Source: Acidovorax sp. Leaf78
GTDB taxonomy: Bacteria; Pseudomonadota; Gammaproteobacteria; Burkholderiales; Burkholderiaceae_C
Reading direction: 5' to 3'
DNA length: 64,000 nt
NCBI RefSeq assembly: GCF_001422735.1
Contig: NZ_LMLZ01000004.1
Span: forward strand, 62,001-126,000
The notes under the pieces were generated by a model, which saw only the letters and a program-made list of their open reading frames with translations, was not told the DNA's origin and searched no databases. The position numbers were made by a program, and so were the translations under genes. Of the stretch, positions 1-64,000 are shown piece by piece; position 1 is the first letter of the stretch, and the number at the start of each line of letters is the position of its first letter.

Positions 1-1023
1 CTGGCCGCCGCCACAACCGCAGACGACGGTGAGTTGCTCCAGGTCCAGCGCTTCGAACCGGCGGAACATGAGTTCAGGCTGCTGCAGGTCCAGCTGCAGG
101 TGCCCGTGGTCGAGCAGCGCGACCAGCACCCGGCCCGCCCCCGCATGCAGGGCCGCCGATGCCGCCAGCAGCGCCGCGCCGCCCATGCCCATGCCGCGGT
201 CGGCCAGGCCCTCGCCACCCACCACGGCCACATCGCCGTAGCTGCCCTTGTGGCTGGCATGCGCGCGCGGCGTGGCCTGGGCGGGGCCCGACAGCCAGGC
301 AGAGGGGGTTGCCTGGCCGATGTCCATGCCCAGGGTGTCCAGCCACACCTGCCCTGCCGCATCGCGCCCGGCGGCGGTGAACAGCCCGGGCTTCAGGGTG
401 AGCAGGCTCAGTGTGTGGCGCGCGGGTGCAGTGTGGTGGGCGGCAGGCAGATGGTGCTCGGCCGCAGGCGCGAGGCCGCTGGCAAACTGGCCGGTGTCGG
501 CATCCAGCCCGCTGGGCAGGTCGACGCATAGTACCGGCGCCGGGCTGGTGCGCAGTGCGTGCAGGCAGGCCAGCAGGCAAGGGTCCGGCACACGGCTGGG
601 TGCGGTGGGTTTAGACGACACGCCGATGCCCAGTAGCGCATCGATGCACAGGTCTGCAGCCGTCATCTGCTCGGGCGGGCCATCGGCCCAGCACACGCCC
701 GCATCGCGCGCCCGGTGCCACGACGCCAATGCGTCGGCGGGCGCGCGGTCGGGCTCGCCCAGCCAGGTCACCACCACCTGGCGGCCGCTGCGCTGCAGAT
801 GGACGGCGGCTTCCAGGCCGTCTCCGCCGTTGTTGCCCGGGCCGCAGGCGATCCACACCGTGCGGGCGTGTGGGGCAAGGGCCAGGGCCAGGCGGGCCAC
901 GGCAGCGCCCGCGCGTTGCATCAGCGTGTGCGGGGGCAGGGCGGCTGCAGCCGCGTGCTCGATGCGCCGGGTAGCGGCGGTGTTGAATAGCGGGTGGGGC
1001 TGGTGGGGCGCGATGCGGTGCAT
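1..1023 (-). CDS. nnr: Bifunctional NAD(P)H-hydrate epimerase / dehydratase, 3' part cut off by the window
   Basis: This enzyme repairs hydrated NADH and NADPH: the N-terminal YjeF domain epimerises the hydrate and the C-terminal domain dehydrates it using ADP or ATP. Reading from the ATG at 1023, a GPGNNGGDG nucleotide loop is seen at residues 61-69, DALLGIG near 128-134 and CVDLPSGLDADTG near 166-178, all typical of the epimerase domain. The second domain begins around residue 265 with KGSYGDVAVVGG and a glycine/alanine-rich stretch, and is still open at position 1. The stop codon is outside the window. The frame has no stop over 341 codons and matches the family throughout, so the call is firm. 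The exact start is less sure because no clear ribosome binding site is visible. Confidence 0.88.
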   Translation of the reverse strand, partial: MHRIAPHQPHPLFNTAATRRIEHAAAAALPPHTLMQRAGAAVARLALALAPHARTVWIACGPGNNGGDGLEAAVHLQRSGRQVVVTWLGEPDRAPADALASWHRARDAGVCWADGPPEQMTAADLCIDALLGIGVSSKPTAPSRVPDPCLLACLHALRTSPAPVLCVDLPSGLDADTGQFASGLAPAAEHHLPAAHHTAPARHTLSLLTLKPGLFTAAGRDAAGQVWLDTLGMDIGQATPSAWLSGPAQATPRAHASHKGSYGDVAVVGGEGLADRGMGMGGAALLAASAALHAGAGRVLVALLDHGHLQLDLQQPELMFRRFEALDLEQLTVVCGCGGGQ

Positions 1024-1274
1024 GGGGTGTGAGGCTGCGCGCCAGGTGCGGTCCGAGACCGCTGACGGCGCACTGCAATGCTGCAAGCTGTGGTGGCGGT
1101 CATTGTGCCCCTCGCGCGCCTCGTGCCCTGCGGGGGTAGGGGGGCTTCATGGTGTTGGTGGGGATCGAAAGATGCCGGCCTCAGCAGCCTGCCTGCCCGG
1201 CCGACGACGTTGCACAGCCTGCCGGTGCGCCAGGGGCAACGGCGCGCCGCGTGTGCTGCGGGCGCCGGGGCAGG

Positions 1275-2507
1275 TCAGAACCTGCGCATGCCCAGGCCGT
1301 CGAGGTTGATTTCGGGTTCGCGTTGCGCAACCAGATCGGCCACGGCCCGCGCGCTGCCGCAGGCCAGGGCCCATCCCCCGGCACCGTGGCCGGTGTTGAG
1401 CCACAGGCCCGGCAGGCCGCTGGCGCCCACCACCGGCGCGCCGTCGGGCAGCATGGTGCGGGCGCCGCGCCAGATCTGCAAGCTGGCGGACAGCTGTGCG
1501 CCGCCCGGAAACCAGTCGTTGAGCGTGCGGTACAGGCGCTGCAGCGTCGGTGTGTGGTGCTCGGCATTGGCACCCGCCAGCTCGGCGCCACCGGCGATGC
1601 GCACGCGCTGGCCCAGCCGGGTGATGCTGATCTGCTGGGCCATGTCCACCACGCTGGAGCGCGGGGCGTGGGTGTCTTCCCGCAGCGGCGCGCTGACCGA
1701 ATAGCCGTACACGGCGGTCATCGGCAGGCCCAGGCCCAGCGCGGGCAGCAGCGCGGCAGAAGCCATGCCCGCGCACAGCACCACCGCGTCGAAGCGGTGC
1801 AGCTCGGCCTCGCCCTGCACGGTCACGCCGGTGGGGCTGCTGCTGACGCGGTTGATGCGGGTGCCGAACGCGAACTGCACGCCTGCGCCCTGCGTGCCCT
1901 GGCGCAGCAGCTGGGCAAACAGGCGGCAGTTGCCCGCCCAGGCGTCGGGCAGGTGGATGGCGCCGGCCAGCGGTGCTTCGGGCGACAGGCCGGGCTCGAT
2001 CTTGCGTGCCGCATCGGCATCGATCTCGTGCACGGCCACGCCCGCATCGCGCAGCACCTGCAGCGCAGGCTGCAGCGCCTGGCGTTCGGCCTCGCTGCGC
2101 AGCAGCACCAGCCGGCCGTCGCAGGCTTCGAAGTCGAGTTCGTGTTGGGTGGCAATCGTCTTGAGCCGCGCCAGGCTGTACTGCGCCAGGCGTTCGAGGG
2201 CTGGGGCGGGGGCACTGTGCTGGCGGGCGGCGCTGCGCCAGCGCCACAGCCACGCCAGGTTGGCGCGCCCGATGCCGCCGGCCAGCCGCAGTGTGGCTTG
2301 GGCGCCCGTGAGCCGCAGCGCCTGGCCGAAGCCGGGCACGGCCCAGGGGTTCAGCACATGGGGGGCCAGCAGGCCGGCCGTGGCAAAGCTCGCCTCTTCG
2401 GCCGCAGCGCTGCGCTGTTCAAAGACGGTGACCTCGTGGCCGTCGCTGGCCAGTTCGTAGGCAGTGGTGACGCCGACAATGCCGGCGCCCACGATGGCAA
2501 TCTTCAT
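1275..2507 (-). CDS. dadA: D-amino acid dehydrogenase (DadA type), FAD-dependent
   Basis: A 410-residue flavoprotein of the DAO family. It starts with the dinucleotide-binding motif IVGAGIVG (residues 5-12) and an acidic residue ending the second strand (VFEQ), as expected for FAD binding. The C-terminal part holds GHGAGGWALACGSA, the second FAD contact seen in DadA proteins. Family members oxidise D-alanine and other D-amino acids at the membrane and pass electrons to the respiratory chain. It lies downstream of an amidase on the same strand with a 48-bp gap, so the two could be co-transcribed. The usual partner racemase (dadX/alr) is not in the window. Other DAO-family oxidases are possible, but overall length and both FAD motifs favour DadA. 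Confidence 0.85.
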   Translation of the reverse strand: MKIAIVGAGIVGVTTAYELASDGHEVTVFEQRSAAAEEASFATAGLLAPHVLNPWAVPGFGQALRLTGAQATLRLAGGIGRANLAWLWRWRSAARQHSAPAPALERLAQYSLARLKTIATQHELDFEACDGRLVLLRSEAERQALQPALQVLRDAGVAVHEIDADAARKIEPGLSPEAPLAGAIHLPDAWAGNCRLFAQLLRQGTQGAGVQFAFGTRINRVSSSPTGVTVQGEAELHRFDAVVLCAGMASAALLPALGLGLPMTAVYGYSVSAPLREDTHAPRSSVVDMAQQISITRLGQRVRIAGGAELAGANAEHHTPTLQRLYRTLNDWFPGGAQLSASLQIWRGARTMLPDGAPVVGASGLPGLWLNTGHGAGGWALACGSARAVADLVAQREPEINLDGLGMRRF

Positions 2508-2528
2508 GAATATGCGGTTTTAGGCCGG

Positions 2529-2570
2529 TAGCGCTTGATAGGCAAGCGCTGACAGCTATTGTTTTTGTAG
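2529..2570. repeat. Dispersed Comamonadaceae-type repeat, copy 1
   Basis: This copy reads (in parts) AAGCGCTGACAGC then TATTGTTTTTGTAG. It closely matches the reverse complement of the copy at 34873-34920. It spans the 3' end of the amidase gene and the gap to dadA, and an inverted repeat (AGCGCTTG with CAAGCGCT) forms its left half. The TAG stop codon of the amidase lies in it. Confidence 0.6.
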
Positions 2571-3890
2571 TATCTGCTCGATCTGCTGGCCGACATTGAG
2601 CACCGCATCATCCCGCAGCGCCCCGTGCCAGACCATGATGCCGACCGGGAGTTCCCCGGCCACGTGGCAGGGCAGCGAGAGCGCGCAGCCGTCCAGCAGG
2701 TTGATGGCGCTGGTGTTGCGCAGCAGCAGGTTGTTGACGCGAAAGAACTCGGTGTCGCGCTCGGCCCCGGGGGCCACGTCGGACAGCAGTGGCGCCACGA
2801 TGGGCACGGTGGGCGACAGCAGGGCATCGTACCCGTCGATGGCATCCTGTATGCGCGCTATCCACTGCTGGCGCGCCTGCAGCAGGTCGATGTATTCCCA
2901 GGCCATCACCGTGGCGCCTTTTTCGATGCGCTGGCGCACCCGCGGGTCGTAACGCTCCGGCACCTGCTGGAGCAGGTCGCGGTGCCAGGCATAGGCTTCG
3001 GGCGCGGCAAAGCCGTAGGCGGGCTGCTCCTGCACGGCCGGCAGGTCGATGGTGTCAATGGTCGCCCCGGCCGCGCGCAGCGTGGAGAGGGTGCGCTCGA
3101 ACGCCCGCGCCACGGTGGCGTCCATGCCGTCCAGGAACAGCGTGCGGGGCATGGCCAGGCGGTACTGCGATAGCGGTGCCTGGCTGCGCGTCACGCGCCG
3201 CGCGGCCAGTATTTCGTGCACCACGATGGCATCGCGCACCGTGCGGGTCAGTGCGCAGGCGGTGTCGAGCGTGGTGGACAGCGGCACGGCACCCGACGTC
3301 GGCACGAGCCGCGCCGTGTTCTTGAACCCCACGATGCCGTTGAGCGCCGCCGGAATGCGGATGGAGCCGCCGGTGTCCGACCCGAGGCCTATAAATGCCG
3401 CCCCCGTGGCCACCGAGACCCCGGCGCCTGACGAGGAGCCGCCCGGCACGCGCGGCGCGCCAGGCAGGGCGCCGTGGCGCGCGTCGAATGCCGCCGGAGT
3501 GCCGAAGTGCGGGTTCACACCCACGCCCGAAAAAGCGAACTCCACCATGTTCGTGCGGCCGATGACGGCGGCGCCCGCAGCCCGCAGCCGCGCCACCGCA
3601 GGGCTGTCCTGGGCGGCTGCCGGCGCCCCTGCCAACGCCGTGGAGCCGGCTGCCGTGGGCTGGCCTGCGATGTCGAACAGGTCCTTGACCGAGACCGCCA
3701 GGCCCGCCAAAGGCAGGCGGTCGATGCCAGGTTGCACCGCAGTGGTGCGTGCGGACTCGAAGTCCGTGCGCAGAAAGCTGTGGGTGTTGGCGGGTGCCAG
3801 CGCTGCGTCCATGCAGCGCTCGAGCTCGGCTGGAGCGGTGGCGGCGCCACCCTGCAGGCGGGCGCGGGTGGCGGTCAGGTCGGCAAACAT
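2556..3890 (-). CDS. Amidase of the amidase-signature family
   Basis: A 444-residue amidase-signature hydrolase. The catalytic Lys-Ser-Ser set is visible: Lys69 in SVKDLFD, the serine-rich GGSSSG at 150-155 and the nucleophile Ser176 in GSDTGGSIRIP. The frame stays open upstream as far as 5015, but that extension runs antisense through rpsB. The start at 3890 (MFADLTATRARLQGG) is where family similarity begins. Substrate cannot be read from sequence; family members hydrolyse carbon-nitrogen amide bonds in many small molecules. The protein is not GatA by context, since gatB and gatC are absent. The last codons and the TAG stop fall inside a dispersed repeat, so the C-terminus may differ from relatives. 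Confidence 0.85.
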   Translation of the reverse strand: MFADLTATRARLQGGAATAPAELERCMDAALAPANTHSFLRTDFESARTTAVQPGIDRLPLAGLAVSVKDLFDIAGQPTAAGSTALAGAPAAAQDSPAVARLRAAGAAVIGRTNMVEFAFSGVGVNPHFGTPAAFDARHGALPGAPRVPGGSSSGAGVSVATGAAFIGLGSDTGGSIRIPAALNGIVGFKNTARLVPTSGAVPLSTTLDTACALTRTVRDAIVVHEILAARRVTRSQAPLSQYRLAMPRTLFLDGMDATVARAFERTLSTLRAAGATIDTIDLPAVQEQPAYGFAAPEAYAWHRDLLQQVPERYDPRVRQRIEKGATVMAWEYIDLLQARQQWIARIQDAIDGYDALLSPTVPIVAPLLSDVAPGAERDTEFFRVNNLLLRNTSAINLLDGCALSLPCHVAGELPVGIMVWHGALRDDAVLNVGQQIEQILQKQ

Positions 3891-4127
3891 GGGTATGCTA
3901 GAATCCTTGGGTTTTGCTGGGAGCAGTAGCGCGGGCAGGGCGGCAGTGCAGAGGGGGAATCGATGTCGAGTCGATTCGTTCAATGAAAGCACCGTAGCCG
4001 GCGCGTGTGGCAGCTTTCGCAAGACTAATCGCAAACCAGCCCTGTCAAGGTGTTGCGCTGCTGGTGCAAACGCACCGCATCGCAAGTATTGGGGCTGGAT
4101 TTTAGACCCAACCTTTGGAGTATTTTT

Positions 4128-4883
4128 ATGTCCGTTACCATGCGCGAAATGCTGGAAGCCGGTGTCCACTTCGGTCACCAAACCCGCTTCTGGAACCCCA
4201 AGATGGCCCCCTACATCTTCGGCCATCGCAACAAGATTCACATCATCAACCTGGAAAAGTCGCTGCCACTGTTCCAGGAAGCCCAAAAGTTCGCCAAGCA
4301 ACTGGCTGCCAACCGCGGCACGATCATGATGGTCGGCACGAAGCGCCAAGCCCGTGAAATCCTGTCCACCGAAGCCCTGCGCGCAGGCGTGCCCTTCGTG
4401 GACCAGCGCTGGCTCGGCGGCATGCTGACCAACTTCAAGACGGTCAAGACCTCGATCAAGCGCCTCAAGGACATGAAGGCCCAGCAAGAAGCTGGCCTCG
4501 ACAGCCTGAGCAAGAAGGAGCAACTGACGTTCTCCCGCGAAATCGCCAAGCTCGAAAAGGACATCGGCGGCATCCAGGACATGGCTGCTCTGCCAGACGC
4601 CATCTTCATCATCGACGTGGGCTTTCACAAGATCGCCGTGGCCGAAGCCAAGAAGCTGGGCATTCCGCTGATCGGTGTGGTCGATACGAACCACTCGCCT
4701 GAAGGCATCGACTACGTGATCCCCGGCAACGACGACTCGGCCAAGGCCGTGACGCTGTACGCCCGTGGTATCGCTGACGCGATCATCGAAGGCCGTGCCA
4801 ACGCCGTGAACGAAGTGGTCAAGGCCGCTACGACGACCGAGAGCTCCGACGAGTTCGTGGAAGTGCAAGAAGCCGCCGCCTGA
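4128..4883 (+). CDS. rpsB: 30S ribosomal protein S2
   Basis: A 251-residue protein beginning [26 protein letters not shown], the conserved S2 opening. The family length of about 240-255 residues fits. S2 is a late-assembling small-subunit protein that bridges head and body of the 30S particle. The ATG at 4128 is preceded by GGAG at 4117-4120; the in-frame codon at 4050 is rejected because similarity starts at 4128. It is the first gene of the long plus-strand run. A terminator-like hairpin separates it from tsf, as in many proteobacteria. Confidence 0.98.
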
Positions 4884-4914
4884 TACCCGGCTGCGCGACT
4901 CGTCGCGAATGAAA

Positions 4915-4945
4915 GCGGGGCTCCTGGTTAGCCCCCTTTTTTTTA
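4915..4945 (+). terminator. Terminator/attenuator between rpsB and tsf
   Basis: The arms GGGGCT (4917-4922) and AGCCCC (4930-4935) enclose a 7-nt loop and are followed by a run of nine T residues (4936-4944). This is a canonical intrinsic terminator. Its position inside the ribosomal protein operon suggests partial read-through that sets the S2 to EF-Ts ratio. Confidence 0.8.
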
Positions 4946-5005
4946 GGCTGAATCCAATCCGATCCGATCGATCAATCGATTGAACTGAACACTGAAGGAA
5001 TAAAG

Positions 5006-5935
5006 ATGGCTGCAATTACCGCAAGCATGGTCGCCGAACTGCGCGCCAAGACCGACGCTCCCATGATGGAATGCAAGAAGGCCCTGACGGAAGCCGAAGG
5101 CGACCTGGTCAAGGCTGAAGAGCTGCTGCGCGTCAAGCTGGGCACCAAGGCTGGCAAGGCCGCTTCGCGCGTCACCGCCGAAGGCGTGGTCGCCAGCTTC
5201 ATCAACGGCGACGTGGGTGCGCTGGTCGAAGTCAACAGCGAAACCGACTTCGTGTCGAAGAACGACAGCTTCCTGGCCATGGCCAGCGCCGCTGCCAAGC
5301 TGGTGGCCGAGCACAACCCTGCCGACATCGAAGCCCTGGGCGCGCTGCCCTACGAGCAAGACAGCTTCGGCCCCACGCTCGAAGACGTACGCAAGGGCCT
5401 GATCGGCAAGATCGGCGAGAACATGTCGTTCCGCCGCTTCAAGCGCTTCAGCGGCTCCAACCTGGCGGCCTACCTGCACGGCTCGCGCATCGGTGTGGTG
5501 GTGGAGTTCGACGGCGACGCTGCTGCCGCCAAGGACGTTGCCATGCACGTGGCTGCCATGAAGCCTGTGTCCCTGACCAGCGCCGACGTGCCTGCCGACC
5601 TGATCGCCAAGGAGCGCTCGGTCGCTGAAGGCAAGGCCGACGAAGCCAACAAGGAGCTGGTCGCTGCCGGCAAGCCCGCGCAAAGCGCCGAAATCACTGC
5701 CAAGCGCATCGACGGCGCCGTGCAGAAGTACCTCAAGGAAGTCTCGCTGGCTGACCAGGTCTTCGTGAAGGCCGCCGATGGCAAGCAGACCGTGGCCCAG
5801 ATGCTCAAGGCTGCCAACACCAACGTGAAGGGCTTCACGCTCTACGTCGTGGGTGAAGGCATCGAGAAGAAGGTCGACGACTTCGCCGCCGAAGTGGCCG
5901 CACAGGTCGCTGCTGCCAAGGCCGCTGCAGCCTGA
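5006..5935 (+). CDS. tsf: Elongation factor Ts
   Basis: A 309-residue guanine nucleotide exchange factor that recycles EF-Tu from its GDP form. The N-terminal UBA-like domain carries the family signature around residues 10-30 ([16 protein letters not shown]), and the TDFVSKN motif appears near residue 80 as in other EF-Ts proteins. The size is close to the usual proteobacterial 280-310 residues. The ATG at 5006 follows GAAGGAA at 4994-5000. It follows rpsB after the hairpin at 4915-4945. Confidence 0.98.
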
Positions 5936-6000
5936 TCGGCTGTACCCAAGCCCTGCCCCCACACTCATTGCCGTACGTATTGCCACTGGAGAAAACACAC

Positions 6001-6723
6001 ATGTCCAACGCCGCACCAGCCCACAAGCGCATCCTGCTCAAGCTGTCTGGTGAGGCGCTGATGGGTGATGACTCCTTTGGCATCAACCGCGCCACTATCA
6101 TTCGCATGGTGGAAGAGATTGCCGAAGTGACCCGCCTGGGCGTCCAGGTGGCCGTGGTGATCGGTGGGGGCAATATTTTCCGCGGTGTGGCGGGCGGCTC
6201 GGTCGGTATGGACCGGGCCACGGCCGATTACATGGGCATGCTGGCCACGGTGATGAACGCACTGGCCCTGGCCGACGCGATGGACAAGCAGGGCCTGGTG
6301 GCCCGCGTGATGTCCGCCATTGCCATCGAACAGGTGGTCGAGCCCTATGTGCGCCCCAAGGCGCTGCAGTACCTCGAAGAAGGCAAGGTCGTCGTCTTTG
6401 CCGCCGGCACCGGCAACCCCTTCTTCACCACCGACACGGCTGCGGCCCTGCGCGGTGCCGAGATCGGTGCCGAGCTGGTGCTCAAGGCCACCAAGGTGGA
6501 CGGCGTTTATACTGCCGACCCCCAGAAGGACCCCACCGCCACGCGCTATACGAAGCTCAGCTTCGATGAGGCCATGTCCCGCAACCTGGGCATCATGGAT
6601 GCCACGGCGTTTGCGCTGTGCCGCGACCAGAAGCTGCCGGTGCGTGTGTTCTCCATCATCAAGCACGGCGCCTTGAAGCGCGTGGTGATGGGTGAAGACG
6701 AAGGTACGCTGGTTTACGCTTGA
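6001..6723 (+). CDS. pyrH: UMP kinase
   Basis: A 240-residue amino-acid-kinase-fold protein that phosphorylates UMP to UDP, feeding pyrimidine nucleotides to RNA and cell-wall precursors. Visible motifs are [12 protein letters not shown] near the N-terminus and GGGNIFRG near residues 57-64, both involved in phosphate binding. [19 protein letters not shown] in the middle is strongly typical of PyrH. The ATG at 6001 has GGAG at 5988-5991; the codon at 5968 lacks similarity. It sits between tsf and frr in the conserved order. Confidence 0.97.
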
Positions 6724-6774
6724 TGATTTGCCGCCGCGCTGTGCATTGCCGGTGACTGGCTAGAGGAGAACAAC

Positions 6775-7335
6775 ATGACGATTGCCGATATCAAGAAAAA
6801 TGCAGAAACCAAGATGGACCAGTCCATCACGGCGTTCAAGAACAACCTGCAGAAGATCCGCACCGGCCGTGCCAATCCTGCATTGCTCGACTCGGTCCAG
6901 GTGGAGTACTACGGCTCTTTCGTGCCGCTGAGCCAGGTGGCCAACGTCTCCTTGATCGACTCGCGCACCATCAGCGTTCAGCCCTGGGAAAAGGGCATGG
7001 GTGCCAAGATCGAAAAGGCCATCCGCGAAAGCGACCTGGGTCTGAACCCTGCGTCCATGGGTGACCTGATCCGCGTGCCGATGCCGCCCATGAGCGAAGA
7101 GCGCCGCAAGGAAATGACCAAGCTGGCCCGCAACGAGGGCGAGAGCGCCAAGATCGCCGTGCGCAACCTGCGCCGCGATGCCAACGAATCGGTCAAGAAG
7201 CTGGTCAAGGACAAGCTGGCGTCCGAAGATGACCAAAAGCGCGCCGAAACCGACGTGCAGAAGTTCACCGACCGCCACATCGCCGAAGTCGATGCACTGG
7301 TGGCGGCCAAGGAACAGGAAATCATGGCGGTCTGA
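6775..7335 (+). CDS. frr: Ribosome recycling factor
   Basis: A 186-residue protein of the expected length (185 in most bacteria) that, with EF-G, splits the post-termination ribosome. The two-domain pattern is clear: a long helical N-terminal part, [16 protein letters not shown] near residues 43-58, and the C-terminal helix with [23 protein letters not shown] strong ribosome binding site (GAGGAG, 6763-6768) precedes the ATG at 6775. It follows pyrH by 51 bp and is followed by uppS. Confidence 0.98.
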
Positions 7336-7368
7336 GTTCCCGTTACCAGGGTTCTCTGAACGTTTTGC

Positions 7369-8100
7369 ATGTCTGAATCTCCGGTGGTGCCTCACCACAT
7401 CGCCATCGTCATGGATGGCAACGGCCGCTGGGCCAAGCGCCGCTTTCTGCCGCGCCTGGCAGGCCACAAGCAAGGGGTTGATTCGCTGCGCCGCTGTGCG
7501 CGCGCCTGCGCGCAGCGCGGCGTTGCGGTGCTGACCGTCTTCGCTTTTTCTTCCGAAAACTGGAATCGCCCGGCCGATGAGGTGTCCGGCCTCATGGAGC
7601 TGCTGGCCATGGCGCTGGCGCGCGAGGTGCCCGAGCTGAAGAAGGACGGCGTGCGCTTGTACTTCGTGGGCGACCGCGCCGGCCTGTCGCCCAAGGTGCA
7701 GGCTGGCCTGGCCCAGGCAGAGGCCGCCACTGCTGGCAACGACCGCCTCATTCTGAACGTCTGCTTCAACTATGGCGGGCGCTGGGACATCGCGCAGGCG
7801 GCGGCGTCTTTGGCCGCGCGTGGAGAGCCCATCACCGAAGCCAGTCTGCAGGGTGCGATGGGCCTCGCCCACGTGCCAGACCCCGATCTCGTGATCCGCA
7901 CCGGGGGTGAAATGCGGATCAGCAATTTTCTGCTGTGGCAGGCCGCATACTCCGAGTTCATCTTCAGTGACCGGCTGTGGCCGGATTTCGACGAGTCGGC
8001 GCTGGATGAGGCGATTGCAGCCTACAGTGGCCGCGAGCGCCGTTTTGGTAAAACCTCCGAACAGATCCTGTCCGCGCATCCCCAGTCGATGCCCGGTTGA
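7369..8100 (+). CDS. uppS: Isoprenyl transferase (undecaprenyl diphosphate synthase)
   Basis: A 243-residue cis-prenyltransferase that makes the C55 lipid carrier for peptidoglycan and O-antigen. The catalytic aspartate is in VMDGNGRWAKRR (residues 14-25). FAFSSENWNRP and the C-terminal signature around YSEFIFSDRLWPDF are also seen. The family length is about 240-255 residues. No good Shine-Dalgarno sequence precedes the ATG, so translation may depend on coupling to frr, whose stop lies 33 bp upstream. Next gene: cdsA, 27 bp downstream. Confidence 0.96.
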   Translation: MSESPVVPHHIAIVMDGNGRWAKRRFLPRLAGHKQGVDSLRRCARACAQRGVAVLTVFAFSSENWNRPADEVSGLMELLAMALAREVPELKKDGVRLYFVGDRAGLSPKVQAGLAQAEAATAGNDRLILNVCFNYGGRWDIAQAAASLAARGEPITEASLQGAMGLAHVPDPDLVIRTGGEMRISNFLLWQAAYSEFIFSDRLWPDFDESALDEAIAAYSGRERRFGKTSEQILSAHPQSMPG

Positions 8101-8127
8101 GAACCTGAACGGGTTCTGAAAGGTCCC

Positions 8128-8985
8128 ATGCTCAAACAGCGTGTCATCACAGCCCTGGTCCTGCTGGCCATCTTGTTGCCGGCTCTTTTTTATTCGTCCA
8201 CCGTGCCGTTCACCGTCGTGGTGCTGGTGCTGATGGCCGCTGGTGCTTGGGAATGGGGCCGCCTGAGCGGTTTTGGCCAGGCAGGGTCGGTGGCCGTGGG
8301 TGCTGCATGCGTGGCCCTGTGCGCCGGCTCGTGGGCGCTCGGCTGGGTGGATCGTCCGCTCACGGGACTGTGGGTAGTGGGCGGCGGGCTGTGGGTGCTC
8401 TCGACCGCATGGCTGCTCAAGGAGGGCGTGCCGGGCTGGGCTCGCATTCCGTCCGCGGTGCGTCTGGTCGCTGGGGTGCTGGCGCTGTGGCTGGCCTGGC
8501 TTGCGGTGGTGCAGGCGCGCAACGTGGGCATCAACTTTTTACTGTCGGTGCTGCTGCTGGTGTGGGTTGCCGACATCTTTGCCTACTTTGCCGGCCGCGC
8601 GTTCGGTTTGCGTTTCAGCAAGGGCAAGCTCGCTCCGTCGATCAGCCCCGGCAAGAGCTGGGAAGGCGTGTGGGGCGGGCTGGCCGGCGTGGTGGTCATG
8701 GCCTTCATCTGGGTGGCGGCCGATGCCCACTGGCAAGCGGCGGTGCCGAGTTTCTACAGCCGCATGGCACAACAAGGCTGGTGGATGCTGGTGATCGCGG
8801 CACTGTTCATGGTCGCCATGAGTGTCTCGGGTGATCTGGTCGAATCGCTGATCAAGCGCAGCGCCGGTGTGAAGGACAGCAGCAACCTGCTGCCAGGACA
8901 CGGCGGCGTGCTCGACCGTGTGGATGCCTTGCTGCCCACCTTGCCGCTGGCCATGATGCTCACGAGCCTGACGGCCACTATTTGA
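8128..8985 (+). CDS. cdsA: Phosphatidate cytidylyltransferase
   Basis: A 285-residue polytopic membrane protein that converts phosphatidic acid and CTP into CDP-diacylglycerol, the branch point for all phospholipids. Hydrophobic stretches alternate along the whole length. The family signature is visible in the C-terminal half: SPGKSWEGVWGG followed by KRSAGVKDSSNLLPGHGG with the acidic/glycine motif GGVLDRVD. AAAGG at 8119-8123 precedes the ATG. The stop codon overlaps the start of dxr, suggesting translational coupling. Confidence 0.95.
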   Translation: MLKQRVITALVLLAILLPALFYSSTVPFTVVVLVLMAAGAWEWGRLSGFGQAGSVAVGAACVALCAGSWALGWVDRPLTGLWVVGGGLWVLSTAWLLKEGVPGWARIPSAVRLVAGVLALWLAWLAVVQARNVGINFLLSVLLLVWVADIFAYFAGRAFGLRFSKGKLAPSISPGKSWEGVWGGLAGVVVMAFIWVAADAHWQAAVPSFYSRMAQQGWWMLVIAALFMVAMSVSGDLVESLIKRSAGVKDSSNLLPGHGGVLDRVDALLPTLPLAMMLTSLTATI

Positions 8986-10166
8986 TGATGAAACAACGAC
9001 TCACGGTCCTGGGCTCCACAGGCTCCATCGGTACCAGCACGCTCGATGTGGTGGCCCGCCACCCGGACCGCTTCGAAGTATTTGCCCTGAGCGCAGCCAC
9101 GCAGGTCGAGCTGATGCTGGCGCAGTGCGCGCAGTTCAAGCCCCGCTTCGCCGTGATGGCCAGCGAGCCGCATGCGCGGGAGCTGGCCGATAAATTGAAG
9201 GCCAATGGCCTCCCCACGCAGGTCCTGCAAGCGGCAGATGCTCTTGAAACGATAGCGTCACATCCTGAGGTGGACGCCGTCATGGCGGCGATCGTGGGCG
9301 CTGCAGGTTTGTCGCCGTGCCTCGCGGCGGCCCGCGCTGGCAAGCGCCTGCTGCTGGCCAACAAGGAGGCCTTGGTGGTCGGCGGCGGGTTGTTCATGCA
9401 GACCGTGAAGCAGGGCGGGGCCACGCTGCTGCCGATCGACAGCGAGCATTCGGCCATCTTCCAGTGCCTGCCAGAAGACCCCGCCACCTGGCCAGACCGG
9501 GTGGACAGCATCCTGCTGACTGCATCAGGCGGGCCCTTCCGCCAACGCGACCCCGCCACGCTGTCAGAGATCACGCCGGCCCAGGCCTGCGCGCACCCCA
9601 ATTTCTCGATGGGGCGCAAGATTTCGGTGGACTCCGCCACCATGATGAACAAGGCGCTCGAAGTGATCGAGGCGCGCTGGTTGTTCGACCTGCACCCGGA
9701 CCAGATCAAGGTGGTGATCCATCCGCAGCAGATCATTCATTCGATGGTGCAGTTCAAGGATGCATCGATCCTGGCCCAGCTGGGCACGCCCGACATGCGC
9801 GTACCCATCGCCTGCGGCCTGGCCTGGCCCGAGCGCATTGCCAGCGGAGCGAGCCGGCTCGATTTTTCCACGCTGTCTGCGCTGGCCTTCGAGGATGCCG
9901 ACGCCATCCGCTTCCCCGGTTTGCACCTGTCCTGGCAGGCGCTCAAGGCCGCAGAAGGGACCACAGCCGTCCTCAATGCCGCCAACGAGGTCGCTGTAGG
10001 GGCATTTCTGCAGGGGCGGCTGCGGTTTGATCGTATCCACGCGGTAAATCTTGCAACTTTGGATGCGGTGTCGCCCTCCAAGCCAGATTCACTGGCTGCG
10101 CTGCTGGACCTGGACGCCCAGGCTCGCCATGCTGCCGAACATGCGGCAGTCCGCATGGCGGCCTGA
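8985..10166 (+). CDS. dxr: 1-deoxy-D-xylulose 5-phosphate reductoisomerase
   Basis: A 393-residue NADPH enzyme that commits carbon to the MEP isoprenoid pathway by making 2-C-methyl-D-erythritol 4-phosphate. TVLGSTGSIG near the N-terminus is the NADPH loop; LLLANKEALVVGG and TASGGPFR are substrate and metal regions; SMVQFKDASILAQLGTPDM is typical of the C-terminal half. There are two ATG codons in tandem (8985, 8988). I chose the first because it overlaps the cdsA stop (TGATG). A TTG at 8982 is also in frame. Together with uppS it supplies and uses isoprenoid precursors. Confidence 0.96.
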   Translation: MMKQRLTVLGSTGSIGTSTLDVVARHPDRFEVFALSAATQVELMLAQCAQFKPRFAVMASEPHARELADKLKANGLPTQVLQAADALETIASHPEVDAVMAAIVGAAGLSPCLAAARAGKRLLLANKEALVVGGGLFMQTVKQGGATLLPIDSEHSAIFQCLPEDPATWPDRVDSILLTASGGPFRQRDPATLSEITPAQACAHPNFSMGRKISVDSATMMNKALEVIEARWLFDLHPDQIKVVIHPQQIIHSMVQFKDASILAQLGTPDMRVPIACGLAWPERIASGASRLDFSTLSALAFEDADAIRFPGLHLSWQALKAAEGTTAVLNAANEVAVGAFLQGRLRFDRIHAVNLATLDAVSPSKPDSLAALLDLDAQARHAAEHAAVRMAA

Positions 10167-10198
10167 GCGCCTCCCCAGAGATTTACGGAAACCCCACC

Positions 10199-11563
10199 AT
10201 GCTGCTCACCATCGTTGCCTTCATCGTCGCCCTGGGCATTCTGATTGCCGTGCACGAGTACGGGCACTACCGCGTGGCGGTGGCATGCGGCGTGAAGGTA
10301 CTGCGGTTCTCCGTGGGGTTCGGCCACCCGCTCCTGCGCTGGCAGCCCAAGGGGTCGCCCACGGAATTCGTGCTCGGAGCCTTCCCATTGGGCGGCTACG
10401 TCAAGATGCTCGACGAGCGGGAGGCGCCGGTCGCGCCCGAAGAGCGGCATCTGGCCTTCAACACGCAGCCGCTGCGCTCGCGTGCCGCCATCGTGGCGGC
10501 AGGGCCCACTGCCAATCTGCTGCTGGCGATGCTGCTCTACGCCATCGTGAACTGGAACGGCGTGCAGGAGCCCAAGGCGGTGCTGGCCAGCCCTGTGGTG
10601 GGCTCGGTGGCCCACAGCGCAGGCCTGCGTGGCGGTGAACTGGTAGCGCAAGCTGCGCTCGGCACCGACGACCTGGAACCTGTGCGCTCGTTCGAAGAAC
10701 TGCGCTGGCTGCTGACGCGCGGCGCTCTGGAGGGCGACACCGTGCGCCTGGATGTCCAGCCCCAGTCGGGCGCGGCGCACCGCGAAATCCGGCTCGACAT
10801 GTCCAAAATCGACACCCGCGAGGCTGACGCACAGCTATTCCGCAAGATCGGCATTCTGGGGCCCTGGACACGGCCGGTTCTGGGTGACGTGATGGCCGAT
10901 GGAGCCGCCGCACGCGCCGGATTGCGCCAGGGCGACGTGATCCTGAAAGTGGGCGCCACCGATGTGGTGGACGGCCAGCAACTGCGTGAGCTGATCCGCC
11001 AGTCGGTGAACGGTACGCAGCCTGTCACCCAGCCTTGGCGCATTGATCGCTCTGGCCAGGTGCTGAACCTGGACGTAGCGCCGGAGGCCAAGTCCGAATC
11101 GGGCACCACCGTGGGCCGCATCGGCGCCTATGTGGGGGCGGCGCCGGAATTCGTGACGGTGCAGTACGGTGTGCTGGAGGGTGCGTGGAGTGGCGTGGTC
11201 AAGACCTGGGACGTGTCCATCCTCACGCTGCGCATGATGGGCCGGATGGTGATCGGCGAGGCGTCGCTCAAGAACCTGAGCGGGCCACTCACCATTGCAG
11301 ACTATGCCGGCCGCTCTGCCAGCCTGGGCCTTACGCAGTACCTGGTCTTCCTGGCGCTCATCAGCGTCAGCCTGGGCGTGCTGAACCTGCTGCCGCTGCC
11401 AGTTTTGGACGGTGGGCACCTGATGTATTATCTTTGGGAGGGTGTTACGGGCAAGGGAGTGTCGGACGCATGGATGGAACGCCTGCAGCGCGGAGGCGTT
11501 GCAGTGTTGCTTGTCATGATGTCCATAGCCTTGTTCAACGACGTCACCCGGCTTTTTGGCTAA
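10199..11563 (+). CDS. rseP: Site-2 intramembrane zinc metalloprotease RseP
   Basis: A 454-residue inner-membrane protease. The first membrane helix carries the zinc motif HEYGH at residues 19-23. The second conserved motif, LPLPVLDGGH, lies near the C-terminus in another hydrophobic region. PDZ-like segments occupy the middle (GDVILKVGATDVVDG in the second). In E. coli the enzyme cleaves the anti-sigma factor RseA and leftover signal peptides. Its position directly before bamA links envelope stress signalling to outer-membrane assembly, a widely conserved arrangement. Confidence 0.95.
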   Translation: MLLTIVAFIVALGILIAVHEYGHYRVAVACGVKVLRFSVGFGHPLLRWQPKGSPTEFVLGAFPLGGYVKMLDEREAPVAPEERHLAFNTQPLRSRAAIVAAGPTANLLLAMLLYAIVNWNGVQEPKAVLASPVVGSVAHSAGLRGGELVAQAALGTDDLEPVRSFEELRWLLTRGALEGDTVRLDVQPQSGAAHREIRLDMSKIDTREADAQLFRKIGILGPWTRPVLGDVMADGAAARAGLRQGDVILKVGATDVVDGQQLRELIRQSVNGTQPVTQPWRIDRSGQVLNLDVAPEAKSESGTTVGRIGAYVGAAPEFVTVQYGVLEGAWSGVVKTWDVSILTLRMMGRMVIGEASLKNLSGPLTIADYAGRSASLGLTQYLVFLALISVSLGVLNLLPLPVLDGGHLMYYLWEGVTGKGVSDAWMERLQRGGVAVLLVMMSIALFNDVTRLFG

Positions 11564-11606
11564 CTTTTGCCGCACTTGCAACGCAACTGCGGCTCCAGCT
11601 TCATTC

Positions 11607-13904
11607 ATGAAAAAACACATCAATCGCCTGGGCGTGCGTACTGCATCGGCCGTTGCAGCCATGATTTTCGCTGCCAATGCGGCATGGGCATTGGAGCCCT
11701 TCAAGGTGCAGGACATCCGCGTCGAGGGTCTGCAGCGCGTGGAGCCTGGCACCGTGTTCGCATCCATGCCCCTGCGTGTGGGCGACGACTACAGCGACGA
11801 GAAGGGTGCAGCCGCCATTCGTTCGCTGTTCGGCCTGGGCCTTTTCAAGGATGTACGCCTGGAAGCCAGCGGCAATGTGCTGGTGGTAGTGGTGGAAGAG
11901 CGCCCTACGGTGGCGGACGTCGACTTTGCCGGCACACGCGAGTTCGACAAGGACACGCTCAAAAAAGCCATGCGCGATGTGGGCCTGACCGAAGGCCGCC
12001 CCTACGACAAGGCGCTGACCGACCGCGCCGAGCAGGAGCTCAAGCGCCAGTACATCAACAAGAGTCTCTACGGCGCTGACGTGGTGACCACGGTGACGCC
12101 CATCGAGCGCAACCGCGTCAACCTCACGTTCACGGTGACCGAGGGCGAGCCCGCCAAGATCAAGGAAGTGCGCATCGTCGGCAACAAGGCATTCAGCGAA
12201 TCCACGCTCAAGGGCCTGTTCGATCAGGACACGGGTGGCTGGCTCAGCTGGTACACCAAGTCCGACCGCTACTCGCGCGCCAAGCTCAATGCCGACCTGG
12301 AGACGCTGCGCTCGTACTACCTGCAGCGCGGCTACCTCGAATTCCGCGTGGATTCCACGCAGGTCGCCATCTCGCCGGACAAGCAGGACATCTCCATCAT
12401 CGTCAACGTGACGGAAGGCGAGCGCTATGTCGTCTCCGGCGTGAAGCTCGAAGGCAACTACCTCGACCGCGATGACGAGTTCAAATCGCTTGTCACCATC
12501 CGTGCCGGCGAGCCCTACAACGCGGACCAGATCACCGAAACCACCAAGGCTTTCTCGGAGTATTTCGCGCGCTTCGGCTTTGCCTTTGCCCGCGTCGAGG
12601 CCGTGCCGGAAATCGACCGCGAGAACAACCGCGTCGCCTTCGTGCTGCAGGCCGAGCCATCGCGCCGCGCTTATGTGCGCCGCATCAACGTCAGCGGCAA
12701 CAACCGCACGCGCGACGAAGTCATCCGCCGTGAGTTCCGCCAGTACGAAGCCTCGTGGTACGACGGCGAGAAGATCCGCCTGTCGCGCGACCGCGTGGAC
12801 CGCCTGGGCTTCTTCACGGAAGTGAACGTCGAGACCCAGGAAGTCCCGGGCTCGCCAGACCAGGTGGACCTGGTGATCAACGTGGCTGAAAAGCCCACGG
12901 GCTCGCTGCAGATGGGCGTGGGCTTCTCCAGTGCCGAAAAGGTGTCGCTGTCGTTCGGCATCAAGCAGGAAAACATCTTCGGCTCGGGCAACTACCTGGG
13001 CATCGATGTGAACACCAGCAAGTACCGCCGCACGCTGGTGTTCAGCACCACCGACCCGTACTTCACGAAGGAAGGCATCTCGCGCACGCTGGACCTGTAC
13101 TACCGCACGGACAAGCCGTACGAAGACCAGGGCGGCAACTATCAGTTGGTGACCACCGGGAGTTCGGTGCGTTTCGGCGTGCCTTTCAGCGAGACCGACA
13201 CCGTGTTCTTCGGTGGCGGCCTGGAGCAGACCAAGATCAAGCCGGGCACCAACATCCCTGCCACGTACCTGGCCTATGCCGACCAGTTCGGCTACAGCAG
13301 CACGTCGATTCCGCTGACTATCGGCTGGTCGCGTGACGAGCGTGACAGCGCGCTCGCACCCAACTCTGGCCGCTACCAGCGCCTCAATTCGGAGTGGTCC
13401 GTGGCCGGCGACGCCCGCTACGTGCGCGCCAATTACCAGTACCAGCACTATGTTCCGCTGAACAAGCGCTTCACGCTCGCGTTCAACGGCGAGGCGGGTA
13501 TCGGCAAGGGCATGAACGGCCGTCCGTTCCCCGTGTTCAAGAACTTCTATTCGGGCGGTCTGGGCTCGGTGCGCGGTTTCGACCAGGGCACGCTGGGGCC
13601 GCGTGATGTGACCGGCGCGTCTCTGGGCGGGCCGAAGAAAGTCACTCTCAATGCGGAGCTGATCGCTCCGTTCCCTGGCGCTGGGAACGACCGGACCCTG
13701 CGCGTGTTTACCTTCTTTGACGTGGGTAACGTGTACGGAGAGAACGACAAGGTCACCTTCAGTGACATGCGTGCCTCCGTGGGGCTGGGTCTGAGCTGGA
13801 TTTCCCCACTCGGCCCGCTGCGTCTGGCGTTTGCGCAACCGGTGCGCAAGTTCGCTGGCGATAGAATCCAGAAACTGCAATTCCAGATTGGAACGTCTTT
13901 CTAA
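11607..13904 (+). CDS. bamA: Outer membrane protein assembly factor BamA
   Basis: A 765-residue Omp85 protein. A signal peptide ends around Ala28 (ANAAWA), followed by the first POTRA domain (FKVQDIRVEGLQRVEPGTVF). Five POTRA repeats occupy roughly residues 30-430 and a beta-barrel follows, with the conserved GGLGSVRGF segment near residue 650. The final residue is phenylalanine (QIGTSF), the outer-membrane insertion signal. The frame opens at 11556, overlapping rseP, but the signal peptide begins with MKK at 11607. It inserts barrel proteins and LptD. The TAA stop overlaps the ATG of skp. Confidence 0.97.
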   Translation: MKKHINRLGVRTASAVAAMIFAANAAWALEPFKVQDIRVEGLQRVEPGTVFASMPLRVGDDYSDEKGAAAIRSLFGLGLFKDVRLEASGNVLVVVVEERPTVADVDFAGTREFDKDTLKKAMRDVGLTEGRPYDKALTDRAEQELKRQYINKSLYGADVVTTVTPIERNRVNLTFTVTEGEPAKIKEVRIVGNKAFSESTLKGLFDQDTGGWLSWYTKSDRYSRAKLNADLETLRSYYLQRGYLEFRVDSTQVAISPDKQDISIIVNVTEGERYVVSGVKLEGNYLDRDDEFKSLVTIRAGEPYNADQITETTKAFSEYFARFGFAFARVEAVPEIDRENNRVAFVLQAEPSRRAYVRRINVSGNNRTRDEVIRREFRQYEASWYDGEKIRLSRDRVDRLGFFTEVNVETQEVPGSPDQVDLVINVAEKPTGSLQMGVGFSSAEKVSLSFGIKQENIFGSGNYLGIDVNTSKYRRTLVFSTTDPYFTKEGISRTLDLYYRTDKPYEDQGGNYQLVTTGSSVRFGVPFSETDTVFFGGGLEQTKIKPGTNIPATYLAYADQFGYSSTSIPLTIGWSRDERDSALAPNSGRYQRLNSEWSVAGDARYVRANYQYQHYVPLNKRFTLAFNGEAGIGKGMNGRPFPVFKNFYSGGLGSVRGFDQGTLGPRDVTGASLGGPKKVTLNAELIAPFPGAGNDRTLRVFTFFDVGNVYGENDKVTFSDMRASVGLGLSWISPLGPLRLAFAQPVRKFAGDRIQKLQFQIGTSF

Positions 13905-14428
13905 TGAAATCCTTTTCTCGCCATATCTCCTTGGCCCTGCTGCTCGGCGCAGTCGCCGCCGCAGCCCCTGTGCAAGCGCAAGAGTCCTTCCGCGCCGGTT
14001 TTGTCAATACCGACCGCATCTTCCGTGAGGCCACCACGGCCAAGGCTGCCCAGGCCAAGCTCGAGCAGGAATTCGCCCGCCGTGAAAAAGAACTGGTAGA
14101 TCTGGGCAACACCCTGAAGACCGCCAGCGAAAAGTTCGAGCGTGAAGCGCCCACCATGGCCGAGAGCCAGCGCACCACGCGCCAGCGCCAGCTGGTGGAC
14201 CAGGACCGTGACTTCCAACGCAAGCGCCGTGAATTCCAGGAAGACCTGAGCGCCCGCAAGAACGAAGAACTCTCCCAGGTTCTCGAGCGTGCCAACAAGG
14301 TGGTCAAGCAGGTCGCAGAAGCTGAAAAGTACGACGTGATCCTGCAAGAGGCCGTCTACATCAACCCCAAGCACGACATCACCGACAAGGTGATCAAGGC
14401 ACTGAATGCCGCTGCCGGCGCCAAGTAA
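13904..14428 (+). CDS. skp: Periplasmic chaperone Skp/OmpH
   Basis: A 174-residue periplasmic protein with a cleavable signal peptide (cut after VQA, about residue 25). The mature part begins FRAGFVNTDRIF and continues as a long charged coiled coil rich in Lys, Glu and Arg, the tentacle of the jellyfish-shaped trimer. It holds unfolded outer-membrane proteins for BamA. The start codon overlaps the bamA stop (TAATG), so the two are probably translationally coupled. Confidence 0.93.
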   Translation: MKSFSRHISLALLLGAVAAAAPVQAQESFRAGFVNTDRIFREATTAKAAQAKLEQEFARREKELVDLGNTLKTASEKFEREAPTMAESQRTTRQRQLVDQDRDFQRKRREFQEDLSARKNEELSQVLERANKVVKQVAEAEKYDVILQEAVYINPKHDITDKVIKALNAAAGAK

Positions 14429-14452
14429 GCCGCAGCGCAGGACAGGTGGCGC

Positions 14453-15439
14453 GTGAGCTTGCTTCTCGGGCACATTGTTGATGCGCTCGGTGGCTCGCTG
14501 GAGGGAGGGGCGGTGGCTGACACCACCATTTCCCGCATCGCGCCACTGGAGGTTGCGGGCCCGGGGGACCTCAGTTTTCTGAGCAACCCACGCTACCAAC
14601 AGCAACTGGCCGCCTCCCGGGCGGCCTGTGTCATTGTGGCGCCCGCCATGCGCGAGGTGGCGTTGGCGCGTGGCCCGTGCATTGTTGCGGACAACCCCTA
14701 CGTCTATTTTGCAAGGGCTACCCAGCTCTGGCGCCAGCATCTGGCACCTGCTGCCGTGCAGGGCTCGGTGCATGCCAGCGCGGTGGTGGACCCGACTGCC
14801 CAGGTACACGCCACGGCCACCATCGGCCCGCTGTGCGTGGTCGAACGCGGGGCTCGCATCGGTGCTGGCACCGTGCTCAAGTCGCGCGTCACGGTCGGTG
14901 AAGATTGCCACATCGGCGAGCGCTGCATCGTGCATGCCGGCGTGGTCATCGGTGCCGACGGTTTCGGGTTCGCCCCCGAGAAGGGGCAGTGGGTCAAGAT
15001 CGAGCAGCTCGGCGCCGTCCGCATCGGCGACGATGTCGAGATCGGGGCCAACACCTGCATCGACCGCGGTGCACTGCAGGACACCGTCATCGAAGACGGC
15101 GTGAAGCTCGACAACCTGATTCAGGTGGGGCACAACGTGCGCATTGGCAAGCACTCGGCCATGGCCGGTTGCGTGGGTGTGGCCGGCAGTGCGACCATCG
15201 GTGCGCATTGCACCGTGGGCGGAGGCGCCATCGTGCTGGGGCATCTGGAGCTGGCCGACAACGTGCACATCTCGGCGGCCACCGTGGTCACGCGATCCAT
15301 CACCCGGCCAGGGCAGTACACGGGCATGTTTCCCATCGACGACAATGCGCGCTGGGAAAAGAACGCTGCGACACTCAAACAATTGCACAGCTTGCGCGAG
15401 CGCATCAAAGCGCTGGAGCAGGCACTGAAAGCAGCATGA
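14453..15439 (+). CDS. lpxD: UDP-3-O-(3-hydroxyacyl)glucosamine N-acyltransferase
   Basis: A 328-residue acyltransferase adding the second hydroxyacyl chain in lipid A synthesis. The N-terminal substrate domain includes LSFLSNPRY; the rest is a left-handed beta-helix of hexapeptide repeats (residues about 105-290) with [20 protein letters not shown] and the active-site histidine in [12 protein letters not shown]. Translation most likely starts at GTG 14453 ([14 protein letters not shown]), with AGG at 14445-14447 nearby. It lies between skp and fabZ as in most proteobacteria. Confidence 0.95.
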
Positions 15440-15455
15440 ACGGAAGAAGAACTCG

Positions 15456-15896
15456 ATGATGGATATCCACGCAATTCTCAAGCAACTGCCCCACCGCTAC
15501 CCTTTCTTGCTGGTAGACAAGGTGATCGAGCTTGAGAGCAACACCCGCATCAAGGCGATCAAGAACGTCACGTTCAACGAGCCTTACTTCGGCGGGCATT
15601 TTCCAGGGCGTCCCGTGATGCCCGGCGTGCTGATCCTCGAAGCCCTGGCCCAGGCGGCCGGGCTGCTGGCTTTCGATGCCATGGGCAAGGTGCCCGATGA
15701 GAACAACATCTATTACTTCGTCGGCATCGACGGTGCGCGTTTCAAGCGCCCCGTGGAGCCGGGTGACCAGTTGATCCTGACCATCACCATAGACCGCGTG
15801 CGCGGCGGCATCTGGAAGTTCAAGGGCGTGGCGAGCGTGGGCGACGAGGTGGCCTGCGAAGCCGAACTCATGTGCACCATGCGCAGCGTAGGCTGA
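15456..15896 (+). CDS. fabZ: 3-hydroxyacyl-ACP dehydratase FabZ
   Basis: A 146-residue hotdog-fold dehydratase of fatty acid elongation. It starts [21 protein letters not shown], and the catalytic histidine is in [21 protein letters not shown] (residues about 47-67 region). FabZ competes with the lipid A enzymes for 3-hydroxyacyl-ACP, which explains its conserved place between lpxD and lpxA. It starts 16 bp after lpxD, with GGAAGAA at 15441-15447 as ribosome binding site. Length is normal. Confidence 0.97.
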
Positions 15897-15932
15897 TGGC
15901 CGCTGACACCGCTTTGACTTGACCTGTAGACC

Positions 15933-16721
15933 GTGAGCAATATCCATCCCACTGCCCTCGTGGCAGACGGCGCGAGCCTCGACCCGTCCATCACGGTGGG
16001 GCCGTACGCGGTCATTGGTCCGCACGTGAAGATTGGCCCAGGCACGGTCATCGGTCCTCACTGTGTGGTCGAAGGCCACACAACCATCGGGCAGGACAAC
16101 CGCATTTTTCAGTTTGCTTCGGTCGGTGCGGCCAATCAAGACAAGAAGTACAAGGGTGAGCCCTGCGAGTTGGTCATCGGCGACCGCAACACCATCCGTG
16201 AGTTTTGCACGCTGCACATCGGCACGGTGCAGGACAAGGCCGTCACTCGCATCGGCGATGACAACTGGATCATGGCGTACACCCACGTGGCACACGATTG
16301 CGTGGTGGGCAACAACACCACGCTGGCCAACAACACCACGCTGGGCGGCCACGTCGAGCTGGGTGATTGGGTCACTGTGGGTGGCCTCACGGGCATCCAC
16401 CAGTTCGTCAAGGTGGGTGCGCACGCGATGGTTGGTTTTGCCAGTGCGGTGTCACAGGACGTGCCACCGTTCATGATGGTGGATGGCAACCCCCTGTCGG
16501 TGCGTGGCCTCAATGTGGAGGGCCTGCGCCGCCGTGGTTTTTCGGCAGAGCGCATCGCGGTGATCAAGCAGGCGCACCGGCTGCTGTACCGCCAGGGTCT
16601 GACCCTTGCGGCGGCCCGCACCGCCATTGCCGATTTGCCGGTAGCACACCCCGAAGCGGCGGCTGATGTGGCGATGGTGCTCGGCTTTCTGGACCATTCC
16701 ACACGCGGCATTGCCCGCTGA
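15933..16721 (+). CDS. lpxA: UDP-N-acetylglucosamine 3-O-acyltransferase
   Basis: A 262-residue hexapeptide acyltransferase catalysing the first step of lipid A synthesis. It starts at GTG 15933 ([14 protein letters not shown]). Beta-helix repeats are followed by the family segment [16 protein letters not shown], the catalytic histidine in [12 protein letters not shown] and the helical C-terminus. Length agrees with E. coli LpxA (262). It is followed 8 bp later by lpxB, the usual pair. Confidence 0.97.
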
Positions 16722-16729
16722 TCGCCAGC

Positions 16730-17893
16730 ATGAACGCATCCCCCCGCGTCGCCATGGTGGCGGGCGAAACATCGGGCGATCTGCTGGCAGGGCTCCTGCT
16801 CGATGGCATGCAGTCGCATTGGCCTGCGCTGCAGTCCTTCGGCATCGGCGGGCCGCAGATGGCGCGCCGCGGCTTTGATGCCCGTTGGCCCAGCGAGAAG
16901 CTGGCCGTGCACGGCTACAGCATGGAGGTGCTGCGCCGCCTGCGTGAGTTGCTGTCCATCCGCAAGTCGCTGCGGAGCGACCTGTTGAAGAACCGACCCG
17001 ACGTGTTCATTGGCGTGGACGCCCCTGATTTCAACCTGGGCCTCGAGGCCGACCTGCGGGCAGCGGGCATCAAGACGGTGCACTTCGTCTGCCCCTCGAT
17101 CTGGGCATGGCGCGCAGACCGCGTCGAGAAGATCCGCCGCAGCGCGGACCATGTGCTGTGCATCTTTCCGTTCGAGCCCGAACTGCTCGCCCGGCACGGC
17201 ATCGAGGCGACCTACGTCGGCCACCCGCTCGCTGGTGTGATTCCGATGGTGCCCGACCGCTCTGCCGCCAGGGCGCAGTTGGGCTTGCAGGATGCGGACG
17301 AGGTCGTGGCCATCCTGCCGGGCAGCCGGTCGTCCGAGATCCAGTACATCGCCAAACCATTCTTCGAGGCTGCAGCGCTGATCCATCAAGCGCGACCAGC
17401 TACTAAATTGATAGTGCCTGCAGTCCCCGCGCTGCAAAGCCGCATTGCGCAGGTTGCGCGGGAATGCGGCTTGCAGGATGCAGTACAGATCGTGGCGGGC
17501 CAGTCGCATGCCGTGCTGGCCGCCTGCGACACCACGTTGATCGCCAGCGGCACCGCCACGCTCGAGGCAGCGCTGTTCAAGCGGCCGATGGTCATCGCGT
17601 ACCACATGCAGCCCCTGAGCTGGTGGCTCATGCGCCGCAAGCAGTTGCAGCCGTGGGTGGGGTTGCCGAACATCCTGTGCGGTGAATTCGTGGTGCCCGA
17701 GTTGATCCAGGACGCCGCCACGCCCGAGGCACTGTGCGCCGCCACACTGGATTGGCTGGACGCACGCAGGCACAATCCATCCCGTATCAGCGCGCTGGAG
17801 CAGCGCTTTACCGCGCTGCACGAAAGCCTTCAACGCAACACACCCCAACTGGCAGCCGATGCGATCCAGAAAATCCTCGCTCGCACAGCCTGA
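16730..17893 (+). CDS. lpxB: Lipid-A-disaccharide synthase
   Basis: A 387-residue family 19 glycosyltransferase joining UDP-diacylglucosamine and lipid [16 protein letters not shown] at the N-terminus, [26 protein letters not shown] and the C-terminal [11 protein letters not shown] are family hallmarks. Part of a dispersed repeat (17385-17415) falls in frame and encodes roughly [11 protein letters not shown]. Against E. coli LpxB this stretch aligns without an apparent length change. The last 35 bp overlap rnhB. Confidence 0.95.
17385..17415. repeat. Dispersed repeat inside lpxB, copy 2
   Basis: This copy reads CAAGCGCGACCAGC then TACTAAATTGATAGT, matching the consensus (AAGCGC, four variable bases, CAGCTA, an AT-rich core, ATAG). 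It is entirely within the lpxB coding frame. Confidence 0.5.
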
Positions 17894-18485
17894 GCAAGCC
17901 AGCCTGCAATGGCACCCTCCCGGACTGCTGGCCGGGGTGGATGAGGCGGGCCGCGGGCCGCTGGCCGGCCCGGTGGTGGCCGCTGCGGTCATCCTGGACG
18001 ACCTGCATCCCATCGCGGGCCTGGCCGACTCCAAGACCCTGACCGCAGCCCGGCGTGAGAAGCTCTATGACGAGATCCGCGCCAAGGCCCTGTGCTGCTC
18101 CATCGCCGAAGCCACTGTCGAAGAGATCGACAGCCTGAACATCCTGCAAGCCACTATGCTCGCGATGCGCCGTGCCGTGATCGGCCTGCGCCTCAAGCCC
18201 GTGCGGGTGCTGGTGGACGGTAACCGCCTGCCCCTGCTGGACGTGCCTGCCGAGGCGATCGTCAAGGGCGATGCGCTGGTGCAGGCCATCTCGGCCGCCT
18301 CCATCCTGGCCAAGGTGCACAGGGACCGCTGGTGCGCACAGATCGACCAGGACTTTCCCCACTACGGCTTTGCCGGCCACAAGGGCTACGGCACGGCTGT
18401 GCACATGGCCGCGCTGCGCGAGCACGGCGCCTGCATTCACCACCGGCGCTCGTTCGCCCCGGTGGCCCAAAGCCTGTTCGTGTAA
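17859..18485 (+). CDS. rnhB: Ribonuclease HII
   Basis: A 208-residue nuclease that removes RNA from RNA-DNA hybrids and single ribonucleotides from DNA. The catalytic motif [18 protein letters not shown] is near residues 23-40, with further acidic residues in ADSKTL and VDGNRLP. The chosen ATG at 17859 lies inside the end of lpxB, a 35-bp overlap that suggests coupling. The gene order lpxB-rnhB is common in proteobacteria. Confidence 0.95.
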
Positions 18486-18506
18486 TTGGCCAGCCCGACC
18501 GCGTCG

Positions 18507-19280
18507 ATGACATCACCTTCCGTCACCCCCATCCATTCCCGCGACAACGCTTTCGTCAAGGACCTGCGCCGCCTGGCGCAGGACAGCACGGCCTATCGCA
18601 AGCAGGGCAGGGTGTGGCTGGAGGGCGACCATCTTTGCCGCGCCGCGCTGGAGCGGCACAAGCGCCCAGCGGTGGCAGTGTTTGCAGAGTCTTTTTGGCC
18701 GCTGGCGCAGGTGGAGTGGGCGCAAGCAGCTCCTAAAATCATAGTGCTCTCGGATGCACTGTTTGCCGAGATCAGCGGGCTGGAGTCGCCTGCGCGCATG
18801 GGCTTCCTCCTCGACCTGGCCCCGCCCGCGGCTTTGCGCCCCGACGCCGCCACCGTGGTGCTGGACCGCGTGCAGGACGCAGGCAATGTGGGCTCCATCC
18901 TGCGCAGCGCCTCGGCGTTCGGATTCCGTCAGGTGGTGGCCGTCAAAGGCAGTGCGGCGCTGTGGTCTCCCAAAGTGCTGCGTGCCGGCATGGGGGCGCA
19001 CTTTGCGCTCGACCTGATCGAAGGTGTGGAACATGCCGAACTGCAGGCGCTGCAGGTGCCCCTGCTCGTCACCAGCTCCCACGCAGGCGACTGGCTGCAC
19101 CGCGCCGCATTGCCCTGGCCCTGTGCCTGGGTGATGGGGCACGAAGGGCAGGGCGTGTCGCCGGTGCTGGAAGAGCGCTCTGCGCTGCTCATCCGCATTG
19201 CGCAGCCTGGCGGCGAGGAGTCGCTGAACGTAGCGGCCGCTGCCGCCATTTGCCTGCATGCGAGCGGTGCTGCGCGCTGA
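18507..19280 (+). CDS. TrmH/SpoU-family RNA 2'-O-methyltransferase
   Basis: A 257-residue SPOUT methyltransferase. An N-terminal RNA-binding part with RRLAQDSTAYRKQGRVWLEG is followed by the knotted domain with three signatures: VQDAGNVGSILRSASAFGF (motif 1), WVMGHEGQGVSP (motif 2) and EESLNVAAAAAICL (motif 3). It probably methylates rRNA, as 23S rRNA G2251-type enzymes do, but the target cannot be read from sequence. ATG 18507 is chosen over a TTG at 18486 that abuts the rnhB stop. A dispersed repeat fragment lies in the coding sequence. Confidence 0.88.
   Translation: MTSPSVTPIHSRDNAFVKDLRRLAQDSTAYRKQGRVWLEGDHLCRAALERHKRPAVAVFAESFWPLAQVEWAQAAPKIIVLSDALFAEISGLESPARMGFLLDLAPPAALRPDAATVVLDRVQDAGNVGSILRSASAFGFRQVVAVKGSAALWSPKVLRAGMGAHFALDLIEGVEHAELQALQVPLLVTSSHAGDWLHRAALPWPCAWVMGHEGQGVSPVLEERSALLIRIAQPGGEESLNVAAAAAICLHASGAAR
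18720..18748. repeat. Dispersed repeat inside the TrmH-family gene, copy 3
   Basis: This copy reads GCGCAAGCAGCTCC then TAAAATCATAGTGCT. It encodes AQAAPKIIVL in the reading frame of the methyltransferase, between its N-terminal part and the knotted domain. Confidence 0.5.
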
Positions 19281-19330
19281 AGGCGTTGAGCTCGGGGGGG
19301 CTTCGCGAGTGGGTTGGCAAGGTGCCGTGA

Positions 19331-19356
19331 AAGCCCGCCCAAAAGCGAAGCGGGCC
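19331..19356 (-). terminator. Possible terminator downstream of the decayed gene
   Basis: GCCCGC and GCGGGC pair around an 11-nt loop just beyond the TAA at 19364. On the minus strand the hairpin is followed by GCTTTC, a weak U-rich tail. Confidence 0.45.
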
Positions 19357-19363
19357 GACTTGC

Positions 19364-19960
19364 TTACTGCTGGTTGCGCAGGAGCTGGCGCACAAAGTCA
19401 GCTTGGTTGGGCGCGTCTTTTTCGGTGGTGAACACGACCTGTTGACCTTCGACGCGAATCTTCAGGGCTGACGCGAATTTGCATTGCACCTGACCCGGGC
19501 TGGCAGTCTTGGTCTTGACCGCAGGGGGCTGCGGAACAGGGGTTTCAGTCGGATCGATGCCCAGTCCACCCAGGTCTTCACTGGGGTGTCGCAGGCGGCG
19601 CTGACATCCTGGTCCATTTTGGCCAGATCAGCCTGTGCGCCGGCCCTGCGCTTGATGCGGTCAAGCGGCCAGTTTTTCCTGCACGCCTGCAGGTTCGCCA
19701 GTTTGAAGGCCCTGGTCTTGTCTTCGTGGAAGCCCCGCATCACGCCGTCGCGCTTGCCGGGCAGTTACGCCACCTGCTGCTCACCCCCGACATGAGCATC
19801 GGTCTGCTTTGCGCAGCAGGCCGTAGTTGCGGCCATCGATGCGGGTGGTACGCACGTTGCGCGCTGTGCCTTGCCTTGCGTAACAAGGTTATGCAAGGTC
19901 TGCATTTGCCGCTGAGAGGAGCCCGAAGGGTATAATCGGGAGCTTTTCTCGCAACAGCGT
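19364..19960 (-). pseudogene. Decayed gene of unknown function, broken by frameshifts and a stop
   Basis: Three protein-like segments lie in order on the minus strand but in different frames. The upstream one contains ARNVRTTRIDGRNYGLLRKAD (about 19815-19880). The middle one reads HVGGEQQVA, an in-frame TAA, then LPGKRDGVMRGFHEDKTRAF and continues to SAACDTPVKTWVDW (about 19550-19790). The last reads IDPTETPVPQPPAVK and ends VEGQQVVFTTEKDAP...RQLLRNQQ at the TAA at 19364-19366. Read together they look like one soluble protein with a lysine/arginine-rich middle, disabled by two frameshifts and a nonsense change. I do not recognise the family. This decayed gene fills most of the 795-bp gap between the methyltransferase and carA. 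A sequencing error could cause one of the defects, but hardly three. Confidence 0.4.
19906..19936 (+). promoter_or_regulatory. Probable sigma-70 promoter of carA
   Basis: A perfect TATAAT box at 19931-19936 is preceded by TTGCCG at 19906-19911. The 19-bp spacing is slightly long. It would give a leader of about 130 nt before the carA start, room for attenuation or another 5' control, but no clear structure was identified. Confidence 0.55.
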
Positions 19961-20075
19961 CGCCCGATCGCACCCAAAGCAAAAATCTATCTGAGAGCAG
20001 CCACCAGCACTGCGTACGTTTGCGTGTACGAGTGGCCTGCAGGCGCCGGGCGACCGTAACCATCCGGAGAACCCA

Positions 20076-21248
20076 GTGCTTTTGTCTCTCAAGGGAAACT
20101 TCCCGCCCGCCATCCTGGCGCTCGCAGACGGCACGGTCTTTATCGGCAATTCGATTGGTGCCACCGGCACCACCGTCGGCGAGGTGGTGTTCAACACCGC
20201 CATCACCGGTTATCAGGAAATCCTCACCGACCCCAGCTACTGCCAGCAGATCGTGACACTCACGTATCCGCACATCGGCAACTATGGCGTCAACACCGAG
20301 GATGTCGAAGCCGACAAGGTCTATGCCGCGGGCCTGATCATCAAAGACCTGCCACTGCTGGCCAGCAATTTCCGCCAGACGGAAACACTGTCCCAGTACC
20401 TCGTGCGCGAGAACACGGTCGCGATCGCCAACATCGACACCCGCAAGCTGACCCGCCTGCTGCGCAGCAAGGGCGCGCAAAACGGCGCCATCGTCGGTCT
20501 GGCCCAGGGCCAAGTGGTGACGCAGGCGCTCATCGACGAAGCCCTGGCGGCTGCCAAGGCGGCTCCCAACATGGCCGGGCTGGACCTGGCCAAGGTGGTG
20601 TCGACCAAGGCCTCCTACGAATGGACGCAGACCGAGTGGGTGCTGGGCACGGGTTACGGCAAGCTGGAGTCTCCCCAGTTCCACGTGGTGGCTTACGACT
20701 ACGGTGTGAAGCTGAACATCCTGCGCATGCTGGCCCAGCGCGGCTGCAAGGTCACTGTGGTGCCGGCACAAACGCCTGCCGCCGATGTGCTGGCCCTGAA
20801 GCCTGATGGCGTATTCCTGTCCAACGGCCCTGGCGACCCAGAGCCCTGCGACTACGCCATCGCCGCCACCCGCACCATCGTCGACAGCGGCGTGCCGACG
20901 TTCGGCATCTGCCTGGGGCACCAGATCATGGCCCTGGCCGCGGGCGCCAAGACCTTCAAGATGACGAACAGCCACCACGGCGCCAACCACCCCGTGAAGG
21001 ACCTGGACAACGGCCGCGTGAGCATCACCAGCCAGAACCACGGTTTCGCGGTGGACATGCAGTCGCTGCCGGCCAATCTGCGTGCCACGCACGTCAGTTT
21101 GTTCGATGGCACGCTGCAGGGCCTGGCCCACAAGGACAAGCCGGCGTTCTGCTTCCAGGGTCACCCCGAGGCCTCGCCCGGCCCGCACGACATCGCCTAC
21201 CTGTTCGACCGCTTCACCGACGCCATGCGCGCGGCCAAGGCGGCCTGA
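20076..21248 (+). CDS. carA: Carbamoyl phosphate synthase small subunit
   Basis: A 390-residue glutamine amidotransferase subunit that releases ammonia for carbamoyl phosphate, used for arginine and pyrimidines. The N-terminal domain contains [16 protein letters not shown]. The class I amidotransferase domain has the catalytic cysteine in [13 protein letters not shown] and the histidine/glutamate pair in [13 protein letters not shown]. Translation starts at GTG 20076 with CGGAGA at 20065-20070 as ribosome binding site. A small gene separates it from carB. Confidence 0.97.
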
Positions 21249-21265
21249 AATCAAGGAACAGCGCC

Positions 21266-21688
21266 ATGAAATTTTTCAGCTTCCCCCTCGCGACCCTCGA
21301 AAGAGCGATCCACAAGCGCGTCCTGACGCTGCCGTCGCCCCACCGCGAATGGTTCACCGAGCGATGGGCGCAAAAGCCCTACAAAAAGGCCTTTGTCGAA
21401 AACAAGGCGATGCCCCTGATCACGCTCGTGGCCAAGGGCAAGACGCTGGACGACGCAGAGTTCGAAGAGCTGCTCAAGGACTGGGAAGTGACCTTTTATG
21501 ACGCTGAAGAGGAAGTCCTGCGCCCGCTGATCCAGGGCGACGGCCTGCTGCAACTGATGCAGAAGAACCTTCCCCCTGCGCGGGCCGAGGCGCTGCTCAC
21601 CAAGCTGACCGCCCGCCGCCCCCAGGCAGACGCCGCACCCTCTGTAGAGACCCCTGGCTCCCAGGCAGCCGAACCTACGATCGACTGA
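21266..21688 (+). CDS. Uncharacterised small protein between carA and carB
   Basis: A 140-residue protein I do not recognise. It begins [20 protein letters not shown] and is charged and predicted soluble, with an acidic middle ([26 protein letters not shown]) and a disordered proline/alanine/threonine-rich tail after about residue 110. No signal peptide or membrane segment is seen. It starts 17 bp after carA and ends 10 bp before carB, so it must be co-transcribed with both. Codon use resembles its neighbours, with strong GC at third positions, so it is a real gene. A role tied to carbamoyl phosphate synthase is suggested only by position. Confidence 0.8.
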
Positions 21689-21698
21689 TCGACGCACC

Positions 21699-24965
<3,267 letters not shown>

Positions 24966-25001
24966 AGGCCCCCCAAAAGCGGCATAATTGGCCGCTGAAC
25001 A

Positions 25002-25037
25002 ACACCGCCGCGCGGCAACGTGCGGCGGTTTCCTTTT
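25002..25037 (+). terminator. Intrinsic terminator after carB
   Basis: ACCGCCGC (25004-25011) and GCGGCGGT (25022-25029) form a GC-rich stem, followed by TTTCCTTTTGT. It closes the car operon before greA. Confidence 0.7.
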
Positions 25038-25143
25038 GTAGGGTCGCCAATCGCACAGCATTGCTTGCCATGCGGGCTGACCGACCGGTGCAGCGCTAGA
25101 GGCGCGCGCCGGCCTTGTTGACCTATGGAGACGAACGAAGAAC

Positions 25144-25620
25144 ATGGCCACCATTCCAATTACCAAGCGCGGCTCTGAAAAGCTCAAGGAAGAACTGCAC
25201 CGCCTCAAGACCGTGGAGCGCCCCGCAGTCATCACCGCCATCGCCGAAGCCCGTGCGCAGGGCGATTTGAGCGAAAACGCCGACTACGACGCTGCCAAGG
25301 ACCGCCAGGGCTTCATCGAAGGCCGCATCCAGGAAATCGAAGGCAAGCTCTCGGTGGCGCAGGTGATCGACCCCAGCGCTGTCGACGGCGGCGGCAAGGT
25401 GGTCTTTGGCGCCACGGTCGAGTTGGAAGACGAAGAGTCCGGCGAAGCCGTCAAGTACCAGATCGTGGGCGAGGACGAGGCAGACCTCAAGCAAGGCCTG
25501 ATCAACATTTCGAGCCCCATCGCCCGTGCGCTGATCGGCAAGGAAGAGGGCGACACCGCCGAAGTGCAGGCACCCGGTGGCGTGCGCCGCTACGAAGTGG
25601 TGGGCGTGAGCTACCAGTGA
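25144..25620 (+). CDS. greA: Transcription elongation factor GreA
   Basis: A 158-residue protein of exactly the usual length. The N-terminal coiled coil includes [42 protein letters not shown] in consecutive stretches, with the acidic tip ([11 protein letters not shown]) that reaches the polymerase active site. The globular C-terminal domain ends with [13 protein letters not shown]. It rescues backtracked RNA polymerase by stimulating transcript cleavage. AACGAAG/AAC precedes the ATG. The stop codon overlaps the possible GTG start of the next gene. Confidence 0.97.
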
Positions 25621-25622
25621 TC

Positions 25623-26099
25623 ATGCGGGGCATGTTCCAGCGTCTTCCCGCCCTGGTGGCTGCCCTGTGGTGGGGCAGTTTGACCACCATCGGGTTCCTG
25701 GTGGTGCCCCTGCTGTTCGCGCACCTGCCGTCGCCGTCCATCGCCGGCAACATGGCGGCCAGGCTGTTTGCCGCGCAGACCTGGGTGACTGTCGTGTGCT
25801 GCGTGGTGCTGCTGCTGATGTCTCGCCCCAAACATGCGATAGCGCAGTACCCGTGGGCGAAGTTTGCTATGATTTTTATACTGGGCGGCATGCTGCTGGC
25901 ACTGCTGTCCCAGTTTGGCGTGGCGCCACGCATCGTGGCTCGCCAGGACCTGCGCCTGTGGCACAGCGTGGGGTCCGTCATGTATGTGCTGCAGTGGGGC
26001 TGCGCGTTGGCGGTGCTCTGGAGCACCCTGCGTCCGGGTGCCACCGATGCACCTGTGGCCTACGCTGACGATGCGTCTGTCGACACCGATACTGTCTAA
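25623..26099 (+). CDS. Small membrane protein, DUF4149-like
   Basis: A 158-residue protein with four hydrophobic segments (about residues 7-27, 43-63, 75-95 and 118-138), matching the layout of DUF4149/TMEM205-like proteins, which have no assigned function. It begins MRGMFQRLPALVAALWWGSL and ends in a short hydrophilic acidic tail. The ATG at 25623 is preferred; a GTG at 25617 overlaps the greA stop. It is probably co-transcribed with greA. A fragment of the dispersed repeat (25866-25880) lies within the third membrane segment. Confidence 0.75.
   Translation: MRGMFQRLPALVAALWWGSLTTIGFLVVPLLFAHLPSPSIAGNMAARLFAAQTWVTVVCCVVLLLMSRPKHAIAQYPWAKFAMIFILGGMLLALLSQFGVAPRIVARQDLRLWHSVGSVMYVLQWGCALAVLWSTLRPGATDAPVAYADDASVDTDTV
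25866..25880. repeat. Dispersed repeat fragment inside the DUF4149-like gene, copy 4
   Basis: GCTATGATTTTTATA corresponds to the AT-rich half of the repeat. On its own it would not be convincing; it is listed because it matches the other copies. Confidence 0.3.
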
Positions 26100-26284
26100 A
26101 ACCGTTGGGCGGTTGACGCTCGGCAGTGCTGCGAGAGGGGCGAACCGTTCCTCTCCCCCGTCAGAAAGTCAGCAGGTCAATCAGCTGCTGAAGGCGCCTG
26201 CACCGGCATCTGCTCAGGCATCCGGCACCCTGGCGTTGTGATGCGGTGCACTGCGTGACGCTGGTGCCCGCAGTGCGCCTTTAT

Positions 26285-27079
26285 TTATTCCCGCCAATGC
26301 TCTGCCACCCAAGTGGCCGGCCGGATATAGCGAAACCGGCGGTTGCGCCGCCCGGCCAGCGCATCGGGCGGATTGCATTCCCCGTGGAAGATCACGATGC
26401 GGGCCCCCGGCGGCACCAAAGGGGGTCGCCAGTAGTTGGTGGGCCAGGGAGGAATGCCGTGGTATTTGAAGCTCGGGCACCACTCGGCGGGCCAGTACTG
26501 CAGCTTGCCTTGCTGGTGCAGGAAGTCTGACAAATAGGCCTGCTCGTTGCGAAACTCCTGCCGAATCTCGGCAAAGTGCGCGCGGAAATGCTCCAGCACG
26601 TCCGGGTGCGCGCCCAGCTCGAACCGGTAGACCGATGAGTTGCCGGTGATGCGCCACGGACGCTTGTAGTCGTGAATGATCAGGAACTGGCCGGGCTGGG
26701 TGAAGAAGCCCTCCAGACTGCCGGTAACGACCACATCCACATCCAGGAACAAGGCAGTGCCTCGCAGCCCGTGCAGATCGGCGGCGAAGGTGGCCAGCTT
26801 GGTCCAGCCGCGCTCCGGAATGCCGGGCGGCAGGTCGAGCGCCGGAATGGGCAGGCACAGCACCTCGCTGCGAATGCCGGCACTGTCGTCCGTCAGGCAG
26901 ACGAAGCGAAAGTCCCCAGGCAGATGCCTTCGCACCATCGCATAGAGCCGATTGACATATTCGGGGCCGTATTTCGTGCCCCACTTCATGCAGAGGATGT
27001 GGCGCACAGGCACCGGGCTGGCCGGGCCGGGTGGGGCGGCAGAAGCTGCATTTCCTGCAGAGGCTGCAGGGACGCTCAT
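26285..27079 (-). CDS. Putative GT-A fold glycosyltransferase
   Basis: A 264-residue protein beginning with a low-complexity Ala/Pro-rich stretch (residues 1-25), then VRHILCMKWGTKYGPEYVNRL. A DxD-type motif is visible in ALFLDVDVVVTG near residues 108-119, the usual metal/nucleotide-sugar site. GWTKLATFAADLHG and the C-terminal FHGECNPPDAL resemble family 8-like transferases. The start ATG overlaps the stop of yhbY (TGATG), so both share a transcript. Acceptor and donor are unknown; a role in surface polysaccharide is possible but not shown by neighbours. Confidence 0.7.
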   Translation of the reverse strand: MSVPAASAGNAASAAPPGPASPVPVRHILCMKWGTKYGPEYVNRLYAMVRRHLPGDFRFVCLTDDSAGIRSEVLCLPIPALDLPPGIPERGWTKLATFAADLHGLRGTALFLDVDVVVTGSLEGFFTQPGQFLIIHDYKRPWRITGNSSVYRFELGAHPDVLEHFRAHFAEIRQEFRNEQAYLSDFLHQQGKLQYWPAEWCPSFKYHGIPPWPTNYWRPPLVPPGARIVIFHGECNPPDALAGRRNRRFRYIRPATWVAEHWRE

Positions 27080-27552
27080 CAGTCAGCCTGGCGCTTCTTG
27101 ATGGACTTTTGCTTGGGCTTGGCGCGCTTGATCTGGCCGCCGGAGGTCAGGCGCTGGTTACCCAGAACGCGCAGCTGCTTGATTTCCGGGCGCTGGCCGC
27201 CGCGCTTGCTGAACTTGAGCACCTTCACATCGCGCGGGCCGGGCATGCGGTCTTCGTCCACCGTCTTTTCCTTGGCCGGGATGGGGCGCCAGAGCACCAG
27301 CAGCTTGCCGATGTGTTGCACGGGGGCGGCATTGAGGTCGGCGGCAAGTTCCTGGTACATCAGCTCGCGGGCTGCGCGGTCATCGCCGAACACGCGGACC
27401 TTGATGAGTCCGTGGGCATTGAGCGCGGCGTCGATCTCTTTTTTGACGGCAGGGGTCAGGCCGTCGCCGCCGACCAGAACCACGGGGTCCAGATGGTGGG
27501 CATCAGCGCGGTGAAATCGTCGCTCGGCGGGGGTCAGTTGAATTTGGGGCAT
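27079..27552 (-). CDS. yhbY: YhbY-type CRM-domain RNA-binding protein
   Basis: A 157-residue protein. Residues 1-95 form a CRM domain: [39 protein letters not shown], and [10 protein letters not shown] at the end. The GxxG-like loop VGGDGL is the RNA-contact signature. E. coli YhbY binds pre-50S particles. The basic C-terminal extension after residue 100 ([25 protein letters not shown]) is longer than in E. coli and probably adds RNA affinity. It is divergent from rlmE, as in many proteobacteria. Confidence 0.88.
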
Positions 27553-27652
27553 GGGCCGTATTATCCGCGGCCTGCCGTCCGGTGGCCGTATTTCGTCGGG
27601 CGCGTGGGGCGCAAGGACGGCAATATCGCGTGTCGAGAGACAATACGGCGGT

Positions 27653-28315
27653 ATGAAAGTCAAAACGCAGAGCAAGAAGGTCAACAAAGCCTGGCTGAAC
27701 GACCACGTGAACGACACGTACGTCAAGCTGGCCCACAAAGAGGGCTACCGCGCACGGGCGGCCTACAAGCTCAAGGAGATCGACGAGCAATTCGGGCTGG
27801 TCAAGCCGGGCTACACCGTGGTGGACCTGGGCTCGACGCCCGGGGCCTGGAGCCAGTACCTGCGCCGCCGGATGTCGCCCACCGGTGCGGCGGCGGGGCA
27901 GCTCAACGGGACCATCATCGCGCTGGACATCCTGCCCATGGAACCCGTCGAGGGCGTCATCTACCTGAACGGGGATTTCCGCGAGGCCGATGTTCTGGCA
28001 CGGCTGGAAGAGGCCCTGGCCGGCAAGGTGGTGGACGTTGTGGTGTCCGACATGGCGCCCAACCTGTCGGGCATCGAGTCGGCCGATTCGGCCCGTATCG
28101 CCCATCTGGTCGAACTGGCGGTGGATTTTGCTTGCAACCATTTGAAACCGGACGGGGCGCTGGTGGTGAAGCTGTTTCACGGCAGCGGGTACAGCGACCT
28201 GGTGACGCTGTTCAAGCAGACCTTCAAGGTGGTGAAACCCGTCAAGCCCAAGGCGTCGCGCGACAAATCGTCGGAAACTTTCCTGGTGGGAATGGGCCTG
28301 AAAAAAGCGGCCTGA
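27653..28315 (+). CDS. rlmE: 23S rRNA (uridine-2'-O) methyltransferase RlmE
   Basis: A 220-residue Rossmann-fold methyltransferase that modifies U2552 of 23S rRNA. The SAM motif is [15 protein letters not shown] (about residues 55-69), and [13 protein letters not shown] holds the catalytic aspartate. The K-D-K tetrad is completed by [14 protein letters not shown] 27653 ([14 protein letters not shown]) begins the conserved part; the frame extends to 27551 but that part overlaps the yhbY start. It lies upstream of ftsH as in E. coli. Confidence 0.96.
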
Positions 28316-28407
28316 CGCGCCTTGTCCAAGGTCAAGAAGCGTGAATTACGGCCGCAAAGCCCGTGCTGTTTCCATGGCCGCTAGGGGGAATAGCTATGGC
28401 CGGGTGT

Positions 28408-28436
28408 CTTGAAAGACCTAAAATGAGCCACACATG
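28408..28436 (+). promoter_or_regulatory. Candidate heat-shock (sigma-32) promoter of ftsH
   Basis: CTTGAAA at 28408-28414 matches the sigma-32 -35 element exactly. About 14-15 bp later, CACACATG (28429-28436) partly matches the -10 element CCCCATNT. It lies 64 bp before the ftsH start codon, and ftsH is a heat-shock gene in E. coli. Confidence 0.42.
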
Positions 28437-28499
28437 CGAGCCGTGACGTGACGTGACGGCAGTGTGTCCGTTTTCTGTTTCCTGCAACTGGAGCCCCGC

Positions 28500-30422
28500 T
28501 TGAATAATCAGTGGTTTTCAAAAATTGCCGTGTGGCTGGTCATTGCCATGGTGCTTTTTACGGTGTTCAAACAGTTTGACACCCGTTCAGGCGCCAGCGC
28601 AGGCCACGTCGGCTACTCGGAATTCCTTGAGGAAGTCCGCAGCAACCGCATCAAGAGTGCAACCATCCAGGAAGGCCAGGGCGGCACCGAGATCGTGGCC
28701 GTCACCAACGACGACCGCAAGATCCGCACGACCGCCACCTACCTCGACCGTGGCCTCGTGGGCGATCTCATCAACAACAACGTCAAGTTCGACGTCAAGC
28801 CGCGCGAAGAAGGCTCCCTTCTCATGACCCTGCTGGTCAGCTGGGGCCCCATGCTGCTGCTGATCGGCGTGTGGGTGTACTTCATGCGCCAGATGCAGGG
28901 CGGCGGCAAGGGCGGTGCCTTCAGCTTCGGCAAGAGCAAGGCGCGCATGCTGGACGAGAACAACAACCAGGTCACGTTTGCGGACGTGGCCGGTTGCGAC
29001 GAGGCCAAGGAAGAAGTCAAGGAAGTCGTCGACTTCCTCAAGGACCCGCAAAAATTCCAGAAGCTCGGCGGTCGCATTCCGCGCGGTCTGCTGCTGGTGG
29101 GGCCTCCCGGTACCGGCAAGACCCTGCTGGCCAAGTCCATCGCGGGCGAAGCCAAGGTGCCGTTCTTCAGTATCTCGGGTTCTGACTTCGTGGAAATGTT
29201 TGTCGGCGTGGGCGCAGCCCGGGTGCGCGACATGTTCGACAACGCCAAGAAGAACGCTCCCTGCATCATCTTCATCGATGAAATCGACGCCGTGGGCCGC
29301 CAGCGTGGCGCGGGCCTGGGTGGCGGCAACGACGAGCGCGAACAGACCCTGAACCAGATGCTGGTCGAGATGGACGGCTTCGAAACCAACCTGGGCGTGA
29401 TCGTGGTGGCTGCCACCAACCGCCCGGACATTCTGGACGCGGCCCTGCTGCGCCCCGGTCGTTTCGACCGCCAGGTCTACGTGACGCTGCCCGACATCCG
29501 TGGCCGCGAGCAGATCCTGAACGTGCACATGCGCAAGATCCCGATCGGGCAGGACGTGGCCCCGAACATCATCGCCCGCGGTACGCCCGGCATGAGCGGT
29601 GCCGACTTGGCCAACCTGTGCAATGAAGCTGCCCTGATGGCTGCGCGCCGCAACGCACGCACCGTGGAAATGCAGGACTTCGAGAAGGCCAAGGACAAGA
29701 TCCTCATGGGCCCCGAGCGCAAGAGCATGGTCATGCCCGAAGAAGAGCGCCGCAACACGGCCTACCACGAGTCGGGCCACGCCCTGATCGGCAAGCTGCT
29801 GCCCAAGTGCGACCCGGTGCACAAGGTCACCATCATCCCCCGCGGCCGTGCCCTGGGCGTGACAATGAGCCTGCCTGCACAGGACCGCTACAGCTACGAC
29901 CGCGAGTACATGCTCAACCAGATCAGCATGCTGTTCGGTGGCCGTATTGCTGAAGAAGTGTTCATGAACCAGATGACCACTGGTGCCAGCAACGACTTCG
30001 AACGTGCCACGCACATTGCGCGCGACATGGTCACCCGTTACGGCATGACGGATGCCCTGGGCCCGATGGTCTATGCGGAAAACGAGGGCGAGGTGTTCCT
30101 GGGCCGTTCGGTGACCAAGACCACCACGATGAGCGAGCAGACCATGGAAAAGGTCGACATGGAAGTGCGCCGCATCATCGACGAGCAGTACAACTTGGCC
30201 CGCCGCCTGATCGAAGAGAACAGCGACAAGATGCACGCCATGGCCAAGGCCCTGCTCGAATGGGAAACCATCGACACCGAGCAGCTGGACGACATCATGG
30301 CCGGCAAGGAACCACGTCCGCCCAAGGACTGGACGCCACGCACGCCTCCCTCATCGGGCGGCGACAACTCCAGCGGCGGCACACCTGCCGTGGCCACGGA
30401 CACCGCTCCTTCGGCTGCCTGA
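28500..30422 (+). CDS. ftsH: ATP-dependent zinc metalloprotease FtsH
   Basis: A 640-residue inner-membrane AAA+ protease. Two membrane helices (about residues 5-25 and 102-122) flank the periplasmic part. Walker A GPPGTGKT is near residue 201, Walker [13 protein letters not shown] near 256 and the zinc site YHESGH near 422. It degrades LpxC, sigma-32 and misassembled membrane proteins. The start is placed at TTG 28500 ([17 protein letters not shown]), because known relatives begin there and TGGAG (28489-28493) gives a ribosome binding site. An upstream in-frame codon at 28464 is less likely. Confidence 0.96.
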
Positions 30423-30447
30423 AGGCTGAGGTGCATTTGAACCGCTG

Positions 30448-30472
30448 AACGGGGCCTTGTGCCCCGTTTTTC
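30448..30472 (+). terminator. Intrinsic terminator after ftsH
   Basis: ACGGGGC (30449-30455) and GCCCCGT (30461-30467) form a 7-bp stem with a 5-nt loop followed by TTTTTCT. Confidence 0.82.
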
Positions 30473-30592
30473 TGTTTCCGCACTGCCGATCTTGCAGCGT
30501 TGCATTTCACTCCTCCTGTCCATGCCCATCTCCCAGCGATTTGTCCGCTGCTTTGTTGCGTTCAATAGCTGCGTGCGAATGGAGCATCTCCG

Positions 30593-31435
30593 GTGACCAT
30601 GATCTGGCAGACCTCCCGCTTCGTCATCGACCTCTCCCGTCCGCAGATCATGGGAATCGTCAATGTGACGCCCGATTCGTTTTCGGATGGCGGACACCAC
30701 GGCTCCACCACTGCGGCGTTGCGGCATTGCGAGCAGTTGCTGAGCGATGGCGCGGACATCCTCGACATTGGTGGCGAGTCCACGCGCCCAGGCAGCCCGG
30801 CGGTGCCTCTGGATGAAGAGCTTGCCCGCGTGGTGCCCCTGGTACGGGATGCCATCAGCCTCGGCGTGCCGATTTCGGTAGACACCTACAAGCCCGAGGT
30901 CATGCAAGCCGTCCTGGACCTGGGCGCTGACATCGTCAACGACATCTGGGCGCTGCGCCAGCCGGGCGCCGTCGCCGCCGTGGCCGCGCACCCGCGCTGT
31001 GGCGTGTGCCTGATGCACATGCACCGCGATCCGCAGACCATGCAGGCTGCGCCCATGGAGGGCGATGTCGTAGCGCAGGTGCTATCTTTTTTAGAGCTGT
31101 CAGCGCAGAATCTGCTGGCCGCAGGCGTGCAAAAGGATCGCATCGTGGTCGACCCGGGCATTGGCTTTGGCAAGACCGTGGCGCAGAACTTCGCCCTGCT
31201 GGCGCACCAGCAACGGCTGCGCGATGCGGGCCATGCGGTGTTGGCCGGGTGGTCGCGCAAGTCGTCGCTGGGTGCGGTGACGGACCTCCCTGTGGACCAG
31301 CGCATGGTGCCCAGCGTGACCGCAGCCGTGCTGGCTGTGGAGCGGGGAGCATCTGTCTTGAGGGTGCATGACGTGCGGGATACCGCGGCGGCGTTGAAGG
31401 TGTGGGGTGCGATGCAGCAGCAGGCCGCGGGCTGA
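30593..31435 (+). CDS. folP: Dihydropteroate synthase
   Basis: A 280-residue TIM-barrel enzyme that joins p-aminobenzoate to dihydropterin pyrophosphate in folate synthesis; it is the sulfonamide target. [16 protein letters not shown] and [14 protein letters not shown] are the two family signatures, and [11 protein letters not shown] follows. The start is GTG 30593 (GGAG 8 nt upstream) or ATG 30599. It contains a dispersed repeat in frame (31071-31108, encoding [12 protein letters not shown]). Gene order ftsH-folP-glmM is conserved in many proteobacteria. Confidence 0.95.
31071..31108. repeat. Dispersed repeat inside folP, copy 5
   Basis: Its reverse complement reads GCGCTGACAGCTC then TAAAAAAGATAGC, matching the family consensus. 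Copy 1 shares the AAGCGCTGACAGC half. Confidence 0.5.
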
Positions 31436-31542
31436 CGCTGCGATGTGTCGCCCGCGCTGGTCGGCGCAGGCGGTGCGGTTTTTTCAGGGCGCCGAGGGGC
31501 GCTCTACAACGAATAACGAGATACACGAGGAGACGCTCGAAC

Positions 31543-32877
31543 ATGACACGCCAATATTTTGGAACCGATGGCATCCGCGGTACGGTGGGGCAGCCCCCCA
31601 TCACCCCGGACTTTGTGCTGCGCCTGGCCCATGCCGTGGGCCGCGTACTGCGCCGCACCGAAGAGCGCCCCACGGTGCTGATCGGCAAGGACACCCGCAT
31701 CTCCGGCTACATGCTCGAGAGCGCGCTCGAGTCCGGCTTCAACTCCGCCGGGGTAGACGTGGTGCTGCTCGGCCCTCTGCCCACCCCCGGTGTGGCCTAC
31801 CTCACGCGGGCCCAGCGGGCCAGCCTGGGGGTGGTCATCAGTGCCAGCCACAACCCGTATCCCGACAACGGCATCAAGTTCTTCAGTGCCCAGGGCACCA
31901 AGCTGCCCGACGCGTGGGAGCTGGCGGTAGAGACGGCCGTGGCAGAACCACCCGTGTGGGCGGATTCGGCCAGCCTCGGCAAAGCCCGGCGCCTGGACGA
32001 TGCGGCCGGCCGCTACATCGAATTCTGCAAGAGCACCTTTCCGCAGGACCTCACTCTCAAGGGCGTCAAGATCGTGGTGGACGCTGCGCACGGTGCGGCC
32101 TACCAGGTGGCGCCCAAGGTGTTTCATGAGCTGGGGGCCGAGGTGCTGTCCATCGGCTGCGCGCCCGACGGCCTCAACATCAACCGCGACGTGGGTGCCA
32201 CCCACCCCGATGCGCTGGTGCGCGCCGTGCGTGCCAACCGCGCGGATTACGGCGTTGCCCTGGACGGCGATGCCGACCGGCTGCAGGTGGTGGACGCCAC
32301 CGGTCGTTTGTACAACGGGGACGAGTTGCTGTACCTGATGGCCGCCGACCGCATGGGCCGCGACGAGCATGTGCCCGGCGTGGTGGGCACGCTGATGACC
32401 AACATGGCGGTGGAAGTCGCATTGCAGGCGCGCGGCGTGAAGTTCGTGCGTGCCAAGGTGGGTGACCGGTACGTGCTGGAAGAGCTGGCCCGTAACCGCT
32501 GGGTGCTGGGCGGAGAGGGCTCCGGCCATCTGCTGGCCCTGGACCGCCACACCACGGGCGACGGCCTGGTGAGTGCGTTGCAGGTGCTGCAGGCCTGCGT
32601 GCGCAGTGGCCGCACGCTGTCCCAGTTGCTTGCCGAGGTCACGCTGTATCCGCAGGTACTGCTCAACGTCCGTCTGGCGCCGGGGCAGGACTGGAAGGCC
32701 AATCGTCTCTTGGAGGACACCACGCGCAGCGTGGAGCAGGAGCTGGGCTCGTCAGGCCGTGTGCTGATCCGCGCCAGCGGCACCGAGCCGCTGCTGCGGG
32801 TGATGGTGGAAGCGCGTGATGCCCAGCAGGCCAGCCTGTGCGCGCAAAAGCTCGCCGACGCGGCCCGTGCTGGCTGA
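31543..32877 (+). CDS. glmM: Phosphoglucosamine mutase
   Basis: A 444-residue alpha-D-phosphohexomutase converting glucosamine-6-phosphate to glucosamine-1-phosphate for UDP-GlcNAc, and so for peptidoglycan and lipid A. It starts [12 protein letters not shown]; the phosphoserine loop is [18 protein letters not shown] (about residues 98-115), the metal loop [10 protein letters not shown], and the sugar loop GGEGSGH. The C-terminal phosphate-binding motif is [18 protein letters not shown] (31528-31533) precedes ATG 31543. The usual length is about 445 residues. Confidence 0.97.
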
Positions 32878-32925
32878 TCGCGCCGAAGCATCTCGCGGGC
32901 AGCCGGCCCAGCCGCTCAGCCCGGC

Positions 32926-32950
32926 CAGCCCAGCCCAGCCCAGCCCAGCC
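32926..32950. repeat. Five tandem CAGCC units
   Basis: CAGCC is repeated five times without interruption between glmM and the GNAT gene. It looks like a simple sequence repeat in non-coding DNA. Confidence 0.7.
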
Positions 32951-33069
32951 AGTCGCTTACCTGTCTCCGCTTGCCGAAAAGTGGGCGGGTGGGGCGATCC
33001 GGTACGCTGTCACCGTGACTGCCGAAGCCACCTTACCGAAGCCACTTTAAGCCGCTCAGGATTCCTCTC

Positions 33070-33648
33070 ATGTCGTCTGCCGCTTTGACTTCCACTTCGA
33101 CACCCATCGCCATCGCCATCGACGTCCGGCGCGTGGACTTTGCCAACGCCCGCGATACACAGGCCTTGGTCGATCTGCTCGACGGCTATGCGCGCGACGC
33201 AGCGGGCGGCGGCGAGCCGCTCAGTGACGAGGTGAAGCAGGGGCTGCCAGAGGCGCTGCGGCAGCGCCCACAGGCCTTCAGCGTGATCGCCTGGGCTGCA
33301 GACCCTTTGGCTTCAGGGGGCGAAGTGCCCGTGGGGCTGGTCAATTGCCTGGAGGGCTTTTCTACCTTTGCCTGCAAGCCTTTGGTCAACTTGCACGACG
33401 TGGTTGTCGCGCCCGGGTGGCGCGGCCACCGCATCGCGCAGAGCATGCTCAAAGCCGTGGAGGCGATGGCGCGCGAGCGTGGCGCCTGCAAGCTGACGCT
33501 GGAGGTGCTGTCGGGCAACCACAGCGCCCTGCGCGCCTATGAGCGCGAGGGCTTTGCGGCCTACACTCTGGACCCCAGCATGGGGCAAGCGCAATTTTTG
33601 CAGAAGGTGCTGGACGGGGCAGGGTACCTGCCGCCGGCCGCACCCTGA
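33070..33648 (+). CDS. GNAT-family acetyltransferase
   Basis: A 192-residue protein. The acetyl-CoA-binding motif A is seen as LHDVVVAPGWRGHRIAQSML (about residues 112-131), followed by motif B around EVLSGNHSALRAYEREGF. The fold and length fit single-domain GNAT enzymes acting on amines or protein N-termini. The substrate cannot be inferred. It ends 24 bp before the next gene, so the two are probably co-transcribed. Confidence 0.82.
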   Translation: MSSAALTSTSTPIAIAIDVRRVDFANARDTQALVDLLDGYARDAAGGGEPLSDEVKQGLPEALRQRPQAFSVIAWAADPLASGGEVPVGLVNCLEGFSTFACKPLVNLHDVVVAPGWRGHRIAQSMLKAVEAMARERGACKLTLEVLSGNHSALRAYEREGFAAYTLDPSMGQAQFLQKVLDGAGYLPPAAP

Positions 33649-33672
33649 AAATTTCCCAGGAGATAACACCGC

Positions 33673-34719
33673 ATGAAGACATCGTGGGACCAGATCGCTG
33701 TGATGGGGTTTGCCGCATTGACAGCGTTGACAGCCCTGGCTGCGGCGCCCTCGGCGCATGCCGGCAAGACGCTGGACGGCATCAAGGCGCGGGGGCAACT
33801 GGTGTGCGGCGTCAACACCGGCCTGGCCGGGTTTGCGATGGCCGACGCGAGCGGCAAATGGTCGGGCCTGGACGTGGACGTGTGCCGCGCTTTGGCGGCC
33901 GCGGTGCTCGGTGATGGACAGAAGGTCAAGTACGTGCCGGTGGACGTGCCCCAGCGCTTTACCGCGCTGCAGTCGGGCGAGGTGGACGTGCTCTCGCGCA
34001 ACACCACGTTCTCGCTCACGCGCGACGCATCGCTGGGCTTGCACCAGACGGTGGTGACCTACTACGACGGGCAGGGCTTCATCGTCCCCACCAAGAGCAA
34101 GATCAAGAGCGCCCGCCAGCTCAAGGGGCAGACCGTGTGCGTGCAGTCGGGCACCACCACCGAGAAGAATCTGCTCGACTATTCACGCGCCAACGGCCTG
34201 GACGTCAAGCCCGTGATGTTCGAGAAGATCGACGTGGCCACCAGTGCCTATCTGGCGGGCCGCTGCACGGCCTACACCACGGATGCGTCGGGCCTGGCGT
34301 CCTTGCGCAGCACTGTGCGCGACGGAGCTGCGGTACACACCATCCTCCCGGACCTGATCTCCAAGGAACCCCTCGGCCCCCTGGTACGCCGGGGCGACGA
34401 CGAGTGGTTTGCGGTGGTCAAGTGGGTCATTTACGGCCTCATCGAATCCGAAGAATATGGCGTGACGCAGGCCAACGCGGACCAACTGAAAGCCAGCAGC
34501 ACGAACCCGGTCGTGCAGCGCATTCTGGGCACGTCGGAAGACACGGGCAAGCTGCTGGGCCTGGACCGGGACTGGATGCTGCGGGCCGTCAAGACCACGG
34601 GCAATTACGGCGAAATCTTCGACCGCAATGTCGGCCCCAAGTCCGCGCTGGGACTGCCCCGCGGGCTGAACAACCAGTGGAACAAACAGGGGCTGATGTA
34701 CGCCTTCCCGATCCGTTGA
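33673..34719 (+). CDS. Amino-acid ABC transporter periplasmic binding protein
   Basis: A 348-residue secreted protein with a signal peptide cleaved near residue 30 (PSAHA). The mature part starts TLDGIKARGQLVCGVNTGLAGF and continues DVDVCRALAAAVLGD, typical of the family 3 AapJ/YhdW-like binding proteins for polar L-amino acids. It ends with the family's NNQWNKQGLMYAFPIR. GGAG (33659-33662) precedes ATG 33673. No permease or ATPase gene is nearby, so it is an orphan component here and must work with a transporter encoded elsewhere. Confidence 0.88.
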   Translation: MKTSWDQIAVMGFAALTALTALAAAPSAHAGKTLDGIKARGQLVCGVNTGLAGFAMADASGKWSGLDVDVCRALAAAVLGDGQKVKYVPVDVPQRFTALQSGEVDVLSRNTTFSLTRDASLGLHQTVVTYYDGQGFIVPTKSKIKSARQLKGQTVCVQSGTTTEKNLLDYSRANGLDVKPVMFEKIDVATSAYLAGRCTAYTTDASGLASLRSTVRDGAAVHTILPDLISKEPLGPLVRRGDDEWFAVVKWVIYGLIESEEYGVTQANADQLKASSTNPVVQRILGTSEDTGKLLGLDRDWMLRAVKTTGNYGEIFDRNVGPKSALGLPRGLNNQWNKQGLMYAFPIR

Positions 34720-34872
34720 AGACTTGACGGTGTTTACGGCGTAACGGCGTGGGGTGTGACTGCTACCGCGGTGGATACGGCCCAGCGTGCCGGTAGGCCT
34801 GCTGCTGCGTGGGTAGCAGCAGCAACAGCAACAGCGCAGAAGCACCTTGGGGCTGCAAAGAGGTCGGCTCTT

Positions 34873-34920
34873 GGCTTGCTATTAAAAATATAGCTGCTTG
34901 CGCTTGTCTATCAAGCGGTA
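34873..34920. repeat. Dispersed repeat, intergenic copy 6 (longest)
   Basis: This copy reads CTTGCTATTAAAAATATAGC then TGCTTGCGCTTGTCTATC, and lies in the 295-bp gap between two convergent genes. Its reverse complement aligns over about 35 bases with copy 1 near the amidase. Confidence 0.65.
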
Positions 34921-35014
34921 GGTCTTGTTTTTATCTAGATCCGATGCGCAGTGGCCCTGAGCTGGAGGCAAAGTTGTCGCACTGCAGAGGTGTGTTGTCT
35001 TGGCGCAAAGACAG

Positions 35015-37243
35015 TCAGTGCACCAGTTGCTGCCGCATGAAGACTTCCAGCTCCGGTGCGGCCAGGGGCATACTGAAGTGGTAGCCCTGCGCCTCGTCGC
35101 AGCCTTGTTCCAGCAAAAAGGCCAGCTGCCCTTCCGTTTCCACACCCTCTGCCGTGGTGCGCATGCCCAGTGCCTGGGCCATGCGGATGATGGCGCTCAC
35201 GATGGCTCGGTCGTTGCCATCGTCGCCCAGGTCGCGCACGAACGATTGGTCGATCTTGAGCTTGAAGATCTGAAAGCGCTTGAGCTGGCTCAGCGATGAG
35301 TAGCCCGTACCGAAGTCGTCCATCGACATGCGTACGCCGCGCGCATGCAGTTGGTCCATGGTGGCCACGGCGGCATGGGGGTCGTCCACGGCCACGCCTT
35401 CGGTCAGCTCTAGTTCCAGCGCATTTGGCGGCAGGTCGAACTCCGCCAGGACGCGGCTCACCATCTCGGGCAGTTGCGGCTGGCGGAACTGGATCGCCGA
35501 CAGGTTCACTGCCATCATCAGGCCAGGGAATCCATCGGCGCGCCACACCTTCAGCTGTGCCAGCGCCGTGCGAAGTACCCACTCGCCAATCTGCAGGATC
35601 TGGCCGCTGTCTTCGGCGATAGGGATGAACTCTGCAGGCGAGATGGCGCCCAGTTGCGGGTGGTTCCAGCGCAGCAGGGCCTCCACGCTGCGCACGGCGC
35701 CTGTGGTCAGGCTCATCTGGGGCTGGTAGTGCAGTTGCAGCTGGTTGCGCTCCAGGGCGCGGCGCAGGGCGTTTTCAAGCTGCAGCGCGCGCACGGACTG
35801 GGCCTGCATCTCGGGCGTGAAGAACTTGAAGGTGTTGCGCCCATCGAGCTTGGCCCGGTACATGGCCACGTCGGCCGACTGGGTCAGCGTGTCGAAGTCG
35901 GCGCCGTCCTGCGGAAACAGTGCGATGCCCATGGAGGGCGCCATGGTCAGCTCGTGGTGATCGATCTGGTAATGCTGGCGCGAGGCCTCCTGCAGCTTGC
36001 CTGCCACGCGGGCTGCGCCGTGGGCATTGGCACCCGGTAGCAGCAGCACGAACTCATCGCCGCCCAGGCGCGACACGGTGTCCTTGTCCCGCACCACGGC
36101 GCGCAGCCGCTTGGCGATCTCCACCAGCAGCACATCGCCCACGCGGTGGCCCAGCGAGTCGTTCACGTGCTTGAAATGGTCCAGGTCCAGGAAGATCACG
36201 GCCAGCGGCGTGTTGCCCTCCTGCGCCACGCGGATGGCCTGCTGCGCCCGTTCGGACAGCAGCGTGCGGTTGGGCAGGCCGGTCAGGGCGTCGTAGTGGG
36301 CCAGCCAGTAGATGCGCTCCTGGTCCGCCTTGCGGTCGCTGATCTCGCGGTGCAGGTTGTCCACCGTCTCGCGCAGTTCCTGGGTGCGGTCCTGTACCTG
36401 TTGCTCCAGGTCCTCGTGCGCCCGCGCCAGGGCCGCTTGGGCCTGTTTGCGCTCGGTGATGTCCATGGTGATCCAGATGGCGCCCTGCGACGCGTCCGCA
36501 GGGTCCAGCGACTTGCTGCGCACTTCGCAGATCACGGGGGTGCCGTCCTTGCGGCACAACTCCACCTCGCCCTCGTAGGTCAAGCCTGCCGCCATGGGCG
36601 GATAGCACCGGCGGCCCACCTCGTCCCAGGCCGCGTCGCTGGCATACCAGCGGCGCGACGAGCTGCCGACCAGCTCGCCAGGCTGGTAGCCCAGCATCTG
36701 CTCGAAATGGTGGTTGCAGCGCGTCAACTGCCGGTCGCGCAGGAAGACGATGCCCACCATGGCACTGTCGAACAGCAACTGTTTTTCGCTAACGGCCGCG
36801 TTCAGTGCGGCTTCGGCGCGTTTTTGTTCGTCGATGTCGTCAACGATCCAGATCGAGCCTTCGGCCGTGTCGTGCGGATTGATGAGGCGCCCCGTGAGGC
36901 TTCCCCAGAACAGGCTGCCATCGCGCCGGCGCAGGGGGCGTTCGATGCGAAACGACTGGCCCTGTGCCAGCACCGGGTAGGCCGTGCGCCCCAGTTCCCT
37001 GAAGGCGTCGCGGTCGGGGTAGAAGGCTTCGGTGTTTTGCCCCACCACCCGCTCGGCACTGGCGTAGCCAAAGATCTCCGCATACCGCTGGTTGCACCGC
37101 ACCACGCTGCGCTGGCGCAGAAAGACGATGCCGACGCCTGCACTGTCGAGCAAGGTTTGCTGTTCGCGCAAGGCGCGCTGCAGGGGTGTTTGGGGGGCGG
37201 CTCCAGGACGCTGCAACTCTGGAGCGCCGTAGGGCGCGGACAT
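35015..37243 (-). CDS. PAS-PAS-GGDEF-EAL cyclic-di-GMP protein
   Basis: A 742-residue protein without an evident membrane segment, so probably cytoplasmic. Two PAS domains (about residues 25-140 and 150-270, each ending in a PAC-like WI-D-DI pattern) precede a GGDEF domain (active motif RLGGDEF near 394) and an EAL domain (SVEALLRW near 520). Metal and catalytic positions of EAL look intact: ELELTEG, DDFGTGYSS and KIDQSF. An RxxD inhibitory site (RDKD) stands five residues before GGDEF. Both synthesis and breakdown of cyclic-di-GMP are therefore possible. It is a close paralogue of its upstream neighbour. Confidence 0.93.
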   Translation of the reverse strand: MSAPYGAPELQRPGAAPQTPLQRALREQQTLLDSAGVGIVFLRQRSVVRCNQRYAEIFGYASAERVVGQNTEAFYPDRDAFRELGRTAYPVLAQGQSFRIERPLRRRDGSLFWGSLTGRLINPHDTAEGSIWIVDDIDEQKRAEAALNAAVSEKQLLFDSAMVGIVFLRDRQLTRCNHHFEQMLGYQPGELVGSSSRRWYASDAAWDEVGRRCYPPMAAGLTYEGEVELCRKDGTPVICEVRSKSLDPADASQGAIWITMDITERKQAQAALARAHEDLEQQVQDRTQELRETVDNLHREISDRKADQERIYWLAHYDALTGLPNRTLLSERAQQAIRVAQEGNTPLAVIFLDLDHFKHVNDSLGHRVGDVLLVEIAKRLRAVVRDKDTVSRLGGDEFVLLLPGANAHGAARVAGKLQEASRQHYQIDHHELTMAPSMGIALFPQDGADFDTLTQSADVAMYRAKLDGRNTFKFFTPEMQAQSVRALQLENALRRALERNQLQLHYQPQMSLTTGAVRSVEALLRWNHPQLGAISPAEFIPIAEDSGQILQIGEWVLRTALAQLKVWRADGFPGLMMAVNLSAIQFRQPQLPEMVSRVLAEFDLPPNALELELTEGVAVDDPHAAVATMDQLHARGVRMSMDDFGTGYSSLSQLKRFQIFKLKIDQSFVRDLGDDGNDRAIVSAIIRMAQALGMRTTAEGVETEGQLAFLLEQGCDEAQGYHFSMPLAAPELEVFMRQQLVH

Positions 37244-37409
37244 GGAAACCGGGAGCGATGGAATGCCGGAGGCAGGAAATTTGTACCAAATTGTAGCAGT
37301 GCCACCTCACAGCCGAACCTGCGGGCGGATGGCTGCTCGGTAGTGCAGCCCCTGAGCACCTGCACAGCAGGCGTTGCTCGTGCTCACCTTCACCTGCTTG
37401 CTGGCCCCT

Positions 37410-40409
37410 TCAGAGCTTTGCAGCTACAGCAGGCTGTGCCAGATGGCTGCGCAGGTACGCTTCGAAGTCAGCTGCGGGCAGGGGCCGGCTGAAGAGGTAG
37501 CCCTGGCCCTCGTCGCACCCCTGCGCCCGCAAGAAGTCGAGCTGCCCATCGGTCTCCACGCCCTCGGCCGTGGTCTGCATGCCCAGGGCTTGGGCCATGC
37601 GGATGATGGCGCTCACGATGGCGCGGTCGTTGGCATCGTCTTCCAGGTCCCGCACGAACGACTGGTCGATCTTGAGCTTGTAGATCTGAAAGCGTTTGAG
37701 ATAGCTCAGCGACGAATATCCGGTGCCGAAGTCGTCCATCGACAGGCGCACGCCACGGTCGTGCAGCTGGTCCATCATGGCCAGCGCGGCGGCGGGGTCG
37801 TCCACGGCAGCGCCCTCGGTCAGCTCCAGCTCCAGCCGCCGCGCGGGCAAGCCGGCCTGCACCAGGCAGCGCGTGACCATCTCGGGCAACTGCGGGTGGC
37901 GGAACTGCACGGCCGACACGTTCACCGACACGGCCCTGAGCGGCAGTTGCATGTCCAGCCAGCGCTTGATGTCGTTCACGGCGGTGCGGATCACCCATTC
38001 GCCGATCGCGACGATCATGCCGCTGCTCTCTGCCACCGGCACGAACTCGGCGGGTGACACCATGCCCAGCTCGGGGTGGCGCCAGCGCAGCAGGGCCTCG
38101 GCGCCCACCAGCTTGCGGGTGTCCAGCGACACCTGGGGTTGGTAGTGCAGCTCGAACTGGTTGCGCTCCAGGGCGCGGCGCAGGGCGTTTTCGATCTGCA
38201 GCGCGCGTGCGGTGCGGGCCTCCAGGTCGGCGGTGAAGAAGCCGTACCGGTTGCGTCCATTTTGCTTGGCGCGGTACATGGCTGCATCGGCCCGCTGGTA
38301 GAGTGTGTCGAATGTTTCACCGTCCGCCGGGTACATCGCAATGCCCACCGACAGCGTGGTCGTGAGCTCGTACGGGTCAAGCTGAAAGGGTTCAGCCACC
38401 GCTACCAACAGCTGGTTGGCTACCTCCGCGGCCGCGGCTGCCGAGGTGGCGGGCAAGAGCAGCAGGAACTCGTCGCCACCCAGGCGCGACACGGTGTCGT
38501 GCGACTGCAGCAGCGACTGCAGCCTGCGCGCCACCGCCACCAGCAACACGTCGCCAATGCGGTGGCCGAGCGAGTCGTTGACGTTCTTGAAGTGGTCCAG
38601 GTCCAGAAACAGCAGCGCCAGGGTGCCGCCGCGGGCCCGCTCGTCGTCGATGTACCGCTGGGCCCGCTCGGCCAGCAGTGCGCGGTTGGGCAGCTCCGTG
38701 AGCGGATCGAAATGCGCCAGGCGCTGGATGCGGTCTTGCGCCTCGCGCTGCTGGGTGATGTCGCGAAACAGCGTGATCGAATGCGTCACCACCCCTTTGC
38801 CGTCGCGCACGCTGCTCACCGACAGCCACTGCGGGTAGGTCGTGCCGTCCTTGCGGCGTCCGCGGACCTCGCCCTCCCAATGCCCATCCTGCGTGAGCCG
38901 CGCATACAACGTGTCGGCATCGAAATCCCGCACGGACTCTGCCGCGGTGAGCAGGCGCACCGACTGGCCGATGGCCTCCGCCTCTGAATAGCCCGTAATG
39001 CGCGTGAACGCCTTGTTGATGCGTACGACGGTGTGTGTCGCGTCGGCGATGACGATGGCTTCGCTGCTCTGGTCGAACACCTGGGCGGTGAGCTGCAGCT
39101 GCTCTTGCGACCGCTTGCGTTCGGTGATGTCGCGCGAGAGCACGATGTACCGTGGTGCATCGCCGCCAGGCGCGGCGGTCTTGCGCGCGGCAGACAGCTC
39201 GAACCAGCTGGTGCCCAGGCCGGGCAGGTCGACCATGATCTGCCGCCCGTTGGACCAGCCGTGCTGCTCGGCCTCGTGCAGCACGTCCATCACTGCAAGC
39301 GCCGCCAGCGCGGGCAGCATGTCCGTCACATTGCGCCCGATCAAATCCTCCACAGGAGCCATCAGCAGTTCTGGCCGCTGGCTGTGCACGCTGCAATAGC
39401 GGCCCTCCTGGTCGATTTCGAACAGCGGATCGGGGATGGCGTCGATGGTGGCGCGCAGCTGCTGCTGCGTGGCCTGGATCTCGGCCGTGCGCTGCTCGAC
39501 CTGTTGCTCCAGGCCTTTTTCGTGCGCCTTGAGCCTGAACAGCAGCCAGGCGAGGTACGCCATCATCAGTGCAAACCCCAGGCCCAGGGCACACCGCACG
39601 GCCAGCACGCCGGGGTGGCCCCAGCCCTGCGCAGGGGCCAGGCTCAGCATCCACTGCCCGTTGGGCAAATTGAGCGGCCTGCCAACAGCCTGCTCGGCGG
39701 CGGGCGGTGGCACAGAAGCTGCAATGGTCTGCTCTTCCTGCGTGCCAGGCCGCACGCGCCACAGCCGGTAGTGGTAGCCGCGCTGGGTCAGCTGCGGCAG
39801 CCGCGCCACGTCCAGCACCTCGGGCAGGCGAATCGTGACGTACGTGAAGCCCCAGAACGTGCGCTGGCCCTGCGCGTTGTCGAGGTACACCGGCTGGCGC
39901 CCCACCACGCCCAGCCCGCCCTGCACCAGCTCCAACGGGCCTGCCAGCGTCAGGCGGCCGGACTCGCGGGCGCGCGCGGCCTCGGGGCCCTGGCGGGGGT
40001 CGTTGAGCTGGTCGAATCCGATGACGTTTTCATTGCCCTGGCGCGGCACAACCTGCTTGACCACCCCCTGGGGCGCCAGCCCCATGGCTGCGATGCCGGG
40101 GTAAAACGGCAGCAATTGCGTGCCGATGTCTTCGAACTGGGTGACGGTACCCCGGCCCTGCCGGACCAGAGCCACCAGGGTGTTGTTGGCCGACAGCGCC
40201 AGCTCGATGGCCCGCTGCAGCGCCTGCACATGGTCGCCTGCGATATCGGCCACCTGGGTGCGCTGCTGATCGCGCTCTTGCTGCTCCAGCGTCCAGATCA
40301 GCCCGGCCGCACACAGCTCTGACAGAACAAAAACCACCAGTGGTCCCGTGAGGGACCTGCGGGATCGGGCGGGGAGGGTGGTCTGCACGGCGAGGTTTCC
40401 TGAATCCAT
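37410..40409 (-). CDS. Membrane CHASE-PAS-PAS-GGDEF-EAL cyclic-di-GMP protein
   Basis: A 999-residue sensor. Membrane helices near residues 22-42 and 265-290 flank a periplasmic CHASE domain (with FYPGIAAMGLAPQGV). A coiled stretch (EKGLEQQVEQRTAEIQATQQ) and two PAS domains follow, then GGDEF (RLGGDEF near 644) and EAL (GAEALLRW near 771). EAL catalytic motifs are intact. Unlike its neighbour, the position of the RxxD inhibitory site reads QSHD, so product inhibition is likely lost. It is divergently transcribed from the olsB-like operon, and a multi-repeat Pho box lies 46-85 bp upstream of its start, so phosphate control is possible. Confidence 0.93.
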   Translation of the reverse strand: MDSGNLAVQTTLPARSRRSLTGPLVVFVLSELCAAGLIWTLEQQERDQQRTQVADIAGDHVQALQRAIELALSANNTLVALVRQGRGTVTQFEDIGTQLLPFYPGIAAMGLAPQGVVKQVVPRQGNENVIGFDQLNDPRQGPEAARARESGRLTLAGPLELVQGGLGVVGRQPVYLDNAQGQRTFWGFTYVTIRLPEVLDVARLPQLTQRGYHYRLWRVRPGTQEEQTIAASVPPPAAEQAVGRPLNLPNGQWMLSLAPAQGWGHPGVLAVRCALGLGFALMMAYLAWLLFRLKAHEKGLEQQVEQRTAEIQATQQQLRATIDAIPDPLFEIDQEGRYCSVHSQRPELLMAPVEDLIGRNVTDMLPALAALAVMDVLHEAEQHGWSNGRQIMVDLPGLGTSWFELSAARKTAAPGGDAPRYIVLSRDITERKRSQEQLQLTAQVFDQSSEAIVIADATHTVVRINKAFTRITGYSEAEAIGQSVRLLTAAESVRDFDADTLYARLTQDGHWEGEVRGRRKDGTTYPQWLSVSSVRDGKGVVTHSITLFRDITQQREAQDRIQRLAHFDPLTELPNRALLAERAQRYIDDERARGGTLALLFLDLDHFKNVNDSLGHRIGDVLLVAVARRLQSLLQSHDTVSRLGGDEFLLLLPATSAAAAAEVANQLLVAVAEPFQLDPYELTTTLSVGIAMYPADGETFDTLYQRADAAMYRAKQNGRNRYGFFTADLEARTARALQIENALRRALERNQFELHYQPQVSLDTRKLVGAEALLRWRHPELGMVSPAEFVPVAESSGMIVAIGEWVIRTAVNDIKRWLDMQLPLRAVSVNVSAVQFRHPQLPEMVTRCLVQAGLPARRLELELTEGAAVDDPAAALAMMDQLHDRGVRLSMDDFGTGYSSLSYLKRFQIYKLKIDQSFVRDLEDDANDRAIVSAIIRMAQALGMQTTAEGVETDGQLDFLRAQGCDEGQGYLFSRPLPAADFEAYLRSHLAQPAVAAKL

Positions 40410-40454
40410 TATGCAGGCGCACGGGCCCCCTCCCGCGTCGTGGAAAACGCTTGC

Positions 40455-40494
40455 CTGTCATGCCGCTGACATGCCATCGACATGCCGATGTCAT
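40455..40494 (+). promoter_or_regulatory. Double Pho box upstream of the lipid-remodelling operon
   Basis: Four heptamers lie at exact 11-bp steps: CTGTCAT (40455), CTGACAT (40466), TCGACAT (40477) and ATGTCAT (40488). The spacers are GCCG, GCCA and GCCG. This is the arrangement of two adjacent PhoB sites (consensus CTGTCAT, 4-bp spacer, CTGTCAT). It lies 93-132 bp before the olsB-like start. Confidence 0.8.
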
Positions 40495-40586
40495 GGGCCC
40501 ATCCCACACTGCGGCGCAGGGAACAGATTCCCTGGCCGCTGCGGGAATGTTCGCTCCTGTGGCCCTACATCAGGAGATGTTGCACC

Positions 40587-41423
40587 ATGAATGAGCTGTC
40601 CGCCTTGACGCCGATCCTGCCCCACGATGCGCTGCCCCATGGCGCCCTGCAAGCCCCAGGTGCCGTGCCCGGCGCAGCAAGGACAGCGCCCGAGCGTGGC
40701 GCCATCCAGGTGACCTGGGCGCGGCACGAAGATGAAGTGCGCCAGGCGCAGAAACTGCGGTTCGATGTGTTCGCGGCGGAGATGGGCGCTCGATTGACGA
40801 CCCCCATCGCCGGCCACGACGTGGACCTGTTCGACGATTATTGCGAGCACCTGTTGGTGCGCGATGCTCAGAGCCAGCAAGTCATTGGGACTTACCGAGT
40901 GCTCACGCCAGCCCAGGCCCGCCGCGTCGGCAGCACCTACAGCGACACTGAATTCGATCTGACCCGCCTGCGCACCCTGCGTCCGCGCATGGTCGAACTG
41001 GGCCGCAGCTGCGTGCACCCGGACCACCGCCACGGCGGCGTGATCATGGCGCTGTGGAGCGCGCTGGCCGACTTCATGGTGCGCAACCAGCTCGACACCA
41101 TGATCGGCTGCGCCAGCATTCCCATGCTGCACAACGGCGTGATCAGCGGCGATGCCGCCGCCAGCATCTGGAACCAGGTGCGCCAGACGCACCTGGCCCC
41201 CATCGAATACCACGTGCTGCCCCGCCTGCCGCTGCCCATCGACCAACTGGACGGCTCGGTCTTCGTGGAGCCGCCGGCCCTGATCAAGGGGTACCTGCGC
41301 CTGGGTGCGCGGGTGCTGGGCGCCCCCGCGTGGGACCCGGACTTCAACACGGCAGACCTGCCCATGCTCATGCGGCTGGCAGACCTGCACCCGCGCTACC
41401 GCAAGCACTTTCTGGGGGCCTGA
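40587..41423 (+). CDS. olsB: OlsB-type L-ornithine N-acyltransferase
   Basis: A 278-residue GNAT-like acyltransferase. The family pattern is followed closely: AQKLRFDVFAAEMG, YCEHLLVRD, VIGTYRVLTP, YSDTEFDLTRL, VELGRSCVHPDHR and MIGCASIPM. OlsB adds a 3-hydroxyacyl chain to ornithine, giving lyso-ornithine lipid; OlsA, not in this window, adds the second chain. Ornithine lipids are phosphate-free and replace phospholipids in many bacteria under phosphate limitation. ATG 40587 has AGGAG at 40571-40575. The double Pho box upstream and two downstream lipid-remodelling genes support the role. Related 'hemolysin-like' acyltransferases are the main alternative. Confidence 0.82.
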   Translation: MNELSALTPILPHDALPHGALQAPGAVPGAARTAPERGAIQVTWARHEDEVRQAQKLRFDVFAAEMGARLTTPIAGHDVDLFDDYCEHLLVRDAQSQQVIGTYRVLTPAQARRVGSTYSDTEFDLTRLRTLRPRMVELGRSCVHPDHRHGGVIMALWSALADFMVRNQLDTMIGCASIPMLHNGVISGDAAASIWNQVRQTHLAPIEYHVLPRLPLPIDQLDGSVFVEPPALIKGYLRLGARVLGAPAWDPDFNTADLPMLMRLADLHPRYRKHFLGA

Positions 41424-42301
41424 TGCGCGCCGCGTTCGACGCGCTCGGCGACTGGACTGCACACGTGGGAGGTGGGCAGGACCCTGCCGCCGACGCCGCC
41501 GACGACGCGCATCCACCAGGACACCGGCATCTGCGAGCGGTGTTCATCTCCGACCTGCACCTGGGCACCCCCGGCTGCCAGGCCGAGGCCCTGCTCGACT
41601 TCCTGAAGCACCACCCCAGCGACCATCTGTACCTGGTGGGAGACATCGTGGACGGCTGGCAACTGCGCCGCCGCTGGTTCTGGCCCCAGGCCCACAACGA
41701 CGTGGTGCAAAAGCTGCTGCGCCGTGCGCGCAAGGGCTGCCGCGTGGTCTTCGTGCCCGGCAACCATGACGAGTTCGCCCGCGCCTTCGTCGGCCACTCG
41801 TTCGGCGGCATCGAGGTGGCCGAGGACACCGTGCACACCACGGCCGACGGCCGCACGCTGTGGGTGACGCACGGCGACTACTTCGACGGCGTGATCCAGT
41901 GCGCCAAGTGGCTCGCCTACGTGGGCGACAATCTCTATGAGTTCACCCTCAAGCTCAACCGCTACCTGAACACCCTGCGCGCGCGCATGGGGCTGCCGTA
42001 CTGGTCGCTCTCGGCGTACCTCAAGGGCAAGGTCAAGAAGGCGCTGAACTACGTGACCGACTTCGAGGTGGCGGTGGCTGCCGAGGCCCGCCGCCGCGGC
42101 CATGGCGGTGTGGTGTGCGGCCACATCCACCGTGCCGAGATGCGCGAGATCGACGGCACGCTGTACTGCAACGACGGCGACTGGGTGGAGAGCCGCACTG
42201 CGCTGGTAGAACACATGGACGGCCGGCTCGAACTGGTGCAATGGCATGCGCCCGCGCCGCAACGCGCAGCGTCCCCTGTGGCAGCGGAGGCTACGGTATG
42301 A
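41423..42301 (+). CDS. plcP: PlcP-like metallophosphoesterase (phospholipase C type)
   Basis: A 292-residue calcineurin-like phosphoesterase. Metal motifs in order: SDLHLG (43-48), GDIVDGW (about 73), GNHDE (about 113), THGDYFD (about 150) and CGHIHR (about 233). WFWPQAHNDVVQKLLRRARKG and NDGDWVESRTALVEHMDG match PlcP-type proteins better than true LpxH, which is shorter (about 240 residues). PlcP strips headgroups from phospholipids, releasing diacylglycerol and recyclable phosphate. Automated pipelines would probably call it UDP-2,3-diacylglucosamine diphosphatase. Its start overlaps the olsB-like stop, and the glycosyltransferase gene overlaps its own stop, so all three are coupled. Confidence 0.72.
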   Translation: MRAAFDALGDWTAHVGGGQDPAADAADDAHPPGHRHLRAVFISDLHLGTPGCQAEALLDFLKHHPSDHLYLVGDIVDGWQLRRRWFWPQAHNDVVQKLLRRARKGCRVVFVPGNHDEFARAFVGHSFGGIEVAEDTVHTTADGRTLWVTHGDYFDGVIQCAKWLAYVGDNLYEFTLKLNRYLNTLRARMGLPYWSLSAYLKGKVKKALNYVTDFEVAVAAEARRRGHGGVVCGHIHRAEMREIDGTLYCNDGDWVESRTALVEHMDGRLELVQWHAPAPQRAASPVAAEATV

Positions 42302-43389
42302 GAATCGCACTGGTCACCGACGCATGGCGTCCCCAGGTCAACGGTGTGGTCACCACCCTCCTGGAGCTGGTGCATGAGCTTGAGGCGCTGGGGCACGAGG
42401 TGCGGGTGATCGAGCCCGGCCAGTTCCAGACGCGTCCCTGCCCGGGCTATGCGGGCATCGACCTGGCGGTGCGCCCCGCAAAGCAGGTGGCCCGCATGCT
42501 CGACGAGATCCAGCCCGACGCCATTCACCTGGCCACCGAGGGTCCGCTGGGCTGGGCCGGGCGGCGCCATTGCCTGCGCAAGGGCCTGGCCTTCACCACG
42601 GCGTTTCATACCCGCTTTCCGGAGATATTGCAGGCAGCCCTGCGCGTGCCGCTGTCGTGGGGGTATGCGCTGTTCCGGCATTTTCATCGGCCTTCGTCGG
42701 GTGTCATGGTGCCCACGCAGGGCGTCCTGCAGATGCTGGCACAACGGGGCTTCGGCAACTTGCGCCTGTGGACGCACGGCGTCGACACGCAGGCATTTTC
42801 TTTCCACGGCGAAGTGGCCCACAGCCCGCTCACGGGCACGCTGGCCCATCCCGTTGCCTTGTACGTGGGGCGGGTGTCGTACGAGAAGAACATCGAGGCC
42901 TTCCTGCAGCTGGACATGCCGGGCACAAAAGTGGTCTGCGGCGTCGGGCCGCTGGAGGCGCGCCTCAAAGCCCGCTACCCGCAGGTCCGCTGGCTGGGCA
43001 TTCTGGAGCGGTCGGCGCTGGCTCGGGTGTATGCGGCGGCCGATGTTTTCGTGTTTCCAAGCCGCTCGGAAACCTTTGGCCTGGTGATGCTGGAAGCCAT
43101 GGCCTGCGGTACGCCGGTGGCGGCATTCCCCGTCGACGGGCCCATGGAAGTGCTCGGGGCCCATGCGGGCGAGGCACCGCAGGGCGGCGTGCTGCATGAC
43201 AGCCTGCTGATTGCTGCGCAGGAAGCGCTGGCCATTCCCCGGTGCGAGGCGCGTGCCCGTGCATTGGATTTCACCTGGGCACACGCGGCACGCCTGTTCG
43301 AGCAGCACCTCGTACCTGCGCGCTCCGGCACCGTGACGGTGCCGCCATCTGTCACAAAATCTGTCACATCACTGTCATCTGGGCGTTAA
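42298..43389 (+). CDS. agt: Agt-like family 4 glycosyltransferase for glycolipid synthesis
   Basis: A 363-residue GT-B transferase. The N-terminal half has MRIALVTDAWRPQVNGVV, HLATEGPLGWAGRRHC and FTTAFHTRFPE. The C-terminal half has VALYVGRVSYEKNIEAFL, FPSRSETFGLVMLEAMACGT and a conserved Glu pair. These match Agt-type enzymes, which transfer glucose or glucuronate from a UDP-sugar to diacylglycerol. The start overlaps the plcP-like stop by four bases (ATGA). Adjacent plcP and agt is a known pairing for phosphate-limited lipid remodelling. GDP-mannose-dependent mannosyltransferases of the same family are the main alternative. Confidence 0.72.
   Translation: MRIALVTDAWRPQVNGVVTTLLELVHELEALGHEVRVIEPGQFQTRPCPGYAGIDLAVRPAKQVARMLDEIQPDAIHLATEGPLGWAGRRHCLRKGLAFTTAFHTRFPEILQAALRVPLSWGYALFRHFHRPSSGVMVPTQGVLQMLAQRGFGNLRLWTHGVDTQAFSFHGEVAHSPLTGTLAHPVALYVGRVSYEKNIEAFLQLDMPGTKVVCGVGPLEARLKARYPQVRWLGILERSALARVYAAADVFVFPSRSETFGLVMLEAMACGTPVAAFPVDGPMEVLGAHAGEAPQGGVLHDSLLIAAQEALAIPRCEARARALDFTWAHAARLFEQHLVPARSGTVTVPPSVTKSVTSLSSGR
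43361..43378 (+). promoter_or_regulatory. Pho box of ppk, inside the end of the glycosyltransferase gene
   Basis: CTGTCAC (43361) and CTGTCAT (43372) are 11 bp apart, with a third CTGTCAC at 43349. TAAATA at 43387-43392 fits a -10 element 8 bp downstream, the PhoB-dependent promoter geometry. Confidence 0.78.
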
Positions 43390-43428
43390 ATACTGAGGTC
43401 ATCCCGCATTTGCCGCGTTGGCGTACCC

Positions 43429-45627
43429 ATGCTGCCTTTGCTTTCCGATGACGCTGCCGCCATGCGGTTCGATACCGCTGCCATGACCGAACACCCTCTC
43501 GCTGCCTTGTCACATGACCGTCACGACGGTGCCCCGGCTGCACTGACGCAGGCCGCGCAGTTGCCTGCGTTCCTTGACCGCGACCACAGCATCCTGGCCT
43601 TCAACGAGCGCGTGCTCGACTGGGCGGTGCGCAGCGATGTGCCGCTGCTGGAGCGGCTGCGCTACCTGTGCATTGTTTCTTCCAACCTCGACGAGTTCTT
43701 TGAAGTGCGGGCTGCGCCGCACATCACCGCAGCGCAAAAAGGCGAAACGCAGGGCCGCTACTCCACCGCCTCGTTCGAAGCCGTCGCCGCCAAGGTGCAC
43801 GGCCTCGTCGAGCGCCAGTACGCGCTGTACAACGAGGCGCTGGTCCCCGCGTTTGCCGAGCATGGCATCCGCATCTTGGGTCACGGCGAGCGCTCGCCAG
43901 CGCAAAAGCGCTGGGTGCAGGACTACTTTGCCAGCGAAGTGCGGCCCCTGTTGATCCCGGTGGGGCTTGATCCAGCGCACCCGTTTCCGCAGGTGGCCAA
44001 CAAGTCGCTCAATTTCATCGTGCGCTTGAAAGGGCACGATGCCTTTGGCCGCGAAAACGAAATCGCCATCGTCAAGGTGCCACGGGCTCTGCCGCGGCTC
44101 GTGCGCATCCCGGAGCGCGTGGCCTCCGAGCGGAACCTCTTCGTCAGCCTGTCCAGCATCGTGCGGTCCCATCTGGAGGATTTGTTCCCCGGCCGGGAGG
44201 TCACGGAGTTCTCGCAGTTCCGGGTGACCCGGCACTCGGACCTGGCACTGGACGAGGAAGACGTCCGCAACCTGCGGACCGCGCTGCGCCAGGGGCTGCA
44301 GCACCGCCACTACGGCCAGGCCGTGCGGCTGGAAGTGTCCTCCGGCTGCTCACAGTTCCTGTATGACTTTTTGCTCGCGCAGTTCGGCCTGCCTGCGGCG
44401 GCCCTGTACCGTGTGCAAGGCCCCGTGAACCTGGTGCGCTTGACGCAACTGGTGGACCTGGTCAACGACCCCTCGCTGATGTTTGCGCCGTGGAACTCCG
44501 CGTGGCCGCGCCAGTTGCAGCCCGGCATGCCGATCATGGAACAGCTGCGGCGGCGCGATGTGTTGATCCACCAGCCGTTCGAGAGCTTCGACGGCCTGCT
44601 GGCATTCCTGCGGGAGGCGGTGAACGACCCCAACGTGCTGGTCATCAAGCAGACCATCTACCGCACGGGGTCGGATTCAGAACTCATGGACCTCCTGACC
44701 GAGGCGGTGCGCCGCGGCAAGGAGGTGATGGCGGTCGTGGAGCTGAAGGCGCGCTTTGACGAAGAAGCCAACATCAACTGGGCTGAGGCGCTGGAGTCCA
44801 TCGGCGCGCAGGTGGTGTACGGGGTGGTGGGCCTCAAGACCCACGCCAAGATGCTGCTGGTCACGCGCAGGGAAGGGCGGCAGCTCAAGCGCTACGGGCA
44901 CCTGTCCACCGGCAACTACAACATGCGGACCGCCAAGCTCTACACCGACCTGAGCTACCTCACTGCCGACGAAGACATGACCGCCGACATGGACGGCGTC
45001 TTCAACCATCTGGCCAGCCAGAACCGGCCCCCCCGGTTGCGCAAGCTCATGTTGGCCCCGTTCCATCTGCACCGGCGCATGCTGGAGAAGATCGAGCAGG
45101 TGGGCCTGGCGGCCAGCCGGGGCGAGGATGCCCGCATCGTCGCCAAGATGAACTCTCTGACGGACGAGGCGCTCATGCGGGCGCTCATCCTGGCAGGGCA
45201 GCGCGGTGCGCGCATCGACCTCATCGTGCGCGGTGCGTGCATGCTGCCGGCCGGGCTGCCGGGCGCGACGGAGAACATCCGGGTGCGCTCGGTCATCGGA
45301 CGATTCCTGGAGCACACGCGGGTCTTTTACTTCCTGGCGGGCGAGCAGGAGGACCTGTACCTCTCCAGCGCCGACTGGATGAACCGCAACATGATGCGGC
45401 GCGTGGAACTGGCCTGGCCTGTGACCGACCCGTCGCTGCGCCAGCAGATCGTGGACGAGTGCCTGGTAGCCTATCTGCACGACAACCGCGATGCCTGGAC
45501 GCTGAATGCGGAGGGCGGTTACGACCGTGCCGCGCACCCGACCGACGGCGTGGGTGCGCAAGACGCACTGATGGTTCGCTACGGGCCTGTGCCGCCCGCG
45601 GGGGCTGTCGAGCAAGGGGCTGCATGA
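43429..45627 (+). CDS. ppk: Polyphosphate kinase 1
   Basis: A PPK1 of up to 732 residues that makes long-chain polyphosphate from ATP. The N-terminal domain starts FLDRDHSILAFNERVLDWA, and the catalytic histidine is in VVGLKTHAKMLLVTRR. YGHLSTGNYNMRTAKLY and DEDMTADMDGVFNHL are also family-typical. The start is uncertain: ATG at 43429, 43462 and 43483 are all in frame, none with a good ribosome binding site. The last gives 714 residues, closer to E. coli (688). A Pho box lies just upstream, and sixA follows with overlap. Confidence 0.95.
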   Translation: MLPLLSDDAAAMRFDTAAMTEHPLAALSHDRHDGAPAALTQAAQLPAFLDRDHSILAFNERVLDWAVRSDVPLLERLRYLCIVSSNLDEFFEVRAAPHITAAQKGETQGRYSTASFEAVAAKVHGLVERQYALYNEALVPAFAEHGIRILGHGERSPAQKRWVQDYFASEVRPLLIPVGLDPAHPFPQVANKSLNFIVRLKGHDAFGRENEIAIVKVPRALPRLVRIPERVASERNLFVSLSSIVRSHLEDLFPGREVTEFSQFRVTRHSDLALDEEDVRNLRTALRQGLQHRHYGQAVRLEVSSGCSQFLYDFLLAQFGLPAAALYRVQGPVNLVRLTQLVDLVNDPSLMFAPWNSAWPRQLQPGMPIMEQLRRRDVLIHQPFESFDGLLAFLREAVNDPNVLVIKQTIYRTGSDSELMDLLTEAVRRGKEVMAVVELKARFDEEANINWAEALESIGAQVVYGVVGLKTHAKMLLVTRREGRQLKRYGHLSTGNYNMRTAKLYTDLSYLTADEDMTADMDGVFNHLASQNRPPRLRKLMLAPFHLHRRMLEKIEQVGLAASRGEDARIVAKMNSLTDEALMRALILAGQRGARIDLIVRGACMLPAGLPGATENIRVRSVIGRFLEHTRVFYFLAGEQEDLYLSSADWMNRNMMRRVELAWPVTDPSLRQQIVDECLVAYLHDNRDAWTLNAEGGYDRAAHPTDGVGAQDALMVRYGPVPPAGAVEQGAA

Positions 45628-46088
45628 TGGACCTGATCCTGTGGCGCCACGCAGAGGCGGAAGAGCCGCAAGAGGGCCATGACGACCTGGCGCGGGCGCT
45701 GACGCCACGGGGGGAGAAGCAGGCAGCCCGCATGGCCGTCTGGCTGGATCGCCAACTGCCCGAGGGGCTGCGCGTGCTGGCCAGCCCCGCCCGGCGTACC
45801 GAGCAGACGGCCAGTGCCCTCGGCCGCAAGTTCAAGATGCGCGCCGAATTACTACCAGGGTGCACCCCGCAGGAGCTGCTGGAGCTGGTGCAGTGGCCGC
45901 GTTCGAAGGGCGCCGTGCTGGTCATTGGCCACCAGCCAGTGCTGGGCCAGACCATTGCGCAACTGATGGGCCTGCAGGCCGCAGACTGCGCCGTGCGCAA
46001 GGGGGCGGTGTGGTGGCTGCGGCAGCGCCAGCGCATGGATGAAAGCCAGACGCTGCTGCTGGCGGTCCAATCGCCGGACCTGCTGTAG
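45624..46088 (+). CDS. sixA: SixA-type phosphohistidine phosphatase
   Basis: A 154-residue histidine phosphatase with MDLILWRHAEAEEPQEGHDD (the RH motif at residues 8-9), SPARRTEQTA and VIGHQPVLGQ, whose histidine completes the site. SixA removes phosphate from phosphohistidine on phosphotransfer proteins. It overlaps the ppk stop (ATGA) and so belongs to the same transcript. This suggests a link with phosphate or polyphosphate metabolism, though the substrate here is unknown. A second ATG three bases on is equally possible. Confidence 0.85.
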   Translation: MMDLILWRHAEAEEPQEGHDDLARALTPRGEKQAARMAVWLDRQLPEGLRVLASPARRTEQTASALGRKFKMRAELLPGCTPQELLELVQWPRSKGAVLVIGHQPVLGQTIAQLMGLQAADCAVRKGAVWWLRQRQRMDESQTLLLAVQSPDLL

Positions 46089-46246
46089 GCGTTGCCTCGC
46101 GGTGGGGCGGCCGGCGGCAACTGCAGAGCAGATCAGCCCCTCAGTCCATCAACCCCTTAGGCACGGAACACCTCGGCCAACGTGTTGACCAACATCGCCC
46201 TGTGCTTGCTGGGCGCGTCTTCACCGGCCCCACCTTCGCAATAAGT

Positions 46247-46828
46247 TTATTTGCGGGTGGCCTTGGCCGTCTTCGCTGCAGGCTTGGCCGCGCTGGATTT
46301 TGCGGGTGCGGGTGCAGCAGGTGCAGGCTTGGCACTGGTTGCCTCGGCTTTAGGGCGACCTGTCTTGATGGATGGCACGGCTTGCAAGGCAGAGCGCAGG
46401 GCGCTGTCCGACAGGGCCGCCAGCACCTTCAGGCCGGCACGCAGCAGCTCGCTTTTCTTGACGGGCTGGGCCAGTGCGGTCGAGCGCTGCTTCAGCGTCT
46501 CGATCACTGCGTATTCATCTTTGGGGATGGTGAAGCTGTCGCGCACCAGCTTGGGCTTCTTGGCCTTACTGTCCTTGGCGCTGTCAGCCACCGGGGCCTT
46601 GGCGGGCTTTGCAGGTTTGACGGCTTTTGCAGCAGGTGGCTTGGGTGCTGCGGCCTTGGGCTTGGCGGCGGGCTTTGCCGCAGCCTTGGTCGTGGGCTTC
46701 GCGGCGGGTTTGGCCACTGGCTTGGGCGCTGCAGCAGTCGCTTTCACCGGCTTGGCGGCGGGGGCCGGGGTGGCAGCAACGGCGGGAGGGGTGGGGGTGC
46801 TGGAGGTCGGAGCGCTGGAAGTTGTCAT
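46247..46828 (-). CDS. Lysine/alanine/proline-rich histone-like protein with a conserved core
   Basis: A 193-residue protein. Residues 1-92 and 160-193 are low-complexity, made of KPAAK/KPVAK-type repeats like AlgP or histone H1 tails. Between them (about 93-160) is an ordered segment: KLVRDSFTIPKDEYAVIETL, then KKSELLRAGLKVLAALSD and QAVPSIKTGRPK. The latter looks like a small DNA-binding domain of ribbon-helix-helix type. The basic tails would bind DNA without sequence preference. A 27-bp palindrome sits 15 bp upstream of the start, suggesting autoregulation. It stands alone between sixA and ppx. I know similar uncharacterised proteins in betaproteobacteria, but no assigned function. Confidence 0.75.
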   Translation of the reverse strand: MTTSSAPTSSTPTPPAVAATPAPAAKPVKATAAAPKPVAKPAAKPTTKAAAKPAAKPKAAAPKPPAAKAVKPAKPAKAPVADSAKDSKAKKPKLVRDSFTIPKDEYAVIETLKQRSTALAQPVKKSELLRAGLKVLAALSDSALRSALQAVPSIKTGRPKAEATSAKPAPAAPAPAKSSAAKPAAKTAKATRK

Positions 46829-46842
46829 GGTGCAGGTTGAAT

Positions 46843-46869
46843 AAACGGTATAAACAGTTTATACCGTTT
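46843..46869 (-). promoter_or_regulatory. Perfect 27-bp palindrome at the promoter of the histone-like gene
   Basis: The arms AAACGGTATAAAC and GTTTATACCGTTT flank a single central base. TATAAAC inside it resembles a -10 box, so a bound dimer would block transcription. The 13-bp arms match without a mismatch. Confidence 0.7.
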
Positions 46870-46925
46870 TAAGCCCGCACTCAACCAGGACGCCGCTGGC
46901 GCCCGCGTGCCGCAGTCCTCTCCAT

Positions 46926-48404
46926 TCAGGCCAGGCCGACGGCCAACTCCCAGGGGGTCTTCAGCCAGGCCTGCGTTTCCTCGCGCAGCAAGTGCGCCGA
47001 CTGCGGGTACGCGGCAGCCCAGCCAGGGCGCGCCGCCAGATGAAAACGCGGGCCATCCTGCCGCAGCGCAAGACCCGCGGTGTCCGGGTCGCGGCGGGCG
47101 TGGCACAGGGCCACAGCCAGGCGCAAGCTCAGCAGTTGCAGCGCGAACATCGGGTCCAGCAGATCCGCCTCGATCTTGCGGACCTTGCCGCGTTGCCCCT
47201 GTACCAGGATTCCCAGGCGGTGTAGTTCCGGCACGGCAAAGCCGGCGGCGTCGGTGTTGTCCAGGATGTAGGCGCCGTGGCGGTGGTAGTCGCTGTGCGA
47301 GACGAGGCAGCCGATCTCGTGCAGGCGGGCTGCCCAGTCGAGTTTGCGTGCGGCGCGCTCGCTGCCGGCGGGGGCGGCCTGGTCGAACAAGGCGCATGCC
47401 GTGCGCGCCACCCGCTCGGCATGTTCGGCATCCACCCCAAAACGCTGCATCAGCCCGTTCACGGTGGTGGTGCGCAGGTCGGTGCCGGGCTGCTCGCGGT
47501 CCAGCAGGTCGTACAGCGCGCCCTGGCGCAGCGCGCCTTGCGCGACCTGCATCTGGTCGATCTCCAGCAGGTCGAACACAGCCCGCAGCACGCTGACGCC
47601 GCCGCCGATCACGGCGCGGCGCTCTTCCTTCAGACCGTCCATGCGCAAGCGTTCGGCCGTCTGCGCGCGCAACAGCCGCTCGTGCAGCCACGCCAGCCCC
47701 TCGCGGGTGATGGTGCCGGGCGTGCCTCCGGCAGCGGCCAGAATGTCGCCCACCGCACCCGCCGTGCCGGACGAGCCATAGGCCACCTCCCACGCATCCG
47801 GGCGAAACGTTCCCAGGGCCTCGTCGAGCACGGCCTTGGCCGCAATCTCTGCGGCGAGGAATGCCGTGGCCGTGAATTCGCCTTGCGGAAAGTAGCGCTG
47901 CGACCAGGCCACACTGCCCACGCGGAACGATGCCACCGCATGGGGCGTGAATTGCTGTCCCAGAATGAGTTCGGTAGACCGCCCGCCGATATCGATGACC
48001 AGACGGCGTTCATCGGACTGGGGGAGCAGGCGTGCAACGCCCTGGTAGATCAGGCGCGCTTCTTCGGGGCCCGACACCACGTCGATCGGGTAGCCCAGCA
48101 TCTCGCTGCCGCGCGACAGGAATTCCTCGCGGTTGCGCGCCTCGCGCAGGGTCTGCGTGGCCACGGCGCGCACCTGGGCGCGGGGAAACCCCGCCAGGCG
48201 CTCGCCAAAACGCGCGAGACACGCCCACCCGCGCTCCATGGCCTCCGGGGTCAGGTTGCGGTCTTCGTCCAGCCCGTTGCCCTGGCGGACGGTTTCTTTC
48301 AGATATTCGACCCGCTGTATGTGACCGAACTCGTAGCGCCCTATTTCAAGGCGAAAACTGTTGGAGCCGAGGTCGACTGCGGCGAGGCGTGTGCCGTTGT
48401 GCAT
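46926..48404 (-). CDS. ppx: Exopolyphosphatase / Ppx-GppA family phosphatase
   Basis: A 492-residue ASKHA-fold phosphatase. LAAVDLGSNSFRLEIG at the N-terminus, ATQTLREARN, the phosphate-2 motif VIDIGGRSTELILG and GSSGTAGAVGD define the family. A C-terminal HD-like region (WAARLHEIGCLVSHSDYHRH) is present. It hydrolyses polyphosphate from the chain end and, in some members, pppGpp. Here it is opposite in strand to ppk, unlike the ppk-ppx operon of E. coli, and divergent from pstS. A Pho box about 125 bp upstream suggests PhoB control of both enzymes. Confidence 0.93.
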   Translation of the reverse strand: MHNGTRLAAVDLGSNSFRLEIGRYEFGHIQRVEYLKETVRQGNGLDEDRNLTPEAMERGWACLARFGERLAGFPRAQVRAVATQTLREARNREEFLSRGSEMLGYPIDVVSGPEEARLIYQGVARLLPQSDERRLVIDIGGRSTELILGQQFTPHAVASFRVGSVAWSQRYFPQGEFTATAFLAAEIAAKAVLDEALGTFRPDAWEVAYGSSGTAGAVGDILAAAGGTPGTITREGLAWLHERLLRAQTAERLRMDGLKEERRAVIGGGVSVLRAVFDLLEIDQMQVAQGALRQGALYDLLDREQPGTDLRTTTVNGLMQRFGVDAEHAERVARTACALFDQAAPAGSERAARKLDWAARLHEIGCLVSHSDYHRHGAYILDNTDAAGFAVPELHRLGILVQGQRGKVRKIEADLLDPMFALQLLSLRLAVALCHARRDPDTAGLALRQDGPRFHLAARPGWAAAYPQSAHLLREETQAWLKTPWELAVGLA

Positions 48405-48527
48405 ATTGTTCTGGTAGGAGCTTCAACCGGCATCCTACCGCGTGCCACGGCGCATGGAAGCTGCTGCCCGCGCACGGCAGGAGAAGAGGAGGGAATGGCC
48501 AGCGTCAAGCCAGTGTGTTGTGGTTGT

Positions 48528-48545
48528 GTGACGGGTTCGTGACAT
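48528..48545 (-). promoter_or_regulatory. Candidate Pho box facing ppx
   Basis: On the minus strand the heptamers ATGTCAC and CCGTCAC are 11 bp apart with the spacer GAAC. The site lies 124-141 bp upstream of the ppx start. Confidence 0.5.
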
Positions 48546-48595
48546 TGCCTTTTGGGTGTTTTACCTCTGTAGCGCACGGTCGAATGGGTGGCTTT

Positions 48596-48629
48596 TTGTC
48601 ACTGAATTGTCATCTTGGCCCCCTAGAGT
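48596..48629 (+). promoter_or_regulatory. Pho box and -10 element of pstS
   Basis: TTGTCAC (48596) and TTGTCAT (48607) are 11 bp apart. TAGAGT at 48624-48629 follows exactly 10 bp after the second heptamer, the standard PhoB-activated promoter layout. Confidence 0.8.
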
Positions 48630-48668
48630 TCACGGTGTTCCTGTTAACCCTAGTCCAAAGGTAACCTC

Positions 48669-49691
48669 ATGAAACGCACATTTCTCAAAACCGTTGCAGT
48701 CGCACTGGCCACCTTCGCGGTCGGTGGTGCCTTTGCAGCGGACATCACCGGCGCTGGCGCTACCTTTCCCTTCCCGATGTACGCCAAGTGGGCAGAAGCC
48801 TACAAGAAGGAAACCGGCACGGGCCTGAACTACCAGTCCATCGGCTCGTCCGGCGGCATCCGCCAGATCCGCGCCAAGACCGTCGTGTTCGGCGCCACCG
48901 ACGCCCCGGTCCCCGGTGCTGACCTCGACAAGGACGGCATGGTGCAGTTCCCCGCCATCATCGGCGGCACGGTGCCCGTGATCAACCTGGATGGCTTCAA
49001 GCCCGGCGAACTGCGCGTCACGGGCCCCGTGCTGGCCGACGTGTTCCTGGGCAAGATCGCCAAGTGGAACGACGCCAAGCTGGCGGCCCTGAACCCCGGC
49101 AAGACCCTGCCTGACCAGAACATCACCGTGGTGCACCGCGCCGACGGCTCCGGCACCACCTTCAACTGGACGGACTACCTGTCGGCCGTGAGCAAGGAGT
49201 GGGCTGACTCCGTGGGCAAGGGCGCTGCCGTCAAGTGGCCCGCAGCGTCGTCCGTGGGCGGCAAGGGCAACGAAGGCGTCGCCGCCAACGTCTCCCGCGT
49301 GAAGGGCTCCATCGGCTACGTCGAATACGCCTACGTCAAGAAGAACAACATGAACTTCCTGCAGCTGCAAAACGCTGACGGCAAGTACGTGAGCCCCGAC
49401 GACAAGACCTTCGCCGCCGCTGCCGCCAGCGCAGACTGGTTCAGCGTGCCCGGCATGGGCATCTCGATGGTCAACGCCAAGGGTGCCGACAGCTGGCCCG
49501 TCAGCACGGCCTCGTTCATCCTGATGTACAAGGACCCGGCCGACAAGGCGCAATCGGCCGAAGTGCTCAAGTTCTTCGAATGGGCCTTCAAGAACGGCAA
49601 GGGCATGGCCACCGAACTGGACTACGTGCCCCTGCCTGACAGCCTGACCGCCGAGATCCGATCGAAGGTCTGGTCGCAAATCAAGAAGTAA
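48669..49691 (+). CDS. pstS: Phosphate ABC transporter binding protein PstS
   Basis: A 340-residue periplasmic protein with a signal peptide ending around residue 23 (GGAFA). The mature protein begins ADITGAGATFPFPMYAKWAE, the phosphate-loop region of PstS. GATDAPVPGADL, VVHRADGSGTTFNWTDYL and GYVEYAYVKKNNM are further contacts or family motifs. It captures inorganic phosphate with high affinity and passes it to PstCAB. A strong Pho box precedes it. AAAGGTAA (48657-48664) is the ribosome binding site. A large hairpin follows the gene. Confidence 0.97.
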   Translation: MKRTFLKTVAVALATFAVGGAFAADITGAGATFPFPMYAKWAEAYKKETGTGLNYQSIGSSGGIRQIRAKTVVFGATDAPVPGADLDKDGMVQFPAIIGGTVPVINLDGFKPGELRVTGPVLADVFLGKIAKWNDAKLAALNPGKTLPDQNITVVHRADGSGTTFNWTDYLSAVSKEWADSVGKGAAVKWPAASSVGGKGNEGVAANVSRVKGSIGYVEYAYVKKNNMNFLQLQNADGKYVSPDDKTFAAAAASADWFSVPGMGISMVNAKGADSWPVSTASFILMYKDPADKAQSAEVLKFFEWAFKNGKGMATELDYVPLPDSLTAEIRSKVWSQIKK

Positions 49692-49726
49692 TTAACTCCA
49701 ACAATAAAAGCAGTCTGCCCCAAAAT

Positions 49727-49763
49727 AGTACCCATCGGCCGGCCGGTCTGGCCGATGGGTACT
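49727..49763 (+). promoter_or_regulatory. Large intercistronic hairpin between pstS and pstC
   Basis: AGTACCCATCGGCC (49727-49740) and GGCCGATGGGTACT (49750-49763) form a perfect 14-bp stem with a 9-nt loop. No U-run follows. This favours 3'-end protection of the pstS message over termination, keeping binding protein in excess of permease. Confidence 0.75.
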
Positions 49764-49800
49764 GGTTTGTGGGGCCTCCAGAAGCCAGATGGGAGTCAAC

Positions 49801-50811
49801 ATGAGCGTGGGAACCACCATGAGTTCGCAACCCGTGTCCGTCAACAAAGTGACGGGCGCCCCCACAGAGTCCATGGTCTCGATTGCCAAGCGGCAACGCC
49901 TGCAGGACATCTTTTTCCATCGCCTGACCCAGAGCCTCTCGCTGCTGGTGCTCGCAGCGTTGCTGGGCATCATCGTCTCTCTTTTCGTCTACGCGTGGCC
50001 TACGTTCCACAAGTTCGGTGCCCAGTTCATCTGGCGTGTCGAATGGGACATCATCAATGAAGAATTCGGTGCCGCGATCGCCATCGTCGGAACCCTGGCC
50101 AGTGCCGGCATCGCACTGCTGATTGCGGTGCCGCTCGCCTTCGGCATCGCCCTGTTTCTGACGGAAACCTGCCCCGTGTGGCTGCGCCGCCCGCTGGGCA
50201 CGGCCGTGGAGTTGCTGGCGGCCGTGCCATCCATCATCTACGGCATGTTCGGCCTGTTCGTGTTTGCGCCGCTGTTCGCAGACTACTTCCAGATGCCGGT
50301 GCAAAAGCTGCTCGGTTCCATGCCGCTGGTGGGCTTTTTGTTTGGCGGCAGCACCAACGGCTTCGGCATCCTGGCGGCGGGCATCGTGCTCGCGTTCATG
50401 GTGCTGCCCTTCGTGGCTGCAGTGATGCGTGACGTGTTCGAGATCGTCCCTCCCATCCTGCGCGAGTCGGCCTATGGCCTGGGCTGCACGACATGGGAAG
50501 TGGTGCGCCGCGTGGTGCTGCCCTACACCCAGAAGGGCGTGATCGGCGGCGTGATGCTGGGCCTGGGGCGCGCTCTGGGCGAGACCATGGCCGTGACCTT
50601 CGTCATCGGCAACGCCAACCGCATGCCCACGTCGCTGTTCTCGCCCGGTACGTCCATCGCTTCCACGCTGGCCAACGAGTTCGGCGAGGCTGCGGACTTC
50701 CACCTGTCCACGCTGTTCGCCCTGGGCTTCCTGCTCTTCGTCATCACCTTCGTGGTGCTGTCGGTCGCCAAGATCATGCTGCTGCGCGCCGAGAAGGCCA
50801 AGGGCCTGTAA
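49801..50811 (+). CDS. pstC: Phosphate ABC transporter permease PstC
   Basis: A 336-residue permease with about six to seven membrane segments. The first helix is near residues 40-65 ([18 protein letters not shown]). [15 protein letters not shown] and [15 protein letters not shown] near the EAA loop are typical of PstC. GGGAG (49791-49795) supports ATG 49801; an in-frame ATG at 49789 has no such site. It pairs with PstA to form the channel. Confidence 0.95.
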
Positions 50812-50848
50812 GCCCTTCCATGAATCCACTCTATTGAGGCCAAGCTCC

Positions 50849-51703
50849 ATGGAATTCAACCAAACAATCTACAAGAAGCGCCAGCGCTCCAATGCCATCG
50901 GTCTGACCCTGTCCCTGGGTGCGATGGTGCTGGGCCTGTTCGTGCTGCTCTGGATCCTGAGTGTGCTGCTGTCCAACGGCTTCGCCGCGCTGGACTGGAA
51001 CATGTTCACCCAGTCGACCCCGGCCCCGGGCTCCGAAGGCGGTGGCCTGGCCAACGCCATCGTGGGCAGCCTGATGATGGTGGGCTTCACCGTGCTGGTG
51101 TCCACGCCCATCGGCGTGTTGGCCGGTGTTTACCTGGCCGAGTACAGTGGCCAGAGCAAGACGGCAGAGCTGACCCGCTTCGTGACCGACATCATGCTGT
51201 CTGCGCCGTCCATCGTGCTGGGGCTGTTCGTCTACGCGATCGCCGTGGCCACCGTGGGCAACTTCTCCGGCTGGGCCGGCAGCCTGGCCCTGTCGCTGAT
51301 CGCAGTGCCTGTGGTCGTGCGCACCACCGAGAACATGCTGCGCCTGGTGCCCGGCAGCCTGCGCGAAGCGGCGTTTGCCCTGGGTGCACCGCGCTGGAAG
51401 GTCTCCGTCATGGTCACGCTGCGCGCAGCGCGCAGCGGTGTGATGACCGGCCTGCTGCTGGCCGTGGCCCGCATCAGCGGCGAGACGGCGCCCCTGCTGT
51501 TCACCGCACTGAACAACCAGTTCTTCAGCACCAACATGAACGCTCCCATGGCCAATCTGCCCGTGGTGATCTTCCAGTTTGCGCTGAGCCCGTATGAAAA
51601 CTGGGTGCGCCTGGCCTGGGGTGGTGCATTGCTCATCACGCTGTCGGTGCTGATCCTCAACGTCGTGGCGCGGGTTTTCCTGCGCGAGAAGACCCGCGGC
51701 TGA
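50849..51703 (+). CDS. pstA: Phosphate ABC transporter permease PstA
   Basis: A 284-residue permease. ATG 50849 (MEFNQTIYKKRQRSNAIG) is preferred over a TTG at 50834. Membrane segments include GAMVLGLFVLLWILSVLL near residues 22-39. The loop GSLREAAFALGAPRWKVSVMV contacts the ATPase, and ISGETAPLLFTALNNQFF is highly conserved in PstA. It starts 38 bp after pstC. Confidence 0.95.
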   Translation: MEFNQTIYKKRQRSNAIGLTLSLGAMVLGLFVLLWILSVLLSNGFAALDWNMFTQSTPAPGSEGGGLANAIVGSLMMVGFTVLVSTPIGVLAGVYLAEYSGQSKTAELTRFVTDIMLSAPSIVLGLFVYAIAVATVGNFSGWAGSLALSLIAVPVVVRTTENMLRLVPGSLREAAFALGAPRWKVSVMVTLRAARSGVMTGLLLAVARISGETAPLLFTALNNQFFSTNMNAPMANLPVVIFQFALSPYENWVRLAWGGALLITLSVLILNVVARVFLREKTRG

Positions 51704-51763
51704 CCTGTCTGACCAGACACGCAGACACGCACCCCCAGACATCTCCATTTTCAGGATTTGACA

Positions 51764-52546
51764 ATGAACGCCACCGCTACCGCCACTGCCAGCAAGAACG
51801 CGCTGGAACTGCGCAACCTGAGTTTCTTCTACGGAAAATTCCAGGGCCTGCGCAACGTCAGCCTCAACATCGCAGAGCACAAGGTCACCGCTTTCATCGG
51901 CCCCTCGGGCTGCGGCAAGTCGACCCTGCTGCGCACGCTGAACCGCATGTACAGCCTGTACCCAGGCCAGCGTGCCGAGGGCACGATCAACTTCTACGGC
52001 CAGGACATCCTGGATGCCAAGCAGGACATCAACCTGCTGCGCGCCCGCATCGGCATGGTGTTCCAGAAGCCCACGCCGTTCCCCATGTCCATCTACGACA
52101 ACATCGCCTTCGGCGTGAAGCTCTACGAGAGCCTGAGCAAGAGCGAGATGGACGACCGCGTGGAATGGGCGCTGTCCAAGGCCGCGCTGTGGACCGAAGT
52201 GAAGGACAAGCTGCACCAGAGCGGCCTGTCGCTGTCCGGCGGCCAGCAGCAGCGCCTGTGCATCGCACGCAGCGTGGCGGTGAAGCCTTCGGTGCTGCTG
52301 CTCGACGAGCCCACCTCGGCGCTGGACCCGCTGTCCACCGCCAAGATCGAAGAGCTGATCGACGAACTCAAGCACGACTACACCATTGCCATCGTGACGC
52401 ACAACATGCAGCAGGCCGCACGCTGCAGCGACTACACCGCCTACATGTACCTGGGTGAAATGATCGAGTTCGGTGCCACCGAACAGATCTTCTTCAAGCC
52501 CGAGCGCAAGGAAACCGAAGACTACATCACCGGCCGTTTCGGCTAA
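51764..52546 (+). CDS. pstB: Phosphate ABC transporter ATPase PstB
   Basis: A 260-residue ABC ATPase. Walker A is GPSGCGKST near residues 47-55, the signature LSGGQQQRL near 149-157, Walker [14 protein letters not shown] and the switch histidine in [20 protein letters not shown]-type opening ([16 protein letters not shown]) is PstB-specific. ATG 51764 has AGGA (51753-51756) upstream; a TTG two codons earlier is unlikely. It powers phosphate import and takes part in PhoR signalling. Confidence 0.97.
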
Positions 52547-52558
52547 GGAGACAACGAG

Positions 52559-53260
52559 ATGCCCGATAAACATCTTTCCTCGCAGTTCGACAGCGAACTC
52601 AACAGCGTCTCCGCCCGTGTCATGGAGATGGGCGGCCTCGTGGAGTCGCAGATCCGCCAAGCGGTCTATGCCTTGTCCCAGTTCAGCCTGGAGGCCGTGG
52701 AAACCGTCGCCTCGATGGAGACCCGCATCAACGCGATGGAGGTCGAGATCGACCAGGAGCTGTCGTCCATCATCGCCCGCCGCCAGCCCACCGCGCGCGA
52801 CCTGCGCCTGCTACTGGCCTTCTCCAAGGCCACGGCCAACCTGGAGCGCATGGGCGACGAGGCCAACAAGATGGCACGCATGGTGCGCTCCATCATCGAG
52901 AGCGGCGCCCCGCGCTCGCTGCCGTCGAGCGACCTGCGCACCGCCGCCGAGCTGGCTTCGGGCCTGCTGCGCAAGACGCTGGACGCGTTTGCGCGCCTGG
53001 ACGTGAAGGCCGCCGTGGCCATCCTCAAGGAGGACGACCTCATCGACAAGGAGTTCGACGGCTTCGTGCGCAAGCTCGTCACCTACATGATGGAAGACCC
53101 CCGCACCATCTCCCCCAGCCTGGACCTGCTGTTCCTGGCCAAGGCGATCGAGCGCATCGGTGACCACTCCAAGAACGTGGCCGAGCTGATCATTTATCTG
53201 GTCAAGGGCAAGGATGTGCGCCACACTGCCCTCGACGAGATCGAGTCGGCCGTTCTGTGA
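52559..53260 (+). CDS. phoU: Phosphate signalling protein PhoU
   Basis: A 233-residue all-helical protein with two similar three-helix bundles. Each half contains a metal-binding E/DxxxD pattern (RMGDEANKMARM and RIGDHSKNVAELI). PhoU links the Pst transporter with PhoR to keep the Pho regulon off when phosphate is plentiful. TAAGGAG (52545-52551) precedes ATG 52559. Order pstSCAB-phoU-phoB-phoR is conserved in betaproteobacteria. Confidence 0.97.
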   Translation: MPDKHLSSQFDSELNSVSARVMEMGGLVESQIRQAVYALSQFSLEAVETVASMETRINAMEVEIDQELSSIIARRQPTARDLRLLLAFSKATANLERMGDEANKMARMVRSIIESGAPRSLPSSDLRTAAELASGLLRKTLDAFARLDVKAAVAILKEDDLIDKEFDGFVRKLVTYMMEDPRTISPSLDLLFLAKAIERIGDHSKNVAELIIYLVKGKDVRHTALDEIESAVL

Positions 53261-53283
53261 GAAGAAAGGGCTTTGGCAACACC

Positions 53284-53373
53284 ATGACAGAACTCACTCC
53301 CATGCTCCGCCGCCACGCGGGCCGCTGCTTTCTGAGCGCAGCGCTTTCTCATCTGGGGGCGGCCCAGCGATGA
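53284..53373 (+). CDS. Possible 29-residue upstream peptide overlapping phoB
   Basis: A short frame begins ATG 53284 (MTELTPMLRRHAGRCF), ends LGAAQR and stops at TGA 53371-53373, overlapping the phoB ATG (ATGA). It could couple translation of phoB to an upstream peptide. It has no recognisable domain and may be chance. Confidence 0.3.
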   Translation: MTELTPMLRRHAGRCFLSAALSHLGAAQR

Positions 53374-54077
53374 GAAAACTCCCACGCGTCCTCATCGTCG
53401 AGGACGAACCCGCGATTGCCGAGCTGATTGCCGTCAATCTGCGCCACAACGGATTCCAGCCCTTCTGGGCGGAAGACGGCGAGTCCGCCCAGCGCGAGCT
53501 CGATGCCGTGCTGCCCGATGTCATCCTGCTGGACTGGATGCTGCCGGGCCAAAGCGGCCTGTCGCTGGCCCGCAAGTGGCGTGCCGACAGCCGCACCAAG
53601 CCGATCCCCATCCTCATGCTCACCGCCCGCGGCGACGAGCCGGACAAGGTGGCGGGGCTCGATGCCGGTGCCGACGACTACATCACCAAGCCGTTCTCCA
53701 CGCAAGAGCTGCTGGCCCGCATCCGCGCCGTGCTGCGCCGCCGCGCGCCGGAGCAGGTCAGCGACAGCGTGACCATCGGCGAGCTGGTGCTCGATGCCGG
53801 CACGTACCGCGTGACCTTCCAGGGCCAGCCGCTCAAGGTGGGCCCCACGGAGTTCAAGCTGCTGCACTTTTTGATGAAGCATGCCGAACGCGTGCACAGC
53901 CGCTCGCAGCTGCTCGACAAGGTGTGGGGCGACCACGTCTTCATCGAGGAGCGCACGGTGGACGTGCACGTCAAGCGCCTGCGCGAAGCCCTAGGGTCCG
54001 CGTCCGTCATGGTGGAGACCGTGCGCGGCGCAGGCTATCGCCTCACGGCGCAGCCGCAGGTGCAGTTGCAGGCCTGA
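53370..54077 (+). CDS. phoB: Phosphate regulon response regulator PhoB
   Basis: A 235-residue OmpR-type regulator. The receiver domain has the acidic pair at residues 11-12 (VLIVEDEPAI), the phosphoacceptor Asp55 in VILLDWMLPGQSG and the lysine in DYITKPFS. The winged-helix domain includes GPTEFKLLHFLMKHAERVHS and RTVDVHVKRLREAL. It should bind the Pho boxes listed here at 40455, 43361, 48528 and 48596. ATG 53370 begins the domain; the frame is open further upstream without similarity. Confidence 0.97.
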   Translation: MRKLPRVLIVEDEPAIAELIAVNLRHNGFQPFWAEDGESAQRELDAVLPDVILLDWMLPGQSGLSLARKWRADSRTKPIPILMLTARGDEPDKVAGLDAGADDYITKPFSTQELLARIRAVLRRRAPEQVSDSVTIGELVLDAGTYRVTFQGQPLKVGPTEFKLLHFLMKHAERVHSRSQLLDKVWGDHVFIEERTVDVHVKRLREALGSASVMVETVRGAGYRLTAQPQVQLQA

Positions 54078-54105
54078 TATCCATTTGCCTTCAAAAATAT
54101 AAAAC

Positions 54106-54155
54106 CCGTTCACGCTGAGCTTGTCGAAGCGCCGCGCGAGGCTTCGGCAAGCTCA
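54106..54155. repeat. Palindromic repeat between phoB and phoR
   Basis: An imperfect inverted repeat of about 50 bp: GAGCTTGTCGAAGC in the left arm pairs with GCTTCGGCAAGCTC in the right, and CCGTTC with GAACGG at the ends. The motif (GCTGAGCTTGTCGAAG) is one I recall as a dispersed repeat in many proteobacteria. In the transcript it would form a strong hairpin. Confidence 0.7.
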
Positions 54156-54271
54156 GCCCGAACGGCATTAAATGATTGAACGCAAATCCGTATGAGCTTG
54201 TTTTTCTTGCTGTCTTGAACGGGGCGCACGCGTTGCGCCCCTGGTGTTTTTGTAAAGGCGTTGCGGACCGG

Positions 54272-55630
54272 ATGCTGTGGCGAATTACGTATTTTCTGCT
54301 CTGGCAGATTGCGGGCGGTAGCCTGGGCTGGTGGCAGGGAGGGCCGTGGGGCGCCGCACTGGGTGCCGCGCTGGCCGGGTGGGCCTGGTTTGTGTGGGAC
54401 CTGCTGCGCGGCGCGCGCGTGCTGCGCTGGCTGCGAACGGGCGATTTGACCGACGTGCCGTCCATGCGCGGCATCTGGGGCGAGGCGGCCGACCGGGCGC
54501 GGCGCCTGCTGCGCCGGCAGGAAGCGCAGATCCGCGACAGCCAGGACCGGCTGCAGGAGATCCTCGCCGCCCTGCAGGCCACGCCCAACGGCGTGGTGCT
54601 GCTCGATGCGCAGGGGCGCATCGAATGGTGCAACCAGATGGCGGCCAACCAGTTCGGCTTTGATGCGCAGCGCGACGTGATGCAGTCCATCGGCAACCTG
54701 GTGCGCGACCCCGAGTTCACCGCGTATTTTTCAGAGCAGAACTTTGCGCACGACGTGGTGCTGGAAGGGCGTTTCAGCACGCCGTCGCGACCGGTGCGGA
54801 TTTCGGTGCACCTGCACCCCTATGGCGACGGGCGCACTTTGCTGCTGTCGCGCGACGTGACGGCGCTGGAGCAGGCCGACGCCATGCGGCGCGACTTTGT
54901 GGCCAACGTGTCGCACGAGATCCGCACCCCGCTCACGGTGCTGACGGGCTTTGTGGAAACCCTGCAGACTTTGCCCTTGAATGCGGACGAACGGTCCCGC
55001 TACCTCGGGATGATGGCCCAGCAGGCCCAGCGCATGCAGAGCGTGGTGCAGGACCTCTTGACCCTGTCCCGGCTGGAAGGCAGCCCGCCTCCCGGCATGG
55101 CCGAATGGACACCCGTGCAGGCACTGCTGCAGCGCTGTGAGGAAGAAGGACGCGCGCTGTCGGCACTGCTCACGCAGAACCAGCCGAGGCACCATGTGAT
55201 GGCCTTTCCGGGTGCCGACACCTTGCGCGCCGAAGGCCAGATCGCCGGCGTGCCTGCCGAGCTGCAAAGTGCCCTGTCCAACCTGATCAACAATGCCGTG
55301 CGCTACACGCTCGCTGGGGGCTCGATCACGATTGCCTGGCAGCGTAAGGACGATGGCAGCGCCGTCTTTTCGGTGCAAGACACCGGCCCCGGCATCGCAC
55401 CCGAACACATTCCCCGCCTGACCGAACGCTTCTACCGCGTGGACCGCAGCCGCTCGCGCGAGACCGGTGGCACCGGCCTCGGGCTGGCCATCGTCAAGCA
55501 CGTGCTGCAGCGGCACGGCGCCACGCTCGAGATCACCAGCACATTGGGCAAGGGCTCGGTGTTTGCGGTGACCTTCCCGGCCAACCGGCTGCGCGGGTTT
55601 GCGCTGCCTGCCGCAGCGGTCACGGCCTGA
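54272..55630 (+). CDS. phoR: Phosphate regulon sensor histidine kinase PhoR
   Basis: A 452-residue kinase. The N-terminus has two short hydrophobic segments (about 3-30 and 20-50), then a PAS domain (GVVLLDAQGRIEWCNQMAA). The H-box is FVANVSHEIRTPLTVL near residue 214. The ATPase domain contains LINNAVRYT, DTGPGIAPEH and RSRETGGTGLGLAIVKH. ATG 54272 (MLWRITYFLLWQIAGG) is the likely start; an upstream TTG at 54176 lacks similarity. A palindromic repeat separates it from phoB, which may lower its expression. Confidence 0.94.
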   Translation: MLWRITYFLLWQIAGGSLGWWQGGPWGAALGAALAGWAWFVWDLLRGARVLRWLRTGDLTDVPSMRGIWGEAADRARRLLRRQEAQIRDSQDRLQEILAALQATPNGVVLLDAQGRIEWCNQMAANQFGFDAQRDVMQSIGNLVRDPEFTAYFSEQNFAHDVVLEGRFSTPSRPVRISVHLHPYGDGRTLLLSRDVTALEQADAMRRDFVANVSHEIRTPLTVLTGFVETLQTLPLNADERSRYLGMMAQQAQRMQSVVQDLLTLSRLEGSPPPGMAEWTPVQALLQRCEEEGRALSALLTQNQPRHHVMAFPGADTLRAEGQIAGVPAELQSALSNLINNAVRYTLAGGSITIAWQRKDDGSAVFSVQDTGPGIAPEHIPRLTERFYRVDRSRSRETGGTGLGLAIVKHVLQRHGATLEITSTLGKGSVFAVTFPANRLRGFALPAAAVTA

Positions 55631-55736
55631 TGCTGATCTGATGCGGCCAGACGCGGACACGTTCCGACTGATGCGTCTTGGGTGCTGCCCGATTCGTATC
55701 TGACGACGGGCCGCTCAGCGCGCCATCAAGGCGGTT

Positions 55737-57080
55737 TCAGCTGCGCTGGGGCCGGTGAACGGCCCGCCACACCATGCCCATGAACAACGCCGCCGTCGCC
55801 AGCAGCGCGGCCGCACTGGCGGACCAGAAGGGCGTGGGCGATGGGGTCACCGCCCATACGCCCGAGCCGTGGTACGCCCACAGGTAGCCGCCGCCCAGAC
55901 CCGCGCCCCACAGCAGCACGCAGTACACCAGCAGCGGCGCCACCGTGATGCGGTAGCAGCGCAGCACGAAGACGCACAGGGTCTGCATGGCGTCCGCCAG
56001 GTGGTAGGCGGCCACCCACACCAGCACACCCCCGGCCATGGCCACCACGGCCGCGTTGCTGGAGTAGATGCTGCCCAGATGGTGTCTTGCTATGAATAAC
56101 GTAGCTGCCAGCGCAATGGCAGCAAGCGCGGCAAGCTTGAAACCTAACAAAACCACCTGCCGGGCACGCGCCGCGTCACCCGCCCCCAGCCAGTAGCTGG
56201 TGCGTGCGCTGGTGGCAATCGACAGCGACAGCGGCACCATGTAGAGCACGGCCGCCAGGTTGGAGGCGATCTGGTGCGCGGCCGATGCGATGGTGCCCTG
56301 GCGCGCAATGAACAGTGCCATGAGCGTGAAAGAGGTCACCTCCACCATCACCGCCAGCCCCGCGGGTACGCCCAGCCGCGCAAAGCTGGCGATGGTGGGC
56401 CAGTGGGGCGGCTCGATGCGCCGCCACAGTTGCAGTGGCTCGTAGATGTCGCGCGTGCGCAGCAGCCAGACCGCCAGGCCCAGCATGCTGCAGTTGACGA
56501 CCAGCGTCGCCCAGGCGCAGCCCACCACGCCCTGCGCAGGCAGCCCCAGGCCCCCGAAAGTGAACCAGATCGACAGCGGCAGCTTGATGAACAGCGAGCC
56601 CACCTGCAGCCAGGTGACCAGATGCGGGCGGCCCAGCGCCTGGTTCAGCGTGCTGTAGATGCGAAAGAGCAGGGCCGGTGGCAGCGCCAGGGCCAGCACC
56701 GCCAGATAGCGTCCCACTTCGGCGCGCAGGGCGGGAGGCACTTCCGTCCAGCGCAGCAAAGGGCTGGGCGACAGCAAAATGGCCATGCCCACCGCCGAGG
56801 CCGCGGCACACAGGTACAGCGCCTGCCGGAACGAGCTGCCGATGGCTGCGGTCTGTTGGGCGCCACGCTGCTCTGCCCACACGGGCAGCAGCGCCTGCAG
56901 TACGCCGATGAGCGCTACGTACACGCTGATGAAGATGGCCGAGCCGACCGACAGCGCGGCCAGCGAAGCCTCGCCGTAGCGGCCCGCGACGATGGTGTCC
57001 GTCACGCCGAACGCCATGACGGCCAATTGCCCGGTCAGCACAGTGATGGCGTGCCGGGAGATGGTGGATAGCTCGGACAT
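55737..57080 (-). CDS. MATE-family multidrug/sodium antiporter
   Basis: A 447-residue membrane protein with about twelve hydrophobic segments in two similar halves, the MatE layout. The opening ISRHAITVLTGQLAVMAFGV and the motif DTIVAGRYGEASLAALSVG near residues 27-45 are typical of the NorM-like branch. It would export cationic drugs or metabolites using sodium or protons. A dispersed repeat falls in its coding sequence (56086-56127). It is convergent with phoR and 166 bp from the next gene upstream. Confidence 0.9.
   Translation of the reverse strand: MSELSTISRHAITVLTGQLAVMAFGVTDTIVAGRYGEASLAALSVGSAIFISVYVALIGVLQALLPVWAEQRGAQQTAAIGSSFRQALYLCAAASAVGMAILLSPSPLLRWTEVPPALRAEVGRYLAVLALALPPALLFRIYSTLNQALGRPHLVTWLQVGSLFIKLPLSIWFTFGGLGLPAQGVVGCAWATLVVNCSMLGLAVWLLRTRDIYEPLQLWRRIEPPHWPTIASFARLGVPAGLAVMVEVTSFTLMALFIARQGTIASAAHQIASNLAAVLYMVPLSLSIATSARTSYWLGAGDAARARQVVLLGFKLAALAAIALAATLFIARHHLGSIYSSNAAVVAMAGGVLVWVAAYHLADAMQTLCVFVLRCYRITVAPLLVYCVLLWGAGLGGGYLWAYHGSGVWAVTPSPTPFWSASAAALLATAALFMGMVWRAVHRPQRS
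56086..56127. repeat. Dispersed repeat inside the MATE gene, copy 7
   Basis: The plus strand reads CTTGCTATGAATAACG then TAGCTGCCAGCGC; the reverse complement GCGCTGGCAGCTACG then TTATTCATAGC fits the consensus. It would encode part of a hydrophobic segment. Confidence 0.5.
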
Positions 57081-57246
57081 ATCAGTTTCTTGTTGTTCTG
57101 CACGCGGCTGTCAGCGCTCGCAGGCCTTGCGCCCACAGCATGCGGCACGCGGCGCGGTTCAGGCCGGCAGGCGCCGTCAAAGCGGATTTGCCCAGCCGCT
57201 GGCGTCCGTCCGCTTTAAGGACGGTACTCACCGGCCGGGGAGTGTG

Positions 57247-58944
57247 TCACCGCGCTGCGCGCCGGAACACCAGGAGGTGATCGTTCTTGTCGGTAGGGCG
57301 CGGCACCACGGCCATGCGCTCCCACCGGGCCGCGTTGACCATGCGCTCGGACGCGGGCCAGGACTCCATGTCCGCCACCAGCCAGTTGCACTCGTCCTGC
57401 AGGCCCGCGCGCTCCAGGGTGAGGTTGCCGTGGTACTGCAGCGCGGCCACCTGCGCGCGGCTCAGACCCACGGTCTGCACGCAGCCCGGGTCGGCGCCCA
57501 GCACTGCTTGCACCGCGCGCACCTGCGGGCCGTAGCTGCGGGCGTAGTCCAGCAGCGGTAGCCACAGCGTCATCAGCAGCACCCAGCCTAGCGCCGCGCC
57601 GCCAGCGGGCAGCACCAGGCTCTTCCAGATGGGCGCGCGGTCGCGCGAGGCGCGCCACCACACCAGCACACACCAGCCGGCAGTCGCCGCCAGGGCCACC
57701 ACCAGCGCCAGTGCAGAAAACTGCGGCACGAAGCCGGGCGCGAGCTTGGCCACGTTGGCCGCCGGCTTGGCCGGAACACCCGTCTGCATCGCGATCCAGA
57801 TCACCCAGATGGCCAGGGCCGACACCGTGAAGAACAGCAGCGTGAACCAGTCGATCAGCGCGCCCACACTGCGCCGCAGGGTGGGCAGGGCAAAAGCAGC
57901 CAGCGCAGCCAGCGCCGGCAGGCCCAGCAGCAGCGCCCGGTCCGCCGGCTGCGTGGTAAGCGTGGCGGCAATCGATACGGCAGAAAACCACAGGGGCAGC
58001 AGCAGGTGCCGATGGCCTTGCCGGCTGAAGATCTGCTTGCGCCAGCGCCACAGGGTCCACAGGGCCAGGGGCCAGGCGGGCCAGCCAAACCACAGCAGCA
58101 GCCGCGCCAGGCTTTGCCATTCCTTGCCGCCAGAATTTGCGCCCACGATCCGCCAGCGCCACAGGTCGAGCTTCCAGGCGACCAGCGCAGCCACCACGGT
58201 GATGGCGGCCAGCGCCAGGGTCCAGGGCAGGCGGCGGTCGGTGCTGCTGCCCGGGGCCAGCACCACCAGCACCACGCTGCCCACGCCCAGCAAGGTGGCC
58301 AGCGCCGGGGCGCCTGCGAGCGTCAGGCCCAGCATGCCCACCACCAGCGCGATGGCAGGGGCCACGGTGCGGTGGGGCATGGCCGCTACGGCAAAGAAGA
58401 GCAGGGCAGTGCAGCTGAGCTGCACCAGGTAGCTGGTCACCTCGTGCGACAGCTGGGCCAACCCCAGGCAGGCGATCAGGGCGAGCAGCGCGCCGTCGGC
58501 GATCGCGCGGGCATAGTCGGGCGGGTTGGCCTCGCCGCCAAACGCAAAGGCCACTGGCTGCGCGCCCGGGCTGCGTGCCAGGTAGTACACGCCGTACCAA
58601 GTGGCCATGAGGGTGATCACCAGCAACGCGGCAAAGGGCACGCGCACCGCCATCTCGGGCGACAGCAGCCACGATGGCGTGATCTGGATCGCCCAGGCGC
58701 CCAGCCAGTAGGGCAGCAGCCCCTCGGTCTCGGGGGCCATGCCGCCCAGCAGGGGCGCCAGCCACGGCGTGCGCTGCTGCGCCAGCTCCAGCATGTAGCC
58801 GAATGCGGTGACATCCGCACTCTTCCAGGGATCACGGCCCACGAAGCCCGGCACCACATAGGCGATGCACAGCAACAGCAGCGCCCACCGCGGCAGGGGG
58901 CGGACGGCGCTTTGGGTCACGATGGCGGGGGTGGGAGGAGTCAC
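57247..58944 (-). CDS. ArnT-like membrane glycosyltransferase
   Basis: A 565-residue protein with around twelve membrane segments and a soluble C-terminal part. The first loop FVGRDPWKSADVTAFGYMLE carries a conserved acidic residue, as in GT-C enzymes (ArnT/PMT) that use polyprenyl-phosphate sugars. It then has TPWLAPLLGGMAPETEGLLPYW. The GTG at 58944 is the start, preceded by no strong site. Family members add sugars to lipid A or proteins in the periplasm; the substrate here is unknown. Confidence 0.75.
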   Translation of the reverse strand: MTPPTPAIVTQSAVRPLPRWALLLLCIAYVVPGFVGRDPWKSADVTAFGYMLELAQQRTPWLAPLLGGMAPETEGLLPYWLGAWAIQITPSWLLSPEMAVRVPFAALLVITLMATWYGVYYLARSPGAQPVAFAFGGEANPPDYARAIADGALLALIACLGLAQLSHEVTSYLVQLSCTALLFFAVAAMPHRTVAPAIALVVGMLGLTLAGAPALATLLGVGSVVLVVLAPGSSTDRRLPWTLALAAITVVAALVAWKLDLWRWRIVGANSGGKEWQSLARLLLWFGWPAWPLALWTLWRWRKQIFSRQGHRHLLLPLWFSAVSIAATLTTQPADRALLLGLPALAALAAFALPTLRRSVGALIDWFTLLFFTVSALAIWVIWIAMQTGVPAKPAANVAKLAPGFVPQFSALALVVALAATAGWCVLVWWRASRDRAPIWKSLVLPAGGAALGWVLLMTLWLPLLDYARSYGPQVRAVQAVLGADPGCVQTVGLSRAQVAALQYHGNLTLERAGLQDECNWLVADMESWPASERMVNAARWERMAVVPRPTDKNDHLLVFRRAAR

Positions 58945-59114
58945 GCGTCAGAAAGGCAGCAAAAGCGGAGCCGTCGAGAATAAGCGCAAAAACGCACCAA
59001 AACGATACAGGATGCAGGGACCGCCAGCGTCGGGATCAAAAACTCCCGCGTTCTTGTCCCCGCCGGCCCGTGGCCAGCGCGGTGATGCCCACCACGAACC
59101 AGCCGCTGCAAAGC

Positions 59115-59147
59115 AAAAAGGCAGCACGGTTGCCCGGGCTGCCTTTT
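59115..59147 (-). terminator. Intrinsic terminator after rpmE2
   Basis: AAAGGCAGC (59117-59125) and GCTGCCTTT (59138-59146) form a 9-bp stem. On the minus strand it is followed by a T-run (complement of 59115-59119). Confidence 0.8.
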
Positions 59148-59172
59148 GTGGCGGTAACGCGCAGGAGGCGAA

Positions 59173-59427
59173 TTACTTCGCTGCGGTCTTGCCGAAACGG
59201 TTGCGGAAGCGCTCGACGCGGCCACCCATGTTGTCCACCGACTTTTGCGTGCCGGTGTAGAAGGGGTGCGACTCAGAAGAGGTATCCAGCTTGAACAGCG
59301 GGTATTCCTTGCCTTCGAAGGTTTCGGTTTCCTTCGTGTTCACGCACGAACGGGTCACGAACTTGAAACCGTTGGACAGGTCCGAGAACAGGACTTCGCG
59401 GTAGTTGGGGTGAATGCCTTCTTTCAT
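59173..59427 (-). CDS. rpmE2: 50S ribosomal protein L31 type B
   Basis: An 84-residue protein beginning [20 protein letters not shown]. It lacks the CxxC zinc pairs of type A L31 (a single cysteine is seen in TRSCVNTK), so it is the zinc-independent paralogue, often induced when zinc is scarce. [21 protein letters not shown] is typical of its C-terminus. ATG 59427 is preceded by AAGGA 8 nt upstream; a TTG at 59433 is rejected. Confidence 0.95.
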
Positions 59428-59642
59428 GATCAATCCTTGTCAAGTGCGGGAGCCGTGCTGAACCCGGTGCAACCTTTGCGCCGTGGAACATCCAGCGTAC
59501 TTTCCGCAGAAAAAGCCCTCTATTATGGCACAGGGCAAATATGTGTCTTTTTCAACGTCGCTGCGCATCCGTCATAGCGATGGAAACCGGCGCGGCCCAA
59601 GACCAGTGCCACCGTGGAACTGGCTCTGCCAGGCCACGGGTG

Positions 59643-59686
59643 GCGTCCCCCTCCCGGGGAAGGCGCCAAAGGCGACTCAGGGGGGC
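59643..59686. repeat. GC-rich inverted repeat downstream of rho
   Basis: CCCCCTCCCGGGG and GGCGCCAAAGGCG are followed by CAGGGGGG. CCCCC pairs with GGGGG across about 25 bases. It lies directly after the rho stop and could act as a terminator or be a dispersed element. Confidence 0.45.
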
Positions 59687-60949
59687 TTACCCGCCTCTTC
59701 TCATCATGTCGAAAAAGTCCACGTTGGTCTTCGTGGCCTTCATGTTCTTGATCATGAGCTCCATCGACTCAATCTCGTCCATGTTGTACATGAACTGGCG
59801 CAGGATGCGGGTCTTTTGCAGAATCTCGGGCGCCAGCAGCAGCTCTTCGCGGCGCGTGCCGCTCTTGTTGAGCTCGATGGCGGGGAACACGCGCTTTTCG
59901 TACAGGCGGCGGTTCAGGTGGATTTCGCAGTTGCCGGTGCCCTTGAATTCTTCAAAGATCACTTCGTCCATGCGGCTGCCGGTGTCGACCAGTGCGGTGG
60001 CGATGATGGTGAGCGAGCCACCTTCCTCGACCTTGCGCGCCGCGCCGAAGAAGCGCTTGGGGCGCTGCAGCGCGGCGGCGTCCACACCACCGGACAGCAC
60101 CTTGCCGGACGACGGCACGACGTTGTTGTAGGCGCGGGCCAGGCGGGTGATGGAGTCAAGCAGGATCACCACGTCCTTCTTGAGCTCGACCAGGCGCTTG
60201 GCGCGCTCGATCACCATCTCGGCCACGTGCACGTGGCGGGCGGCGGGCTCGTCGAAGGTGGAGGCGATGATCTCGCCCTTCACCGTGCGCTGCATTTCGG
60301 TCACTTCTTCAGGGCGCTCGTCCACCAGCAGCACCATCAGGTGCACATCGGGGTTGTTGGCCGTGATGGCGTGGGCGATGTGCTGCATCATCACCGTCTT
60401 GCCGCTCTTGGGCGGGGCGACGATCAGCGCGCGCTGGCCGCGGCCGATGGGCGCGATGATGTCGATGATGCGGCCGGTGATGTTCTCTTCGCCCTTGAAG
60501 TCCCGTTCCAGGCGCATCTGCTCCTTGGGGAACAGGGGCGTCAGGTTTTCGAACATCACCTTGTGCTTGTTCTGCTCTGGCGGGCCGTCGTTGACCTTGT
60601 CGAGCTTGGTCAGGGCAAAGTAGCGCTCGCCGTCCTTCGGCGTGCGCACTTCACCTTCGATCATGTCGCCGGTGTGCAGGTTGAAGCGGCGCACCTGGCT
60701 GGGCGAGATGTAGATGTCGTCCGTGCTGGCCGTGAAGCTGGTGTCGGGGCTGCGCAGAAAGCCGAAGCCGTCGGGCAGGATTTCCAGAACGCCATCGGCA
60801 AACACCTGCTCGCCGGCTTTGGCGCGCTTCTTGATGATGGCAAACATCAGCTCCTGCTTGCGCATCCGGCCGGTATTTTCGATTTCGAGTTCTTCGGCCT
60901 GCTTCAGGACTTCAGACACGTGCAGTGCCTTGAGTTCGTTTAAGTGCAT
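59687..60949 (-). CDS. rho: Transcription termination factor Rho
   Basis: A 420-residue hexameric RNA helicase, the standard length. The cold-shock-like RNA-binding domain contains [15 protein letters not shown] and [16 protein letters not shown]. Walker A is [12 protein letters not shown] near residues 178-189, Walker [16 protein letters not shown] and the Q/R-loop region [21 protein letters not shown] 60949 ([15 protein letters not shown]) is the conserved start; the frame extends further upstream without similarity. It lies downstream of trxA as in E. coli. Confidence 0.97.
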
Positions 60950-61167
60950 GGAGTGACTCCTTGGCGGAGCTGGTGTGAATCTTGGGGGAGAGGGCAGGTG
61001 CCGGGAAAGCTGCTGTTTGCAGGCCTGGCATGCCGTGGATCTTGTTCCGGCTGCCAATGCGTGCAGGCCGGTGATCGGAAAGAATTATGACAGGAAAAAA
61101 ATCGGGATATTCAGGGGCTTGCGATTTGATCGTTTGCCCGCGCTACCCACCGTGCGCAAGCCCACAG

Positions 61168-61206
61168 AAAAGAATGCCCCGCCAGACTGCCAGGTCTGCG
61201 GGGCAT
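61168..61206 (-). terminator. Intrinsic terminator after trxA
   Basis: ATGCCCCGC and GCGGGGCAT (61174-61182, 61198-61206) pair perfectly. CAGAC/GTCTG extends the stem inward. On the minus strand it is followed by TCTTTTCTG. Confidence 0.82.
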
Positions 61207-61214
61207 GGGGAGGA

Positions 61215-61547
61215 TCAGGCCAGTTGCTGATCGATGAAGGCGGTCAGCTGGGCCTTGCTCATGGCGCCGACCTTGGTGGCGGCCAGTTGGCCGTCCTTGA
61301 AGAGCATCAGGGTGGGGATGCCGCGGATGCCGTACTTGGCGGGGATCTCGCGGTTCTCGTCCACGTTCATCTTGGAGATCTGCAGCTTGCCCTGGTAGGT
61401 GCCGGCCACTTCGTCCAGGATGGGGGCGATCATCTTGCAGGGGCCGCACCATTCGGCCCAGTAGTCCACCAGCACCGGGGTGCCGGCTTGCAGCACGTCG
61501 GCGTCAAAGCTGGCGTCGGAGAGATGTTTGATGAGTTCGCTGGCCAT
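61215..61547 (-). CDS. trxA: Thioredoxin
   Basis: A 110-residue protein with the active-site motif WAEWCGPCK (cysteines near 32 and 35) and the cis-proline in [11 protein letters not shown]. It is the general disulfide reductant of the cytoplasm. AAGGAA at 61554-61559 (minus strand) precedes ATG 61547. The longer frame from 61667 runs into the divergent gene and is rejected. It is divergent from the nuclease gene by 109 bp. Confidence 0.97.
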
Positions 61548-61656
61548 GGCGTATTCCTTGTATCTGGGCGGGTTGCGACCGGGGTACGTATAAAGTCTGG
61601 GCATTGTGACAGAAACCAATCCCACGTACACCGGTGTGGCCGGGCCCTGTGACGCT

Positions 61657-64000
61657 ATGACTGTCATAGCGAAAACCGATCAGTGCACCCTCTTGTGGCG
61701 GCGTGTTCTGGCCCAGGTCGCCCACCACATAGTGCAGTGCGCAGCCCACCCCGCGCGCACGGTGGTGCTGGTGCCGTATGCGCAGCTGATGCCCTGGGCA
61801 CAGCGGTATTGGGGCATGGCGCACCCGGATGGCTTTGCGCCCCGGTTCGAGACCACGCGCAACTGGGCGCGCCAACTGGCGGCTTTCGTGCCGCAAGGGG
61901 ACGACCTGGCGGGGGACGTGGCGCGCGATACGCTCACCGCGCGCCTGTTGCTCGACAAGGCCGGTTTGTCGGCGCAGCGTGATGTGCTGGCCACGCCCCT
62001 GCAGGAGGCGGCGGCCCAGCTGGCACCGGCAGTGGCTGCCGTGACGCCGTCGCAGCGCGAGGCCTGGGGCGAGCAGGCGCGCGCACTGCTCCCGCCCGCG
62101 GACGAAGGCTCGGCCCTGCGGTTCGAGGCCGTGGTGGCGCGCATTGCGCTCGAATGGGTGCTGGCTTCGCGCCACGCCACCGACGTGCTGTTCGAGCCCG
62201 GCGTCGCAAGATCGGTCGACGCGCTGGTGCTGCTGCCCGGCTTTCAGCCCGATGCGCTGGCGCAGACCCTGCAGGCGCATTGGGGCGACAAGGCAGCGTC
62301 GCTGTCGCTGTGGAACCCGTCTGCCGACAGCCCCGCGGTCGGCCGGGGCCACGTTGCGCTGCACGCGGCGCAGGACGCCGAAGACGAAGCCCAGCGCGCC
62401 GCCGCCTGTGTGTTGGCGCACCTGGCCGCGGGGCGCATTCCGGTGGCCCTGGCCGCCAACGACCGCGCGCTCACCCGCCGCATCGGGGCGCATCTGGCCA
62501 GCGCCGGCGTTTCGGTGCGCGATGAAAACGGTTGGACCCTGTCCACCACCCGGGCCGCGGCGCGCCTGATGGCCGCGCTGACCGCCTGCGCGTGGGATGC
62601 GACGTCCGACGCCGTGCTGGACTGGCTCAAACACGTGCCCAGTGTCGACACCACCTTGCTCGCCCGGCTGGAGCGCGCACTGCGCAAGGCCGCCATGGCA
62701 TCGTGGGGCCATGCGGCACAGCACGACTGGGCCAGCGTGCCCGAAGTGGCGCCTGCAGTGGCCCAGGTGCAGACCTGGCGCGACAGCCTGCGGGCCGCGC
62801 GGACCTTGCCGGAATGGCTGCAGGCCCTGCGTGCACTGCTGGTCGACACCGGTCAATGGACCGTGCTGGAGGAAGACGCCGCCGGCGCGCGCGTGCTGTC
62901 GGCCCTGCGCCTGCAAGACGGGCAAGAGGCAGAGCTCGACGGCTGGGGCGAGGGCGCAGGCCGCCGCATGACGCTGGCCGAGTTCACGCGCTGGGCCAAT
63001 GAAGTGCTGGAGGCCGCCCGCTATGTGCCCATGCACACCGGCGACGCACCCGTGGTGGTGCTGCCCATGCCCCAACTGCTGGCGCGCCCGTTTGCCGCGC
63101 TGGTGCTGCCCGGCTGCGACGAGAAGCGGCTGCAGGCCGCGCCAGAGCCTCCGGGCGAGTGGACGCAGGCGCAGCGCGAAGCCTGGGGCCTGCCCACGCG
63201 GGCATCGACAGAGATGGCCCAGCGTGCCGCGTGGCAACACGCGCTGCAGACCCCCGCCGTGGATGTGCTGTGGCGCACCGGCGACGAGGGCGGCGAGCCC
63301 CTGCTGGCCAGCCCGCTGGTGCTGGCCTTGCAGCTGGATGGCCAGGCACCGTTTGGCGTGGACAGCCGCACGCAGCGCACGGTGGACGCAGCCCCCACCG
63401 AGCGGCCCCAGCCCCAGGGGCATCGACTGCCCGTGCTGCGCCTGTCGTCCACGGCGTATTCCGACCTGCGGCATTGTCCGTACCGTTTTTTCGCGCTGCG
63501 CCAACTGGGCTTGCAGGAGTCCGATGAACTGGCCGCCGACGTGGACAAGCGCGACTTCGGCAACTGGCTGCATGCGGTGCTGCAGCACTTTCATGAGGCG
63601 CTGCTGGCCGACCCGGTGCAGAGCCCCGCAGAGCGCGTGGCCCGCATGGACGCCGCCTCCCTGGCCGTGACGCGCCAGCAGGGCCTGGGCGCGGGCGACT
63701 TCCTGCCCTTTGCGGCCGGCTGGCCGCAGGTGCGCGACGGCTACCTGCGCTGGCTGGCCCAGCACGAGCAGACCGGCGCCCACTTTCGCCAGGCCGAGCT
63801 GCGCACCACGCAGCCGCTGGGCAGCCTGGAGCTGATCGGCACGCTCGACCGCGTGGATGTTGTAGACGCCGTCAATGCGGTGGCTGCGCAGGGCGATGCT
63901 TCCACGTTGGTCATCGACTACAAGACCGAGAACGACACCGTGACGCGAAAGCGCATCCAGTCCGGCGCCGAGGACACCCAGCTCGCGTTCTACGCCGCGC
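61657..64000 (+). CDS. PD-(D/E)XK nuclease / AddB-like protein, 3' part cut off
   Basis: 781 codons are visible. The N-terminal half resembles an inactivated helicase-like domain ([51 protein letters not shown]). The C-terminal nuclease domain begins [20 protein letters not shown] near residue 597, with the catalytic GTLDRVD and VIDYKTEND following. Such proteins act in double-strand break processing with an AddA-type helicase, which usually follows immediately and would lie outside the window. ATG 61657 sits inside a perfect palindrome (61653-61671). The N-terminal start is the first with family-like sequence. Confidence 0.8.

What the first reader, a model, noticed from the sequence alone, without database searches (positions are those of the whole stretch)
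40455..43389. Compact olsB-plcP-agt operon behind a double Pho box: a phosphate-free lipid switch
Seen: four heptamers at exact 11-bp steps (40455-40494), then three genes overlapping by a few bases (TGATG at 41421-41425, ATGA at 42298-42301). Known: OlsB starts ornithine lipid synthesis, PlcP breaks down phospholipids to diacylglycerol under phosphate starvation, and Agt glycosylates diacylglycerol. plcP-agt pairs are described mainly in alphaproteobacteria and marine bacteria. Inference: this organism joins both replacement routes in one PhoB-driven transcript and would swap phospholipids for ornithine lipids and glycolipids. I am not aware of this three-gene layout being described in a comamonad. 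OlsA is absent here.
Basis: partly seen in the sequence, partly recalled or inferred. Interest (0 to 1): 0.72.

Follow-up and report, generated by a model that had tools for sequence, protein, structure and literature searches.

The report
Phosphate-starvation membrane-lipid swap operon
When phosphate runs out, this Acidovorax-like bacterium probably switches on three neighbouring genes that replace phosphate-containing membrane lipids with ornithine lipids and sugar lipids; the pathway is known, but this gene arrangement, common among its relatives, was not found described in the papers searched.

Summary
Four heptamers at 11-bp steps (40455-40494) are the best such array on either strand of the 64 kb, followed by overlapping olsB, plcP and agt. 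The naming mostly holds up. The genome has a separate LpxH; this PlcP is 53.5% identical to the S. meliloti PlcP and 23-24% to LpxH. Agt keeps 12 of 13 residues reported for the SAR11 enzyme. OlsA is absent from the locus; a candidate, not fully resolved, lies elsewhere in the genome.

The layout is not rare. olsB-plcP-agt occurs in 26 of 84 family loci examined and 17 of 80 named ones (Acidovorax, Polaromonas, Limnohabitans, Curvibacter among them), 34 of these 43 followed by ppk. A significant Pho array precedes olsB in 37 of 59 olsB-plcP loci tested, with none in coding or junction controls; the reverse strand gives 9 of 59.

New here: the arrangement (not found in the papers searched), and a lineage-specific Arg-to-His change at a position reported as essential in the SAR11 Agt. 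Transcripts, PhoB binding and lipid changes could not be tested. Verdict: a known pathway in a conserved arrangement; moderate interest.

The parts
40455..40494 (+). double Pho box: four heptamers at 11-bp steps, proposed PhoB site for olsB-plcP-agt
   Evidence: 23 of 28, best in window; significant arrays before olsB in 37 of 59 relatives tested
40587..41423 (+). olsB, proposed ornithine N-acyltransferase (first step of ornithine lipid)
   Evidence: Pfam Acetyltransf_5 2e-35; OlsB models are the two best NCBIfam matches but under their cut-offs; 51-55% identical to Burkholderia and Cupriavidus homologues, 32% to S. meliloti OlsB
41423..42301 (+). plcP, proposed intracellular metallo-phospholipase C (phospholipid to diacylglycerol)
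   Evidence: 53.5% identical to S. meliloti PlcP, 23-24% to LpxH; separate LpxH in genome
42298..43389 (+). agt, proposed GT4 diacylglycerol glycosyltransferase; His160 where 28 of 82 plcP-linked relatives have Arg
   Evidence: Pfam GT4 domains; residues and tree
43361..43378 (+). second Pho box, inside the 3' end of agt, before ppk
   Evidence: 13 of 14
43429..45627 (+). ppk1, polyphosphate kinase
   Evidence: Pfam PP_kinase domains
45624..46088 (+). sixA-like histidine phosphatase
   Evidence: Pfam His_Phos_1 1e-11
46926..48404 (-). ppx, exopolyphosphatase
   Evidence: Pfam Ppx-GppA 3.5e-73
48596..48613 (+). possible Pho box before pstS
   Evidence: 11 of 14, a score shared by four other places in the window; position before pstS
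48669..52546 (+). pstS, pstC, pstA, pstB phosphate transporter
   Evidence: PstB equivalog over cut-off; the other three by Pfam domain and position
52559..53260 (+). phoU
   Evidence: TIGR02135 over cut-off
53373..54077 (+). phoB (start chosen inside the longer open frame)
   Evidence: TIGR02154 329.6 bits over cut-off 296.2
54176..55630 (+). phoR
   Evidence: TIGR02966 391.8 bits over cut-off 334.2

Best explanation
The locus is a PhoB-controlled membrane-lipid remodelling operon at the head of the cell's phosphate island. When phosphate is low, PhoR (encoded 14 kb downstream) phosphorylates PhoB, which binds the double Pho box and starts an olsB-plcP-agt transcript. PlcP removes the phosphate head group from phospholipids and leaves diacylglycerol; Agt adds a sugar to the diacylglycerol, giving glycolipid; OlsB acylates ornithine, and an unlinked OlsA completes the ornithine lipid. 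A second Pho box probably starts ppk separately. Shown here: gene order, Pho-like sites, family placement of the proteins, conservation in relatives, and PhoB, PhoR, LpxH and an OlsA candidate in the same genome. Inferred: the single transcript, PhoB binding, enzyme activities, sugar identity, the OlsA step and the lipid change.
For: Pho array is the best in the window, 0 of 5000 simulations. Significant arrays before olsB in 37 of 59 olsB-plcP loci tested (59 of 61; two lacked upstream sequence), against 0 of 59 inside plcP, 0 of 59 at the olsB-plcP junction and 0 of 42 at the plcP-agt junction. Trio in 26 of 84 family loci and 17 of 80 named loci. PlcP apart from LpxH in identity and tree; own LpxH scores 199.3 bits over the 190.35 cut-off while PlcP scores 36.4. 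Agt residues and clade. OlsA candidate whose two best models are OlsA. PhoB and PhoR over cut-off downstream. PlcP-Agt and OlsB are reported as phosphate-controlled elsewhere (PMC8528852, PMC4796936, PMC11828411, PMC5082522; passages read, and one section of PMC4796936).
Against: 22 of 59 olsB-plcP loci lack a significant array, some with the full gene order (L017, L019, L021, L022); 9 of 59 pass on the reverse strand; some loci are near-copies, so the 59 are not independent. OlsB falls below the NCBIfam cut-offs. The OlsA candidate is also below them (125 and 111 of 300 bits), and it scores 95.5 on the general acylglycerolphosphate acyltransferase model, close to that model's cut-off of 102.95; S. 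meliloti OlsA scores 77.5 there. The branch that unites PlcP has only 79/65 support. Agt carries His at a position reported as essential Arg in the SAR11 enzyme (PMC8231724 passages). No expression or lipid data exist here.
Confidence: 0.85

Rival explanations
1. The phosphoesterase is an LpxH-type enzyme of lipid A synthesis and the locus is an envelope cluster without a phosphate role.
For: Weak similarity to LpxH models, 45.4 and 36.4 bits; public annotation gives the LpxH name to 23 of 29 plasmid records with a homologue.
Against: Both scores lie far under the cut-offs (134 and 190.35); the S. meliloti PlcP gets similar scores, 38.1 and 38.9; a protein over the LpxH cut-off is present elsewhere in the genome; identity is 53.5% to PlcP against 23-24% to LpxH.
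Confidence: 0.02
2. The Comamonadaceae Agt, with His in place of Arg at the acceptor site, does not make the usual glucosyl- or glucuronosyl-diacylglycerol but another product, or has weak activity.
For: His in 53 of 82 plcP-linked Agts; the 22 His rows in one tree form a single clade (100/97) and L193 gained His separately; the SAR11 Arg163 mutant was inactive (PMC8231724 passages).
Against: The other 12 listed positions are kept in the window, including the acceptor-site His104, present in 82 of 82; the change is stable over a large clade, which argues for a working enzyme. The match of this position to SAR11 Arg163 is inferred from motif and spacing, as the SAR11 sequence was not at hand.
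Confidence: 0.15
3. The three genes are separately controlled and olsB is made constitutively, as ornithine lipid is in Burkholderia sensu stricto.
For: Ornithine lipid formation is constitutive in Burkholderia sensu stricto (PMC7814305 passages).
Against: The genes overlap by 1 and 4 bases; a strong array before olsB in the window and none at the junctions of relatives.
Confidence: 0.08

Closest known systems
plcP-agt lipid remodelling genes of Pseudomonas aeruginosa, SAR11 and type II methanotrophs
   Same: plcP followed by a GT4 agt; Pho box reported in P. aeruginosa
   Different: here olsB leads the same unit; Agt has His160; the locus adjoins ppk, ppx and pst-pho
Pho-controlled olsB with unlinked olsA of Acinetobacter baumannii (PMC11828411)
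   Same: Pho box before olsB, olsA elsewhere
   Different: the paper's main text does not mention plcP (0 occurrences)
Burkholderia olsB (BCAL1281 of B. cenocepacia, PMC7814305)
   Same: homologous OlsB; in three Burkholderia genomes olsB lies beside a sixA-like gene; the paper predicts Pho boxes in 21 of 43 Burkholderia s.l. genomes
   Different: in the Burkholderia plcP-agt loci fetched no olsB lies in the stretch (up to 6 kb on each side)

Membership tests
PlcP (phosphate-starvation phospholipase C) | closer to characterised PlcP than to LpxH | tested here: met
   53.5% to S. meliloti PlcP (taken to be the characterised gene from its place beside an acyl-homoserine-lactone synthase and a LuxR gene, recalled), 23-24% to E. 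coli and own LpxH; PlcP group in 84% of bootstrap trees
PlcP (phosphate-starvation phospholipase C) | releases diacylglycerol from phospholipid under low phosphate | not testable with these tools
   needs lipid analysis
LpxH | scores over the curated LpxH cut-off | tested here: not met
   45.4 of 134 and 36.4 of 190.35 bits
Agt (GT4 diacylglycerol glycosyltransferase) | groups with plcP-linked Agts apart from other GT4 enzymes | tested here: met
   36 Agt rows in one group, 98/98, apart from 14 of the 21 GT4 proteins under 44% identity found in the same loci; these are of unknown function, no characterised GT4 was included, and one (L098) itself directly follows a plcP
Agt (GT4 diacylglycerol glycosyltransferase) | catalytic residues reported for the SAR11 enzyme | tested here: inconclusive
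   12 of 13 listed positions kept, His for Arg163; Asp256, also mutated in the paper, is Glu in the window and in 43 of 82 relatives (residues from PMC8231724)
OlsB | over NCBIfam OlsB cut-off | tested here: not met
   161.6 of 350 and 148.4 of 320 bits, though OlsB models rank first; S. meliloti OlsB passes one of the two. So OlsB is a working name, not a curated assignment
OlsB | homologous to Burkholderia OlsB | tested here: met
   51% to three Burkholderia proteins; the characterised BCAL1281 itself was not fetched
Pho regulon | Pho box before the operon | tested here: met
Pho regulon | PhoB-dependent expression | not testable with these tools
   needs phoB mutant and RNA
OlsBA ornithine lipid pathway | OlsA in the genome | tested here: inconclusive
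   one candidate, two best models OlsA at 125.2 and 110.7 bits, cut-off 300; general acyltransferase model 95.5, cut-off 102.95; S. meliloti OlsA hits it at 1.4e-24; the genome has other acyltransferases of this Pfam family

The most novel reading that the evidence does not exclude
The Comamonadaceae-type Agt clade has a remodelled acceptor site (His in place of the essential Arg), so that phosphate-starved comamonads make a glycolipid other than the usual glucosyl- and glucuronosyl-diacylglycerol, produced beside ornithine lipid from one Pho-controlled operon. The His clade also includes loci without a linked olsB, so the change is not tied to the trio.
Probability: 0.14. Interest if true: 0.55.

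Novelty: new variant of a known kind. Interest (0 to 1): 0.37.

Why it matters
If true, replacing phospholipids with both an aminolipid and a glycolipid is one co-regulated phosphate response in a widespread freshwater and soil family that the papers found here do not cover. It gives one operon to delete and a natural Arg/His pair of enzymes to compare, and it is a reminder that automatic annotation often names PlcP-like proteins after LpxH.

Tried and rejected
LpxH identity was tested and rejected. Grouping of Agt with other GT4 enzymes was tested only against GT4 proteins under 44% identity from the same loci; no characterised mannosyltransferase was at hand. The idea that the layout is special to this organism was rejected by synteny; the trio was not looked for among the phylum-wide loci. 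The idea that the Arg-to-His change came with the olsB linkage was rejected: plcP-agt-ppk loci without olsB have it too, and L193 gained it separately. Structure prediction was not run; it would not tell substrates apart. PDB sequence searches gave little: one weak LpxH hit for PlcP (E 0.0057), none for OlsB, four distant GT4-type hits for Agt.

The statement that the trio was not found in print rests on nine searches of an open-licence library. Several showed only part of their matches: 15 of 27, 20 of 27, 20 of 622 (none of the 20 mentions ornithine lipid), 12 of 1,867, 2 of 3. The genomic-context section of PMC4796936, read in full, says there are six plcP arrangements in marine bacteria; its text names no olsB next to plcP, and its supplementary table was not seen.
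Full report
Observation. The four-heptamer array is by far the best in the window (23 of 28; best non-overlapping site 18) and is not matched in 5000 simulated intergenic regions or 60 simulated whole windows. The window also holds a second strong Pho box before ppk (43361, 13 of 14) and a weaker one before pstS (48596, 11 of 14, a score shared by four other places). Downstream lie ppk, a sixA-like gene, ppx on the other strand, pstSCAB, phoU, phoB and phoR (pstC, pstA and pstS partly by position). The trio therefore heads a phosphate island.

Identity of the proteins. OlsB: the best NCBIfam matches are the two OlsB models, below cut-off. It is 51-55% identical to homologues of Burkholderia and Cupriavidus and 32% to S. 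meliloti OlsB; 35 positions are invariant across the 25 sequences aligned (rows of 200 residues or less would have been left out of that count). PlcP: 53.5% to the S. meliloti protein beside the acyl-homoserine-lactone synthase and LuxR genes, which I take to be the characterised PlcP from its position (recalled). LpxH of E. coli and of this genome are 23-24% identical, and the genome's own LpxH is on another contig. In the tree the 34 PlcP rows need one change, but support is modest (79/65; 84% of bootstrap trees) because the other phosphoesterases are very distant. Agt: of the 13 positions listed for the SAR11 enzyme in the passages read of PMC8231724, 12 are kept; Asp256, also mutated there, is Glu here. 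Position 104 separates the plcP-linked Agts (His in 82 of 82) from GT4 proteins under 44% identity in the same loci (His in 3 of 21). The 36 plcP-linked Agts in the tree are one group (98/98) apart from 14 of those 21; one of these outsiders, L098, directly follows a plcP, so a more distant glycosyltransferase can take that place.

One odd residue. Where SAR11 has Arg163, the window has His160. The match is inferred from the T-R-G-V-D motif and spacing. Among 82 plcP-linked Agts, 53 have His, 28 Arg and 1 an unread residue. In the tree, the 22 His rows form one clade (100/97); L193, a betaproteobacterial metagenome bin, gained His separately. In the SAR11 work the Arg163 mutant was inactive. 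Whether His changes the product is open.

OlsA. The locus has none. A search of the genome with S. meliloti OlsA finds one good candidate (1.4e-24) whose two best NCBIfam models are OlsA, at 125.2 and 110.7 bits, under the cut-off of 300. Against this, it scores 95.5 on the general acylglycerolphosphate acyltransferase model, nearly that model's cut-off (102.95), where S. meliloti OlsA scores 77.5. The genome holds further proteins of that Pfam family, so the candidate need not be the housekeeping enzyme, but the point is open. An unlinked olsA beside Pho-controlled olsB is already known in A. baumannii (PMC11828411 passages).

Distribution. In 120 genomes of the family, PlcP was found in 87, OlsB in 97 and an Agt-like protein at E 1e-30 in 75, many of which are distant GT4 proteins. 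I examined 84 family PlcP loci (of 87 genomes; the window itself and contig fragments from two genomes left out): 26 have olsB-plcP-agt in order, 21 of them followed by ppk within 500 bases, and 32 have olsB directly upstream of plcP. Some contigs end early, so these are lower bounds. Across the phylum, PlcP was found in 79 of 249 genomes. The nearest named PlcP, of Acidovorax sp. CF316 (92%), suggests that the window is from Acidovorax or a close genus; the tool warns that records nearer still may be left out. In seven genomes behind named loci, seen with about 1.5 kb on each side, the unlinked olsB lies beside ppk (Variovorax), a sixA-like gene (three Burkholderia), a sixA-like gene and ppx (Cupriavidus) or ppx (Bordetella); in Chromobacterium no such neighbour was seen. 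The simplest history is that olsB was already part of the polyphosphate cluster and plcP-agt joined it in the comamonad lineage (inference).

Regulation across relatives. A significant four-heptamer array (p 0.02 or less against 200 simulations of the same region) lies before olsB in 37 of 59 olsB-plcP loci; two more of the 61 had too little upstream sequence. About one would be expected by chance. The controls are 0 of 59 inside plcP, 0 of 59 at the olsB-plcP junction and 0 of 42 at the plcP-agt junction; the reverse strand of the upstream region gives 9 of 59. Before ppk (three heptamers) the count is 19 of 40; before plcP in plcP-agt loci without olsB, 27 of 40; before plcP with neither partner, 28 of 62. 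The 22 failures include loci with the full trio, so the site is common but not universal, or is too diverged for a consensus score. A few loci are near-copies of each other (for example L033 and L142, L139 and L141), so the counts are not fully independent.

What is known. PlcP-Agt remodelling is established in P. aeruginosa (PMC8528852; also the review PMC9804370), marine bacteria including SAR11 (PMC4796936) and a methanotroph (PMC9239053); Pho-controlled OlsB is reported in A. baumannii (PMC11828411) and Pseudomonas (PMC5082522), and predicted in Burkholderia s.l. (PMC7814305). I read passages of these, plus one section of PMC4796936. I found no description of olsB-plcP-agt as one unit, nor of this pathway in Comamonadaceae, in the searches, several of which listed only part of their matches; most subscription papers are outside that library.

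Verdict. The parts worth following are the co-regulation of both replacement lipids beside the polyphosphate gene, and the His/Arg split in Agt. On the second check I lowered the main confidence from 0.86 to 0.85 because of the OlsA candidate's score on the general acyltransferase model.

Noticed in passing
window 43361-43378: A second strong Pho box sits inside the 3' end of agt, before ppk; significant three-heptamer sites precede ppk in 19 of 40 relatives tested.
   Followed up: yes
window 37410-40409 (-): A divergent CHASE-PAS-GGDEF-EAL gene starts 45 bases from the Pho array; it is also present in the same-genus genome. A link between phosphate and cyclic di-GMP was not tested.
   Followed up: no
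L133 and L134 (CP090106.1): The record labelled S. meliloti plasmid pSymB is 3.7 Mb and carries hrcA, rpoN, mutS and lspA; it looks like the chromosome mislabelled.
   Followed up: no
plasmid records H20-H22 and H59-H61: Three P. aeruginosa plasmid records carry a plcP-agt pair.
   Followed up: no
plasmid collection: PlcP-like proteins (32-70% identical to the window's) carry the LpxH name in 23 of 29 records, including the S. meliloti one; the most distant of them may not be PlcP.
   Followed up: partly
L188: A contig titled Klebsiella pneumoniae (a metagenome bin) encodes a plcP-agt pair 62% and 49% identical to the window's proteins; the bin name is probably wrong.
   Followed up: no
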